Assembly (NCBI GenBank): GCA_040755755.1 | Contig: JBFLZW010000083.1 | Span: forward strand, 14,724 to 78,723 | Direction: 5' to 3' | Origin: a bacterium | Lineage (GTDB): Bacteria > SZUA-182 > DTGQ01 | DNA length: 64,000 bases | Part shown: positions 1-64,000 of the stretch, one piece after another | How positions within the stretch are numbered: the first letter of the stretch is position 1 | Layout of the letters: each line of letters opens with the position of its first letter | Made by a program: the position numbers and the translations under genes | Notes under the pieces: generated by a model | Seen by the model: only the letters and a program-made list of their open reading frames with translations | What the model was told of the DNA's origin: nothing | The model's database searches: none

Positions 1-1
1 C

Positions 2-1438
2 AACTATACCCTCACTCCTATCTATGAGGCTCAATCACAACTGGTTATCGATAAAGACAGCAGCCGGTCGATTGTCAGTGGACAGGAGCTTGAATATCTG
101 GATTACGAGAGTTTCCTGTCCGAGAGTCTGACCTTTAATACGCAGTTCAAAATGGTGGTCAGCTATCCCGTACTTGAGCGGGTAGTCAGGAACCTCCACC
201 TCAAGGAGCGCTATCAGAATCAGAGGGCTCCGCAGGCCGGACCGGGTTCTTCTCTCAGGGAGAGCATTCTCGATAACATCATCAGGCTCAGGGAAACGGT
301 GAAAGGCTTCCTGCCCTCTTTGGGTAAGACTGTGGACAGCCGGACCGGGCAGCCGGATATCTCCCCTGAGCAGGAAGAAAAACTGGAAATGATTGCCCTG
401 GTCAACAGCCTGAAGCGAAAAATCAGTGCAGAACAGGTTACCGAAACCCGTCTGGTCACTATCACCGTAAGTGACGAGGATCCTGTCTGGGCACAGAGGA
501 TTGCCAACGGTGTGGTAGATGCCTGCATCGAATATGATATTCACACCCGGTGCAGTGCTGCCCAGAAGTTTGTGGATTGGATTTTATCGCAAATCAATGA
601 CATGAAAAGGAAGCTCACTGAGTCTGAACAGGCTTTTTACCGCTTTAAAAGCGAAAACAAAATCTTCTCCCTGAGTGGCAAGCAGGGAATTGATACCCAG
701 AAAATCGGTGAGCTGAGTGCTTCCTATATCAAGGTCCGGACTGAGCACATGGAACTGAAGGCACGGGTGGCTGAACTGGAAAAAATCATGGCCAGGCGAA
801 ACGAGAAAACACTCAGCCCCGGGCTTTTAGGTGATCCGGTCCTGGTAGACCTGAGCAAAGAGTTGACCGATGCACAGATTCAGCTCTCTGACTTGAAAAC
901 CCGCTACAAGGACAAGCATCCAAAGATAGCCAATTTAGCCAGTCGGGTAGATATCCTGCAGGATGAGTTCAACAGTAAGCTGAATAAGGTATACAAAAAT
1001 CTCCTGATTGAGGAAACGATCCTTCAGTCACGGGAGGAAGAGCTGCAGAAAGCCATCAAAAAGCACGAGGAGGACGCTCTTTTGACCAACCAGAATGAGC
1101 TTCGCTATGCAGTCCTGGAAAGAGAGCTTGAAACGAATAAGGGCCTTTATGAAATCATGCTGAATAAGCTCAAGGAAACCCAGATCAATGAAAGTGCGGG
1201 GAAGTCAAATGTCCGGCTCATCGAGCCTGCTGATTTGCCCCGGTCTCCCATCAAGCCGAAAAAAGTACTGAATGTCATGCTGGCAGTAGTTGTCGGGCTT
1301 GTGTCCGGGATAGGTCTGGTATTTCTCATGGAATATATGGAAACCAACATTAAAACGGAAGATGACGTGGAGCTTTATCTTCATCTGCCGGTTTTGGGAA
1401 TCATACCGGAAGTAGAAAGGATGGGAAGATCATCATGA
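2..1438 (+). CDS. Wzz/GumC-type polysaccharide chain-length determinant (5' partial)
   Basis: Inner-membrane polysaccharide co-polymerase that sets glycan chain length and works with a tyrosine autokinase. The reading frame is open from base 2, so the true start and the first membrane helix lie upstream of the window. Visible parts are the end of the Wzz domain (YEAQSQLVIDKDSS), a long charged periplasmic coiled-coil region, a proline motif (PADLPRSPIKPKK) typical of the segment before the second membrane helix, that helix (VMLAVVVGLVSGIGLVFLME), and a short cytoplasmic tail. The stop overlaps the next start by 4 bp (ATGA), so it is translationally coupled to the kinase. Family assignment is firm; the sugar polymer is unknown. 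Confidence 0.9.
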   Translation, partial: NYTLTPIYEAQSQLVIDKDSSRSIVSGQELEYLDYESFLSESLTFNTQFKMVVSYPVLERVVRNLHLKERYQNQRAPQAGPGSSLRESILDNIIRLRETVKGFLPSLGKTVDSRTGQPDISPEQEEKLEMIALVNSLKRKISAEQVTETRLVTITVSDEDPVWAQRIANGVVDACIEYDIHTRCSAAQKFVDWILSQINDMKRKLTESEQAFYRFKSENKIFSLSGKQGIDTQKIGELSASYIKVRTEHMELKARVAELEKIMARRNEKTLSPGLLGDPVLVDLSKELTDAQIQLSDLKTRYKDKHPKIANLASRVDILQDEFNSKLNKVYKNLLIEETILQSREEELQKAIKKHEEDALLTNQNELRYAVLERELETNKGLYEIMLNKLKETQINESAGKSNVRLIEPADLPRSPIKPKKVLNVMLAVVVGLVSGIGLVFLMEYMETNIKTEDDVELYLHLPVLGIIPEVERMGRSS

Positions 1439-2715
1439 GCGGGCCAAGGGGAAAAAACCATAAAGGGCGCACTCATTCAGACAGGAAATCGTATCCACTG
1501 GTTGTGGAAAAGGATTTATCCACCTCCTTTGCCGAGTCCTTCCGGACAGCCCATACGAACATTCACTACTCCCTGAATGGAAAGATCGGGAAACTCCTTC
1601 TGGTCACCAGCAGCCTTCCTCAGGAGGGTAAAACAACTACCGCCGTAAACCTGGCACTGACCATAGCTGAGGGAGGTCAAAGGGTACTGCTTGTCGATAC
1701 GGACCTGCGGATCCCTTCTATTTACAAAATCTTCGGACATGACCGCAATCGGGGGCTTACCAATATTCTGATGGATATGTACACTGCTGATCTGACGGGA
1801 GGAACCCTCTCTCAATACGGACCGGGAGACTTGCTTGCTATCCTGGGCATTCAGGGAAAGAACGGTTTGTTGAACATTTCAGAAAACGGGGATGTTTATC
1901 ATCTTTCATTTCGGAATGGACATCTGGTCGATGTCCAATGGAAAAACCGACCGGTGGAAGAGCGGCTCGGATCAATATTAGTGGAAAGCGGCCGAATCAC
2001 CCTTGATCAGCAGGCCCGTGCTCTGAAGAGACAGGCAAACACCCGCAAAAGGCTCGGCTCCATCCTGATAAACATGAACCTGATTTCTCCCCAGGAGATC
2101 GAGGGACCGCTGAAACTCCACGTGTCTGAAACCCTGCAGCGACTCTACTCTCTGAAAGGCGGAACCTTTTATTTTCAGGATAGAAATTTATCGGAGGACT
2201 GTCAGGCAATCAGCCCGCAGGGGGCTGATCATTCCTGCTTCCTCGACAGTATACGGGGAATGACCGGCGAGAAGGAATATATTCCTTTCATTAACCAGAG
2301 GATATCTCTCTACATCCAGGACAGCCCGGTGGATAATCTGAAGGTTTTGAATTCAGGCCCGATTCCTTCAAATGCTACGGAGCTTCTCGGCTCGCGAAGG
2401 CTGGCCGAGCTAATCGCTATTCTCAAGGAGAAGTTTGATACTATCATCTTTGATTCACCTCCGCTGAATTCAGTTAGTGATGCCTGCATCCTCTCGTCCA
2501 AAGTCGATGGTGTTATTCTGGTCGTGCGGGTGGGTCAGACGAATCGTCGGGGAGTGCAAAAGGCAAAGCAGCACCTGGAGAATGCGGGCGCAAAAATTTG
2601 CGGAGTAATACTTAACCGCCTGGATATTAAAAAGGGTGGTTATTACTATGATTACTATCGGTATCATTATGGACATTACCAGCAGCCGGAGATCGGTTCA
2701 TCCGGCCGCGATTAA
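1435..2715 (+). CDS. BY-kinase (CpsD/Wzc-C type) with an inserted DUF4388-like domain
   Basis: Cytoplasmic bacterial tyrosine kinase partner of the preceding Wzz protein; such kinases control polymer export by cycles of C-terminal tyrosine phosphorylation. Walker A is at about residues 59-68 (SLPQEGKTTT), Walker A' at 84-90 (VLLVDTD) and Walker B at 336-343 (TIIFDSPP). The C-terminus has eight tyrosines within residues 403-415. The protein is 426 residues, well above the roughly 220-240 usual for a stand-alone kinase. The excess lies between A' and B, where residues about 128-250 read as a DUF4388/PATAN-like domain (ILGIQGKNGLLNISENGD) followed by two LGSIL-type helical repeats. Kinase identity is clear; the effect of the insert is unknown. 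Confidence 0.9.
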   Translation: MSGPRGKNHKGRTHSDRKSYPLVVEKDLSTSFAESFRTAHTNIHYSLNGKIGKLLLVTSSLPQEGKTTTAVNLALTIAEGGQRVLLVDTDLRIPSIYKIFGHDRNRGLTNILMDMYTADLTGGTLSQYGPGDLLAILGIQGKNGLLNISENGDVYHLSFRNGHLVDVQWKNRPVEERLGSILVESGRITLDQQARALKRQANTRKRLGSILINMNLISPQEIEGPLKLHVSETLQRLYSLKGGTFYFQDRNLSEDCQAISPQGADHSCFLDSIRGMTGEKEYIPFINQRISLYIQDSPVDNLKVLNSGPIPSNATELLGSRRLAELIAILKEKFDTIIFDSPPLNSVSDACILSSKVDGVILVVRVGQTNRRGVQKAKQHLENAGAKICGVILNRLDIKKGGYYYDYYRYHYGHYQQPEIGSSGRD

Positions 2716-2889
2716 ATTTTTTGTCTGTTTTTGATTGTGTGAGCATAAGGGCCTGAAAAGGCATATTCCCCTGCGCTCAATAAATTGCTCGATAAAGTTG
2801 ACAGCACCTAATTGCAGGAATTGTCGTGACCGTAAGTGGCCTTGGTTCCCGGCACTGAGAGGGCGAAGCTATACCTTGATTTAATATTC

Positions 2890-2919
2890 TTGGAAAATGT
2901 CCTTCAACTATGGTATGCT
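2890..2919 (+). promoter_or_regulatory. Candidate sigma-70 promoter in the 256-bp gap before the epimerase
   Basis: TTGGAA at 2890-2895 and TATGCT at 2914-2919 are separated by 18 bp, 52 bp before the epimerase start. The match is moderate. A TTGACA at 2798-2803 in the same gap has no partner -10 box. Nothing else is evident between 2716 and 2971. Confidence 0.35.
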
Positions 2920-2971
2920 ATCCTTTTACATTTCAGGATTAACGCTCAACTGGAGAAAGGAGATATACCAT

Positions 2972-3907
2972 ATGGCACTTTTTTTAGTCACCGGAGGTGG
3001 AGGATTTATCGGTTCGAATCTGGTCAAAGCCCTTCTCTCCCAGGGAGAGCGGGTGCGGGTACTGGACAATTTTTCAACTGGCAAGAGGGAAAACCTCACC
3101 GGTGTTCTCGACCAGATCGAGCTGATCGAAGGGGATATCCGAAACCCTGAAGTGGTCAACCGCTCGGTTCAGGGGGTGGATTATATCCTCCACCAGGCAG
3201 CGTTGCCTTCTGTGCCCCGCTCGATTGCTGATCCGATCTCTTCCACGTCGGTCAATATTGATGGAACCGTAAATCTTTTAGTAGCGGCAAAAGAATGCAG
3301 GGTGCAAAAGTTTGTCATGGCTTCTTCCTCTTCAGTTTACGGAGATAATCCAACGCTTCCCAAGCACGAAGGTCTGCCTCCGAACCCCCTGTCTCCCTAC
3401 GCTCTAACCAAGCTTGCTGATGAGCAGTATTGTCAGATATTTTCCCGTCTCTACGGTCTCAAGACCGTAGTTTTGCGCTACTTTAATGTCTTTGGTCCAG
3501 GCCAGGACCCTAATTCCCAGTATGCGGCGGTGATCCCGAAGTTTATCATTTCTCTCCTCCGGGGGCTTCCTCCAACGGTCTTTGGGGATGGGGAGCAGTC
3601 GCGCGATTTTACCTTTATTGAAAATGTCGTTCAGGCCAACATCCTCGCAGCCAGAAGCGAGGTATGTGATGGGATGCCGATTAATATCGCCTGCGGTCAG
3701 CGGATTTCACTCAATGAATTACTGAGAGAGCTGGAAACCATCCTGGTGAAAAAAGTTACCCCTCTCTATCAGCCCCCCCGTCCGGGCGATGTCAGGCATT
3801 CCCTGGCAGATGTCGAGCGGGCCAGGACCTATCTGGGCTTTAACCCTCTCGTGAATATCCGGGAAGGGCTCAGAAAAACTGTTGATTGGTTCTCCCGGTC
3901 CTGGTAA
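2972..3907 (+). CDS. NAD-dependent sugar epimerase (UDP-GlcNAc/UDP-Glc 4-epimerase, WbpP/TviC-like)
   Basis: Extended short-chain dehydrogenase that interconverts nucleotide-sugar C4 epimers for the glycan locus. The Rossmann motif TGGGGFIG is at residues 7-14, SSSSVYG lies mid-protein, and the catalytic YALTK has Tyr143 and Lys147. RYFNVFGPGQDPNSQYAAVIP is characteristic of the WbpP/TviC branch. I chose ATG 2972 over an in-frame upstream codon at 2897 because AAGGAGATATA at 2957-2967 is an ideal Shine-Dalgarno and the protein then begins right at the Rossmann strand. Length of 311 residues fits the family. Exact sugar specificity cannot be read from sequence. Confidence 0.88.
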   Translation: MALFLVTGGGGFIGSNLVKALLSQGERVRVLDNFSTGKRENLTGVLDQIELIEGDIRNPEVVNRSVQGVDYILHQAALPSVPRSIADPISSTSVNIDGTVNLLVAAKECRVQKFVMASSSSVYGDNPTLPKHEGLPPNPLSPYALTKLADEQYCQIFSRLYGLKTVVLRYFNVFGPGQDPNSQYAAVIPKFIISLLRGLPPTVFGDGEQSRDFTFIENVVQANILAARSEVCDGMPINIACGQRISLNELLRELETILVKKVTPLYQPPRPGDVRHSLADVERARTYLGFNPLVNIREGLRKTVDWFSRSW

Positions 3908-3954
3908 GGATATTCAGGACCAGGAAGCAGCAGGAAATTATTCAGGCAGCCACC

Positions 3955-5262
3955 ATGAAGATAATTTTGATTTTTCCTTCTCGAAGCCGCAAAAATACCT
4001 ATTCAAGCAGCAATCCAGGGCTTCGGGAATTTTTCGATACGAATCAATATCTTCCGATGTTTTTCCTTCCAAGTCTTTCTCTGCTTACGATCGCTGCCTG
4101 TACTCCACCGGAAATTGAGATCAGGCTGATTGATGAGCGGATTACGCCAATTGATTTTGATGAGCAGGCCGACCTTGTCGGCATCAGCATCATGACCGAG
4201 CAGGCACTGCGGGGGTACGAGATTGCCAGGGAGTTTAAACGGCGGGGCGTTATGACCGTCATGGGCGGCATCCACGCGAGCGTTCTTCCTGAAGAGGCAG
4301 CATCTCATTGCGATTGCGTTGTTATTGGCGAAGGAGAAACTCTCTGGCCGAAGCTTTTGGATGATTTCCGGAAAGGCTCGTTCAAGCGGTTCTATAGCAA
4401 TGAGGAACAGGTTGATATTCTCAAGTCCCCCATTCCGCGGTATGACCTTTTATCATCGGGGACATACAATGTTATCCCGACTCAGACAACACGGGGCTGT
4501 CCCCTTGACTGCTCTTTTTGTACAGCAACCAAGGTCTATGGCCCTCGGTTTCGATGCAAAACTGTCAAGCAGGTCATCGCTGAAGTTGAGGCCATTCAGC
4601 AAATATCGAAAAGCCAGCGTATCGTCTTTAACGATGACAATATGTTTGTTGACCGTAAAAAATCCTATCAACTCCTTTCAGCGCTTATTCCGCTGAAAAT
4701 AAAATACTTCACCGAGTCGGATGTCTCGATAGCCGAAGATGAGAAATTACTTGATCTGATGCAAAGAAGCGGCTGTGTCACCGTTTTTATCGGCTTTGAG
4801 AGTTTAGTGCCTGAAAACTTGACTTCGCTTCACCACAGCCAGTGGAAATTCAAGCGCCTGGCAAGATATTCCGAAGCATGCCGGAAGATCCAAAGCCGCG
4901 GAATCCAGGTACTTGGGGCTTTCATTGTCGGATTTGATCACGATGATAAAAATGTTTTTCAGCAGCTTATCGATTTTACCCTCGAAAATAAAATCCTTGG
5001 CCAGTTCCATTTTTTGACTCCTTTTCCGGGAACCCGGCTGAGGGCTTCCCTCATAAATGAAAAAAGACTCAAGCCCGATCATAGCCAATGGGATACGTAT
5101 AGCTGTTTCGATGTTGTCTTTGATCCACTGAAGATGTCGAGGGCGGATCTTGAAGCCGGCCTGCTCCGTGTCTATCAGGCAGTATATGGAAGAGAAGCTC
5201 ATCTGGAAAGATCTCGCTCTATGATCGATATTTTCAAGCGCCTTAAAGCGTCACCGCAGTAA
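3955..5262 (+). CDS. B12-binding-type radical SAM protein with DUF4070-like C-terminus
   Basis: Probable iron-sulfur enzyme doing radical chemistry on an unknown substrate. The N-terminal ~150 residues resemble a cobalamin-binding domain (VGISIMTEQALRGYEIA, GGIHASVLPEE, IGEGE), but no DxHxxG cobalamin-ligand motif is visible. The radical SAM cluster motif is C182-x3-C186-x2-C189 (CPLDCSFC). The C-terminal region resembles DUF4070. ATG 3955 was chosen because it starts the first beta strand (MKIILIFPS); an in-frame start at 3886 would overlap the epimerase. The ribosome site is weak, so coupling to the preceding gene is likely. Relatives include hopanoid and lipid-modifying enzymes; the substrate here is unknown. 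Confidence 0.8.
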   Translation: MKIILIFPSRSRKNTYSSSNPGLREFFDTNQYLPMFFLPSLSLLTIAACTPPEIEIRLIDERITPIDFDEQADLVGISIMTEQALRGYEIAREFKRRGVMTVMGGIHASVLPEEAASHCDCVVIGEGETLWPKLLDDFRKGSFKRFYSNEEQVDILKSPIPRYDLLSSGTYNVIPTQTTRGCPLDCSFCTATKVYGPRFRCKTVKQVIAEVEAIQQISKSQRIVFNDDNMFVDRKKSYQLLSALIPLKIKYFTESDVSIAEDEKLLDLMQRSGCVTVFIGFESLVPENLTSLHHSQWKFKRLARYSEACRKIQSRGIQVLGAFIVGFDHDDKNVFQQLIDFTLENKILGQFHFLTPFPGTRLRASLINEKRLKPDHSQWDTYSCFDVVFDPLKMSRADLEAGLLRVYQAVYGREAHLERSRSMIDIFKRLKASPQ

Positions 5263-5323
5263 AAAACCATCCACCATCCAGAATCAAAAATGTCCCTTGT
5301 CATTTCACCCAGTGAGTTAATTG

Positions 5324-5352
5324 TTTACAGAAATGAAAAAAATATATATTAT
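5324..5352 (+). promoter_or_regulatory. Candidate sigma-70 promoter before the ACP cassette
   Basis: TTTACA at 5324-5329 and TATTAT at 5347-5352 have a 17-bp spacer inside a strongly AT-rich 144-bp gap, 55 bp upstream of the acyl carrier protein start. This suggests that the ACP cassette has its own transcription start. Confidence 0.5.
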
Positions 5353-5406
5353 ATTCTTAACTTAAAAATACAATATTAATCGTCAGACATTATAAGGATA
5401 TTACTT

Positions 5407-5670
5407 ATGGACGAAATAGAAAATCGAATTAAAAATTTTATTTTTGAAAACTTTCTCATTGGTCAAAAAAATCGGGAATTGCAGAACGATATTTCTTTCC
5501 TTGATGAAGGGATTATCGATTCCACCGGTATGCTGGAGTTGGTTGCCTTTATTGAGGACACCTATGGTCTTGTAGTTGAAGATGAAGAGCTTATCCCCGA
5601 CAATCTGGACTCTGTCAACAGGATCATAGCCTATCTGGAGAGAAAGGGATGTCTGGCATCGAAAAAATAG
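5407..5670 (+). CDS. Acyl carrier protein
   Basis: Small 87-residue acidic helical protein that carries acyl or aminoacyl groups on a phosphopantetheine arm. The attachment serine is Ser39 in GIIDSTGMLELV, where DST replaces the more usual DSL/DSM. It lies 12 bp before an acyl-adenylating ligase, so the ligase probably loads this carrier. It is a pathway-dedicated ACP rather than the fatty-acid one, because no fab genes are nearby. Codons are AT-rich compared with the ligase. Confidence in the family is high; the cargo is unknown. Confidence 0.85.
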   Translation: MDEIENRIKNFIFENFLIGQKNRELQNDISFLDEGIIDSTGMLELVAFIEDTYGLVVEDEELIPDNLDSVNRIIAYLERKGCLASKK

Positions 5671-5682
5671 GGGTTAAGAAAA

Positions 5683-7251
5683 ATGCTGCTGCACAATTTT
5701 CTCACCGAGAGTGCTCAAAAATACCCTGATAAGGTCGCTGTCATTTTCAGAGGGCACCGGATTACTTACGGGGAGTTAGACAGGCAGGCCAACAGGCTGG
5801 CCTGGGTTCTGATTGCCCTTGGCGTTGAAAGAGGCGATCGGGTGGCCGTATTTCTTGACAATTCCCTGGAATCGGTGGTCGCCCTGTTCGGGATATTAAA
5901 GACCGGGGCTGCTTTTGTCATGGTGAGCGCTGCCGCAAAAGCCGGAAAAGTAGAGCTTATCCTGAATCACTGTGGAGCCAGAGTCTTAATAAGCCATAGC
6001 GGCAAGCATGATGTTTTGGACAGTCTCGCGGTGCCAGGTCTGCTCAAAATCATTATCGGAGAAAGCGCGACCCGGCAGAATCCACAGGATATTTCATGGG
6101 CGGAGGTTATGGCCGCCTCGGCTGATCATTGCCCGACGAGACAAAATATCGATCTTGATCTGGCTGCTCTGATCTATACCTCAGGCTCTACCGGTGATCC
6201 CAAAGGGGTTACGCTGACTCACCTCAACATGGTTTCTGCTGCCACATCTATTATCAGCTATTTGAAAAATACGCCTGATGACATTATTATGAATGTCCTG
6301 CCGTTATCCTTTGATTACGGCCTGTATCAGGTACTTATGGCGATCAAGTTCGGGGGTACGGTTATCCTGGAAAAATCCTTCCTTTACCCTTATGCAGTGA
6401 TCGATAAGATGATCCGGGAGAAAGTAACCGGTTTTCCCCTGGTTCCGACCATAGCTGCCATGATCCTCCAGCTTGAGAGTCTGAAGAATTATGAATTCAA
6501 TTCCCTGAGATATATCACCAATACCGGGGCAGCGCTTTCTGAAAACCATATCAGGAAGCTTCGGAGTATCTTCCCGCAGGCTGCCATCTATTCCATGTAC
6601 GGACTGACCGAGTGTAAGCGGGTTTCCTATCTTCCTCCGGAAGAACTGGACCGAAGGCCGCATTCCGTGGGAAAACCGATGCCGAATGTGGAAACCTTTA
6701 TCGTTGATGAGCAGGGGAGGAAGGTTGGACCGGGTGTGGTTGGTGAACTGGTGGTCAGAGGGTCCAACGTCATGCGGGGCTACTGGTGCGACCCGGAAGA
6801 AACGGCCAGAGTCCTGAAGGCTGGCCGGTATCCTGGCGAGACGGTTCTGTATACCGGCGATTTTTTCAGAATGGATGAGGAAGGATACCTGTTCTTTGTA
6901 GGCAGAAAAGACGATCTCATCAAGACACGGGGTGAGAGGGTAGCCCCGCGGGAGGTAGAAAATGTCCTCCACCAGATAGAGGGTGTCGTGGAGGCAGCAG
7001 TTATCGGGGTCCCTGATGAGCTTTTGGGCCAGGCTGTCAAGGCATTCATTCTATCTCGGGAAGGTAAGATTCTTGAGGAGAAAGAGATTATTGCCCATTG
7101 TGCGGCAAGGCTGGAATTTTTCATGGTACCGAAGTACATAGAATTTCTGGAAGAATTTCCCAGAACCAGTACAGGAAAAATTGACCGCAAAGCACTGGCA
7201 ATGGGAGAGAGGAGGCATAATGAGCAGTTCCCTGATAGAGAAAGGCTGTGA
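5683..7251 (+). CDS. AMP-forming acyl-CoA/acyl-ACP ligase
   Basis: ANL-superfamily adenylating enzyme that activates a carboxylic acid with ATP and transfers it to a thiol, here probably the phosphopantetheine of the ACP encoded just upstream. Motifs are YTSGSTGDPKG at about residues 165-175, YGLTEC at about 306-311, TGDFFRMDEEG near 391, GRKDDLIKTRGERVAP after it, and the catalytic lysine of STGKIDRK near 498. Length of 522 residues is normal. Related ligase-ACP pairs occur in exosortase-associated and glycan-modification loci. The 3' end overlaps the next gene by 32 bp. The acid substrate cannot be predicted. Confidence 0.87.
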   Translation: MLLHNFLTESAQKYPDKVAVIFRGHRITYGELDRQANRLAWVLIALGVERGDRVAVFLDNSLESVVALFGILKTGAAFVMVSAAAKAGKVELILNHCGARVLISHSGKHDVLDSLAVPGLLKIIIGESATRQNPQDISWAEVMAASADHCPTRQNIDLDLAALIYTSGSTGDPKGVTLTHLNMVSAATSIISYLKNTPDDIIMNVLPLSFDYGLYQVLMAIKFGGTVILEKSFLYPYAVIDKMIREKVTGFPLVPTIAAMILQLESLKNYEFNSLRYITNTGAALSENHIRKLRSIFPQAAIYSMYGLTECKRVSYLPPEELDRRPHSVGKPMPNVETFIVDEQGRKVGPGVVGELVVRGSNVMRGYWCDPEETARVLKAGRYPGETVLYTGDFFRMDEEGYLFFVGRKDDLIKTRGERVAPREVENVLHQIEGVVEAAVIGVPDELLGQAVKAFILSREGKILEEKEIIAHCAARLEFFMVPKYIEFLEEFPRTSTGKIDRKALAMGERRHNEQFPDRERL

Positions 7252-8251
7252 GCATTTAGGAGATAAGGGGGTTTTTAGCCGGCAGGTATTAAAGATTGAC
7301 CCGCAGGTTGAGTGCGGCCGCATCTGTGCCTTTATTCAGGACCAGGTCGTAACCAGGTTTAAACGCCAGGGTGCGGTCATTGGCCTGTCAGGCGGCATAG
7401 ATTCAGCGGTGATATCGGAACTTTTGGTCCGCTCCCTTGGTCCCGGACGGGTGCTGGGGCTCATTCTTCCGGAAAGGGAATCCAATCCGATCAGCGAGAC
7501 CTATGCCAGAAAACAGGCGGCAAAATTAGGCATCAGGGTTGAAAAAATAGATATAACCAGGCAACTTGAGGCTTTCGGGGCTTATGAGCGGAGAAATGCC
7601 GTTATCAGTTCGATCTTTCCGGAATTCGATGACTCGTACGTTTTCAACATTTCTCTTCCCCAGAACATCCTTCAGAAAGACAGACTGAGTTACCATTCCA
7701 TAACTATTGTGGATAAAAATCAAAACCATAAAACTGCCCGGCTGCTGCCCAAAGACTGGCTGGCCATTGCTGCCTGCCAGAATATCAAGCAGCGGGTCAG
7801 GATGATTAATCTCTACTTGTGGGCTGAGCAAAATAATTACCTGGTCTGCGGAACCACCAACAAATCTGAAGCAGACCAGGGCTTTTTCGTCAAGTTTGGC
7901 GATGGCGGAGTGGATATCGAGCCTATAGCTTATCTCTATAAAACGCAGATTTTTCAATTAGCCAGATACCTGGGGGTCATCGAGGAAATCATTAATCGGA
8001 CGCCAAGTCCGGATACCTATAGTTTGCCGGTGAGTGATCAGGAATTTTACTTTTGCCTTCCTTATGAACTCTTGGACCTGCTCCTCTACGCTCAGGAACA
8101 TGAGGTCCCAATCGCCATGATTTCTGAGGTTCTGTCTCTTTCCGAAGAGCAGATTGCCCGGATATTCAAGGATATTCAGGCCAAGGCCAGAGCCACCTGG
8201 CACCTGCGGGCACTTCCGCCATCGCTTGACCATAATCTGGTCAGGCAGTGA
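7220..8251 (+). CDS. NAD-synthase-like (NadE family) PP-loop amidotransferase ATPase
   Basis: N-type ATP pyrophosphatase. NadE adenylates a carboxylate and amidates it with ammonia. The P-loop SGGIDSA is at about residues 56-62. GTTNKSE and DGGVDIEPIAYLYKTQI are the NadE-specific motifs. Length of 343 residues is longer than ammonia-only NadE (roughly 250-275) and lacks the glutaminase domain of the long form. Start ATG 7220 has GAGAGGAGG just upstream and lies inside the end of the ligase gene, so the two are coupled. Position in an ACP-ligase-PP-loop cassette suggests recruitment to amidate a glycan or acyl intermediate, but ordinary NAD synthesis is not excluded. Confidence 0.8.
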   Translation: MSSSLIEKGCEHLGDKGVFSRQVLKIDPQVECGRICAFIQDQVVTRFKRQGAVIGLSGGIDSAVISELLVRSLGPGRVLGLILPERESNPISETYARKQAAKLGIRVEKIDITRQLEAFGAYERRNAVISSIFPEFDDSYVFNISLPQNILQKDRLSYHSITIVDKNQNHKTARLLPKDWLAIAACQNIKQRVRMINLYLWAEQNNYLVCGTTNKSEADQGFFVKFGDGGVDIEPIAYLYKTQIFQLARYLGVIEEIINRTPSPDTYSLPVSDQEFYFCLPYELLDLLLYAQEHEVPIAMISEVLSLSEEQIARIFKDIQAKARATWHLRALPPSLDHNLVRQ

Positions 8252-8277
8252 ATCAGGCCGGAAACGGATTATCACCC

Positions 8278-9273
8278 ATGAATTACTGCATCAGGTGTGT
8301 TCTTCCTTCTACCTTCCCCGGTGTTATCTTCGATAAGCAGGGTATTTGTCAGCATTGTCTGAGATACCGACCGCTCCAGCTCAGGCAGCAGATGGAGAAA
8401 TACCGCTTAAAATTCGCCGCTCTGATCAGAGAATATCAGGGCCGGAGCGACTATGACATCCTTGTGAGCTACAGCGGCGGCAAGGACAGCAGCTTTACCC
8501 TTGATCTTTTTAAGAATACTTTCGGTCTGAGGGTCCTGGCCTTCACTTTTGACAATGGCTTTATATCAAAAGCCGCCCTGGAAAATATCGGCAGGGTAGT
8601 GGAAAGCCTTGGTATTGACCATATCCTGGTTAAGCCAAGATTTGATCTGCTCACCAAGATCTTCGCCGCCGCAGCCAGAGAGGAGTTGTATGCCAGGAAG
8701 ACCCTGGAGAGGGCAAGTCCCATTTGTACTGCCTGCATCAGCTTTGTCAAGTTTATCGGCTTGCGGCTGGCCGTTGAGAAGGAAATCCCTTTTCAGGGGT
8801 TTGGCTGGTCGCCTGGCCAGGCTCCTATTCAATCCTCGGTGATGAAAGTTAACGCCGGTTTGGTGAGCATGACCCAGAAAGCTCTCCGAAGTCCATTAGG
8901 CACGATAGTCAGCCAGGAAGAGCTTGAGCCATACTTTCTGACCGAGAAACACTTCATCCGGGAAGCACATTTCCCCTGGAACATCCATCCCCTGGCCTTT
9001 CTGGAATACAGCGAGGAGAAGATTTTCCACCGGATAGAGGCTCTCGGCTGGCGAAAACCCGACGATACGGGAGCGCACTCCACCAATTGCCTGTTAAATT
9101 CCCTGGCTATCGAGAATCATAAGGAAAAGTATCACTTCCATCCCTATGCCTGGGAAACAGCCGGTCTTGTCCGATCGGGCGGAATGTCGCGGGCAGAGGG
9201 CCTTGCCAGGATTACCCGTCCGGAGCCGTCATCAATGGTTGAATTTGCCAAAAACCGTCTGCATCTGGCCTGA
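8278..9273 (+). CDS. N-acetyl-sugar amidotransferase-like PP-loop ATPase (WbpG/PseA type)
   Basis: Zinc-ribbon and PP-loop enzyme of the family that installs amidine groups on nucleotide sugars. The N-terminal zinc ribbon uses Cys4, Cys7, Cys24 and Cys27 (MNYCIRCVLP start typical of the family). The PP-loop SYSGGKDSS is at about residues 64-72. Family members normally need a glutamine amidotransferase (HisH/WbpH) partner, and none is seen here; the NadE-like neighbour does not supply a glutaminase. ATG 8278 is chosen by family N-terminus; a GTG at 8248 would overlap the previous stop by 4 bp and is the alternative. The product is probably an amidinated or amidated sugar. Confidence 0.78.
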   Translation: MNYCIRCVLPSTFPGVIFDKQGICQHCLRYRPLQLRQQMEKYRLKFAALIREYQGRSDYDILVSYSGGKDSSFTLDLFKNTFGLRVLAFTFDNGFISKAALENIGRVVESLGIDHILVKPRFDLLTKIFAAAAREELYARKTLERASPICTACISFVKFIGLRLAVEKEIPFQGFGWSPGQAPIQSSVMKVNAGLVSMTQKALRSPLGTIVSQEELEPYFLTEKHFIREAHFPWNIHPLAFLEYSEEKIFHRIEALGWRKPDDTGAHSTNCLLNSLAIENHKEKYHFHPYAWETAGLVRSGGMSRAEGLARITRPEPSSMVEFAKNRLHLA

Positions 9274-9294
9274 AAACAGCCACGGGAGTATATC

Positions 9295-10128
9295 ATGAGT
9301 AGCCTGAAAAGTACCGAGTTACTTGCCTTTCTTGTATGTCCCCTGTGCAAAAGAGATTTAGCTGAATTCGGCAGTAAATTGAAGTGTACGTATTGTGCCA
9401 GGGAATATGGAATTAGAAACGGTATACCCTTGCTGTATCCTGATACGATAGATTTTGAACACTTACGAGAAGAAGAAAACCTGGCAAAGATGATGAAAAA
9501 TCTATCGTTCAGTAAAAAAGATCAGACCAGTTTGATACAGTGGGAAAAATCTAAACAGGAATTTTGGGATATGGTGCAAGGTAATATAGGACAGCCTCCC
9601 AAAGCTTTTATTAATATCGGATGTGGTTATGATAACTCTTTTAGTATTTTAGAAAAAAATGGATATATGTTCATTAACTTCGATATCGTTTACGATATGC
9701 TCTATGACCTCCAAACTCAACATGGGTCAAAATTCTGTGTTGCCGGAGATATTAATTACCTGCCCTTTCGGAAACATTCCTTTGATTATGTTGTTTCCAT
9801 CGATGTCATACACCATGAATATGATAAAGCAGAGGCTTTACTCAGGTCCTTTCATGAGCTACTAAAACCCGGCGGCATTCTATTCCTGGAAGATCCAAAT
9901 GCCTGGGGTATGTTTCAATTTATAAAATCAGCATTTCTTCCCAGACCCCTATACAGGTCTTTGCGATCTTGGTACCACAAATTAAAAAATCCTCATAAAA
10001 AACCGGCAGATTATGAATATGCCTTAAGCATATGGGCTGCCAGGAGGATGTTGAAAGATTTAAGCTTCACAAATATAACAGCTTATTCAAACAATGCCTA
10101 TCCCGAATGGCTCTTACATAAGAATTAG
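9295..10128 (+). CDS. SAM-dependent methyltransferase with N-terminal Trm112-like zinc ribbon
   Basis: Class I methyltransferase. Residues 9-45 form a Trm112-like zinc ribbon with Cys15, Cys18, Cys31 and Cys34 (CPLCKRDL ... CTYC). The SAM-binding glycine motif INIGCGYDNSF is near residue 105, followed by FDYVVSIDVIHH and a LKPGGILFLEDP motif typical of methyltransferase type 11. Length is 277 residues. It sits 21 bp after the PP-loop gene and is probably the last gene of the ACP cassette. It is noticeably more AT-rich than the upstream genes. The acceptor is probably a sugar or lipid intermediate. Confidence 0.8.
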   Translation: MSSLKSTELLAFLVCPLCKRDLAEFGSKLKCTYCAREYGIRNGIPLLYPDTIDFEHLREEENLAKMMKNLSFSKKDQTSLIQWEKSKQEFWDMVQGNIGQPPKAFINIGCGYDNSFSILEKNGYMFINFDIVYDMLYDLQTQHGSKFCVAGDINYLPFRKHSFDYVVSIDVIHHEYDKAEALLRSFHELLKPGGILFLEDPNAWGMFQFIKSAFLPRPLYRSLRSWYHKLKNPHKKPADYEYALSIWAARRMLKDLSFTNITAYSNNAYPEWLLHKN

Positions 10129-10135
10129 TAATTTT

Positions 10136-10310
10136 CCCGCAGAGACGCTGAGACGCAGAGGATATCATTGAAAAGTAAAAGTAAAATAAGTTCCTCCTTG
10201 TGCTTTTTTACTTTTTGCTTGCTTCCATGCCGTTGACACATCGGGATATCCCGACTTTCATCAGGCCCTTGCCGGATTGGTTGCTCTCTGCGCCTCTGCG
10301 TCTCTGCGGG
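10136..10310. repeat. Inverted repeat flanking a 175-bp intergenic element
   Basis: The left arm at 10136-10161 (CCCGCAGAGACGCTGAGACG followed by CAGAGG) and the right arm at 10284-10310 (CTCTGCGCCTCTGCGTCTCT followed by GCGGG) are near reverse complements enclosing about 120 bp. It belongs to the same CTCTG-rich dispersed repeat type seen at 32180, 42560, 48155 and 57803. The remaining gap from 10311 to 10548 has no supported gene. Confidence 0.75.
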
Positions 10311-10548
10311 AGATCGTTTTCCCCTGTGCGCTTTGTGTTCTCTCTATATTATAAGCTTAGCTTATGTAAGTGCCATTCTGCCTATCCCTGCATAGGACCT
10401 TTCGGCTTACGGGTGTATAAAATGGCTGACAGAATTGAATGGATAAAAAAATACCACAACTACCATTACATGCTCAGTGCAGTGAAAGAAACGGAGTAAT
10501 TGATCAACCTGTCCATGAACCTGGAAAGGAGAAGAAGGAGATATATTC

Positions 10549-11757
10549 ATGCCGCGATCTTTGTTACCGCAGGATTACACTGTCAATGGTGGAGTTCTGT
10601 TCGAAGATTTTGAAAATTTCGGTGAATGGACCCCAATAGGATCAGGGGGAACCCTCGAGGCAAACCTGAATCAGCATCGAACCGGCACCCAGTCACTGAA
10701 ATTGAACGTAACGACAACTGGATCATGGATCATGGCTCGAAAGATTTTTCCCTCAGCAACGGATTTCCGAAGCGCAAGCAGCAGGATGCATTTCTGGTTT
10801 TACTGTCATACCGATCCATCAGTAACCCTGCAGGAAGTCCTGGTTCAGTTTACCTCTACATCTGACCTCAGCAAAAGTTTCAACTTATCGCTCTGCTCAT
10901 CAGATTTACATACCGGCTGGAACCACCTTGTTGTCCCACGGGATAGATGGCTTAACGTCAATAATGAATCCTGGGCTGCGATCATCAGGATGTATTTCAA
11001 ACTGGTTGCCAAATCCGGTCAGACAGTCAGCATTTCCGTTGATGAGCTCCGCCATTCTACCGAGCAGTTACCCCGCTGTGTTATCAGTTTCGATGATGGA
11101 CACCTCTCAGCCTATACCGAAGGGTACAGCTATATGAATTCAAGAGGAGTGCGGGGAACGATGTATATCATACCCGCGATGGTTGGCAGTGAAAATTATA
11201 TGACCCTCGAGCACCTTGATATCATGAATGCGGCAGGATGGGCTTTAGCTAATCATTCCTATAATCACCCTGGAGCTCCTCTCTATCTGACTGGATTATC
11301 TCAATCGCAAATAGAGAATGAAATTCAGCAGTGCACTGCCTGGCTTATCAACCACGGGTATTTGCGGGCAGCTTATCATGTAGCCTATCCCGGAGGAGCA
11401 TGGAACAGTGATGTTTTTGCTGCTCTCAATGCTACAGGGATGCTGACGGGAAGAACAACATGGGCCATACTTCAATATATTCCGGTGGATGATTTTAAAC
11501 TTTTAAAGAGTAAGTCTCTTGACATCGGGACAACCCTGGCAGCAGCCAAGGATTGGCTCGATAAAGCGATTACTCAGCAATCGACCGTATTTTTCCATGG
11601 TCACGTTCTCACTTCAACGGCTGGACTCAATGCCTGGGCAATTGCTGATTTTCAGGCATTAATTGATTATATTGTAGCCCGCAATATATCCTGCCTCACG
11701 ATTGATGAATGGTATGAGGGACTGACCAATCCACGGTATAGATCATCCGCGCTCTAA
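10549..11757 (+). CDS. Polysaccharide deacetylase with N-terminal carbohydrate-binding-like domain
   Basis: NodB-fold carbohydrate esterase that removes acetyl groups from amino sugars. Residues 1-175 form a beta-sandwich resembling a carbohydrate-binding module (LFEDFENFGEW ... GTQSLKLNV). The NodB domain follows with metal-site motif FDDGH near residues 181-185, HSYNH at about 236-240 and AYPGGAWN near 283. Length is 402 residues. There is no signal peptide or membrane helix, which is unusual for this class. The start is fixed by AAGGAGATATA at 10535-10545. It stands alone between two intergenic repeats; it could modify the finished glycan if exported by another route. Confidence 0.83.
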   Translation: MPRSLLPQDYTVNGGVLFEDFENFGEWTPIGSGGTLEANLNQHRTGTQSLKLNVTTTGSWIMARKIFPSATDFRSASSRMHFWFYCHTDPSVTLQEVLVQFTSTSDLSKSFNLSLCSSDLHTGWNHLVVPRDRWLNVNNESWAAIIRMYFKLVAKSGQTVSISVDELRHSTEQLPRCVISFDDGHLSAYTEGYSYMNSRGVRGTMYIIPAMVGSENYMTLEHLDIMNAAGWALANHSYNHPGAPLYLTGLSQSQIENEIQQCTAWLINHGYLRAAYHVAYPGGAWNSDVFAALNATGMLTGRTTWAILQYIPVDDFKLLKSKSLDIGTTLAAAKDWLDKAITQQSTVFFHGHVLTSTAGLNAWAIADFQALIDYIVARNISCLTIDEWYEGLTNPRYRSSAL

Positions 11758-11761
11758 TCCA

Positions 11762-11829
<68 letters not shown>

Positions 11830-11862
11830 ATAAAAGTATAATACTCACCCGTCGTTAGCATA

Positions 11863-13329
11863 ATGTCTCTCAGACAATCTGCCATCCTTGGCGTCAAGTG
11901 GGAAAGTTTTTCTAAAGCCACGGTTATTGGCATTGAATTCCTTCGGCTGGCTGTTCTTACCCGCATGTTGAGCCCGGCAGACTTTGGCCTGAAGACCATG
12001 ATCATGGTTGCCATCGGGTTTGCTCAATCCTTCGAAGACTTGGGTATCAGTAACGCTGTTATCTACCGCCAGGATGTAACCCATCATCATCTCTCCAGCA
12101 TTTACTGGCTCAACCTGATAGCCGGAATAGCTCTGTTTATCTTTGTCTGGGCGGCCACGCCACTGCTGGTCCTGCTGTTCAACGAACCGCGGCTGGCGGT
12201 TTTATTACCGTGGGAGGCGCTGGTCTTTATCATTACTCCTCTTGGACGGCAATTCCAGACCTTGATGCAAAAAGAGTTGCAATTCGATCGCCTGGCCAAG
12301 GTCGAACTGGCCTCAGCTATCGTGAGTGCTGTGGTGGCAATTTTCTTAGCCAGATTCGGTTGCGGGGTATTTTCGCTCATCTGGGGGGAAATATCCCTGG
12401 CTGCTTCAAAGGCAGTGCTGTCAGCCTGGCTCTCCTGGAATATCTGGCGGCCAGAGCTTCACTTTCAGAGGAGTGATTTACAGGGCTATCTCAGCTTTGG
12501 CATCTACCAGATGGGAGAGCGGGGCATGGATTACCTTTCGGTTAATGCGGATTATCTGGTGGTCGGACGATTCCTGGGGTCTAAGATCCTGGGAACCTAC
12601 ATGCTGGCTTACCGGCTGGTGGCTCTGCCTATTGCCAAAATCAACCCGATTGTAACCAGCGTGGCTTTCCCGGTCTTTGCCAGGAAGCAGTCGGATAATG
12701 CCACCCTGCGCCGTGGATACCTTGAAATGATCAAGTTACTTGCTCTTACTGTCTTCCCGATTCTCATCGGCCTCGGGATAGCAGCACCGCTTGTTGTACC
12801 GTTGTTTTTCGGTGCGGGCTGGGCAGCGGCAATCCCTCTTGTTCAGATCATGGTTCTCCTCGGAATTTTGAAGACCATGATGAATCCGTCAATATCAATA
12901 CTCTGGGCCAAGGGACGAACGGATATCGGATTTCTGTGGTACGCCTCCGTGGCTCTTATCAACGTCATGGTATTTTGGTCTGTTGTTCAATACCAGGGGG
13001 CTTATGGGGTGGCCTGGAGTCAGGTCATCCTTTATATCGCCTACTTCATATTTTTCGGATCAGTTGTTTTACGATTCGTCATCGGGCTTACCTGGTCAGA
13101 GTATCTCCTGGCCATAGCCTGGCCAGCAATAATGAGCATGATTATGGGAGGAATTGTTCTCGCCGCTTATGTCTTCCTGGCCAGACTGCCTATTGACAAG
13201 CCTTGCTTTTTGCTTGGCCTTACCATAACAGGAGCGATCGCCTACGGGCCGGCAGTAATCATGCTGGAACGTAAATTTTTACTCGAGATATGGAGTCTTA
13301 TAATCAAAAAGAAACAGGTTACTGCTTGA
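11863..13329 (+). CDS. Wzx-type polysaccharide flippase (MOP superfamily, WzxC-like)
   Basis: Polytopic inner-membrane protein that flips lipid-linked repeat units to the periplasm for polymerisation. The 488 residues carry about 12-14 hydrophobic segments. The N-terminal sequence SAILGVKWESFSKATVIGIE and RMLSPADFGLKTMIMV match the colanic-acid exporter branch. It is followed by the pyruvyltransferase and polymerase genes, so flippase and polymerase lie close together, as in Wzy-dependent loci. No strong ribosome site precedes the ATG. Substrate is inferred to be the repeat unit built by the surrounding enzymes. Confidence 0.9.
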   Translation: MSLRQSAILGVKWESFSKATVIGIEFLRLAVLTRMLSPADFGLKTMIMVAIGFAQSFEDLGISNAVIYRQDVTHHHLSSIYWLNLIAGIALFIFVWAATPLLVLLFNEPRLAVLLPWEALVFIITPLGRQFQTLMQKELQFDRLAKVELASAIVSAVVAIFLARFGCGVFSLIWGEISLAASKAVLSAWLSWNIWRPELHFQRSDLQGYLSFGIYQMGERGMDYLSVNADYLVVGRFLGSKILGTYMLAYRLVALPIAKINPIVTSVAFPVFARKQSDNATLRRGYLEMIKLLALTVFPILIGLGIAAPLVVPLFFGAGWAAAIPLVQIMVLLGILKTMMNPSISILWAKGRTDIGFLWYASVALINVMVFWSVVQYQGAYGVAWSQVILYIAYFIFFGSVVLRFVIGLTWSEYLLAIAWPAIMSMIMGGIVLAAYVFLARLPIDKPCFLLGLTITGAIAYGPAVIMLERKFLLEIWSLIIKKKQVTA

Positions 13330-13358
13330 CGGGTTATGAATCAAGGGAGTACGACACT

Positions 13359-14612
13359 ATGAACATCCTGATCATTGAGGCTTATACCGATGCTAACGTT
13401 GGATCTTCGGCCCTGGTAGAAAATTCCATCAGGATCTGTCAGATGAGGTTTCCCGGCAGCAAGATTCAGGTTATGGCCCATCATCCCCAATCCCTGGAGA
13501 ATATGCATGGCTGTAAGGCTGTTCAAGATGTCTATGATTACCCCTTGCTTCAACCCAGAGGGAAGCAGGTAATCTGGCTTATCAGGCAGTTAATCTGTAT
13601 GGCTTTGGCCTGGAAGATGGCAAAAAAACGGGAATGTACATTGAGGGTTCCCGGTAAAATTCCCCAGTGGAACCTGGAAAGCTTTTTCTGGGCTGACCTG
13701 ATTATCAGTATTGGTGCTGAAAGATTAAATGACAAGTTTTATAAGGGCATTCCCTTTTCCGTGTTTACCTATCTGCTGTGCAAGCGCATGGGTAAAAGGG
13801 TGGTGCTGTTCCCTCAGACCATCGGGCCATTTTTTTTCATCTGGTCCAGGATAATCATAATCAAGGCTCTTCGGGCGGTGGACCAGATTTATGTGCGCGA
13901 TGAAGAGTCCTATCGAATTGTGACCGGACAGCTCGGTATTGACTCAGCTAAAGTGATCCGTTCACCGGATATGGCGATACTCCAGACACCGATTCAACCG
14001 GCCAGGGCAAGAAAATTAATAAGCCTGAAGTCTGAGGAGAAAGTGGTAGGCATCTCGGCCCTTCGCTGGAACTATTTCAAAAACAAGGCAGAAACTCCTT
14101 ATGCCAGTTATCAATCGTATCGGCGGGAAATGGCTCACCTCGCGGATGAGCTGATTGACAGATACCGGATCAGGATCATATTTTTCCCCACCAACTTTCA
14201 AGTTCACGGCTGCCGGGAGGATGACGTCAAGACTGCCGAAGAGATCTATCATCTGATGCTCCATAAAGAAAGGGCCATGATTATCCGCAGGCTTCCCTCA
14301 CCGGCCGAACTCCAGGGAATGCTGGGATGCTGTGAAATAAATATTACCACCCGGATGCATGCCTGCATTCTTTCCACCTGTGCCTATGTACCGACTATTT
14401 CCGTAAATTACCTCTTTAAGATCAAAGAGTATATGGAATCGCTGGGCTTGGGTGCTTTCTCCATCGATATTGAGGACTTTCACGCAGAGGCAGTGCTCCC
14501 TCTGTTTGATCGGTTATGGGGAGAGAGGGAGTCCTGGCGGCGGCACCTTACGGCTGCTGTAGCCCATAAGCGCAGCCTGCTGATGCAGGCGATGGAAGCT
14601 CTCGAAGCCTGA
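13359..14612 (+). CDS. Polysaccharide pyruvyl transferase family protein
   Basis: WcaK/CsaB-type enzyme that transfers pyruvate from phosphoenolpyruvate to a sugar to form a ketal. The N-terminus NILIIEAYTDANVGSSALVE and the central FPQTIGPF motif with YVRDEESY are family hallmarks; a C-terminal TRMHACIL motif is also present. The 417-residue length is usual. ATG 13359 has GGGAGT upstream and places the first beta strand at the N-terminus; an in-frame ATG at 13290 lies inside the flippase gene. It probably pyruvylates the repeat unit, giving the polymer negative charge. Confidence 0.87.
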   Translation: MNILIIEAYTDANVGSSALVENSIRICQMRFPGSKIQVMAHHPQSLENMHGCKAVQDVYDYPLLQPRGKQVIWLIRQLICMALAWKMAKKRECTLRVPGKIPQWNLESFFWADLIISIGAERLNDKFYKGIPFSVFTYLLCKRMGKRVVLFPQTIGPFFFIWSRIIIIKALRAVDQIYVRDEESYRIVTGQLGIDSAKVIRSPDMAILQTPIQPARARKLISLKSEEKVVGISALRWNYFKNKAETPYASYQSYRREMAHLADELIDRYRIRIIFFPTNFQVHGCREDDVKTAEEIYHLMLHKERAMIIRRLPSPAELQGMLGCCEINITTRMHACILSTCAYVPTISVNYLFKIKEYMESLGLGAFSIDIEDFHAEAVLPLFDRLWGERESWRRHLTAAVAHKRSLLMQAMEALEA

Positions 14613-14644
14613 GACAACTTCACAGGATGCGGAAAGCTTGAGTC

Positions 14645-16030
14645 GTGTCAATCAATATAGTTAGCCTTACTTTCCTCCTGAACGCTCTCCTGATCGGCTT
14701 TATTGGACTCATTCTCCTGGTAAAATACTGGGAATGGCTTCCGGTAATCCTCTTACCCCTCATATGGTATCTGCCGGGTTTGACCACTCCGGGGGGACTG
14801 CTGGAACGCGTTCGAATTGTCCGATGGTTCATTGTCCTGGTTATTCCTTTCCTGGTATTGATCCAGGCAGGTAAAAATATCGTGTCAAGGAAGCCCCTGA
14901 GGGTGCCGGTAATTAAAGAGCCCTTGCTTGCACTGATAGTACTCGCAGTATTGTCTGCATTGATAAACGCCAGCGGCTTTCTGAATCTGATGGCATATTT
15001 TACGACGTGCCTGCCATATCCTCTGCTCTTCATCATCTTAGTGAATATGAGTCTATCAGATACTATTGTTATCTGGTTTACGGGAATCTTTCTTTTCCTT
15101 GCATTTATCCAGGTCCCCGAAATTATTTCACGATATCTGATTTTTGGTATTATTGGGGACAGGATTTCTCTGACCCTTGGCATCTATGGCCATTATAATA
15201 TAGGTATCTTTTCCATTTATGCAGTGGCATTGATCGTTGCCCACGCTCTTACTACCAGAATCAGAGTCTTCCATCTCATCGCCTGCATGCTCCTCCTGAT
15301 TTGTTCCCTTATCGGTGAAATCAAGGCAATGGTTATCATGGTGCCGGTAATAATCACTGCCGTAGTCCTGGCACATTTGTACAAGCAGTCTTCCCAGGGC
15401 AGTGACATCGGTGGACATGTGAGTAAATTGCTGATTGGTATTCTTGTCATCCTTCTTATACTTCCTGTCTACCAGAACTGGGGAAAGGTTCAAAAAGGCA
15501 ATCAGGATACCTTAACGGTCTTCTATCACCATGCATTACAACTTACTTCAGGAAATCAGTCATTAACAAGAAAAGATATCTACAAAGTTAACAGAATCGG
15601 CATCCTGGTGCAGGTTTGGGATGTGGTAAAGCATAGGTTGCTGAATTTAATGTTCGGATTCGGACCCGGCAGCAGCCTGGGAGGGCAGTTTTTCAACTCC
15701 CCGGGCAGGTTTCTTTCTCTCCTGAAGCTGCCGAAATGGATGGTGCTGCCTCAAATTCCTTCAACCGTGGGGGATATCGGTATCATCGGTCTATTGATTC
15801 ACTTGTGGATTTTTGTCCGCCTTTTTCAATCCCTGCTCGCAGCTCATCTGAAAGCCGAGAGCGTGCTCCATAAGACACTGTTTGCCGCTTTATTTGGAAT
15901 CTGGGTATTTTATGCAGTACTCGGGCCTCTCTATAATATCGTGTGGAGGAGTGATATCGCCTCATATATTTTCTATTTTTACATGGCTGTCGCCTGCACC
16001 CGAGCAAGCCAAAATACTCCCCTGCCATGA
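14645..16030 (+). CDS. O-antigen polymerase/ligase-like membrane protein (Wzy candidate)
   Basis: Integral membrane protein with roughly ten or more hydrophobic helices and a large central hydrophilic loop (residues about 280-370, containing GNQSLTRKDIYKVNRIGI), which is the layout of Wzy polymerases and WaaL ligases. FGFGPGSSLGG in that loop resembles the conserved periplasmic GxGPG segment of the family. The start is GTG 14645 preceded by GCGGAAAG; the stop overlaps the next start by 4 bp. Sequence conservation in this family is low, so polymerase versus ligase is inferred from the neighbouring flippase and chain-length genes. Confidence 0.75.
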   Translation: MSINIVSLTFLLNALLIGFIGLILLVKYWEWLPVILLPLIWYLPGLTTPGGLLERVRIVRWFIVLVIPFLVLIQAGKNIVSRKPLRVPVIKEPLLALIVLAVLSALINASGFLNLMAYFTTCLPYPLLFIILVNMSLSDTIVIWFTGIFLFLAFIQVPEIISRYLIFGIIGDRISLTLGIYGHYNIGIFSIYAVALIVAHALTTRIRVFHLIACMLLLICSLIGEIKAMVIMVPVIITAVVLAHLYKQSSQGSDIGGHVSKLLIGILVILLILPVYQNWGKVQKGNQDTLTVFYHHALQLTSGNQSLTRKDIYKVNRIGILVQVWDVVKHRLLNLMFGFGPGSSLGGQFFNSPGRFLSLLKLPKWMVLPQIPSTVGDIGIIGLLIHLWIFVRLFQSLLAAHLKAESVLHKTLFAALFGIWVFYAVLGPLYNIVWRSDIASYIFYFYMAVACTRASQNTPLP

Positions 16031-17274
16031 AGATACTTTTTGCCAATACAAGGCACTTTTCGGGTGGAGGGGACAGCACTTACACCTTCAATCTGGCACA
16101 GTTATTAAGGGAGAGAGGGCATGAGGTGGCTTTCTTCGCCATGCAGGACCCCAGGAATGTTGCGGATATCAATAGTGACCTTTTTGTCAGTTACATCGAC
16201 TTCAAGGAGCTTAACCGGAAAAAGAATCTGTACAATGGCCTCAGAACATTAGGCCGTGTCATTTACTCCCGTGAGGCACGAAAGAATTTCAGCCGAATTC
16301 TTGATCGCGTCCAGCCAGACGTGGTGCATGTACAAAATATCCATGCCCATATTACTCCATCGATTATTTTTGAAGCCGGACAGCGGAAAATACCGGTGGT
16401 TTGGACCCTGCATGACTACAAAATGATTTGTCCAAATACCCATTTTCGGATAGATGCTACCAATGAGATATGTGAAGCCTGCGGGAAGAGTGCATTTTTT
16501 CATGCTGTGGTGAAAAGGTGTAAAAAGAGATCTTTTTTGGCCAGCAGCATGGCGGCCATTGAGGCTTATATTCATCGGCTCATGAGAGTGCAAGCGAAAG
16601 TGGATTACTTTCTCTCACCGAGTGCCTTTCTCCGAAATAAACTCATCGATCGGGGGATATCTCAGAGGAAAGTGAAGCATCTTCCCCTGTTCATACCGGA
16701 TACGTCCTTTCATCATAATAAGGAAAAGGATGAAGGATACATCCTTTTCCTCGGAAGGCTCACTCCGCTCAAGGGGATATATCCTCTCCTGGCGGCATGC
16801 CAAAAAGCTCCGCAAGCGCATCTTGTTATAGCAGGCATGGTTGAGGAACCACTCGCGAGCCAGTTGCCGAAGCTGCTCTCCCCGAACGCTGAATACGTGG
16901 GTATGAAACAGGGAGAAGATCTGCATCGCCTGCTTGCCGGAGCACGGGCCGTAATTCTTCCTTCCCTGTGGTACGAGAACCAGCCGTTCAGTATTACCGA
17001 AGCCTTCGCAGCCGGGAAACCGGTCATTGCCTCGGACCTGGGAGGAATGACCGAACTGGTTAACAACAGCCAGGGCGGTATCCTGGTTTCTCCAGGTGAT
17101 GTAGATGATTTGGCAGAAGCCATGCGATGGATCACTGCACATCCGAAAGAGGCACGTCAGATGGGGAAGAAGGCTCAGGAATATGCCTGTAATACTCATT
17201 CTTCAGACATACATTATCGGAAATTACTGCAAATCTATCAACAGACCATAGAAGAAAAGTATTCCACTGCTTAA
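16027..17274 (+). CDS. Glycosyltransferase family 4
   Basis: GT-B fold retaining glycosyltransferase that adds a sugar to the lipid-linked repeat unit at the cytoplasmic face. The N-terminal acceptor domain has FSGGGDSTYTFNLAQLL. The C-terminal nucleotide-sugar domain has FLGRLTPLKGI, the EX7E motif in ENQPFSITEAFAAGKPVIAS and a GGMTELV loop. A cysteine-rich stretch near residues 135-170 (CPNTH, CEACG, CKKRS) occurs in a subset of this family. The 415-residue length is normal. Translation is coupled to the polymerase by an ATGA overlap. Confidence 0.88.
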   Translation: MKILFANTRHFSGGGDSTYTFNLAQLLRERGHEVAFFAMQDPRNVADINSDLFVSYIDFKELNRKKNLYNGLRTLGRVIYSREARKNFSRILDRVQPDVVHVQNIHAHITPSIIFEAGQRKIPVVWTLHDYKMICPNTHFRIDATNEICEACGKSAFFHAVVKRCKKRSFLASSMAAIEAYIHRLMRVQAKVDYFLSPSAFLRNKLIDRGISQRKVKHLPLFIPDTSFHHNKEKDEGYILFLGRLTPLKGIYPLLAACQKAPQAHLVIAGMVEEPLASQLPKLLSPNAEYVGMKQGEDLHRLLAGARAVILPSLWYENQPFSITEAFAAGKPVIASDLGGMTELVNNSQGGILVSPGDVDDLAEAMRWITAHPKEARQMGKKAQEYACNTHSSDIHYRKLLQIYQQTIEEKYSTA

Positions 17275-17322
17275 GGATTACTCATTGTTGGTAATGAGTT
17301 ATTGAGAGATAGGAGGGAGTTC

Positions 17323-17895
17323 ATGTCTTCAGTAAGTTCACAGATAATTGGAATTAATGCAGGAGCATCAGAGGACATTGGTGCAAAAGCCGATGCCGCG
17401 GTAATTGACCCGACCGCAGCAGCAAGTATTATAGCGGCTCTCAAGGGATTGCTCAAACAGTTGCAGGGAACCGGCTCAGGCTATGCGCCGGTATCTTTAT
17501 CTACCCAGCTTTCATCGGAATATGACACCATCGATGTTAGTCGTATGAGTAAAGGTGGAGTAGTTGTCGCTCATAATAGTATTACAGCTACAGCCACGAG
17601 CAGCGAGATTGATTGCCGCAGATTCAATACGGTCTCGGTGGAATGCTCGATAACTAACGTTTCTTCCGGCAACTGGCTTGTCGAAATCCTGGGTGATGCC
17701 ATGTCTGGCGGGACCTTCGGGCTCTGTTATGCTCCCAGGGATGATGGCACATTTACTCAGATGAAAACTCCTGTGCTCACTGCGAATGGCAATTATACAT
17801 ACTATTTTCGTGGCATCCCTAATTATATAAAGATCAAGGCTACCAGAACCACTGATGGGACTCTCACCTGCAAGGTGACTCTCATGAATCTGTAA
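17323..17895 (+). CDS. Unrecognised 190-residue protein, possibly a beta-rich structural protein
   Basis: I do not recognise a family. ATG 17323 has AGGAGGGAG upstream. The first 65 residues are small and polar with alanine-rich helices (GINAGASEDIGAKADAAVID, AAASIIAALKGLLKQL). The rest looks beta-rich, with Ser/Thr/Asn-rich strands (VVVAHNSITATATSSEIDCR, VEILGDAMSGGTFGL, YFRGIPNYIKIKATR). There is no signal peptide or membrane segment. The C-terminal half recalls phage tail or appendage beta-sandwich proteins, but that is impression only. It sits between a glycosyltransferase and a radical SAM gene on the same strand. Confidence 0.65.
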   Translation: MSSVSSQIIGINAGASEDIGAKADAAVIDPTAAASIIAALKGLLKQLQGTGSGYAPVSLSTQLSSEYDTIDVSRMSKGGVVVAHNSITATATSSEIDCRRFNTVSVECSITNVSSGNWLVEILGDAMSGGTFGLCYAPRDDGTFTQMKTPVLTANGNYTYYFRGIPNYIKIKATRTTDGTLTCKVTLMNL

Positions 17896-17933
17896 TCTTA
17901 CCATGCACTCATAAGAAGAGGTGATGAAAGGAA

Positions 17934-18929
17934 ATGGAATGCGCCGTTATCACGACCTACCGGTGTAATGCCCGCTGCCAGATGTGTGACACCTGGCAAA
18001 ACCCCACTTCGAGGAGCGAAGAGTTTGACCCGGCTATTTTGGAAAAGATCCCTCGCGGGATGGTCCGCCTCAATATTACCGGTGGGGAGCCGATGCTGAG
18101 AGATGATATTCTGGACATTGCACGCATTCTCGATAAAAAGACAGGTCGATTGGAGATCAGCACCAATGGCTATTTCACAGACCGTATCGTAAAAGTATGT
18201 GAGCAGTTCCCCAATATCACCATTCGGGTAAGCGTAGAGGGTTTGCCAAAATTGAACGATGAGCTGCGGGGAATCAAGAATGGTTTTGATCATGCCTTAC
18301 GAACCATCCTGCGTTTAAAAGCCCTGGGGATACGGGACATCGGCTTTGGGGTGGTGATATCTGACCGCAATTGCTCCGACCTTCTGGAGCTGTATAACCT
18401 TTGCTCCAGTATGGGAATAGAGTTTGGTAATGCAACGATGCACAACTCCTTCTACTTTCACAAGTTTGATAATAAAATTCAGGATGTTGACACCGTAGTG
18501 GCCCAGATGCATCACTTCATCCGTGCGCTTCTCTTAAGTCGCAGGAGCAGCCTGCGCATGCGGATAAAGGACTGGGCACGTGCCTATCTGAATCTCGGGA
18601 CATTGAGGTATATTGAAGGCAAAGCCAGGACCCTGTCGTGCGGAGCAGCTACGGATACTTTTTTCATAGACCCCTGGGGTATGATTATCGCCTGCAATGG
18701 TTCGGCTGAGCCGTGGATCATGGGTGATTTGAAAAAGCAATCATTCGACGAGATATGGCACAGCCCGCAGGCGGAAGAGGTACGACGGAGGGTACAGGAG
18801 TGCCAGCGCAACTGCTGGATGACAGGCACGGCAGTGCCAGCCATGCGAAGGAATATCTGGGTGCCGCTTGTGTGGATGCTTCAGAGCAAGGCGCGCCTTG
18901 CCCTGGGTAAAGAGGTGATATTTCAATGA
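17934..18929 (+). CDS. Radical SAM/SPASM-type protein in the glycan operon
   Basis: Radical S-adenosylmethionine enzyme. The cluster motif is C11-x3-C15-x2-C18 (CNARCQMC), followed by the SAM-binding GGEPMLRDD and a twitch/SPASM-like C-terminal half with CGAATDTFFIDPWG, ACNGS, GDLKKQSFDEIWHS and CQRNCW. Length is 331 residues. The SPASM cysteine set looks reduced, so a single auxiliary cluster is likely. It overlaps the next glycosyltransferase by 4 bp, so it belongs to the glycan operon. Possible roles include a radical sugar modification or action on the small protein encoded just upstream; neither can be decided. Confidence 0.82.
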   Translation: MECAVITTYRCNARCQMCDTWQNPTSRSEEFDPAILEKIPRGMVRLNITGGEPMLRDDILDIARILDKKTGRLEISTNGYFTDRIVKVCEQFPNITIRVSVEGLPKLNDELRGIKNGFDHALRTILRLKALGIRDIGFGVVISDRNCSDLLELYNLCSSMGIEFGNATMHNSFYFHKFDNKIQDVDTVVAQMHHFIRALLLSRRSSLRMRIKDWARAYLNLGTLRYIEGKARTLSCGAATDTFFIDPWGMIIACNGSAEPWIMGDLKKQSFDEIWHSPQAEEVRRRVQECQRNCWMTGTAVPAMRRNIWVPLVWMLQSKARLALGKEVIFQ

Positions 18930-20056
18930 TCAAAATCGCTTTCATGGGGATCAAGGGTTTACCCTCCCGCGGTGGAGCGGAGCGGGTAGTCGAGCCCATC
19001 GTTCATGAGCTTGCAGGCAGGCAGAAGCTGACCGTCTACTGCAATATCCGGTATACTCCCCAGGGCACAAATATAGATGGAGTGAGGTTGATCCGTATTC
19101 CGACCCTGCCGGGAAAATACCTTCAGCCGGTGTCTTTTTTCATCCTTTCCGCCCTCCATGCCGTATTCAAGGGAGATTATGACCTGATTCATCTGCACAA
19201 CGTTGAGGCCTGCTTCATTTTGCCATTACTGCGGATCAGATACCGGGTGATAGCCACTTCCCATGGCAGCCCCATTCGGGCTGCCAGGAGCAAATGGGGC
19301 CCTTTGGCCCGCACTCTGATGGGATTAACGGAGTATCCATATCTCCTCCTGCCCAATTGTGCTACCAGTGTCTCTCAGAGTGATGCCGAGTATTTTAAGC
19401 AACTCTACCGGCGAGAGGTATTCTATCTGCCGAACGGAATACAGCAACACCCGGTAAATCCGGAGATAGCCCGGCAAACCCTGGATGAGATGGGCTTAAG
19501 AGCCGGAGAATATATTCTCTTTGCTGCGGGCCGCATCGATCCTACCAAGGGGTGTCATCTGGTTCTCGATGCCTTTTACCAACTCAATCTGAATATAAGA
19601 CTCGTTATTGTGGGTGATTTATCCCAGGTACCGCACTACAGCCAAAACCTTCAGCAGAAGGCCGATGGCCGAACAGTGTTTATCCCGCACATCGCCGAAA
19701 AGGAAAAGCTGTTTGGCATTGTCCGGCACTGCCGCCTGTTTGTCTTCCCCTCGCTTGTCGAGGCCATGTCAATGATGTTGTTGGAAGTGGCAGCTCTGGG
19801 AGTTCCCTTGATCTGTAGTGATATTCCTGAAAATAAAGATGTTCTCGATAAACATGCCCTCTATTTTCGATCCGGGAACACTCAGGATCTTGCCCAAAAG
19901 ATGCGGTGGGCACTGGAGCATCCGGATGCCATGCTGAGCTTGGCTGCCAGAGCTCAAACGAGGGTCAAGAGCGTATATTCCCGGGAAAGAATGGTCGAGG
20001 AGTATGAATCATTGTACCTGAAAATTGCCAACTTGAATCCTTTGGAGATGGAATGA
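18926..20056 (+). CDS. Glycosyltransferase family 4 (DUF1972-like N-terminus)
   Basis: GT-B glycosyltransferase of the group with the N-terminal GIKGLPSRGGAERVVE motif (DUF1972, rhamnosyl/mannosyltransferase relatives). The donor domain carries FAAGRIDPTKGCH, and an EX7E-like segment appears in PSLVEAMSMMLLEVAALGVP. Length of 376 residues is usual. ATG overlaps the radical SAM stop by 4 bp, and its own stop overlaps the acyltransferase start by 4 bp. It probably adds the second or third sugar of the repeat unit; donor and acceptor are unknown. Confidence 0.88.
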   Translation: MIKIAFMGIKGLPSRGGAERVVEPIVHELAGRQKLTVYCNIRYTPQGTNIDGVRLIRIPTLPGKYLQPVSFFILSALHAVFKGDYDLIHLHNVEACFILPLLRIRYRVIATSHGSPIRAARSKWGPLARTLMGLTEYPYLLLPNCATSVSQSDAEYFKQLYRREVFYLPNGIQQHPVNPEIARQTLDEMGLRAGEYILFAAGRIDPTKGCHLVLDAFYQLNLNIRLVIVGDLSQVPHYSQNLQQKADGRTVFIPHIAEKEKLFGIVRHCRLFVFPSLVEAMSMMLLEVAALGVPLICSDIPENKDVLDKHALYFRSGNTQDLAQKMRWALEHPDAMLSLAARAQTRVKSVYSRERMVEEYESLYLKIANLNPLEME

Positions 20057-21012
20057 ACGATACCGCTTTTTTAAAATTCATCGCCATAGCCCTCATATTA
20101 AATTCACATTGCGACCCCTTTTATCCAATCAAAGCGTTTGCAACCGGGGGCACGATAGGGCTCTCTCTCTTTTTTGGGCTCAGTTCATTTGGGCTATTAT
20201 TGAGTGAACGGAAAAAACCAAGAGGTTTTCATGAATGGTATGGGAGAAGGATAAAAAGAATATACCCTTCTGTCTGGGTATTACTCATAATAGTATATTT
20301 ACCAATTAAGGTCCTGACAGGCGGCTTGCGTGGAGCGGACACATTCAGTGTGTTTGGAATGTTTTTTTATCCTCCTTTTTGGTTTCTGCAATCTCTCATG
20401 ATTTTTTATTTCCTGGGATTTTTTATAATTAAAAATTACCACAGAAAAAAGCTTCATTATTTTACCTTTGCATCAATGGCGCTCTATTTAATCGGCTACT
20501 TGTATTACCTTAATTTATCAGAATATTCAATTGAGAGTTTACCATTCAGGGCTATTTTCTATTTTTTAATTTTCTTATTCGGGATTTTCCTCGGAACAAA
20601 GAGCAATAAAATAATATTTTCAGGACCTTCTGATTTTCTGGCCTTGGTTTTTTTTATTTCACTCACGTATGTGCATAAATATCTCATGACAAAAAATAGT
20701 TTCATGTCACTGCAAATTATTCAACATCTCCTCATGTTTCCATCTTTATATTATTTTCTAAAATTAGCCAGATCGGACTTTGTTAATAACAGAATTATGC
20801 AGTTGCCGCCCATTTCAAATATCATTACCTATATCAGCAGCTTGACCCTTGAATTATTTATGGTCAATGTGACCATTAGCCCTGTAATTTGTACACTGAA
20901 CCTGCCCTTTCCCATGAATGTAATTATATTCATGGTTCTTACCTTCGTAATGGCTGCTTTACTCCATTACGTATCCGCCTGTCTCTCTGAGTCTATCGTA
21001 AAATTCTCCTGA
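20053..21012 (+). CDS. Acyltransferase 3 family membrane protein (OafA-like, short)
   Basis: Multi-pass inner-membrane acyltransferase that O-acylates sugars, usually with acetyl. It has about ten hydrophobic segments, an N-terminal AIALILNSHCDPFYP with the conserved histidine, and WYGRRIKRIYPSVW, which is the conserved arginine-rich segment of the family. At 319 residues it is near the lower end for the family and has no periplasmic SGNH extension. The gene is clearly AT-richer than its neighbours, suggesting separate acquisition. It is coupled to the upstream glycosyltransferase by an ATGA overlap. Confidence 0.83.
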   Translation: MNDTAFLKFIAIALILNSHCDPFYPIKAFATGGTIGLSLFFGLSSFGLLLSERKKPRGFHEWYGRRIKRIYPSVWVLLIIVYLPIKVLTGGLRGADTFSVFGMFFYPPFWFLQSLMIFYFLGFFIIKNYHRKKLHYFTFASMALYLIGYLYYLNLSEYSIESLPFRAIFYFLIFLFGIFLGTKSNKIIFSGPSDFLALVFFISLTYVHKYLMTKNSFMSLQIIQHLLMFPSLYYFLKLARSDFVNNRIMQLPPISNIITYISSLTLELFMVNVTISPVICTLNLPFPMNVIIFMVLTFVMAALLHYVSACLSESIVKFS

Positions 21013-21070
21013 GATACCACCACAAAGATTGAAGTTTAAATTTAGATATATCATCGGTAAGAGAGGTATT

Positions 21071-22627
21071 ATGATACTTTCCAAACATAAAATAAGCATG
21101 GCAGCTTTCGATATCATTCTCATCTTTGCAGGCTTCCATAGTGCTTTCTGGTTTGTCTTTGCTTCCGGCATCTGCGGCAGGCCACATTCATTTCCCCGGT
21201 ATTATGCGCCCTCCCTGGTATTGATCAGCGCGATCTTTCTTACAATATTCCAACTGGAGGGCTTATATAAATATCAGGCCATTACGAATCCCATTCACCA
21301 GCTCCAATCGCTTTTAAAATGCTATCTCAAATGCCTGGCCGCCGTTATCCTGATCATCTTTTTCTTCAAAACCGGATACATCGCCGATAGTCGGCTGACG
21401 ATTGGCCTGGGGTTTCTGATAAGCTTCCTTTTCATGGTTTTGGCTCGAGCCATAATTATACCGAAGCTTTTTTACTATCTGGTTACAACAGGCAGGATAA
21501 GAAAACGGGTACTCATTCTGGGAGCCGGGCAGCAGGGAAGCAGGGTCTGCACCTTCCTTGAGCATAATCCGAAAAATTATTTTCAGGTTGTTGGATTTGC
21601 TGACGATCATAAAAGAGCTGGCAGCCGGGTTTGCGGCAAGGAAGTTTTCGGTAACAGCTATGAGCTGGAAAACATCATTTCCAGCCGGAAGATCGAAGAA
21701 ATCATCCTTGCCATCAATAACATCAGTAGGGGAGCATTGCTGGACCTGATCGATCGGTGCAAGAGAGCAGGACTGGTAATTCATGTAGTTTCAGACCTGT
21801 TCTCCAGGGTGACCGAGAAAATAGAGGCCGAGGAATTTGGCGGCCTCATGACATTCCGGATCGTTCCCCGCCAGACAGGTATTATTCACCGGCTAGCCAA
21901 ACGGGCGGTTGACTTGATAGCATCCGCTGTTCTTTGCACCCTTCTTTCTCCCCTGTTTCTGATCATTGCCTTATTCATTAAATGGGATTCAGAGGGCCCG
22001 GTTTTCTATACAAGCAGGGTAGTCGGAAGGGGAGGAAAAACTTTTGTCTCCTATAAGTTCCGCAGCATGCTCAATCACCATGCGGATAACCGGGATGAGC
22101 AGCAAAAATATGAAGCAGGGAAAAATCGCCACCTCCAGTTCATGGAGAGTTTCATCCAGGGGAGGACCAATGGAGAATTTTTTGTCAAGGATGAATCCCG
22201 GATCACGAAGGTGGGCCGTTTTCTGCGAAAGCATTCACTGGATGAGCTGCCACAGCTTATCAACGTTTTTCGGGGAGAAATGAGCCTGGTGGGTCCCCGT
22301 TTTTGTTCAGTTGAAGAATATCAGTTTTATAAGCCGTGGCATAAGCGGCGGTTTCAGGTAAAACCCGGGATAACCGGACTGTGGCAGGTAAGGGGGCGAA
22401 GTGAAGTCAGTTATGACGACATGGTCATCCTGGATCTTTATTATATCCAGAATTGCTCATTTCTGTTCGACCTTGAGATTTTATTGAGAACCGTATCAGT
22501 GGTTTTTACAGGGAAAGGAAGCAGGGTATCAGGAGGAAATTCAAAAAATACAAAAATGAATGAAAGGGAGTTGACAACAGATGAAAGTACCTTTTGTGGA
22601 TCTGCAGATTCAGTATCAAACCATTAA
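21071..22627 (+). CDS. Polyprenyl-phosphate sugar-1-phosphate transferase (WcaJ/WbaP-like initiating enzyme)
   Basis: Initiates repeat-unit synthesis by moving a sugar-1-phosphate to undecaprenyl phosphate. The N-terminus has four to five membrane helices and a CoA-binding-like Rossmann domain (RVLILGAGQQGSRV). The catalytic sugar-transferase domain starts at KRAVDLIAS and includes SYKFRSM, LDELPQLINVFRGEMSLVGP and KPGITGLWQVRGR. An extra acidic loop of about 40 residues follows SYKFRSM. I chose ATG 21071 (GAGAGG upstream) rather than an in-frame codon at 21029. The 3' end overlaps the aminotransferase gene by 47 bp. The sugar may be the diamino sugar built by the next three genes. Confidence 0.9.
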   Translation: MILSKHKISMAAFDIILIFAGFHSAFWFVFASGICGRPHSFPRYYAPSLVLISAIFLTIFQLEGLYKYQAITNPIHQLQSLLKCYLKCLAAVILIIFFFKTGYIADSRLTIGLGFLISFLFMVLARAIIIPKLFYYLVTTGRIRKRVLILGAGQQGSRVCTFLEHNPKNYFQVVGFADDHKRAGSRVCGKEVFGNSYELENIISSRKIEEIILAINNISRGALLDLIDRCKRAGLVIHVVSDLFSRVTEKIEAEEFGGLMTFRIVPRQTGIIHRLAKRAVDLIASAVLCTLLSPLFLIIALFIKWDSEGPVFYTSRVVGRGGKTFVSYKFRSMLNHHADNRDEQQKYEAGKNRHLQFMESFIQGRTNGEFFVKDESRITKVGRFLRKHSLDELPQLINVFRGEMSLVGPRFCSVEEYQFYKPWHKRRFQVKPGITGLWQVRGRSEVSYDDMVILDLYYIQNCSFLFDLEILLRTVSVVFTGKGSRVSGGNSKNTKMNERELTTDESTFCGSADSVSNH

Positions 22628-23711
22628 GCCTGAAATTGATGCCGCTGTTCAGGATGTTCTGGACAGTGCTGCCTTTATCATGGGCCCGAAGGTAGCGGAG
22701 TTCGAACAGGGTTTTGCCCGGCTTCACTCGGCAGCATATTGTATTGGAACCAGCTCAGGGACAGACTCTCTGCACCTTGCTCTTTGGGCGGCAGGCATCC
22801 AGTCAGGAGATGCCGTGATTATTCCGGTAAACACCTTTATTGCCACGGCAGAGGCGGTGAGCCTGTGCGGTGCGGAGCCGGTTTTTATCGACTGTGATGA
22901 ATACTATAACCTTGATGTCTCAAAGCTGAAGCAGAAGCTGTCGGCGCTGAGAGCAAAGGAGTGGGCCAGGCTCAAGGGGATCATTCCGGTACATCTTTAT
23001 GGCCAGCCGGCAGACATGGATGAAATTGCAGCCCTGGCCAGGGAGTATGACCTTGTGATGATCGAAGATTGCGCTCAGGCGCATTGTGCCCAATGGAACG
23101 GCAGGCCGGTTGGGACATTCGGCCTGGTTGGCTGTTTTTCCTTCTACCCCGGCAAGAACCTGGGAGCCTATGGTGAAGCAGGGGCGGTGATAACCAATGA
23201 TCGCAGCCTCTATGAGGCCATGATGCTGATCCATGATCACGGCGCCAGGATCAGGTATCATCACCATGTGATCGGACATAACTACCGGATGGAGGGCATT
23301 CAGGGAGCAGTCCTTTCCGTCAAGCTGAACTATATCAATTCCTGGACCGAAAAGCGGCGGGAAAACGCGAACCTTTACGGTGAGTTGCTGAAAGACGTGG
23401 TGGAGGTTGCCATTCCAAAGATCAAGCCGGGCCGAACACATTCATTTCATCTTTATGTCGTCAGGGTAAAAGAGCGGGACGCTCTGATGAAATATTTAAC
23501 TGATCACGGGATCAGTACTGGCCTGCATTACCCTGTTCCTCTTCACCTTCAAAAGGCCTATGCACATCTTGGATACCGGAGGGGCGATTTCCCGATGGCG
23601 GAAAAGATGGCCGGTGAGATTCTATCGCTGCCCATGTATCCGGAATTGACGAAGGAGCAGATTAATTATGTGGTGAACCAAATCAAGAACTTTTTCGGGA
23701 AGAGGCGGTGA
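22581..23711 (+). CDS. DegT/DnrJ/EryC1 sugar aminotransferase (WbpE-like)
   Basis: PLP-dependent enzyme that aminates a keto nucleotide sugar using glutamate. The PLP lysine is Lys192 in FYPGKNLGAYG; IEDCAQAHCA carries the cofactor-binding aspartate; GTSSGTDSLHLAL and PVNTFIATAEAV are family motifs. Length of 376 residues is normal. The next two genes encode an oxidoreductase and an acetyltransferase, matching the dehydrogenase-aminotransferase-acetyltransferase logic of WbpB/WbpE/WbpD, which makes a 3-acetamido sugar. No UDP-sugar 6-dehydrogenase is present in the window. SD GGGAGT precedes the ATG. Confidence 0.87.
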   Translation: MKVPFVDLQIQYQTIKPEIDAAVQDVLDSAAFIMGPKVAEFEQGFARLHSAAYCIGTSSGTDSLHLALWAAGIQSGDAVIIPVNTFIATAEAVSLCGAEPVFIDCDEYYNLDVSKLKQKLSALRAKEWARLKGIIPVHLYGQPADMDEIAALAREYDLVMIEDCAQAHCAQWNGRPVGTFGLVGCFSFYPGKNLGAYGEAGAVITNDRSLYEAMMLIHDHGARIRYHHHVIGHNYRMEGIQGAVLSVKLNYINSWTEKRRENANLYGELLKDVVEVAIPKIKPGRTHSFHLYVVRVKERDALMKYLTDHGISTGLHYPVPLHLQKAYAHLGYRRGDFPMAEKMAGEILSLPMYPELTKEQINYVVNQIKNFFGKRR

Positions 23712-23721
23712 AGACAAACTT

Positions 23722-24684
23722 ATGTGCAAAGTAGCCGTGTTAGGCCTGGGGTGGTGGGGATCCAAGCTGTTGCGGAATGTACTCCATCATCCCGCAGTTG
23801 AAAGCGTGACAGGGGTTGACCCCTCTGCAGTTCGCCGTCAAGAAATTGCTGCAAATCTGAACGCTCCCGTGTTGGCTGATCCTGAAGAGATATTCCGGGA
23901 TCCTTCAATCAGGGCCATAGTAATTGCCACTCCACCGAAAACCCATTTTGAGCTGGCCAAAAGTGCCCTGGCAGCCGGCAAAGATGTGCTGATAACCAAG
24001 CCTCCGACCAAAACCCTTGCGGAGCTTGAATACCTTACAGCTCTGGCCGGGCAAAACAGGTGCATCTTTATGATGGATTCCACCTTTGTCTACAGTGAGC
24101 CGGTCTGGAAAATCAGAGAGCTGCTCGAAAGTAATCTTTTTCCGGATATCGTATTCATTCAATCCCTGCGCTACGGAAATGACCTTCGTCTGCACCATGT
24201 AAGCCGTCTGCAGGAAACCATGCTGGATAATGGAATCAGTGTGGTCGAGGACCTTGTGTTCCATGATCTGGCTATTCTCAATTACCTGCTGCCAGGCACG
24301 AGGTTTCAGCCAAAAGCCGGTCACAAGGTCAATCTGCTCTCGAATACCCTCTGTGATACGGCCTTTATCCGGCTGGATACTGACAAATTCCCTGTTCATA
24401 TCGGATTGAGCTGGACCTTGCCGGAGCGGCGGCGCGAACTGTTGATCTGTGATCGAAAGAAGCAATTGATATTTGATGATCTTGCAGCAGGTAGCAAGCT
24501 CAGGCTGTTCTGGATCGAAGAAAAGCGGGAAGATCTCATCGGGCATGGACATGAAGAGCCCCTTTTCCGGGTAATTGACCACTTCCTGCACTGCATCCAA
24601 ACCAGAGGGACCCCGTTTACCGATGGAGTATATATGCTGAAAGTGATGCGCATCTTTCAATCGGTGCTGGAGCTGTTCCCATGA
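23722..24684 (+). CDS. Gfo/Idh/MocA oxidoreductase (WbpB/WlbA-like position)
   Basis: NAD(P)-dependent sugar dehydrogenase. The N-terminal Rossmann motif is VAVLGLGWWGSKLLR. The usual EKP catalytic-loop motif appears as TKPPTKT near residues 93-99, keeping the lysine but replacing the glutamate. The C-terminal half is the family's open beta-sheet dimer domain. Length is 320 residues. It is 10 bp after the aminotransferase and overlaps the acetyltransferase by 4 bp. By context it would oxidise C3 of a UDP-amino sugar to create the ketone for amination; sequence alone shows only the family. Confidence 0.8.
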   Translation: MCKVAVLGLGWWGSKLLRNVLHHPAVESVTGVDPSAVRRQEIAANLNAPVLADPEEIFRDPSIRAIVIATPPKTHFELAKSALAAGKDVLITKPPTKTLAELEYLTALAGQNRCIFMMDSTFVYSEPVWKIRELLESNLFPDIVFIQSLRYGNDLRLHHVSRLQETMLDNGISVVEDLVFHDLAILNYLLPGTRFQPKAGHKVNLLSNTLCDTAFIRLDTDKFPVHIGLSWTLPERRRELLICDRKKQLIFDDLAAGSKLRLFWIEEKREDLIGHGHEEPLFRVIDHFLHCIQTRGTPFTDGVYMLKVMRIFQSVLELFP

Positions 24685-25271
24685 GCAGCAAACGAGAAGT
24701 GAATCCGCCTCCCTTCATTCACCAATTAGCCATAGTTGAAACCAAAAAGATTGGCTGCGGTACCCGTATCTGGGCATGGACCCACATTCAAGAGGATGTT
24801 GTGGTGGGAGAGTATTGTAATGTCGGAGAGCACTGTTTTTTGGAAAACGGCGTTTCGATAGGCAATCGGGTTGTGGTTAAGAATGGCATTTCCCTCTGGC
24901 AGGGAATCACCGTTGCGGACCAGGCTTTCATAGGGCCTCATGTTGTTTTTACCAATGAGCGGTTTCCACGCTCCGGCTTTCCCAAGCCGTATGAGGCCAT
25001 TACCATTGAGCGGGGAGCAAGTATTGGCGCCGGTTCAGTTATTGTTCCCGGCATCCGGATAGGCTGTTATGCAACTATCGGTGCTGGTTCGGTAGTTACC
25101 CGCACGGTGGCCGACCATGCCCTGGTATTTGGAAATCCTGCCAGGCGACAGGGCTGGATGTGTATATGCGGTTTAAAGCTGAAAGTCAGTGATCCAATGG
25201 CCCCGACAACCTGTGAGTGCGGAAGGAAGTATGAAATATATCAAGAAACCTGCCGGCTGCTGGCTGGCTGA
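24681..25271 (+). CDS. Left-handed beta-helix N-acetyltransferase (WbpD/WlbB-like)
   Basis: Hexapeptide-repeat acetyltransferase that N-acetylates the amino sugar. Repeats are visible from IGCGTRIWAWTHIQEDVVVG to IGAGSVVTRTVADHALVFG, with the GNPAR turn that ends the helix. A C-terminal mini zinc-ribbon (GWMCICG ... CECGRKYE) is characteristic of the WbpD/WlbB branch. Length is 196 residues. It completes the three-gene amino-sugar cassette. An alternative is a dTDP-3-amino-sugar acetyltransferase of the FdtC type. Confidence 0.87.
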   Translation: MSSKREVNPPPFIHQLAIVETKKIGCGTRIWAWTHIQEDVVVGEYCNVGEHCFLENGVSIGNRVVVKNGISLWQGITVADQAFIGPHVVFTNERFPRSGFPKPYEAITIERGASIGAGSVIVPGIRIGCYATIGAGSVVTRTVADHALVFGNPARRQGWMCICGLKLKVSDPMAPTTCECGRKYEIYQETCRLLAG

Positions 25272-25303
25272 AATATAAACCTAAGTGTAAGGAGATTGGA
25301 GAG

Positions 25304-26374
25304 ATGATAATTACCAGAACCCCATTCAGGATAACCCTGGGAGGAGGAGGAACGGATTTGCCTTCGTATTATACCCGATACGGAGGGTTTGTCTTTAGTG
25401 CTGCCATCAACAAGTATATGTTTATTAATTTAAACCGGCCGGTAGTAGATGATCTGGTCAGGGTAAAGTACGCCAAATCGGAAATTGTCAAGCACAGGGA
25501 TGATCTCCAGCACGAGATTGCCAGGGCTGCCCTGAGCATGCTGGGCATTGAAAAGGCCATTGAAGTCATTTCATCAGCCGACATTCCTGATGGGACAGGG
25601 CTGGGATCATCGAGCTGTTACACCGTTGGCCTGCTGAACGCTATTCATGCATTAAAGCGTGATTATATCAGTCTTCCTGATCTGGCCGAGGAAGCCTGCT
25701 ACCTCGAGATTGAGCAGTTAAAGAAACCTATCGGAAAGCAGGATCAATATATTGCCACCTTCGGGGGATTGACTGCCTTTGAGATTGCCAGGGATGGGAG
25801 AGTTACCGTGATGCGGGTTGATGTTCCTCCCAGCGTAGTGGACGACCTCAGGCGAAATATGTTGATGTTCTACACCGGCGTATCGCGGCAGAGTATGGAT
25901 ATCCTGAGTGAGCAGAATAAAGGGGCGCAAAACAGCAAAAAGACGGTACTGGACAGTCTTCACTATATCAAAGAAAGCGGATACCAGATCAAGGAGCTGA
26001 TTGAAAAGGGGAACTTGACCGATTTTGGCCTGATGCTGGACAAGCACTGGGAACATAAGAAGAAAATGTCTTCCAAAATATCCAGCCTGGAATTTGACCG
26101 GATTTATCAGGTAGCCAAAGACTATGGGGCTCTTGGTGGAAAAATAACCGGTGCCGGAGGGGGAGGCTTTTTCCTGTTTTACATTGAGAAAGGCCATGAC
26201 CAGTTACGAACGGCGATGCATATGATGGGGCTTCGGGAAATGCGGTTTAACTTTGAGTTTGAAGGATCAAAGATTCTCGTAAACCTGGTGAACAGTGAAA
26301 ATGAATATCAGGGGCGTCACTTGTGGAGCATACCCCAGATTCAGAAGAGAATGTCGGTAATCCATGCAATTTAA
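25304..26374 (+). CDS. hddA: D-glycero-alpha-D-manno-heptose-7-phosphate kinase-like GHMP kinase
   Basis: GHMP-fold kinase that phosphorylates heptose 7-phosphate at C1 on the GDP-heptose route. The N-terminus IITRTPFRITLGGGGTDLPS and the ATP loop PDGTGLGSSSCYTVGLLNAI are diagnostic of the HddA/fucose-kinase-like group; KPIGKQDQYIATFGG and ITGAGGGGFFLFY complete the active site. Length of 356 residues is typical. AAGGAGATTGGAGAG precedes the ATG. GmhA-, GmhB- and HddC-like genes lie 4-6 kb downstream on the same strand, which supports the heptose role over L-fucose kinase. Confidence 0.87.
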   Translation: MIITRTPFRITLGGGGTDLPSYYTRYGGFVFSAAINKYMFINLNRPVVDDLVRVKYAKSEIVKHRDDLQHEIARAALSMLGIEKAIEVISSADIPDGTGLGSSSCYTVGLLNAIHALKRDYISLPDLAEEACYLEIEQLKKPIGKQDQYIATFGGLTAFEIARDGRVTVMRVDVPPSVVDDLRRNMLMFYTGVSRQSMDILSEQNKGAQNSKKTVLDSLHYIKESGYQIKELIEKGNLTDFGLMLDKHWEHKKKMSSKISSLEFDRIYQVAKDYGALGGKITGAGGGGFFLFYIEKGHDQLRTAMHMMGLREMRFNFEFEGSKILVNLVNSENEYQGRHLWSIPQIQKRMSVIHAI

Positions 26375-26388
26375 GTTAAGGTAAGGCC

Positions 26389-27216
26389 ATGAAACTCAAA
26401 GGGAAAATAGCCATTATCACTGGTGGGAGCCGCGGGATAGGAAAGGCTATCGCCAGGGCATTTCTGGCAGAGGGAGCTTTGGTAACTATTACCGGCCGGA
26501 ATCAGGATGAATTAGCCAGGGCTGGTGAAGAGCTGTCAAGGGTTGGAGCTATCCGCAGCTTCCGCGCTGACATCAGGGAGGAGCAGGAAATACGGCAACT
26601 TGTTGCCGAGGTCCTGAACACCTTCGGCACGATCGATGTGCTGGTAAACAATGCGGGCATTCAGGGCCCTATCGGGAAATTCTGGGAAGTTGATTGTGAG
26701 GATTGGGCTGATAACATCAAAGTTAACCTTCTGGGGACTGTGCGATGCACCAGGAGTGTAGTGCCAATCATGATAGCCAAAAAAGCAGGCAAGATCATCA
26801 ACCTGTCAGGTGGCGGCGCTGCTGCCTCAAGGCCCTGTTTTTCAGCCTATGGGGCAGGAAAAGCGGCTCTTGTCCGGTTCACCGAAATTCTGGCCGAGGA
26901 GGTCAGAGAGTATCACATCGACGTCAACGCTCTGGCCCCCGGGGCAGTGAATACAAGGATGCTGCACGAGATACTGGAGGCAGAAGCAAAGGCTGGTGAG
27001 AAAGAACTGAGGGACGCCAGAGAGAGGAGCGAAAAAGGGGGGACATCTCCTGAGCTGGCAGCGGCTTTGGCGGTTTTTTTAGCTTCATCTGCGTCTGATG
27101 GCCTGAGTGGACGTCTCATCAGCGCGGTTTGGGACAACTGGCAGCAGTTTAGCCCGGACCGGATTGCATCGATAATGTCGGGCAACTTATATACGCTGAG
27201 AAGGGTGAGTCAATGA
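26389..27216 (+). CDS. Short-chain dehydrogenase/reductase
   Basis: Classical SDR oxidoreductase of 275 residues. The cofactor motif is TGGSRGIGKAIA near residues 12-23, NNAGIQGP follows, and the catalytic Tyr and Lys are in SAYGAGKAA. The C-terminus ends in a substrate loop typical of carbohydrate SDRs rather than FabG. SD AAGGCC is weak; the gene starts 14 bp after the heptose kinase. It probably reduces or oxidises a keto-sugar in the heptose or amino-sugar branch. The exact substrate is not deducible. Confidence 0.82.
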   Translation: MKLKGKIAIITGGSRGIGKAIARAFLAEGALVTITGRNQDELARAGEELSRVGAIRSFRADIREEQEIRQLVAEVLNTFGTIDVLVNNAGIQGPIGKFWEVDCEDWADNIKVNLLGTVRCTRSVVPIMIAKKAGKIINLSGGGAAASRPCFSAYGAGKAALVRFTEILAEEVREYHIDVNALAPGAVNTRMLHEILEAEAKAGEKELRDARERSEKGGTSPELAAALAVFLASSASDGLSGRLISAVWDNWQQFSPDRIASIMSGNLYTLRRVSQ

Positions 27217-27259
27217 TCAATAACCACCGTGATGGAATACCGAGTCGGAGGAAATCACC

Positions 27260-28261
27260 ATGAAGGTGGCCATTATAGGAGCAGGCTTAATAGGGAATAA
27301 GAGAGCTATGGCTATCGGGAAATCACCAGGGTGCAGGCTGGCGGCTGTTTGTGATGTTAATCCTGAGCGGGCAGGGAAACTGGCGCAAATGTATGGCGCG
27401 GATACCTACCAGAACTGGGAGGAGATGGGGCAGCGGGATGATATAGAGACGGTAGTCATTGCTACTGTCAATAAGTTTCTGGCTCCCATTGCCGTATTTT
27501 TCCTGGAGAGAGGAAAGCATGTCCTGTGTGAAAAGCCCCTGGGGAGGAATGCCCGGGAAGCTGGCTTAATGGTAGAGGCTGCCAGAAAGAGCGGGGTGAA
27601 GCTGAAGACCGGCTTCAATCACCGTCATCATCCGGGAATAGCCAGGGCACGGCAGCTTGTTGACGAGGGGCGGATTGGTGAAATCAGCTTCCTGCGGTGC
27701 AGGTACGGGCACGGAGGAAGGCCGGGGTATGATCGCGAATGGCGGGCGGATAAGAATTTGTGCGGTGGCGGTGAATTGCTGGATCAGGGGGTACATGTAG
27801 TCGATCTTTTCCGGTGGTTTGCCGGGGATTTTCATGAGGTTTTTGGCTATCTTCCCACCTTGTTCTGGAACATGCAGGTTGAGGATAATGCCTTTGCCCT
27901 GTTTAAGACAAAGACCGGACAGATTGCTTCTCTCCATACCAGTTGGACTCAATGGAAAAACATTTTCTCCTTTGAGGTATTTGGCCGTGACGGCTATGTG
28001 ATTGTAGAGGGTTTGGGCGGAAGCTATGGTCCGGAAAGGCTGAAAGCAGGAAGACGAAGATCTGAGGGCGGAGCCCCGGAAGAGGAGACCATTGATTTTC
28101 CCGCCGAGGATATTTCCTGGGAAGAGGAGTGGAAGGAACTGGTACAGGCCATCAGGGAAAACCGTGAACCATTAGGGAGCGGGCAGGATGGATACGAGGC
28201 CAACCGAATGCTGGAAGCGGTGTATGATTCAGCCCGGCTTGGCAGACCGGTTGAGCTCTAG
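27260..28261 (+). CDS. Gfo/Idh/MocA oxidoreductase (second copy)
   Basis: NAD(P)-dependent sugar oxidoreductase of 333 residues. The Rossmann motif is VAIIGAGLIGNKRAMAI. The conserved CEKPLGRN loop is intact, unlike the TKP variant of the paralogue at 23722. GGGELLDQGVHVVDLFRWF is the conserved metal/substrate segment of the family. SD CGGAGGAA lies 9 bp before the ATG. Together with the adjacent SDR and epimerase it may alter the heptose or another nucleotide sugar. Confidence 0.83.
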   Translation: MKVAIIGAGLIGNKRAMAIGKSPGCRLAAVCDVNPERAGKLAQMYGADTYQNWEEMGQRDDIETVVIATVNKFLAPIAVFFLERGKHVLCEKPLGRNAREAGLMVEAARKSGVKLKTGFNHRHHPGIARARQLVDEGRIGEISFLRCRYGHGGRPGYDREWRADKNLCGGGELLDQGVHVVDLFRWFAGDFHEVFGYLPTLFWNMQVEDNAFALFKTKTGQIASLHTSWTQWKNIFSFEVFGRDGYVIVEGLGGSYGPERLKAGRRRSEGGAPEEETIDFPAEDISWEEEWKELVQAIRENREPLGSGQDGYEANRMLEAVYDSARLGRPVEL

Positions 28262-28324
28262 GCCATTGCCCCCCTATAAGATAGAGTGAAGTTATAAGAC
28301 AATCATCACAAGGAATCAAGCATC

Positions 28325-29266
28325 ATGAATAAAAAAATTGTCTTAGTTACCGGCTGTGCAGGCTTTATTGGCAGCAACCTCAGTAAATGCCTCTGTGACG
28401 AAGGGTATAAGGTAGTGGGCATTGATAATCTCTCTCACGGCACTATTGAGAATGTCGATCACCGGGTTATCTTTCATAAGAAAGATATTCGGGATCAGGA
28501 GATTTATTCATTATTTGAAGGAGTGGATACCGTATTTCACCTGGCTGCCAAAAACTGCCTGATTGACTGCCTGCGCAATCCCCTTGAGACGAGCGGAATT
28601 AATGTGTATGGAACAGTAAATGTTCTTGAAGGAGCCAGGAGAGCCAGGGTGAGAAAGTTTATCTACGCGGATACCTCGGCTGAATATGAGGGAGTACCTG
28701 ATTTCCCCTCCACGGTAGAGAGGGTATGTCCTATCGGCACTTACGCAGTGAGCAAGAGGGGAGCCGCTCTTTTTTGCGAGAGTTACCGCAACCTCCATAG
28801 AATGAATATTACTACCTTGCGATATTTTAATGTTTACGGTCCTGCGCAGGATTGGCGGCGCGTAGTGCCTCCGGTAATGAGCTCTTTCATTATTAAAATG
28901 CTCAAGGGGGAAAGGCCGGTAATTTACGGAAATGGAGAAAAAAGGAGGGATTTTATCTACGTGGACGATGTCAACCAATTTCACCTTTTAGCTATGAATG
29001 ATGAGAAATTACATGGCAAAACGTTCAATGTGGGCAGTGGCACGAACTATTCAATCAATGAAATTTTTTCTGCCATTGAAGGAATCCTGCAAACCGGTCT
29101 GACTCCAATCTATAAAGAGGATTTGCCGGGAGAGGCGCAAATCACTCTGGCGGATATCTCCCGGGAGAAGGAAATCGGCTGGGAGCCGCGAATAAGTCTG
29201 CAGGAAGGATTGAAAAGATCGATTGAGTATATCCAAAGAAGGGTACTTCAGGTGGATCTGTCATGA
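28325..29266 (+). CDS. NAD-dependent epimerase/dehydratase
   Basis: Extended SDR of 313 residues acting on a nucleotide sugar. The Rossmann motif is TGCAGFIGSNLSKCL, and the catalytic YAVSK lies near residue 141. RYFNVYGPAQDWRRVVPPVM and GEKRRDFIYVDDV resemble UDP-glucose 4-epimerases. Serine-threonine before the Tyr is DTSAEYEG rather than SSSSVYG, so the active site differs from the 2972 epimerase. It is coupled to the nucleotidyltransferase by an ATGA overlap, so the two may act on the same GDP-sugar. Confidence 0.83.
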   Translation: MNKKIVLVTGCAGFIGSNLSKCLCDEGYKVVGIDNLSHGTIENVDHRVIFHKKDIRDQEIYSLFEGVDTVFHLAAKNCLIDCLRNPLETSGINVYGTVNVLEGARRARVRKFIYADTSAEYEGVPDFPSTVERVCPIGTYAVSKRGAALFCESYRNLHRMNITTLRYFNVYGPAQDWRRVVPPVMSSFIIKMLKGERPVIYGNGEKRRDFIYVDDVNQFHLLAMNDEKLHGKTFNVGSGTNYSINEIFSAIEGILQTGLTPIYKEDLPGEAQITLADISREKEIGWEPRISLQEGLKRSIEYIQRRVLQVDLS

Positions 29267-29982
29267 AAGGAATTGTTCTTTCTGCCGGTAAAGGAACACG
29301 GCTTGGCCAGTATACGCGAAATATCCCCAAGGTGATGCTGGAAATCGGGGGAAAGCCGGTACTGGAACACGGAATCCTGCTTCTGAAAAAGCATGGGATT
29401 GAGGAAATTTTCCTTAACCTCCACTACTGCCCGCAGGTGATTCAGGACTACTTTGGAGATGGCCGAAAGTGGGGAGTACATATCCGGTATCATTTTGAAG
29501 AGGGTCTTTTGGGAACAGCCGGAGCAGTAAAGGCTTTCGAAGAGCAGATAGGGTGGGGGGAAGAAGTTCTTGTCCTCTATGGAGATAACCTGACCAATTG
29601 CAACCTGACCGCTCTGAGGCGTTTTCACCGGGAAAAAAGAGGAATGCTGACCCTGTCCTTTATCGAGAGTGAGGATGTGCACAAAAGCGGGATTATCGCA
29701 TTTAATGATAACCATCGGATAGTGAGAATGCTCGAAAAGCCAAAACCGGATGAGGTTTTCAGCCACTTCGTGAACGCGGGCGTGCTCGTGATGGAGCCTG
29801 CGGTGTTCGGCTTGATCCCGCAGGGTATATTTTATGACTTCGGCTATCATCTCCTTCCCAGGATGATTTCGGAGGGAATGGAGGTTTATGCTTACCCGAT
29901 GGATGGATTTTTAATCTCTATAGATACACCGGAATATTATCACCAGGCTCAGGAGATTTTTCGGTTGGAAGCTGAAGAATAA
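29263..29982 (+). CDS. hddC: Sugar-1-phosphate nucleotidyltransferase, HddC-like
   Basis: Makes an NDP-sugar from a sugar-1-phosphate and NTP; by context GDP-D-glycero-alpha-D-manno-heptose. The signature loop is LSAGKGTRLGQYTRNIPKVM at the N-terminus, with GTAGAVKAF and LYGDNLTNCN for metal and nucleotide binding. Length of 239 residues matches HddC and short guanylyltransferases that lack a C-terminal helix. The start overlaps the epimerase stop by 4 bp. Glucose-1-phosphate or mannose-1-phosphate specificity is the alternative. Confidence 0.82.
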   Translation: MKGIVLSAGKGTRLGQYTRNIPKVMLEIGGKPVLEHGILLLKKHGIEEIFLNLHYCPQVIQDYFGDGRKWGVHIRYHFEEGLLGTAGAVKAFEEQIGWGEEVLVLYGDNLTNCNLTALRRFHREKRGMLTLSFIESEDVHKSGIIAFNDNHRIVRMLEKPKPDEVFSHFVNAGVLVMEPAVFGLIPQGIFYDFGYHLLPRMISEGMEVYAYPMDGFLISIDTPEYYHQAQEIFRLEAEE

Positions 29983-30024
29983 GTGTTAACGTCGTCAGCA
30001 CGGGCGCAAGAGGGGAAAATTACC

Positions 30025-30789
30025 ATGAAAGGAATGAAAAGAGCAGTATTTCTCGACCGGGATGGGGTAATTAACGACATTATCTATCACCACGATATCG
30101 GGGTAATCGATAGTCCCTTTACCCCTGAACAGTTTCACCTGATCGATGGAGCGGCGCAGGCCATAAAGGAGATCAAGGGGAACGGTTTACTGGCTGTTGT
30201 AGTCAGCAATCAGCCTGGTATAGCCAAGGGGCATTTTAATGAACATGTCTTAGATCTGATTACGGAGAAAATGATAGCTGATCTGGCTCTTGAAGGGGCA
30301 AGCCTGGATGATATTTATCTGTGCCTTCATCATCCTCAGGGAAGCGGGAACGGGAGCGGAGATCGCCGGTATGTGATGGACTGCACCTGCCGAAAACCAA
30401 AACCAGGCCTACTGATCGAGGCAGCCAACAAGCACCGGATAAACCTTGAGGCCTCATATATGATTGGTGACAGCGTGACGGATATTCAGGCTGGAGCCGC
30501 TGTAGGATGCACTACTTTCTTGATTGGCCGGCCTAAATGTGATTTGTGCCGGGTTATAGAGAAAAGTGGAGTGAAACCGGACTTTATTGTGCCCAGTCTC
30601 CTGGAGGCGGTAAAGGTCATCAGGTACCGGGAAAATCTGAGAATCAGCTATCAGGAGATATCTGACGGGATATCTCTGAAGAATGAAGTATTTATCGATG
30701 AAAATCTCTATATTCACGAAGACCGATCGGACAAGAGGAGTTATGTAATCGGAGGGTTTCCCGGCAAGGAACAGGCAGGGAGAAAATAA
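30025..30789 (+). CDS. gmhB: D-glycero-D-manno-heptose 1,7-bisphosphate 7-phosphatase (HAD family)
   Basis: Removes the 7-phosphate from heptose bisphosphate. The HAD nucleophile motif is FLDRDGVIND at the N-terminus; SNQPGIAKG is motif II; CTCRKPKPGLL contains the GmhB zinc-site cysteines with CLHHPQ before it; MIGDSVTDIQAG is motif IV. Length is 254 residues, longer than E. coli GmhB (about 190) by a C-terminal tail of about 60 residues. I chose ATG 30025 with AGAGGGG upstream; a TTG/GTG-type start at 29983 would add a non-conserved leader. Confidence 0.87.
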   Translation: MKGMKRAVFLDRDGVINDIIYHHDIGVIDSPFTPEQFHLIDGAAQAIKEIKGNGLLAVVVSNQPGIAKGHFNEHVLDLITEKMIADLALEGASLDDIYLCLHHPQGSGNGSGDRRYVMDCTCRKPKPGLLIEAANKHRINLEASYMIGDSVTDIQAGAAVGCTTFLIGRPKCDLCRVIEKSGVKPDFIVPSLLEAVKVIRYRENLRISYQEISDGISLKNEVFIDENLYIHEDRSDKRSYVIGGFPGKEQAGRK

Positions 30790-30823
30790 ACGAGAAATGA
30801 AGGTAAGGAGAATGAATGGCATC

Positions 30824-31420
30824 ATGGATTATACAACTGATTATTTTTTAGAGATGCAGAAAATTATCGGGCTTTTACAAATTTCGGAAATAGAAAAAAT
30901 GATCGACCTTCTGGCTGATATGAGAGCAAAGCAGGGAAGACTTTTTTTCCTTGGTATCGGAGGAGGAGCGGGAAATGCATCCCATGCAGTGAACGACTTT
31001 CGCAAGATTGCCGGTTTTGAAGCCTACAGCCCTACGGATAATGCCTCTGAGCTGACTGCCCGCATTAATGATGATGGATGGGAGACGGTATTTGTCAGTT
31101 GGTTGAAGGGAAGCAGAATTAAGGCTGGGGACGGATTATTTATCTTTTCTGTCGGCGGTGGAAACCTGGAGAAGAAGATCAGCGCCAACCTTGTATACGC
31201 GGTCCAGTATGCTCATGAGGTTGGAGCCAAGGTTCTTGGCATAGTAGGCCGTGACGGTGGGTACACGGCACAGGCAGCGGACGCCTGTGTGGTTATTCCA
31301 ACCGTTAACCCTGAAACAGTTACTCCCCATACGGAATCATTTCAGGGGATAATCTGGCATTTAATCGTTTCCCATCCTAAAATGAAAGTCTCGGAAATGA
31401 AATGGGAATCGGTCAAATAG
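30824..31420 (+). CDS. gmhA: SIS-domain sugar isomerase, GmhA-like
   Basis: Phosphosugar isomerase fold; in this context it would convert sedoheptulose 7-phosphate to D-glycero-D-manno-heptose 7-phosphate, the first step of GDP-heptose synthesis. GIGGGAGNASHAVNDF and FSVGGGNLEKKIS are the SIS phosphate-binding loops; VNPETVTPHTESFQ is conserved in the branch. The start is uncertain: ATG 30824 gives the family-like N-terminus but lies 13 bp from AAGGAG, while in-frame ATGs at 30797 and 30812 are less well placed. The transaldolase-like gene follows 73 bp later. Confidence 0.8.
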   Translation: MDYTTDYFLEMQKIIGLLQISEIEKMIDLLADMRAKQGRLFFLGIGGGAGNASHAVNDFRKIAGFEAYSPTDNASELTARINDDGWETVFVSWLKGSRIKAGDGLFIFSVGGGNLEKKISANLVYAVQYAHEVGAKVLGIVGRDGGYTAQAADACVVIPTVNPETVTPHTESFQGIIWHLIVSHPKMKVSEMKWESVK

Positions 31421-31493
31421 AGATATATTCATGGAGTAATACATTCAAATCAAGGAACACGAGAATGACAAGGTTATCAAAGAGAGGTCAGGA

Positions 31494-32165
31494 ATGAAAA
31501 TTTTTATTGATTCAGCAAACCTGAAAGATATTGAAGAAGCACTCAGAAGAGGATTTCCCAGCGGAATCACTACCAATCCCTCGATCCTGGCGAAAGAGCA
31601 AAAATGTGATTTCAAGGTGCATATCCATAAGATTATCCAATTGGTAAAGGAGTATGGCTATCACAATATTCCTCTGAGTGTGGAGGTTTTCTCCACCGAA
31701 GCAGCCGAGATGGTCAGGCAGGCCGAGGATTTTGTGGAGGAGTTTCACTACGAGAATCTCAATATTAAGATCCCTATTGGCTGGGATGAATTATCCGTGA
31801 TCAAGCGACTGAAAGACAAAGGTATCAAGGTAAACTGCACCTGCTGCATGTCGTATAATCAGGCTGTCATGGCGGCTGATGCAGGCTCGGATTTTGTAAG
31901 CCTCTTCAGCGGCAGGATCAGGGATATCGGTCATGATTCCTCGGCGGTCATACGTGCCGTGAAGAGGACCCTCATAGAATGGGGATGTCCGTCAAAGATC
32001 ATCGTCGGCAGTATCCGTCACATTGCGGATATTAATGAAGCCATGCAGGCTGGAGCAGATATTGTTACCGTCCCGCCCAAGTTTTTCATCCAGATGTGTT
32101 CCCATCCCAAGACTACCGAAGCTGTTAACCAGTTTATGAGCGACTTCAAGGAGTGGCTGAAGTAA
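31494..32165 (+). CDS. Transaldolase/fructose-6-phosphate aldolase-like protein
   Basis: Class I aldolase of the small TalC/FSA branch, 223 residues. The Schiff-base lysine is in NLNIKIPIGWD; the N-terminus KIFIDSANLKDIEEALRRG and GITTNPSILAKE are canonical. Small transaldolases can generate or interconvert sedoheptulose 7-phosphate. It sits directly after the GmhA-like gene, which uses that compound, so it probably feeds the heptose pathway. General pentose-phosphate function is the alternative. Confidence 0.85.
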   Translation: MKIFIDSANLKDIEEALRRGFPSGITTNPSILAKEQKCDFKVHIHKIIQLVKEYGYHNIPLSVEVFSTEAAEMVRQAEDFVEEFHYENLNIKIPIGWDELSVIKRLKDKGIKVNCTCCMSYNQAVMAADAGSDFVSLFSGRIRDIGHDSSAVIRAVKRTLIEWGCPSKIIVGSIRHIADINEAMQAGADIVTVPPKFFIQMCSHPKTTEAVNQFMSDFKEWLK

Positions 32166-32179
32166 TACCTTTATCAGGT

Positions 32180-32238
32180 AGGCACAAAGGAGCAGAGGCA
32201 CAGAGAAAAATGAAAAACAACTTTGTGCCTCTGTGCCT
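32180..32238. repeat. Imperfect inverted repeat of the dispersed CTCTGTG family
   Basis: AGGCACAAAGGAGCAGAGGC at 32180-32199 and TTTGTGCCTCTGTGCCT at 32222-32238 are imperfect reverse complements around a short AT-rich loop. It lies between the transaldolase and nucleotidyltransferase genes and could terminate the glycan operon. Confidence 0.65.
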
Positions 32239-32279
32239 GCTGTATGCGGGACATACACACCAGGAAACCGCAGAGAGAA

Positions 32280-33491
32280 ATGGCTAAAGAGGAAAAATTC
32301 TTTTTAGCTTGCTTACGCTTTTTTCTTCAGAAGACAGGTTCACCAGATGAAATCCGAAGCTCCATGGGAAAAAATATGGATTGGAACCTCATCCTCTCCT
32401 GGGCACAGTCGCATGGGGTTCATCCTTTACTTTATCACGTCCTGAAAGGAGTGAACTGGACAGGAATACCGGGGCAGGTCAGGGAGAGACTGGAGAGTAA
32501 CTTTCGGGCAAACATGGCCAGAAACCTCATTCTTTCGGCAGAAACAGATAAGGTGCTGATGGCCCTGGAAAAACGGGGGATAATCAGTGTCCCCCTGAAA
32601 GGGATTTTTTTGTCAGAGGAAGTCTACCCGGATATATCATTGAGAGTGGTAACTGACATTGATCTGCTGGTTCGGGAAGAAGACCTGGCCGGGGCTGAAG
32701 AAGCACTGGTAGAGCTGGGATATTGCCACGATCATTCTATCAGGCAGGTCCTTATTCCGAACAACTGCTACACCCTGCATATGGAGAAAGGAGGGCGAAC
32801 AGGCCACAACCTCTGTGTTGAGCTGCACTGGGGGCTGGCCAACAGACGGGATTATGTCCTGCCTATGGAAAGCTGGTGGGAGACAGTCTTTCAGAATACC
32901 CGGAATAGATACTATCTGAATGGGATAAGCTGCTTCCGGATGGAACCGGAAATACTGCTGCTCTATTTGACCATTAACGCTCATATGTCTCGATATGCTT
33001 TCCTCAAACAACTTGTCGATATCGCTCAGGTTATCAGCCATTATAAGCACGACATGGATTGGGATAAAGTGATAGGCATGGCCTGTGAGCTTGGCCTTCT
33101 CGACAATCTGGTTTTTGCCCTGGGTCTGGTCTGTCGAATGTTTGACCTGCAAGTATTGCACGTGGCAGACGAATTATCCAATCGGTTGGCCTCAGGGAAG
33201 CAAAGGATATTTCAGGCGCTTTTTCGGGAGCAGAGACTTGTTCATGGCAAGATGGGTCAGGACCTTCGCCAATTCATCTTATTGTTTTTGCTCGATGAGA
33301 AGGTGGTTATCAGGTCAATTTGGAAGGTGATATTTTCCTCTCGGCAGGCTATTGCGTACCGTTATGGGTTATCTCCTCAATCTTATAGTACCTCTGTATA
33401 TCTCATTCTCAATCCCTTGCTTTCCCTGTATCGATTACTTCGAGGGTTTATTGTCGATTCCTGGGCGGGTAAGGGAATTGGAAGGAGTTAA
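32280..33491 (+). CDS. Nucleotidyltransferase family protein (PF14907-like)
   Basis: Nucleotidyltransferase-fold protein of 403 residues. The core is LKGIFLSEEVYPDISLRVV followed by TDIDLLV, with Asp126 and Asp128 as probable metal ligands, then the ELHWGLANR segment typical of PF14907 proteins. This family often sits beside PqqD-like, HprK-like and peptide-modification genes, including some lasso-peptide loci. ATG 32280 starts a conserved-looking helix; an upstream in-frame start lies within the repeat. It ends about 95 bp before the promoter of the PqqD gene. It could transfer a nucleotide or other group to a phosphorylated peptide; that is inference. Confidence 0.78.
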   Translation: MAKEEKFFLACLRFFLQKTGSPDEIRSSMGKNMDWNLILSWAQSHGVHPLLYHVLKGVNWTGIPGQVRERLESNFRANMARNLILSAETDKVLMALEKRGIISVPLKGIFLSEEVYPDISLRVVTDIDLLVREEDLAGAEEALVELGYCHDHSIRQVLIPNNCYTLHMEKGGRTGHNLCVELHWGLANRRDYVLPMESWWETVFQNTRNRYYLNGISCFRMEPEILLLYLTINAHMSRYAFLKQLVDIAQVISHYKHDMDWDKVIGMACELGLLDNLVFALGLVCRMFDLQVLHVADELSNRLASGKQRIFQALFREQRLVHGKMGQDLRQFILLFLLDEKVVIRSIWKVIFSSRQAIAYRYGLSPQSYSTSVYLILNPLLSLYRLLRGFIVDSWAGKGIGRS

Positions 33492-33586
33492 AATTTATAA
33501 ATAAAATTTAATATTTAAAATATATTCTTTAAATAATAGATAAAAATAATAGATATAATTTTTTTGATCATGATTAATGTTTTATA

Positions 33587-33615
33587 TTGAAATTTGATTA
33601 AATATTAACTATAAT
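33587..33615 (+). promoter_or_regulatory. Strong sigma-70 promoter of the RiPP operon
   Basis: TTGAAA at 33587-33592 and TATAAT at 33610-33615 with a 17-bp spacer, in a 157-bp AT-rich gap, 33 bp before the PqqD-like start. This is one of the best promoter matches in the window. CAGGAG precedes the ATG. Confidence 0.7.
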
Positions 33616-33648
33616 GAATATGAACAATGAATATCAGGAGATTATTTT

Positions 33649-33942
33649 ATGCTTATGAAGTATATCGCAAAGAATGAAAATACAGCTTCGCGAATAATCG
33701 ATGGGCAGGCAGTGATCATGACTCTGGGAGACAACACCTTGCATACCTTGAATGGTGTGGGATCAAGAATATGGGAGTTGTGCACCGGTCAAAAAACCAT
33801 TGGAGAAATTATCGGCGTGATCCAGTCTGAATATTCAGCCAGCCCTGAAAGTATCAGGTCGGATTGTGAGATTTTTATTCAGGAGCTTTGTACGAAAGGA
33901 ATATTGATCGTGCAGGATGAAAAAGCGTCAGAGAAGAATTAG
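33649..33942 (+). CDS. PqqD-like RiPP recognition element protein
   Basis: Small 97-residue winged-helix protein that binds the leader of a precursor peptide and delivers it to the maturase. The pattern MTLGDNTLHTLNGVGSRIWE followed by LCTGQKTIGEII is the classic PqqD signature (x-L-n-x-t-g-x-x-I-w-x-l-i-d-g). It is 12 bp before the radical-SAM maturase and about 1.1 kb before the precursor, all after one promoter. Binding of the precursor's YEQPRI motif is inferred from lasso-peptide RREs. Confidence 0.87.
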   Translation: MLMKYIAKNENTASRIIDGQAVIMTLGDNTLHTLNGVGSRIWELCTGQKTIGEIIGVIQSEYSASPESIRSDCEIFIQELCTKGILIVQDEKASEKN

Positions 33943-33954
33943 GTACCAATTATA

Positions 33955-35022
33955 ATGGACATTATATCCTATACCCTGGAGAAAAAAATTCCCATTGCTG
34001 TCCAAATGAACTTAACCAGGAAATGCAATCTCCACTGCATCCACTGCTGCGTAGGGAAGAGGAGGAAGACACACAGGGACCAAAACGACAGGGCTGGCTC
34101 GGAGTTGAGCCTGCTGCATATTCAGCGGGTTTTCAAGCAATTGGTTCAGGCCGGGTGCCTTCTTCTCACGCTGTCGGGGGGTGAGATCTTACTTCGGGAG
34201 GATCTGATTGATATTATAAGCTGTGCCCGGAGTATGGGCTTTGCGGTTAAGGTTTTTACCAATGGAACCCTGATAGGCAGGAAGAATGCCGAAGCGTTCC
34301 AGAGGATGCACCTCCAGGAAGTTCATATAAGTCTGTATGCTGCTGATGCTCATATCCATGACATGATCAGCGGTGTTTCCGGCTCCTGGACGAAAACCAT
34401 GAAAGGAATCCGTCTTCTGAGAGAAGAGGGTATATCGGTGAAGGTAAAATGTCCTATCATGAGGCAAAACCTCTCCGAATATCGGAGAGTGCATGACCTG
34501 GCAGTGAGTCTCGGAGCAGATTATGCCTTTGACCCTGTCATCACAGCCCGGGATGACGGTAACTGCGACACACTCAAGTACCGCATTGGCCAGGAGGACT
34601 TACGAAGAGTTTTGGCTGATCCGATATTTCAGGGTGAACGGAAAAAGGAGAATGGAACACGAGAGAGCTTTGCCTGTTCGGCAAGTATGATGAGTGAAGA
34701 AGTGCCCTGCAGTGCGGGGCACTATGTCTGCTTCATCTCTCCTGAAGGTGATGTTACTCCTTGTGTTCAGTTGCCCATTTTCTGCGGCAATGTGCGGGAT
34801 CATGACTTTAACTGGATATGGCATCATTCACCGCAGATGCTCAGGATACGTAAACTGCGGATGAAAGATATTCGTATCTGTAATGACTGCAGTTACCTGC
34901 CCTGGTGTGCCAGGTGTCCTGGCTTAGCCTATCTTGAGGATGGAGACCTTCTTGGGCCTTCCAGTGCCGCTTGCTGGATGGTGAAAGCGAGAGAAGAGGA
35001 GAAGCGTTGTAATCAGCTATGA
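33955..35022 (+). CDS. Radical SAM/SPASM peptide maturase
   Basis: Predicted iron-sulfur enzyme that modifies the precursor peptide encoded 75 bp downstream. The radical SAM motif is C24-x3-C28-x2-C31 (CNLHCIHC). TLSGGEILLREDL binds SAM. The C-terminal SPASM domain has CSAGHYVCFISPEGDVTPC, then CNDCSYLPWCARCPG and a last Cys in SAACWMV, enough for two auxiliary clusters. Length of 355 residues is typical. Chemistry could be thioether, cyclophane or another crosslink; the three core cysteines of the precursor make thioether formation plausible. No lasso cyclase or peptidase gene accompanies it. Confidence 0.86.
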   Translation: MDIISYTLEKKIPIAVQMNLTRKCNLHCIHCCVGKRRKTHRDQNDRAGSELSLLHIQRVFKQLVQAGCLLLTLSGGEILLREDLIDIISCARSMGFAVKVFTNGTLIGRKNAEAFQRMHLQEVHISLYAADAHIHDMISGVSGSWTKTMKGIRLLREEGISVKVKCPIMRQNLSEYRRVHDLAVSLGADYAFDPVITARDDGNCDTLKYRIGQEDLRRVLADPIFQGERKKENGTRESFACSASMMSEEVPCSAGHYVCFISPEGDVTPCVQLPIFCGNVRDHDFNWIWHHSPQMLRIRKLRMKDIRICNDCSYLPWCARCPGLAYLEDGDLLGPSSAACWMVKAREEEKRCNQL

Positions 35023-35096
35023 TTAAAATCCAGGCATTACCATATCAAGCCATCGTTGTAAGCTAGGTTATTATCAATGTATAAGGAGGTAGGATT

Positions 35097-35261
35097 ATGG
35101 AACAAAAGAAAACGCTGTCTGAAAAAACAGAAGTCAAAAAGGCTTATGAACAACCCCGGATAGTTTCCGAGGAAGTATTTGAGACCCTGGCTCTTGCCTG
35201 CTGCAAGAGCAATGCCTGTTTGCGATACGGTCTTCCCAGGGGACTGCACGGCGTAAGTTGA
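35097..35261 (+). CDS. RiPP precursor peptide, 54 residues
   Basis: Small gene between the maturase and the secreted repeat protein. ATAAGGAGGTAGGATT gives an excellent ribosome site before ATG 35097. The leader is charged and carries Y17-E-Q-P20-R-I22, the YxxPx(L/I) motif that lasso leaders use to bind PqqD-like proteins, then SEEVFETLALA. The putative core runs from about residue 34 and has Cys35, Cys36 and Cys41, ending in LRYGLPRGLHGVS. The final residue is serine. There is no similarity to pqqA. Codon use and ribosome site support translation; the leader/core boundary is inferred from the switch to cysteines. Confidence 0.82.
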   Translation: MEQKKTLSEKTEVKKAYEQPRIVSEEVFETLALACCKSNACLRYGLPRGLHGVS

Positions 35262-35377
35262 TTGACTAAGGTCGGCCTTTTCAGCCTCGATACCATTTTT
35301 CTCAGAGTGAAAATGCCGATATATCCCCCCGGCTTTTCCTGAAACCTGCCTTTGAACCATAATGAGGAAGAAGAAAA

Positions 35378-37468
35378 ATGAAATGTATGCCTTTTAAAAT
35401 CCTGACAGCAATGTTGTGTGGATTATTTTTTCGTATATGCCTGTCTGTAGGGTATATGCCCAATGCCTATGCCCAGGATATTGCAGCAGAGGGTATTGCT
35501 TCAAGTCCTCCTCAGGAGAAGACTTCTTCGGGAGTCTCGGTAATAGAAAATATCGAGTACGACCCGGTAACTCAGATCTATACTTACACCTATACATTGA
35601 GAAACCTTGGTAAAAACCTGGTCTGGTGGTGGGGGATATGGTATGAGGAAGATCCTCAGGCCATCCTTGATGACTCTCAGGCAGATGAGCAGGGCTTCAC
35701 ACCTGCTGATGTGACTGACTGCTCGCCCGGATGGAAGAACACTGCCCCTCAAAACCGTATGGGGTATTATTTATATAATGGCCCCAACGGAGAAATGGGC
35801 TTTTATTCCACCTATGCCAGCGACTTCCGGTCCGGTAACAGCCCCATTGTCCCTGCCGGGAACGATCTCCCGCTCATCGGAGGACAATGGGGATGGAATG
35901 GGCAAGGGGCTAATATTCTCACTGCCTATGGTATCCAGAAAGGACAAACAGGCTATTATGTAATTCGATCCACAAAATACTTCCTGGATAATAAAATGTT
36001 TTTCTATAATACGAAAGATTATTGGAATTCATATTACGATAGCCAAACCGGACAACTCATTATCAGAGGATTTGAATTTGTTTCTACTACTCAGCGCTCT
36101 TACAGCATATCGACATCGTCCGGAGAACCTCTGCCGGCCAGCCCAGACGATCCGGTCCTCCCTGAGATCGACGGGGGTGATGGCTGGCAGGGAGATGATT
36201 CAACCAGACAGGTAATATCCTCTCCTCCAGCAGCCGTCCTGGCCACACCTGTTCTTTCCCCCTCATCCGTCACGTTTACAGGTTCAATGTCCGTATCAAT
36301 CACCTGTGCCACGCAAGGTGCTATCATCCGCTACACTAAAGACGGCAGTGAGCCGACAGTAGATTCCCCTGCCTATACTGCTCCCCTGACACTGACAAAA
36401 ACAACTACTCTTAAGGCAAAGGCTTTCAAGAGCGGCTATACTGCAAGCGACACCGCAAGCGAAACCTACACTAAGTTGGAAAAGGCAGCTATTCCTTCCA
36501 TTTCGCCAGTATCGCGAACCTTTAGTGATTCAATTACCGTATCACTGACCTGTACGACTCAAGGGGCTGCTATCCGCTATACGATTGATGGCAGTGAACC
36601 GACTGAAACCTCTTCAGCCTATTCAACTCCCTTGATCCTGACCAGCACCACAACCATTAAAGCGAAAGCCTTCAAGAGCGGTTTCAACCCAAGTGATACC
36701 GTAAGCGGAACCTATACGAAACTCATAAAACAAGTAGCTACCCCCGGCTTCTCTCTCCCATCTGGCATCTTTCATGGTTCAGTATCTGTGTCGATCACCT
36801 GTGCTACCCAAGGGGCTATTGTCCGCTATACAACTGATGGCAGTGAGCCGATTGAGAATTCGCCAATCTATACCGCTCCTCTGACCCTGACCAGTACCAC
36901 CACTATTAAAGCTAAGGCATTCAAGGATGGTTATACTCCGAGTGCTGCCGCCAGAAGTACCTATACGGAGGAAGTTGAAACAGTGGCCAAACCTGCGTTC
37001 TCTCCCCTGCCTCGTACTTTTACCGATTCAGTAGCCGTGTCGATCACCTGCGCCACTCAAGGGGCTACTATCCGCTATACGATTGATGGCAGTGAACCGA
37101 CCGAGAATTCGCCAATTTATGCCGCTCCTCTGACTCTGACCAACACCGCCACTATCAAAGCTCAAGCTTTCAAGAGTGGCGATGTTCCGAGTGATGCCGT
37201 GAGCGGAACCTACACCAAGTTGGCAGCGCCAAAACAGCCTGCGACTAAATTTTCGGATTACTCCAGCAGTACTACTACTACTATCACCTTGTGGAACCAA
37301 CCGTGGTCATATTCATATAGCAGCATCGCTATGGACTATCAGCCCTGGTCTTCAACATCCTCAAGCTGGAGTTATCAGCCCTGGTCTTCCACTTCAAGTT
37401 GGGATTATCAATCATGGTCATTTACCACTTCAAGCTGGAATTACCAGCCATGGTCTTCTAATTTTTAA
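35378..37468 (+). CDS. Secreted protein with four chitobiase-C-terminal-like repeats and a W/Y-rich tail
   Basis: Extracellular or surface protein of 696 residues. A signal peptide ends near residue 32 (NAYA-QD). Residues about 50-265 form an unassigned domain rich in aromatic residues. Four repeats of about 83 residues begin near 287, 370, 453 and 536; each has SITCATQGAxIRYTxDGSEP and ends KAFKSG..PSDTVSGTYTK, the CHB_HEX_C_1 (PF13290) pattern. The last ~75 residues contain five QPWS or QSWS units within SSW-Y stretches, ending in SNF. The C-terminus has no LPXTG or PEP-CTERM signal. Function is unknown; it may bind glycan or display the peptide product. Confidence 0.82.
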   Translation: MKCMPFKILTAMLCGLFFRICLSVGYMPNAYAQDIAAEGIASSPPQEKTSSGVSVIENIEYDPVTQIYTYTYTLRNLGKNLVWWWGIWYEEDPQAILDDSQADEQGFTPADVTDCSPGWKNTAPQNRMGYYLYNGPNGEMGFYSTYASDFRSGNSPIVPAGNDLPLIGGQWGWNGQGANILTAYGIQKGQTGYYVIRSTKYFLDNKMFFYNTKDYWNSYYDSQTGQLIIRGFEFVSTTQRSYSISTSSGEPLPASPDDPVLPEIDGGDGWQGDDSTRQVISSPPAAVLATPVLSPSSVTFTGSMSVSITCATQGAIIRYTKDGSEPTVDSPAYTAPLTLTKTTTLKAKAFKSGYTASDTASETYTKLEKAAIPSISPVSRTFSDSITVSLTCTTQGAAIRYTIDGSEPTETSSAYSTPLILTSTTTIKAKAFKSGFNPSDTVSGTYTKLIKQVATPGFSLPSGIFHGSVSVSITCATQGAIVRYTTDGSEPIENSPIYTAPLTLTSTTTIKAKAFKDGYTPSAAARSTYTEEVETVAKPAFSPLPRTFTDSVAVSITCATQGATIRYTIDGSEPTENSPIYAAPLTLTNTATIKAQAFKSGDVPSDAVSGTYTKLAAPKQPATKFSDYSSSTTTTITLWNQPWSYSYSSIAMDYQPWSSTSSSWSYQPWSSTSSWDYQSWSFTTSSWNYQPWSSNF

Positions 37469-37505
37469 ATTTTGCTGAGTATACCTTTCATTTTATTTCA
37501 CCCTG

Positions 37506-37545
37506 ATAGGCCCCTGATCCCCATTCATGGGGATCAGGGGCCTAT
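37506..37545 (+). terminator. 17-bp perfect hairpin terminator
   Basis: The arms at 37506-37522 and 37529-37545 pair perfectly around a six-base loop (ATTCAT), with TTG-TGT after the stem. It follows the secreted protein by 37 bp and precedes the kinase start by 64 bp. The T-tract is short, so termination may be partial. Confidence 0.7.
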
Positions 37546-37608
37546 TTGTGTCTATTCTTAAATACTATTCAACTCAACATACATTCTAACCCGGCAGGGA
37601 AGCAAAAA

Positions 37609-38454
37609 ATGCGTAACTTCAAATTGGAAATCGGGGGTATACCACTAATAATTAAGTCCTGTGAACCGTGGTTTATTCAGATGATAGCTGAAAAATATCG
37701 AGACTTTGCTTTATTGTGCGGTTTGAAAGAAGAAGGTATTTTTCAAACATCCCGTTCAAGTTCTCATCCTCCCGTTCATCTGCAGATTGACATTCGGCAG
37801 AAAGAATCGGAGAAATGGAATGATATGCTCGACGAAACACTTTGGGTGGATGTTTCATATCATAATAAGAAGTTTATCATTCGGAGACCTGATCTTGAGG
37901 GGGACATCGATTTTGATAACCGGATTGCCCGCGTTACCAACAGGGCAGCGGTTTACAGTTTTGATTCCTTTTTGCGAATTCTCTATTCCCTGTTCCTTGT
38001 TCAAGAGGGAGGGTTCCTCCTTCATGCTGCCTCAGTTGTAAGAGATGGTCAGGGGTATCTGTTCATGGGAAAATCCGGAGCAGGAAAGTCCACTATTGCC
38101 ATCCATTCTTCTAAATACACAGTCTTAAGTGACGAGATTTCCCTGGTTAAAAAGGCAGGTGCCGATTATCTGGTCTACAGCACTCCTTTTTGGGGGGAGC
38201 AGGAAATTAAGGGCAGGAATTATTTCTCTCCTCTTGCTGGGATTTATCGATTAAAGCAGAGCTCTCAGTTGCTGACGAGAAAATTGTCCGAAAGGGAGGC
38301 ATTGTGCAGATTGATGGAAAATATCTTATATTTTAGCCGGGAACCTTTTCTGACCAGACAATTATTTCAAAACTGTACTGATCTAATCCAGCAAGTAGCA
38401 ATTTATGAATTGGAATTCCAAAAGGATAGTTCATTTTGGAATATGATCGGTTAG
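37609..38454 (+). CDS. HPr-kinase-like (HprK-type) P-loop protein
   Basis: P-loop kinase of 281 residues. The Walker A motif is GKSGAGKST at about 154-162, preceded by FLLHAASVVRDGQGYLF as in HprK relatives; LSDEISLV at about 173-180 supplies the second acidic motif. It lacks the N-terminal domain of true HPr kinase. In lasso-peptide clusters such as paeninodin, proteins of this family phosphorylate a C-terminal serine of the precursor. The precursor at 35097 ends in serine, so the same role is inferred here. ATG 37609 was chosen over a TTG at 37546 inside the terminator hairpin. Confidence 0.83.
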   Translation: MRNFKLEIGGIPLIIKSCEPWFIQMIAEKYRDFALLCGLKEEGIFQTSRSSSHPPVHLQIDIRQKESEKWNDMLDETLWVDVSYHNKKFIIRRPDLEGDIDFDNRIARVTNRAAVYSFDSFLRILYSLFLVQEGGFLLHAASVVRDGQGYLFMGKSGAGKSTIAIHSSKYTVLSDEISLVKKAGADYLVYSTPFWGEQEIKGRNYFSPLAGIYRLKQSSQLLTRKLSEREALCRLMENILYFSREPFLTRQLFQNCTDLIQQVAIYELEFQKDSSFWNMIG

Positions 38455-38500
38455 ACAATGAAGAGGGTAGGAGGGGGTAGGAGGGTAGCTTGCGCTTTTA

Positions 38501-39106
38501 TCAGTTTCCTTTGAGGTTAAAAAAGGAGCACAGAAAATGAAAAGCATACCAAAATCCTTTCCGGAATGCTCTATAAGAAAAATCCTGCCATTGACTTTTC
38601 CCGCCTTTTTGATTTTCTCTGCCCTTTTCTAATAAGGCATAAATCCTTCCAGCCATTTTATAAAATTTCAACAGCTTCTGATTTCGCTTCTGCCATAGGA
38701 CAGGTTGTAATCTGGGGGAAAGCTCCGAATGACCTTCAATATTCATCACAATGGCCGCGATCTCATCAGGATAGCATACTTTTGGAAAATAATCATTATC
38801 TCCCTTTTCCCAGAATAAAAGCCGGTTTTTAAGGCAAAATCTGCCTACAATTCTGTGGATTATTAAGGTGCCCGCTGCTGTGGAACTACTTCCTACGTCA
38901 TTTTCCTGCTGAAATGTCAGGCCATTTTGGCAAAAATGGTGAGTGCTTGGGGGCTTTCTTTTTCTTAAAATAACTATCCTGCCTACCTGGAGATCAGATT
39001 CAGGGCTAAAATCTGTCCAGACTTTAGCCGATAGGGTTTTGCCATCAGGAAATAGCCCTTTCATGCTATCTCCTTTGATCTTAACTTGCCAGATATCAGT
39101 TGTCAT
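38501..39106 (-). CDS. S24/S26-family signal-peptidase-like protein with a Ser/His active site
   Basis: Small serine peptidase-like protein of 201 residues on the opposite strand, converging on the kinase gene. Ser14 lies in GDSMKGLFPDG; His84 in LIIHRIVGR is at the position of the general base (lysine in eubacterial type I enzymes, histidine in SipW/Sec11 types); Asp103 lies in KGDND. Residues about 51-78 form an extra loop. The C-terminal 60 residues are basic and aromatic. It may cleave the precursor leader or the secreted protein; neither is shown. The ribosome site is weak. Confidence 0.72.
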   Translation of the reverse strand: MTTDIWQVKIKGDSMKGLFPDGKTLSAKVWTDFSPESDLQVGRIVILRKRKPPSTHHFCQNGLTFQQENDVGSSSTAAGTLIIHRIVGRFCLKNRLLFWEKGDNDYFPKVCYPDEIAAIVMNIEGHSELSPRLQPVLWQKRNQKLLKFYKMAGRIYALLEKGRENQKGGKSQWQDFSYRAFRKGFWYAFHFLCSFFNLKGN

Positions 39107-39160
39107 TTCAAGGATAGTGGATGGTTATGGGTGGGTGATGCATTTTGTGCATCAATACAA

Positions 39161-39195
39161 AAACAGCCCGCAAATAGTATATCTGCGGGCTGTTT
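39161..39195 (-). terminator. Terminator of rRNA operon 1
   Basis: The 12-bp arms at 39161-39172 and 39184-39195 (AAACAGCCCGCA and its complement) form a stem on the minus strand, followed there by a T-tract, 10 bp beyond the 5S end. Confidence 0.8.
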
Positions 39196-39205
39196 TCAGA
39201 TATTA

Positions 39206-39322
<117 letters not shown>

Positions 39323-39421
39323 AAAATGTAAGTCAAGTTTTTGATCTTTGCTTTTGGGGTAAATGGAGATTGAAGGAGGGCATCTTGCGCATTTACAAAG
39401 AATGCAGGGAAAGAAAAGAGT

Positions 39422-42431
<3,010 letters not shown>

Positions 42432-42489
42432 ATACATTTTCCCTTGTATGTCAAAGAATCCTTCGTCTAATTTACCCTAGCAAAGATTC

Positions 42490-42505
42490 AATTTTCAAAG
42501 ATCTA
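42490..42505 (-). promoter_or_regulatory. boxA-like element in the 23S leader (operon 1)
   Basis: Minus-strand AGATCTTTGAAAATTG lies about 60 bp before 23S and resembles an antitermination boxA. The copy in operon 2 is at 48085-48100. Confidence 0.45.
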
Positions 42506-42559
42506 AAAAGAAACCACACAGACCCAAACTCACCAAAGATATTCTCTCTCTCTCTTCTT

Positions 42560-42588
42560 TTCTCTGTGTCTCTGTGCCTCTGTGGTTG
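42560..42588. repeat. Dispersed CTCTGTG-type repeat in the tRNA-23S spacer (operon 1)
   Basis: TTCTCTGTGTCTCTGTGCCT followed by CTGTGGTT lies inside the transcribed spacer between tRNA-Ala and 23S. It matches the intergenic repeat at 57803. The operon 2 copy is at 48155-48183. Confidence 0.7.
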
Positions 42589-42670
42589 CCTTTCTTTTTT
42601 TCACATATTACCCCTTCATGGGTATCTTTCAAAAACCTTTTTTCTTTTCTCTTTCCTGCTTTCTCTTCTA

Positions 42671-42746
42671 TGGTGGAGATGAGCGGGTTCGAACCGCTGA
42701 CCTCCTGCTTGCAAGGCAGGCGCTCTCCCAACTGAGCTACACCCCC
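42671..42746 (-). tRNA. tRNA-Ala (TGC), operon 1
   Basis: 76 nt on the minus strand beginning GGGGGTGTAGCTCAG. The anticodon loop reads CTTGCAA, giving TGC. The 3' CCA is encoded. It sits between tRNA-Ile and 23S as in many rRNA spacers. Confidence 0.95.
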
Positions 42747-42759
42747 TTTTTCTCTGTTA

Positions 42760-42833
<74 letters not shown>

Positions 42834-42890
42834 AACAAAAAGGGAGGGTATCGCTATTTCGCTTATCGTCAATCTCAATGGATTCTTTCA

Positions 42891-44460
<1,570 letters not shown>

Positions 44461-44510
44461 AGTTTTATCCCTATCCTAAATTCCTGTCCGCAAAATAGCG
44501 ATACCCATCT

Positions 44511-44522
44511 TTTCAAAGAACT
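44511..44522 (-). promoter_or_regulatory. boxA-like element in the rRNA leader (operon 1)
   Basis: Minus-strand AGTTCTTTGAAA, about 50 bp upstream of 16S, matches the rRNA antitermination boxA pattern. Operon 2 has the identical site at 50106-50117. Confidence 0.6.
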
Positions 44523-44576
44523 ATATACTGCCTTCTTTCTCTTTCTTCCCGTGGATCTTTCTCAACCGCGTTTTTT

Positions 44577-44605
44577 ATTCTATCAACCTTTCCTCCCCCT
44601 GTCAA
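44577..44605 (-). promoter_or_regulatory. rRNA promoter P2 (operon 1)
   Basis: Minus-strand TTGACA (44600-44605), 17-bp spacer, TAGAAT (44577-44582). It lies inside the duplicated segment and is identical in operon 2. Confidence 0.8.
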
Positions 44606-44657
44606 GCTCTTTGTTCGCTTTTTTCTCAACCCAGCATCCTGCTCAACAGGAAATCCC

Positions 44658-44686
44658 ATACTATCATCACCTCTCACCCTTGTCAA
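44658..44686 (-). promoter_or_regulatory. rRNA promoter P1 (operon 1)
   Basis: Minus-strand TTGACA (44681-44686), 17-bp spacer, TAGTAT (44658-44663). It lies outside the identical repeat; spacer sequence differs from operon 2 P1 although both boxes are the same. Confidence 0.8.
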
Positions 44687-44751
44687 TATTTTTGTTTATT
44701 TTTTTATGATGAACATCCGGTAGAGGAGGGGAGAAGAACCGAGCTGAGAAA

Positions 44752-44784
44752 GCAAAGCCCGCAACACTGAGTTACGGGCTTTGC
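44752..44784 (-). terminator. Terminator of rRNA operon 2
   Basis: The 10-bp arms GCAAAGCCCG (44752-44761) and its complement (44775-44784) lie 16 bp beyond the operon 2 5S gene. The T-tract on the minus strand is short. Its sequence is unrelated to the operon 1 terminator. Confidence 0.65.
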
Positions 44785-44800
44785 AGAGAAAATTAAATTA

Positions 44801-44917
<117 letters not shown>

Positions 44918-45016
44918 AAAATGTAAGTCAAGTTTTTGATCTTTGCTTTTGGGGTAAATGGAGATTGAAGGAGGGCATCTTGCGCATTTACAAAGAATGC
45001 AGGGAAAGAAAAGAGT

Positions 45017-48026
<3,010 letters not shown>

Positions 48027-48154
48027 ATACATTTTCCCTTGTATGTCAAAGAATCCTTCGTCTAATTTACCCTAGCAAAGATTCAATTTTCAAAGATCTA
48101 AAAAGAAACCACACAGACCCAAACTCACCAAAGATATTCTCTCTCTCTCTTCTT

Positions 48155-48183
48155 TTCTCTGTGTCTCTGTGCCTCTGTGGTTG
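48155..48183. repeat. Dispersed CTCTGTG-type repeat in the tRNA-23S spacer (operon 2)
   Basis: Identical to the copy at 42560-42588, carried along with the operon duplication. Confidence 0.7.
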
Positions 48184-48265
48184 CCTTTCTTTTTTTCACA
48201 TATTACCCCTTCATGGGTATCTTTCAAAAACCTTTTTTCTTTTCTCTTTCCTGCTTTCTCTTCTA

Positions 48266-48341
48266 TGGTGGAGATGAGCGGGTTCGAACCGCTGACCTCC
48301 TGCTTGCAAGGCAGGCGCTCTCCCAACTGAGCTACACCCCC
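48266..48341 (-). tRNA. tRNA-Ala (TGC), operon 2
   Basis: Identical to the operon 1 copy, 76 nt with CCA encoded. Confidence 0.95.
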
Positions 48342-48354
48342 TTTTTCTCTGTTA

Positions 48355-48428
<74 letters not shown>

Positions 48429-48485
48429 AACAAAAAGGGAGGGTATCGCTATTTCGCTTATCGTCAATCTCAATGGATTCTTTCA

Positions 48486-50055
<1,570 letters not shown>

Positions 50056-50171
50056 AGTTTTATCCCTATCCTAAATTCCTGTCCGCAAAATAGCGATACC
50101 CATCTTTTCAAAGAACTATATACTGCCTTCTTTCTCTTTCTTCCCGTGGATCTTTCTCAACCGCGTTTTTT

Positions 50172-50200
50172 ATTCTATCAACCTTTCCTCCCCCTGTCAA
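50172..50200 (-). promoter_or_regulatory. rRNA promoter P2 (operon 2)
   Basis: Minus-strand TTGACA (50195-50200), 17-bp spacer, TAGAAT (50172-50177), identical to operon 1 P2. Confidence 0.8.
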
Positions 50201-50260
50201 GCTCTTTGTTCGCTCTCCCTTTATCCTTTATCCGCCATCATTTTCTCACCGGGGACTACT

Positions 50261-50289
50261 ATACTACCATGACTCCTTATTTGTGTCAA
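50261..50289 (-). promoter_or_regulatory. rRNA promoter P1 (operon 2)
   Basis: Minus-strand TTGACA (50284-50289), 17-bp spacer, TAGTAT (50261-50266). Box sequences equal operon 1 P1, but the spacer and flanks are different. Confidence 0.8.
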
Positions 50290-50475
50290 TATCTTCTTTC
50301 AGCTTTATGATGATAATACCAAATGAGATGAACTGAAGACCACCGGAAAATGAATGCAATACGTCCCTATTTTATATGAAAATAATTATGAAATTCAACC
50401 AAGAAACCACTTTTTTAGATCGCGGCAGGTAAATTTTTTATTCAGTAATTAAATTTTTGTAGTGCGTAAAATATG

Positions 50476-50490
50476 ATAATGTGATATTAT
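50476..50490. promoter_or_regulatory. Palindrome ATAAT-N5-ATTAT, possible operator
   Basis: A short palindrome 43 bp before the ribbon-helix-helix gene, in an AT-rich gap (50290-50532) that otherwise shows no gene. Such proteins often repress their own promoter through short palindromes; this site is only a candidate. Confidence 0.3.
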
Positions 50491-50532
50491 TAGTAAGACA
50501 TCCTTAAATCTGTAGCAAAAATGGAGGGAACT

Positions 50533-50742
50533 ATGCAAAAAAAGAGACTCAATTTCACTATCCCAAAAGATAGTTACGAGGCACTGAAAGAATTAAGCAC
50601 TAAAAGCGGATTGACAGTCAGCGAGATCATGAGAGAGGCTATTCGGATCTATAAATGGGCAAAATTAGAATCAGGGAAAGGAAACGTCATTGTCTCAAAA
50701 ACCGATGACGGCAAAGGTGTTGAGACAAGGGTTATTCTCTAG
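50533..50742 (+). CDS. Ribbon-helix-helix DNA-binding protein (CopG/Arc type)
   Basis: 69-residue protein. The beta strand RLNFTIPKDSYEAL is followed by LSTKSGLTVSEIMREAIRIY, the helix-turn-helix pair of the ribbon-helix-helix fold. The C-terminal 25 residues (GKGNVIVSKTDDGKGVETRV) look like an extra strand. ATG 50533 has GGAGGG just upstream; an in-frame ATG at 50521 overlaps that site. Such proteins are commonly antitoxins, but no toxin gene is adjacent: smc is convergent 18 bp away. It could be a solitary regulator. Confidence 0.75.
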   Translation: MQKKRLNFTIPKDSYEALKELSTKSGLTVSEIMREAIRIYKWAKLESGKGNVIVSKTDDGKGVETRVIL

Positions 50743-50760
50743 TCACCAGCAGGTGCCGGA

Positions 50761-53700
50761 TCAATCTCCTCCCGATGGAGAATGAGGTAATTCCAGACTG
50801 ACTACCTTGGAAAGACCCGGCTGTTCGATCGTCACCCCATAAATCGCATCAGCAGTTTGCATCGTTTTCTTGCTGTGAGTGATAATGAGAAACTGTGTTC
50901 GCTGCTTGAATTCGTTGATAATAGTAAGAAATCGATCGATATTGGCATCATCCAGCGGAGCATCGATCTCATCCAGTAAGCAGAATGGACTCGGCTTCAG
51001 CAGATAAATGGCTAAAATCAGGGCAATCGCCGTCATGGCTTTTTCGCCGCCGGAAAGAAGAGATAAATATTGCGGTTTTTTCCCCGGTGGCTGAGCCACT
51101 ACTTCGACACCTGTTTCAAGCAGATCATTGGGTTCCTCAAGTAAAAGCTCCGCATGTCCGCCTTCAAACAACCGTTTGAAGGCGGCTTGAAAATTAAAGT
51201 TTATGCTGTCAAATGCCTGCTGAAAGCGCGCACAGGAATCCTGATTGATCCGGCTGATCAGGGAATTGAGCGATTCGAGAGAGCTGCGCATGTCGGTTTC
51301 CTGCTGGTGGAGAAATTCATAGCGCTGAAGGAGCTGATTGTATTCCTCAATTGCCATAAGGTTGACTGCTCCCAGGGATGAGATCGCGCTCCTGATAGTC
51401 TGGAGCTGTTCCTGAAGCTCCCGGATTTCTCCTTCACCGAGAAGCGGAGAATCATCAGGAGGAATCATCTGGTCCTCAGGTAAATGGCTGTCTCCAAGGA
51501 GGTGACTCATGCGGATCTGTATCTCTGTCAGGTGAAGCTCAACCTTTTTGGTTTCCATGAGAACCTGATTTTTCGCCTGAAGGGCTTTCTTCAGTTTTTT
51601 TTCCAAATGCCTGACTATCTCGACCCGTTCATTACGGTCAGCTTCAAGCCTCGTGAAATCGAGGCTGGCAGCCTCTCTGTCTTGTATAAGCTGGGGGAGA
51701 CGTCCGTTCAGCTCATGAAGGGTCTGATCGCTTTTTTGCCAATTGAGATCAATTTTTTCCAGCCTGCTCTGAAGATTAGCTATCCTCCTGGTATTCTGAA
51801 GCTGTAATTCCTGCTGGTGCCGCACGTTTGTCTGCAGCGCCTTGTGATGCTCCCGGAAGGAAGTAAGGGCGATTTTGCAGTCAGTCATTTGCTCCTGCAA
51901 GCTTTTCTCCTGCTGGCGCAAGGTATCAAGCTCATGAGCAAAGGTTCTGATTTCCTGCTCAGCCTGGATTTTTTCTTCCCTGACCTTACCGAGCCGCGCT
52001 TCCTGGTTCTTCAGATCCGCAGCCAGTTCTTCCTCATCAGCCAGAGCCCGCTCTTTTTTGTACTTGACTTCCTTGAGCCGCTGCCGATCCTGCTCAAGCT
52101 CCGCCTCAAGGTGAGAGAGGTCTTTTTGCAGCCCATTCAGGGCGATTTCAAGCTTATGCTGCCGCTGATTCAGTTCCTCCTTCTCCTGCCGCAGCTCTTC
52201 AATCTCTTTGGCTGTCTTGTTTCGGGCAGCTTCCTCCTGTTCGATATTCGATTGGAGGAGTGGAACCGAGACCTGCAACTCTTCCATCTGTCGTTTTCTG
52301 GCCAGAAGGCTTGGCGAGGTCTTCTGGGACTCTCCACCGGAAATTATTCCGCAGGAAGATAAAATTTCGCCGCTTCGGGTCACGATCCGATACTGTCCGC
52401 TCAGTTTCGGAAATATCTGTCTGGCCACCGAGATATCATCAACCAGAATCGTATGGCCAAAAAAATACGCCATAACTCTCTCATACCGCTTCTCATACCG
52501 GATCAGCCTGATTGCCAGGCCGATGATTCCCGGTATATCCAAAGATTCAAGAGCATGCTCCTCCAGACCAGGCGCAGTATCAGGGCAGGGAATGCCCTCA
52601 ACAGCCATGAATGTTCCCCGCCCGGCCTTGTGCTCCTTGAGATACTGGAGAAGGATAAGCCCGTCTTCGAGGGTATTGACGAGCATGCACTGAAGATCAT
52701 GCTCCAGGACGGTCTCAATGGCCTTCTCATAGGCCGGGGGCACGGTAATGAGCTCGGCAACCACTCCCACAAGTCCCGCTGTCTCCCGCTGATTTTTCTT
52801 TCTGGCCAAAAGCAGGTGTCTGACACTGTCCTGATATCCCTCTTTGCGCTCAAAGATATCTTCCAGCGAAAGGAGAAGCGATCGCTCGGCCTGAAATTTC
52901 TTGTCAAGGCTACGGATCCGAAGCTCTGCCTCCTTCAGGTCCTCAAGTCTTTGCTTCATCCGCCCGGAAAGCTCACTCTCCTGCTGCCGCATCTCCCCAT
53001 GCAGACGCTTGTGCTGTTCAACCTGCTGGTGAAGGTTTTTCCTCCGCTCATCTTTGCGTTGAAGGTCATCCTCCAGTCGGCACAGGGTCCTCTGGAACCC
53101 TTCCTGCCTTCCCTGGATTTCTTTCTGTTTTCCTTTCAGGTTCCCGCACAGGTTCTCAAGCCGTGCCTCCTGATTCGTCAACCCCAGGACATCCTTGCGC
53201 CTGGTCTCGTAGGCATGATTTTTTTTCTGAATGCTCTGGCCAAGGAGCTGGCACTCGTTTTCCAGGCTTTTCAATCCTTCGCTTTTGTCTGCAAGGGACT
53301 GTTCTTTTTCCCGCAGGTCAGCTTCAAGAGTATGTATGGCAGCTTCGATTTTCGATTGGGATTTATGCAACTCTTCCAGCTCCAGATTGATAGCAATCCG
53401 CTCCTCCTCAAGCCGCTTCAACTCTTTTTCACTCGATTGCTGCTGCTGGGTGAGGGTATTTATCTGGCTTTCGAGCGCATAAACCGCTTTTTGCCGGATA
53501 GAAATCCGCTCTTCACATTCCAGAAGGGCTGTTTTGGACTTTTCAATTTCAGTCTCAGCCTGGGCAAGATCAGAGTTCACGGCCATTTCCCTGTCCTTCC
53601 ACTGCTGAAGCTCTGCATCGAGTCCCTTTTTTTCCCGAAGAAGGCCGAGATACTGTCCCAGGGCGATTTTGTGAGCCAGCTCATCCTCCTGCCTGCGGTA

Positions 53701-54348
53701 CTCCCGGTAGACCATAGCCAGCTCAGCCTGTTTGGACAGGGTATCTTTTTGCTTTTCCACCTCATGCAGGATATCCTTTATCCGCTCCAGGTTCTGTTCC
53801 GTGGCCTCCATCTTTTTCAGGGCCTCTTCCCGTTTCGACTTGTACTTGAGGATCCCGGCTGCGGATTCAATCAGCGAGCGGCGCTCTTTGGGCTTGGCCA
53901 TGATAATAAAGTCAATTTTTCCCTGCTCGACAATGGAATAGGCACCCCTGCCCAGACCGGTGTCAAGAAACATATCAACGATGTCCTTTAACCGGCACTG
54001 ACTTTTGTTGATAAAGTATTCGTTTTCGCCCGACCGGAAGATCCTGCGGGTTATGACCACTTCCGGGAAGGCGACAGGGAGGGAGCCAAGGTTGGTCAGT
54101 TTCAGGGAGACTTCCGCCATTCCCTTCGGCGGACGGCAGGTACTGCCATTGAAGATGACATCCTCCATCTGGCCTCCCCGGAGGGATTTGGCACTTTGCT
54201 CACCCAGGACCCAACGGATGGCGTCAGTGATATTGCTTTTTCCGCATCCATTGGGTCCCACAATGGCAGTGATTCCTGGTTTAAAAACCAGTTCCACTTT
54301 ATCAGCGAAGGATTTAAACCCTTGGATTTTAAGTGATTCTAAACGCAC
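50761..54348 (-). CDS. smc: Chromosome segregation protein SMC
   Basis: Condensin ATPase that organises and segregates the chromosome. Length of 1,195 residues is standard. The Walker A loop GPNGCGKSN is at residues 31-39; Q-loop region VLGEQSAKSLRGG follows; long coiled coils flank a hinge near residues 520-660; the signature LSGGEKAMTAIALILAIY and Walker B PFCLLDEIDAPLDDANIDRF lie at the C-terminus. The start is GTG 54348, giving the conserved RLESLKIQGFKSF N-terminus. No scpA or scpB is in the window. It is 21 bp after the aminotransferase gene on the same strand. Confidence 0.95.
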   Translation of the reverse strand: MRLESLKIQGFKSFADKVELVFKPGITAIVGPNGCGKSNITDAIRWVLGEQSAKSLRGGQMEDVIFNGSTCRPPKGMAEVSLKLTNLGSLPVAFPEVVITRRIFRSGENEYFINKSQCRLKDIVDMFLDTGLGRGAYSIVEQGKIDFIIMAKPKERRSLIESAAGILKYKSKREEALKKMEATEQNLERIKDILHEVEKQKDTLSKQAELAMVYREYRRQEDELAHKIALGQYLGLLREKKGLDAELQQWKDREMAVNSDLAQAETEIEKSKTALLECEERISIRQKAVYALESQINTLTQQQQSSEKELKRLEEERIAINLELEELHKSQSKIEAAIHTLEADLREKEQSLADKSEGLKSLENECQLLGQSIQKKNHAYETRRKDVLGLTNQEARLENLCGNLKGKQKEIQGRQEGFQRTLCRLEDDLQRKDERRKNLHQQVEQHKRLHGEMRQQESELSGRMKQRLEDLKEAELRIRSLDKKFQAERSLLLSLEDIFERKEGYQDSVRHLLLARKKNQRETAGLVGVVAELITVPPAYEKAIETVLEHDLQCMLVNTLEDGLILLQYLKEHKAGRGTFMAVEGIPCPDTAPGLEEHALESLDIPGIIGLAIRLIRYEKRYERVMAYFFGHTILVDDISVARQIFPKLSGQYRIVTRSGEILSSCGIISGGESQKTSPSLLARKRQMEELQVSVPLLQSNIEQEEAARNKTAKEIEELRQEKEELNQRQHKLEIALNGLQKDLSHLEAELEQDRQRLKEVKYKKERALADEEELAADLKNQEARLGKVREEKIQAEQEIRTFAHELDTLRQQEKSLQEQMTDCKIALTSFREHHKALQTNVRHQQELQLQNTRRIANLQSRLEKIDLNWQKSDQTLHELNGRLPQLIQDREAASLDFTRLEADRNERVEIVRHLEKKLKKALQAKNQVLMETKKVELHLTEIQIRMSHLLGDSHLPEDQMIPPDDSPLLGEGEIRELQEQLQTIRSAISSLGAVNLMAIEEYNQLLQRYEFLHQQETDMRSSLESLNSLISRINQDSCARFQQAFDSINFNFQAAFKRLFEGGHAELLLEEPNDLLETGVEVVAQPPGKKPQYLSLLSGGEKAMTAIALILAIYLLKPSPFCLLDEIDAPLDDANIDRFLTIINEFKQRTQFLIITHSKKTMQTADAIYGVTIEQPGLSKVVSLELPHSPSGGD

Positions 54349-54369
54349 GGACAGACTTTACAGCCAGGT

Positions 54370-55560
54370 TTATAATTGAGCCAGGGCATCTTCGATTCTA
54401 TCCAGGCCAATCCGGATACTCTCCATACTACAGGCATAGGAGAGCCGGACATGGTGATCGGAACCGAAGGCAGAGCCAGGGACAACCGCAACGTGAGCTT
54501 TTTCCAGAAGGTAATTGGACAGGTCGAGGGAGGAATTGATAACGATATTTTCGTTCCTTTTTCCCAGGCACGAGGAAATATTGGGAAAGGCATAAAACGC
54601 TCCTCCGGGGTTCAGGCAGGAAACACCTGGTATCCTGTTCAACCGGCTGACCATGTAGTCTTTTCTTTTGGCAAATTCCATAACCATATCATGAACGAAT
54701 TTCTGGTCTCCATTCAGGGCCTCAACTGCCGCTTTCTGGGAGATCGAAGTAGGGTTTGAGGTAGTCTGGCTCTGGATTTTGGACATTGCCTTGACCAGAT
54801 CCTTTGGTCCGGCAGCATAGCCGATTCTCCAGCCGGTCATGGAATATGGCTTGGACACGGCATTGACCACTACGGTCAGGGCTTTGATTTCCTCTCCCAG
54901 TGAGGCAATACTGATACACGGAGTATTGTCATAGGTAATCTGCTCATAGCATTCATCGGAAATAATGACGATTCCCCGCCTGACGGCAAGGTCAGCCACT
55001 TTTTCCAGAATTTCCCGCGAATAAATGACCCCGGTAGGGTTAGAGGGACTATTAACGATAATGGCTTTGGTCTTTGGGGTGATCAGGCTGGCGAGAAGAT
55101 CGGGGTTCATCTGAAACCCTTCAGACTCTCTGGTTTCCATAATCACCGGCTTTGCGCCAACCAGCTTGATTTGCTCAGGGTAGGAAACCCAATAGGGGGA
55201 TGGCACGATGACTTCGTCCTGCGGATCGAGAAGACTCAGGCAGATGTTGAACAGAGAGTGCTTTGCTCCGCAGGAAATAATGATCTCATCCGGCTCGTAG
55301 GTCAGGCCGTTGTCCCGGGATAATTTTTTGACTACGGCAACTTTCAACTCATCGATTCCTGATTCTGCCGTATACTTGGTAAATCCCTGGTTGATAGCTG
55401 CCCTGGCTGCCTGTTTAACATTTTCCGGAGTATCAAAGTCAGGCTCGCCAGCACCAAAACCGATTACGTCGATCCCTTCAGCACGCATCTTTTTTGCCTT
55501 AGCGGTAATGGCTAAGGTTGGGGAAGGGCTGATCTCTTTAACCCTTGATGCCAAGTTCAT
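54370..55560 (-). CDS. aspC: Aspartate aminotransferase (class I, subgroup Ib)
   Basis: PLP enzyme that exchanges amino groups between aspartate and 2-oxoglutarate. The PLP lysine is Lys237 in VSKPYSMTGWRIGYA; NSPSNPTG and ISDECYEQ supply the Asn, Asp and Tyr contacts; the C-terminal carboxylate-binding arginine is in HHVRLSYA. The 396-residue length and FGAGEPDFDTP start match subgroup Ib (Thermus/Bacillus type). It lies upstream of smc on the minus strand. Some subgroup members also act on prephenate; that cannot be resolved here. Confidence 0.9.
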   Translation of the reverse strand: MNLASRVKEISPSPTLAITAKAKKMRAEGIDVIGFGAGEPDFDTPENVKQAARAAINQGFTKYTAESGIDELKVAVVKKLSRDNGLTYEPDEIIISCGAKHSLFNICLSLLDPQDEVIVPSPYWVSYPEQIKLVGAKPVIMETRESEGFQMNPDLLASLITPKTKAIIVNSPSNPTGVIYSREILEKVADLAVRRGIVIISDECYEQITYDNTPCISIASLGEEIKALTVVVNAVSKPYSMTGWRIGYAAGPKDLVKAMSKIQSQTTSNPTSISQKAAVEALNGDQKFVHDMVMEFAKRKDYMVSRLNRIPGVSCLNPGGAFYAFPNISSCLGKRNENIVINSSLDLSNYLLEKAHVAVVPGSAFGSDHHVRLSYACSMESIRIGLDRIEDALAQL

Positions 55561-55602
55561 GATCTTATTACCTCACTTATTGCCTTAATGTCCTCTGGTA
55601 GG

Positions 55603-56511
55603 TTAACTAATCTTACAAAGTTGTTGGAAAAGGGGTATAATCTCTCTTTCATACCAGACCTGAATATTTTCTCCCCCCCTGTATTTTCCTATCATTAGCT
55701 GTGTTGAACATAAAATGAAGCTAAGTGCAGAAGTCGTGATCTCTTTAATCTCGTTTGGATCTCTTAGCATTTTAACTTTTCCACTTTTTTGAACAAAAGA
55801 AATTAAATCTTGAGCATGTGTGAACTTAGACCAATGACGATAAAGAAGATCATACTCGGCTCCTCGCTTAATACAAATTGCCAATGTCCTTAAATCATTA
55901 GGACCACCAAACAATTGATACCAATGAGGCATATTCTTGAATTTTTGATATTCAGCCTCAATCGGTTGAATATGTGGTTTTGATAACATTTCCTCTAATG
56001 CTGATTTCCGTGCTCGTACGTCATCTATAGAGGGTAATTCCATGTTTTTTGCAATAATATCAACATCAAAATTCTTTTTAAATTCCATGCCTTTAGGTGT
56101 TGAAGGATCAAGACGATCATAGAAGTTCAAACGCTCGTGGATATGTCCAAGTAGCCATGATAAGGAACGCTGAACATACTCCCTATCATCTTCAAAGATA
56201 TACTCCAAATATAATAGTGCCTCAAAAGAACTTCTCAGGAGGGGTATAGCAGGGGCGGTACAGCTTTCGGTTATAAGCACTTCAATCCCATCTGTTTGCT
56301 CAATAATGTGATGATATAGCGTAAATGGAGCTAGGTCCTCATCGATACCTCCATTAGAGGATTGGTCACATCTAACGAGAACATTCGTTGCATGATTGAC
56401 CAACTCTTTCAGCAAAGGAGAAGCGATATCGATAATTTCGCGCCCCAATGCCTTTGATAAGTCTCGATCGAGAAAAGCCCTGAATGGTTCGGTAGACATA
56501 TTTCTCTCCAT
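55603..56511 (-). CDS. DUF5677-like protein
   Basis: 302-residue, mostly helical soluble protein. HHIIEQTDGIEVLITESCTA, LLRSSFEALLYLEYIFEDD and YRHWSKFTHAQDL match the pattern of DUF5677 proteins, which have no assigned function and are often found in accessory or defence-like positions. It is more AT-rich than the flanking housekeeping genes and is bounded by gaps of 42 and 132 bp. It probably inserted between aspC and coaD. An ATG at residue 5 is an alternative start. Confidence 0.65.
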   Translation of the reverse strand: MERNMSTEPFRAFLDRDLSKALGREIIDIASPLLKELVNHATNVLVRCDQSSNGGIDEDLAPFTLYHHIIEQTDGIEVLITESCTAPAIPLLRSSFEALLYLEYIFEDDREYVQRSLSWLLGHIHERLNFYDRLDPSTPKGMEFKKNFDVDIIAKNMELPSIDDVRARKSALEEMLSKPHIQPIEAEYQKFKNMPHWYQLFGGPNDLRTLAICIKRGAEYDLLYRHWSKFTHAQDLISFVQKSGKVKMLRDPNEIKEITTSALSFILCSTQLMIGKYRGGENIQVWYEREIIPLFQQLCKIS

Positions 56512-56643
56512 GATGATTAAAGTAAATCCCTTGGTTTTTATACATTAATCACCATCGTTAGCCACTCTCCGGTCTCATTATCGAGTAAACCGCCCTATTG
56601 AAACCTTAAAAGTGTCGAAGGTCTAAAATAAATCTATATATTC

Positions 56644-57126
56644 CTATATCTTCCTGAACTTTTCTTCCAGTTTCGTTTTTACGTAAGGCTCCACCATGTC
56701 ATCGATGCATCCTCCGAGCAGGGCGAGCTCACGGACCAGGCTGGAGCTTAGGTAAATGTAGTTGGCCTTTGGCGTTAAGAAGACAGTCTCGAATTCGTTG
56801 CCCAGCTTTCGATTCACCAGCGCCATCTGGAGCTCGGACTCAAAGTCGGAGATAGCGCGCAGCCCGCGGATAATGGCCTGAGCCTTGAGCTTGCGGGCAA
56901 AATCAACCAGAAGCCCCTGGAAAGAGGTCACTTGTACGCGGGATACCCCATGCAGACATTGCTCAGCCATGTCTTTGCGCTCTTCCAGCGAGAAGGCCGG
57001 TTTCTTGGGCGAATCGGCAGCTATGGCAACGATGACCTCATCGAAAAGCTTCAGCCCTCGATGGACCAGGTCAAGGTGGCCTTTGGTAACCGGATCGAAT
57101 GTACCTGGATAGATTGCTCTTCGCAT
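56644..57126 (-). CDS. coaD: Phosphopantetheine adenylyltransferase
   Basis: Fourth step of coenzyme A synthesis: adenylation of 4'-phosphopantetheine. The nucleotidyltransferase motif is GTFDPVTKGHLDLV (TxGH); the C-terminal motif YIYLSSSLVREL is also conserved. With ATG 57126 the protein is 160 residues, the usual size, and AAGGA lies 6 bp upstream. A start at 57153 would add nine non-conserved residues. The ATG overlaps the rsmD stop by one base (TGATG), so the pair is co-translated, a common gene order. Confidence 0.94.
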   Translation of the reverse strand: MRRAIYPGTFDPVTKGHLDLVHRGLKLFDEVIVAIAADSPKKPAFSLEERKDMAEQCLHGVSRVQVTSFQGLLVDFARKLKAQAIIRGLRAISDFESELQMALVNRKLGNEFETVFLTPKANYIYLSSSLVRELALLGGCIDDMVEPYVKTKLEEKFRKI

Positions 57127-57737
57127 CAGGATTCCTTCTCTCTCTCTGGACATGGCTCATTCTCCTGCAAGGTTCTCTCTTTTTGAATCTCTTCTTTCCG
57201 GTAAAAAGAAAGGTGTGTATCGCCAAATTCTGAAACCCGCTGCTTGATCAGATTCCCGACCCGTTCCGGCATGCAATCTTTTGCGCTGTGTTCGGCAATG
57301 ACGATATGCTCCTCATCGAATAGATCGGTTGCATCCAGGGCTTCCAGTGCTTTCAGAGCAAGGTCGGAACTGTAGGGAGGATCGATGAAGATAATGCCGA
57401 ATTTTCTTCGCCGGTTCTGCAGGGCAGCAATAGCCCGCAGAACATCACAGTTGATGATCTCGAAGTTGGTAAAACCGCACAGATGGATATTGCTTCGGAC
57501 CAATTCCGCATAAGAGGCTTTCTTTTCCACAAAGGTAGCATGTTTTGCTCCCCGGCTCAAGGCCTCGATGCCGATGTTCCCTGTTCCGGCAAAAAGGTCC
57601 AGAAAGCGCGCATCCTGGACCTGTGGCCCCAGAATATCAAACAGAGCCTCTTTGACCCTGTCCGAAGTTGGCCGAAGGGCATACCTGATCGAGGATTTCA
57701 ATTTTCTTCCTTTGGCAGAACCGGCAATTACCCGCAT
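57126..57737 (-). CDS. rsmD: 16S rRNA (guanine966-N2)-methyltransferase
   Basis: Methylates G966 of 16S rRNA during 30S assembly. MRVIAGSAKGRKL is the canonical N-terminus; RPTSDRVKEALFDIL, FLDLFAGTGNIGIEALSRGA (SAM site) and IFIDPPY (catalytic NPPY-like) follow. With ATG 57737 it has 203 residues, somewhat longer than usual because of a charged C-terminal tail of about 25 residues. It precedes and overlaps coaD. Confidence 0.92.
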   Translation of the reverse strand: MRVIAGSAKGRKLKSSIRYALRPTSDRVKEALFDILGPQVQDARFLDLFAGTGNIGIEALSRGAKHATFVEKKASYAELVRSNIHLCGFTNFEIINCDVLRAIAALQNRRRKFGIIFIDPPYSSDLALKALEALDATDLFDEEHIVIAEHSAKDCMPERVGNLIKQRVSEFGDTHLSFYRKEEIQKERTLQENEPCPEREKES

Positions 57738-57802
57738 TGGTTTTGTTTTTCTCCACAAAGATTAACCAAAGAGGTCTTTGCTCTCCATTTTCTCTGAGTT
57801 TG

Positions 57803-57835
57803 CCTTTGTGCCTCTGTGTCTCTGTGGTGTCTTTT
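57803..57835. repeat. Dispersed CTCTGTG-type repeat between ppdK and rsmD
   Basis: CCTTTGTGCCTCTGTGTCTC followed by TGTGGTGTCTTTT. It shares its core with the copies at 42560 and 48155 and partly with 10284 and 32222. Confidence 0.7.
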
Positions 57836-57872
57836 GTTTTTTATTTTTATAATGGCAACCACTGACAATAAT

Positions 57873-57905
57873 CAGCCCGGAGCAAACTCCGTTTGCTCCG
57901 GGCTG
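57873..57905 (-). terminator. Hairpin terminator after ppdK
   Basis: The 14-bp arms CAGCCCGGAGCAAA (57873-57886) and its complement (57892-57905) have a five-base loop, 34 bp past the ppdK stop. No clear T-tract follows on the minus strand, so it may act as a structure rather than an intrinsic terminator. Confidence 0.6.
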
Positions 57906-57938
57906 AGGGTTTACCTTGGTTTATCGATATGGTATCGA

Positions 57939-60686
57939 TTATTCACCCATGGTAGTTTCTTTGCTGCCGCTCCTCTCTTCCTTGATTTTAGCATGAGCTG
58001 CAGCCAGCCGGGCGATAGGCACCCGGTAGGGAGAACAACTGACGTAGTTTAAGCCCGCCCGATGGCAGAACTCCACCGATGCAGGATCACCGCCGTGCTC
58101 GCCGCAAATACCTACCTTCAGATCGGGGCGGGTGGCGCGACCTCTTTCCACGCTCATTTTAATCAACTGGCCAACGCCAACCTGATCCAGGGTGATGAAT
58201 GGATCGTCGGGCAAAATCTTTTTCTCCACATATCCCGGCAGGAAAACACCGGCATCGTCACGGCTGAATCCGAAGGTCATTTGAGTCAGGTCATTGGTTC
58301 CGAAGGAGAAAAATTCCGCCTCCTTGGCTATTTCATCGGACATGAGAGCTGCCCGCGGGATTTCGATCATGGTTCCGATCGAGTATTTCAGGGTAACTCC
58401 ATACCGGCGCATAACTTCTTCAGCTACCCGGACAGCGGATTTTTTGGTATAAGTCAGCTCATTGACATCGCCGACCAGGGGTATCATGACTTCCGGTACG
58501 ATGGAGTAGCCTTCTTTGGCCAGCTCGCAGGCAGCCTCGAAGATAGCCTGGACCTGCATCTCATAGATTTCCGGATAGGTAATACCCAGACGGCATCCAC
58601 GATGGCCAAGCATGGGGTTGAATTCATGGAGGGATTCCACTTTGGACAGAATGCTTTCCTTGGCCCTGATCTTGCCGAGCATGTCATTAATTTCCTGCAG
58701 AGTGCTCAGGGAGGTTAACTGCATTTTCAGGTCGGCAATCTCCTGAATCAATTCTTCCCTCTTGGGTAAAAATTCATGCAATGGCGGATCAAGAAGCCGG
58801 ATAGTGACCGGAAGGTCCTTCATGGCCTTGAATATGCCTTTAAAATCTCCCCGCTGCACGGGCAGGAGCTGATCGAGAGCTTTCAGGCGCGCATCCCTGG
58901 TATCGGCCATAATCATCTCCTGGACAATGGGAAGGCGCTCCTCGCCGAAGAACATGTGCTCAGTCCGGGTCAGTCCGATGCCCTGGGCACCAAAATCTCT
59001 GGCAACTTTGGCATCTTCAGGCGTATCAGCGTTGGTCCGGACCTTCAGGGTCCTGATCTCGTCAGCCCAGGCCATCAGCTTGCCAAAATCTCCACTCAAT
59101 TCAGGTTTGATCAGCTTGGCCTCTCCGAGGATAACCTCGCCGGTCGATCCATTCAGGGAGAGGAAATCCCCTTCCTTGATCCTCAGTTCGCCAACAGTCA
59201 GGTAACCGGCTTCCTCATGAATGGACAGAGCACCGCATCCGGCAACGCAGCATTTTCCCATTCCACGGGCCACAACAGCCGCATGAGAGGTCATGCCGCC
59301 GCGGGCGGTCAAAATCCCTTGAGCAACATACATCCCTCCGATATCTTCAGGAGAGGTTTCATTCCTTACCAGGACTACCTTTTCCCCTGCTCCGGCAGCT
59401 TCCTGGGCTTTTTCAGCGGTAAATACGACCTTTCCCACGGCTGCGCCGGGAGATGCGGGCAGTCCCTTGGCAATTACCTTGGGTTTGGTTTTCATATCAA
59501 TCATCGGGTGCAGGAGTTGATCCAACTGCTTTGGCTCAACCCGAAGGACTGCGGTGCGTTTGTCGATCAGGCCTTCTTCCACCATGTCCACCGCGATTTT
59601 CACCGCTGCGGCTGCCGTTCTCTTGCCGTTTCTGGTTTGCAGCAGGAACAGCCTTCCTTTCTGGATGGTAAATTCAAGGTCCTGCATATCCTTGTAATGG
59701 GTTTCCAGCTTCCGGTAGATATCTTCCAGTTCCCGGTAGACCTGGGGCATTTCCTCTTCCAGAGAGGGGAGGGCAGAGCCTTTCTTCTGGGCGATATTGA
59801 TCGGCTGCGGGGTGCGGATCCCGGCCACCACATCCTCGCCCTGGGCATTGATCAGGTATTCGCCGAAGAATACCCGCTCGCCCGTGCCCGGATCGCGGGT
59901 AAAGGCCACCCCGGTTCCGGAATCATTGCCCATATTTCCGTAGACCATGGACTGCACGTTGACCGCGGTCCCCCAGTCTCCCGGAATGCCGTGAAGTTTC
60001 CGGTAGGTGATGGCCCGTTCGTTGTTCCATGAACCAAAGACAGCACCAATAGCCATGTCCAGTTGCGTCTTCGGATCTTCCGGAAAATCCCTTCCGGTTT
60101 CCTGCCTTACCAGTTGCTTGTATTGAGCTACGACATCCTTGAGCGCATGGGCATCAAGATCCGTATCGAGCTTCACCCCAAGCTCGTCTTTTTTGGCTTG
60201 CAGTATTCTTTCAAATTTCTCGTGAGACACTCCCATGACTACATTGCCGAACATGTTGATGAACCGGCGGTAGCTGTCATAGGCAAATCTCTCGTTTCCT
60301 GTCTGTTTGATCAACCCTTTGACCGTGGTGTCGTTGAGTCCGAGGTTTAAAACCGTATCCATCATACCGGGCATGGATACCCGGGCCCCACTTCGAACCG
60401 AAACCAGCAAGGGCCGGTCACGGTCCCCGAACTTCATGCCCATGATCTCTTCCATGCGGTGCAGGTTCTCATCAACCTGAGGCCACATGTCCGCAGGGTA
60501 TTGCCGGTTATTCTTGTAATACTCGGTACATACTTCGGTGGTAATCGTGAATCCGGCAGGAACCGGAATGTTGAGATTCGTCATCTCAGCCAGGTTTGCA
60601 CCTTTTCCCCCCAAGAGGTCCTTCATCTTAGCATTACCTTCCGCTCTCCCCTGCCCGAAGAAATAGACATACTTTTTGCTTCCCAT
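57939..60686 (-). CDS. ppdK: Pyruvate, phosphate dikinase
   Basis: Interconverts pyruvate, ATP and phosphate with phosphoenolpyruvate, AMP and pyrophosphate. The N-terminal ATP-grasp domain begins YVYFFGQG and includes [13 protein letters not shown] and [20 protein letters not shown]. The swivelling domain carries the catalytic His in [13 protein letters not shown]. The C-terminal PEP-binding barrel has [12 protein letters not shown] and the catalytic Cys in [10 protein letters not shown] or [13 protein letters not shown]. Length of 915 residues is standard. It starts 3 bp after glyS, so it is in one operon with glyQS. It suggests anaerobic or pyrophosphate-linked glycolysis. Confidence 0.95.
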
Positions 60687-60689
60687 TAA

Positions 60690-62801
60690 TTACCCCCTTT
60701 CGGCGACAATCTTTGAAAAGTCAACCACCTGGGAAAAAGTGGCTTTGGTAGCCTGCAGCAATGAAAGCCGGTTGTGCTTCAGCTTTTCATCGTTGACCAT
60801 TACCAAAATCTCTTCAAAGAAAGTATCGATGTAGCTTTTTAGTCCTGCCAGATTTTGTAATACCTGTCTGTAGTCCTCTTGCTGTAGTCCGATAGATACC
60901 TGTGCCTTGACTTCCTGCAGTTTGCCATACAGCTTTTTTTCCGCTTCTTCCTGCAGTGCATGAGAGTCTACTTCAGAGCTGACGGTGACTCCTTTGGGGA
61001 TGATATTGATTACCCGCTTGAACGAGGTCATGAGTGATCCAAAATCAGTTTCGCCAAGGAAAGCCCTGACCGCTTCGATCTTCTTTTTGAGCCGTACAAC
61101 ATCGTCATCTCCGGTTGCCAGCACAGCTTCGATTAAATCGGAATCAAACCCCTGAGCACTGAAAGCCGACTGAATGCGCTGCTGAAAGAAAGAAGCTACC
61201 TCATTGCGCACCTCCTCTGGTTTTCTGGTTATTTTACCTTCCAGTAACTGAATGACCTGCTTGATAAGTTCGGTTAGTGAGAGCCGATACCCTCCTTGTA
61301 AAATGATATTGACAATGCCCTGACCCTGCCTCCGCAAGGCATACGGATCCTCCGATCCGGTCGGTATCATTCCAAGGCCGAAACAACCGGCAATGTTATC
61401 CATCTTGTCGGCAATACCGACCAATGCTCCTGACAAAGTTTTAGGCAGCTCGTCATCCTGAAATCTGGGCAGATAATGCTCATAGATGGCTGTTGCCACT
61501 TCCGGAGTCTCTCCTCCCTGCAGGGCATATTCTCTCCCCATTATACCCTGCAATTCGGGAAACTCCTTGACCATTTCCGTGATCAGGTCCGCCTTGCACA
61601 GGAATGCCGCCCGGTCAGCGGTCTTGAGGATATCTTCCTTCCGGCCGGCATGTCGTGCATCGGAAGACAGGGTGCTGACCAATATGGCAACGGTTTTTTG
61701 AATCCGCTCGACCTTGTCATACAGGCTGCCCAATTTTTCCTGGAAAACCACTTTCTTTAAGGATTCAACAAGCTCTGACAGAGGTTTTTTCCGGTCCTCA
61801 AGATAGAAGAATTCAGCGTCAGCCAGCCGTGCCCGCAGGACCCTTTCATTGCCAGCCTGAATCAGGCGGTAGTCATCGGTTTTGATATTGCAGATGGCAA
61901 TGAACTTGGCCATCAGCTTGTTATTCCGGTCATAGACAGGAAAGTATTTTTGATGAGAGCGCATCGAAGTAACCAGCACTTCTTCGGGCAACTGCAAAAA
62001 GCGGCTGTCAAAGGATCCACAGATGGCTTTGGGATATTCGACCAGGCAGGTGACCAGATCCAGCAGATGCGGATCATCAGGAACGTGCCCTCCCTCGCGT
62101 TCAGACAGGAAGGCGATTTGCTCCTTTATCATCGCTTTTCTCCTGTCGGGAGAAATGATAACCTGAGCCTGTTCGGCTGCCCTGACAAAGGAAGCAAAGT
62201 CTGCGGCTTTGAATGATCCCGGACTGGTAAACCTGTGGCCGTAGGAAAGATCACCGCTTTCGATTCCATCCAGGGACAGGGGGACGACCTCCCCGCCATA
62301 GATGGCCATGATCCAGTGAATCGGCCGGGCAAAAAGCAGGTTTCCATCTCCCCAGCGCATCACTTTGGGAAAGGAAAGCGAGGTAATTAACTTTGCAAGA
62401 ATATCGCCAAGGAGCTCTCTGGTTTTCCGGCCATGATGCTGCTTGACGACGACAAGGTATTCACCCTTGCCCTCGATGGTTCTGACCTGCAGATCCTCAA
62501 CCGGAACACCCTGGTTTTTGGCAAATCCCAGAGCTGCCTTGGTTGGCTGCCCTTGTGCATCATAGCAAATTCTTTTTGGAGGTCCGGCAATTTCTTCAAC
62601 AAAACTTTCCTGCTCCTCCGCCACCTGCGCTCCGTGCAGGATCAGGCGGCGAGGGGTCCCATAGGTGGCAATCCCCTGAGCCTCGATCCGGTTCCTGGCT
62701 AACAACCCTCTGGCCTCAGCAGCCAGCCGCTCCAGCGCTCCGGGAATAAACCGGGCTGGAATTTCTTCCACTCCGATCTCTAACAGCAGCTCCATAGGCA
62801 T
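60690..62801 (-). CDS. glyS: Glycyl-tRNA synthetase beta subunit
   Basis: tRNA-binding subunit of the alpha2-beta2 glycyl-tRNA synthetase. The N-terminus ELLLEIGVEEIPARFIPGAL is diagnostic; GTPRRLILHG, DPYALRRQGQGIVNI and the C-terminal anticodon-binding part are present. With ATG 62801 the protein is 703 residues, the usual size; an in-frame start at 62996 lies inside glyQ and adds no conserved sequence. ATG 62795 is an alternative. It begins 29 bp after glyQ and is followed closely by ppdK. Confidence 0.95.
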   Translation of the reverse strand: MPMELLLEIGVEEIPARFIPGALERLAAEARGLLARNRIEAQGIATYGTPRRLILHGAQVAEEQESFVEEIAGPPKRICYDAQGQPTKAALGFAKNQGVPVEDLQVRTIEGKGEYLVVVKQHHGRKTRELLGDILAKLITSLSFPKVMRWGDGNLLFARPIHWIMAIYGGEVVPLSLDGIESGDLSYGHRFTSPGSFKAADFASFVRAAEQAQVIISPDRRKAMIKEQIAFLSEREGGHVPDDPHLLDLVTCLVEYPKAICGSFDSRFLQLPEEVLVTSMRSHQKYFPVYDRNNKLMAKFIAICNIKTDDYRLIQAGNERVLRARLADAEFFYLEDRKKPLSELVESLKKVVFQEKLGSLYDKVERIQKTVAILVSTLSSDARHAGRKEDILKTADRAAFLCKADLITEMVKEFPELQGIMGREYALQGGETPEVATAIYEHYLPRFQDDELPKTLSGALVGIADKMDNIAGCFGLGMIPTGSEDPYALRRQGQGIVNIILQGGYRLSLTELIKQVIQLLEGKITRKPEEVRNEVASFFQQRIQSAFSAQGFDSDLIEAVLATGDDDVVRLKKKIEAVRAFLGETDFGSLMTSFKRVINIIPKGVTVSSEVDSHALQEEAEKKLYGKLQEVKAQVSIGLQQEDYRQVLQNLAGLKSYIDTFFEEILVMVNDEKLKHNRLSLLQATKATFSQVVDFSKIVAERG

Positions 62802-62830
62802 GGTAATCAGTTTTTTCTCTTCCTTCTTCT

Positions 62831-63718
62831 TTATGGTTTCAGCAGGGGAAATCCTTTTTTCTCCCGCTCCGTGAGGTAATTCTCGGCACATCGCCGTGCC
62901 AGATTCCGTATCCTGCCGATATAGCCGGTTCTTTCCGTCACGCTGATCGCTCCTCTGGCATCCAGCAGGTTGAAGGTATGCGAGCATTTCAGGCAATAAT
63001 CATAGGCCGGAAGCACCAATCCCATCTCGGCCAGGCGCAGGGATTCCTGCTCATACAGGGAAAAGGCGGTAAAAAGCATTTTCAGGTCGGCTTTTTCAAA
63101 ATTATAGGTGGAGAATTCGACCTCGCTTTGCAGATGAATATCTCCATAGCGGATTCCCGGAGCCCAGGCTACGTCATAGACATTATCAACCCCTTGCAGG
63201 TACATGGCGATTCGCTCAAGGCCATAGGTAATCTCAACGGATACAGGCTTTAAATCGATCCCCCCGACCTGCTGAAAATAGGTGAACTGGGTGATTTCCA
63301 TTCCATCGAGCCAGACTTCCCAGCCAAGACCCCAGGCCCCCAGGGTGGGAGACTCCCAGTCATCCTCTACAAAACGAATATCGTGTGAAAGAAGATCGAT
63401 CCCCAGGCTGGCCAGGCTGTTCAGGTATTTTTCCTGGACATCCAGGGGTGAGGGCTTCAAAATGACCTGATATTGATAGTAGTGCTGCAAACGGTTGGGA
63501 TTTTCCCCATAACGCCCGTCCGTCGGCCGGCGTGAGGGCTCCACATACGCAACTTTCCAGGGTTCAGGACCCAGAACCCGAAGGAACGTTGCCGGATTGA
63601 AGGTACCGGCCCCTACTTCGATGTCATACGGCTGCTGCAGCACGCATCCTTGCGAGGCCCAATACTTTGAGAGAAAAAGAATTATGTCCTGGAAATTCAG
63701 TTTTTGACTTTTATCCAT
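62831..63718 (-). CDS. glyQ: Glycyl-tRNA synthetase alpha subunit
   Basis: Catalytic subunit that adenylates glycine and charges tRNA-Gly. [40 protein letters not shown] and [20 protein letters not shown] are canonical class II motifs of the bacterial alpha subunit. Length of 295 residues is normal. It is the first gene of the glyQ-glyS-ppdK operon behind a good promoter. Confidence 0.96.
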
Positions 63719-63750
63719 AAAATTTTTCCTATAGATTCTTGTAAATCAAC

Positions 63751-63779
63751 TATTTAACAAAATTTTCCGCTGATGTCAA
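63751..63779 (-). promoter_or_regulatory. Sigma-70 promoter of glyQ-glyS-ppdK
   Basis: Minus-strand TTGACA (63774-63779), 17-bp spacer, TAAATA (63751-63756), 33 bp before the glyQ start. No T-box leader is evident in the short 5' region. Confidence 0.65.
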
Positions 63780-63917
63780 GCAAATTTTCAAAATGGGCTT
63801 GATTTTTTCCTGATGAGGCGGGGGAGGATGAGCAGTATTGCACAATTCATCAGTTTTTGATAATCTATCTCCCGGCAGGATAAAATCGAATAGTGAGCGT
63901 TGCTGGAGGAAGTCGCC

Positions 63918-64000
63918 ATGCAATTTACTGATCCCCGCTCTGATTATGCATTCAAGAGGATTTTTGGCAACATACGGGCACAGGATATCCTGATCTCCTT
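63918..64000 (+). CDS. Rpn/PD-(D/E)XK nuclease-type transposase family, N-terminus only
   Basis: Gene runs off the right edge; only about 27 codons are visible. QFTDPRSDYAFKRIFGN matches the start of Rpn/PDDEXK-nuclease family proteins (D-x-x-F-K-x-I-F-G). GGAGGA lies 8 bp before the ATG. A candidate promoter, TTGATA at 63857-63862 and TAAAAT at 63881-63886 with an 18-bp spacer, precedes it. These proteins are mobile, recombination-promoting and often multicopy. Confidence 0.65.
   Translation, partial: MQFTDPRSDYAFKRIFGNIRAQDILIS

What the first reader, a model, noticed from the sequence alone, without database searches (positions are those of the whole stretch)
33587..35261. Unannotated RiPP operon: PqqD-like RRE, radical-SAM/SPASM maturase and a 54-residue precursor
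Seen: a consensus promoter (33587-33615), a PqqD-like gene, a radical-SAM/SPASM gene with full cluster cysteines, then a small gene at 35097-35261 with an ideal ribosome site. Its leader has Y17xxP20xI22, the motif that RRE proteins bind in lasso leaders, and its core holds Cys35, Cys36 and Cys41. Known: RRE plus radical-SAM/SPASM plus short Cys-containing peptide is the layout of sactipeptide/ranthipeptide-type systems. Inferred: a new thioether or other crosslinked peptide. No lasso cyclase is present.
Basis: partly seen in the sequence, partly recalled or inferred. Interest (0 to 1): 0.85.

Follow-up and report, generated by a model that had tools for sequence, protein, structure and literature searches.

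The report
Radical-SAM phosphopeptide (LPP-like RiPP) cassette
The small gene is a real peptide precursor served by a larger machine that combines a radical enzyme, probably crosslinking the peptide's cysteines, with the kinase, nucleotidyltransferase and leader peptidase of recently described phosphorylated peptides, so it points to a widespread and apparently undescribed branch of ribosomal natural products.

Summary
The ORF is conserved in all three family relatives and evolves as a protein. The reading is incomplete. [quoted passage not shown] Those three plus the RRE are the core of the Bacillota linear polyphosphorylated peptides (LPPs; PMC13381572). The closest solved structure to the window's RRE is LppB with its leader, and the precursor keeps the YxxP and FET elements used by LppB and LppS. 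The kinase-plus-radical-SAM cassette occurs in 47 loci, in at least 13 named phyla. Precursor cores are hypervariable, yet 43 of 50 end in Ser (expected about 7%) and nearly all carry at least two Cys. Best explanation: the RRE delivers the leader; the radical-SAM enzyme modifies the Cys-rich core (thioether likely, unproven); the kinase phosphorylates the C-terminal Ser, as in paeninodin; the nucleotidyltransferase may decorate that phosphate; the peptidase cuts after FET. I found no prior description of this combination. New variant of a known kind.

The parts
32280..33491 (+). NTP_transf_5 nucleotidyltransferase (likely start 32280; ORF opens at 32223)
   Evidence: PF14907 E 4e-51; fused to the peptidase in L038, L061, L085
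33587..33615 (+). sigma-70-like promoter, TTGAAA-17-TATAAT
   Evidence: 11 of 12 matches
33649..33942 (+). PqqD-type discrete RRE
   Evidence: PF05402 E 1.9e-16; best PDB match LppB-leader complex 9x8z, E 8.9e-9
33955..35022 (+). radical-SAM/SPASM maturase
   Evidence: PF04055, PF13186; cluster cysteines present
35097..35261 (+). precursor peptide, 54 aa: predicted leader 1-30 (YxxPxI at 17-22, FET at 28-30), core 31-54 with Cys35, Cys36, Cys41 and C-terminal Ser54
   Evidence: conserved in relatives; coding-type substitutions; leader comparison with LppA
35378..37468 (+). exported-looking protein with four chitobiase/beta-hexosaminidase C-terminal domains; role in the cassette unknown
   Evidence: PF13290; same position in the same-genus genome but not between precursor and kinase in L021 or L023
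37505..37546 (+). strong terminator-like hairpin
   Evidence: 19 pairs
37609..38454 (+). HprK-like kinase (likely start 37609; ORF opens at 37546)
   Evidence: TIGR04249 3.5e-12, below cut-off; PEPCK/HprK fold; His139, Lys160, Asp175, Glu176
38501..39106 (-). archaeal-type signal-peptidase-like protein, predicted leader peptidase
   Evidence: profile matches SEC11A E 1.9e-11; Ser14, His84, Asp103

Best explanation
A radical-SAM branch of the LPP/paeninodin-type phosphorylated RiPPs. The RRE (33649-33942) binds the YxxPxI leader motif and presents the precursor. The radical-SAM/SPASM enzyme modifies the Cys-rich core; a thioether or other Cys-involving crosslink is the most likely chemistry (inferred). 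The HprK-like kinase phosphorylates the C-terminal Ser54, as PadeK does (inferred from C-terminal Ser conservation). The NTP_transf_5 protein then adds a group to the phosphate, as proposed for PsmN (inferred). The signal-peptidase-like protein, aided by the RRE, cuts after F28-E29-T30 and frees a 24-residue core (inferred from LppS). Shown here: gene identity, conservation, co-occurrence, catalytic residues and the C-terminal Ser and Cys statistics. No chemistry has been shown.
For: Precursor conserved with the maturase in relatives. 47 loci hold radical SAM plus kinase, 46 of them PqqD, 32 the peptidase, 20 the nucleotidyltransferase, in at least 13 named phyla. Peptidase and nucleotidyltransferase are one protein in three loci. 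43 of 50 precursors end in Ser against 6.9% Ser inside the cores; all 45 non-redundant ones have at least two Cys after the motif; in a later leader-only search 11 of 12 end in Ser and one in Thr. RRE closest to LppB (9x8z), with N35, V37, D72 and F76 matching the leader-binding N33, V35, D70 and F74 of LppB. FET is the LppS cleavage determinant and is present. Kinase and peptidase catalytic residues intact. C-terminal Ser is the known acceptor of paeninodin kinases.
Against: No chemistry tested. The kinase scores below every curated cut-off and its fold search ranks PEPCK above HprK; its second acidic residue is Glu, not Asp. LPP and Bsf kinases use Ser3 of the core, not the last residue. Five cassette precursors end in Gly, Pro, Arg, Cys or Asp, and one (L035) reads through a probable frameshift. 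The peptidase fold match is weak. No exporter next to the window cassette.
Confidence: 0.7

Rival explanations
1. Plain sactipeptide/ranthipeptide system: RRE plus radical SAM make thioethers; kinase, nucleotidyltransferase and peptidase are unrelated neighbours.
For: SPASM maturase and Cys-bearing cores in all non-redundant precursors; distant hits to sactipeptide maturases.
Against: Kinase and PqqD accompany the maturase in dozens of loci across phyla; C-terminal Ser is conserved, which thioether chemistry does not need.
Confidence: 0.13
2. An LPP-type phosphopeptide in which the radical-SAM enzyme makes a different change (for example a carbon-carbon or Cys-Lys linkage, epimerisation) and the Cys form disulfides.
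For: A Lys follows the first core Cys by one or two residues in most precursors; SPASM enzymes are chemically diverse.
Against: Two or more Cys in every non-redundant precursor points to Cys chemistry.
Confidence: 0.12
3. A divergent SynChlorMet (Scm) cassette.
For: The kinase's best NCBIfam hit is ScmC (3.5e-12); PqqD and radical SAM also hit ScmD and ScmE/ScmF.
Against: All hits are far below the curated cut-offs (46 vs 125, 29 vs 100, 108 vs 400 bits); only one cassette radical-SAM gene, where Scm has two named ones.
Confidence: 0.05

Closest known systems
Linear polyphosphorylated peptides, LPP (Popov et al. 2026, PMC13381572)
   Same: discrete RRE, YxxP leader with FET, HprK-like kinase, NTP transferase, archaeal-type signal-peptidase leader peptidase, polysaccharide locus, no lasso cyclase
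   Different: radical-SAM/SPASM enzyme and Cys-rich core added; conserved Ser is C-terminal rather than core Ser3; no MsbA-like exporter in the cassette; outside Bacillota; FET two residues nearer to the Tyr
Paeninodin and pseudomycoidin lasso peptides (PMC8498205, PMC9266682)
   Same: HprK kinase with a C-terminal Ser acceptor, nucleotidyltransferase, RRE
   Different: no lasso B2 peptidase family in the four family genomes, no cyclase seen in the cassette; radical SAM instead
Sactipeptides and ranthipeptides
   Same: SPASM radical-SAM maturase, Cys in the core
   Different: RRE is a separate protein; kinase, nucleotidyltransferase and peptidase of the phosphopeptide type; crosslink not shown
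SynChlorMet cassette (TIGR04248-TIGR04251)
   Same: PqqD, HprK-like protein, radical SAM/SPASM
   Different: scores far below cut-offs; single maturase

Membership tests
LPP | discrete RRE with YxxP-binding residues and YxxP leader | tested here: met
   PF05402; best PDB match LppB; N35, V37, D72, F76 conserved
LPP | archaeal-type signal-peptidase-like leader peptidase with Ser/His/Asp, FET cleavage element in the leader | tested here: met
   F28-E29-T30; cleavage itself not tested
LPP | HprK-like kinase and NTP transferase in the cluster | tested here: met
LPP | acceptor Ser at core position 3 (FETxxS) | tested here: not met
   window reads FET-LAL; the conserved Ser is the last residue
LPP | MsbA-like ABC exporter | tested here: inconclusive
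   none among the window genes examined; ABC ATPase and permease genes near 9 of the cassette loci, not shown to be MsbA-like
LPP | phosphate is the primary modification, peptide otherwise linear | not testable with these tools
   a radical-SAM enzyme is present, so probably not linear-only
lasso peptide | B2 leader peptidase (PF13471) and macrolactam cyclase | tested here: not met
   no PF13471 in G000-G003; no cyclase among the cassette genes scanned
sactipeptide/ranthipeptide | radical-SAM/SPASM maturase and Cys-bearing precursor | tested here: met
sactipeptide/ranthipeptide | Cys thioether to an alpha or other carbon | not testable with these tools
   needs mass spectrometry
SynChlorMet cassette | components reach TIGR04248-TIGR04251 cut-offs | tested here: not met
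   window; L032, L059, L060

The most novel reading that the evidence does not exclude
The mature product is a radical-crosslinked peptide whose C-terminal phosphoserine carries a phosphosugar linkage: kinase and nucleotidyltransferase make a peptide glycosylated through phosphate, or joined to the exopolysaccharide made next door. That would be a ribosomal peptide-polysaccharide conjugate.
Probability: 0.12. Interest if true: 0.85.

Novelty: new variant of a known kind. Interest (0 to 1): 0.62.

Why it matters
It merges two RiPP chemistries that the papers found here treat apart: radical-SAM core modification and HprK-type Ser phosphorylation. It extends LPP-like machinery, which its authors describe as restricted to Bacillota, to at least 13 other phyla. 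The terminal Ser, the Cys set and the FET site give sharp, cheap tests, and the pairing with polysaccharide loci bears on the open question of what these phosphopeptides do.

Tried and rejected
Naming the organism: not possible; it lies in a small phylum with about nine genomes held, and records near it may be left out of the named scan. Family searches with ten precursors: no Pfam or NCBIfam match apart from one chance Arg_repressor hit. AxA-type cleavage before Cys35 (A32-L33-A34) was considered and set below FET, because LppS data map the cut to FET. The 2011 Haft and Basu paper on such radical-SAM systems is not held. The maturase tree is a quick one; the careful search did not finish. Thirteen cassette loci gave no precursor with the leader-only profiles; three of these (L046, L049, L057) have one by motif. 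No set of radical-SAM RiPP precursors without a kinase was large enough to serve as a control for the C-terminal Ser.

Full report
Observation. The promoter 33587-33615 matches 11 of 12 consensus bases. The PqqD gene is 33649-33942 (PF05402, 1.9e-16) and the radical SAM/SPASM gene 33955-35022 (PF04055 3.5e-21, PF13186 8.8e-10), with the CxxxCxxC motif and the SPASM cysteines in place. The 54-residue ORF 35097-35261 has an AAGGAGG ribosome site. It is conserved in the same-genus genome and in both same-family genomes at 63-76% identity, with dN 0.18 against dS 0.49 to the nearest copy and, in the others, differences concentrated in third codon positions. G003 has three precursor copies but one matching maturase. 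Two copies stand away from it, one behind a nucleotidyltransferase gene and one behind a shortened one, which suggests maturation in trans.

Surroundings. The operon belongs to a larger cassette. Upstream is an NTP_transf_5 nucleotidyltransferase (PF14907, 4e-51). Downstream, after an exported-looking protein with chitobiase-C-like domains, lies an HprK-like kinase and, convergent with it, a signal-peptidase-like protein. The kinase scores below the curated cut-offs (ScmC 3.5e-12, HprK-related 9.5e-9), but its model (pLDDT 90.6) has the PEPCK/HprK fold, and His139, Lys160, Asp175 and Glu176 plausibly correspond to the His-Lys-Asp-Asp motif reported for lasso kinases, the last one as Glu. The peptidase profile matches SEC11, the archaeal/ER type (1.9e-11), and keeps Ser14, His84 and Asp103; its structural match is weak. 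The cassette sits at the end of a polysaccharide locus with sugar transferase, glycosyltransferase, aminotransferase, epimerase and sugar-nucleotide genes.

Recurrence. Starting from the maturase, a scan of named genomes and of relatives gave 47 loci, the window included, that hold both the radical SAM and the kinase. A PqqD is found in 46 (the exception is a short contig), the peptidase in 32 and the nucleotidyltransferase in 20 within the stretch held. They come from at least 13 named phyla, among them Acidobacteriota, Omnitrophota, Elusimicrobiota, Verrucomicrobiota, Myxococcota and Planctomycetota. In three loci the peptidase and the nucleotidyltransferase are one protein. In a quick tree the cassette label is strongly clustered, 6 changes against a mean of 30 for shuffles, and the window lies in a supported group of 16 cassette maturases (97% SH-aLRT).

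Precursors. They were found by leader motif or by profiles built mainly on the leader, so the C terminus was not selected for. The cores cannot be aligned over their length, yet 43 of 50 end in Ser and one more in Thr; without the close copies it is 38 of 45, against a Ser frequency of 6.9% inside the cores. Relatedness makes the nominal probability (1.8e-37) too small, but the pattern spans the phyla. In a leader-only search of the phylum of G093, made after the pattern had been noticed, 11 of 12 further precursors ended in Ser and the other in Thr (one of them has the same peptide as L044). All 45 have two or more Cys after the motif, and in most a Lys follows the first core Cys by one or two residues.

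Mechanism. The literature supplies the parts. In the LPP family (PMC13381572; [quoted passage not shown] No radical SAM enzyme is mentioned in its main text. The best PDB match of the window's RRE is LppB with its leader (9x8z, 8.9e-9), and the residues that hold the leader Tyr and Pro are kept. The window precursor has Y17, P20, I22 and F28-E29-T30. In paeninodin the kinase uses the C-terminal Ser; in pseudomycoidin the nucleotidyltransferase is tied to hexoses on that phosphate (PMC8498205, PMC9266682). The most likely path is therefore RRE binding, radical-SAM modification of the Cys-rich core, phosphorylation of Ser54, decoration of the phosphate, and cleavage after residue 30. The order of steps, the crosslink and the decoration are inferred.

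Membership. It works like an LPP, but the defining acceptor Ser at core position 3 is missing and there is an added modification enzyme, so I do not file it as an LPP member. It is not a lasso system: no PF13471 in the four family genomes. It is not a SynChlorMet member by curated cut-offs. Whether it is a sactipeptide or ranthipeptide depends on an untested bond. I call it a new variant of a known kind. Paper searches found no description of the combination, but only open-licence papers could be searched.

Noticed in passing
39202-50214: Two rRNA operons (16S, two tRNAs, 23S, 5S, minus strand) stand in direct tandem, period 5595 bases, identical over 5418 bases. A real duplication or an assembly effect.
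   Followed up: partly
37250-37468: The C terminus of the 696-aa protein has Ser/Thr-rich repeats with Tyr-Gln-Pro-Trp-like units; the same-genus relative (L019) has a diverged version.
   Followed up: partly
25304-31420: GHMP kinase, epimerase, nucleotidyltransferase, HAD phosphatase and SIS isomerase look like a sugar-nucleotide (heptose-type) pathway beside a transaldolase-like gene.
   Followed up: partly
17934-18929: A second radical-SAM/SPASM gene lies in the polysaccharide locus directly before a glycosyltransferase gene.
   Followed up: no
L059:2157-3777: In a WOR-3 contig the cassette carries a second radical-SAM gene related to geopeptide and Cys-rich-peptide maturases (TIGR04280 1.4e-70, below cut-off) next to a precursor that ends in Pro.
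   Followed up: no
32153-32287 and 42495-42731: Stretches that read RHKGAEAQRK or HRGTETQRKEER in one frame look like a dispersed repeat; a similar piece (ENTEAQRHKG) extends the kinase N terminus in L021.
   Followed up: no
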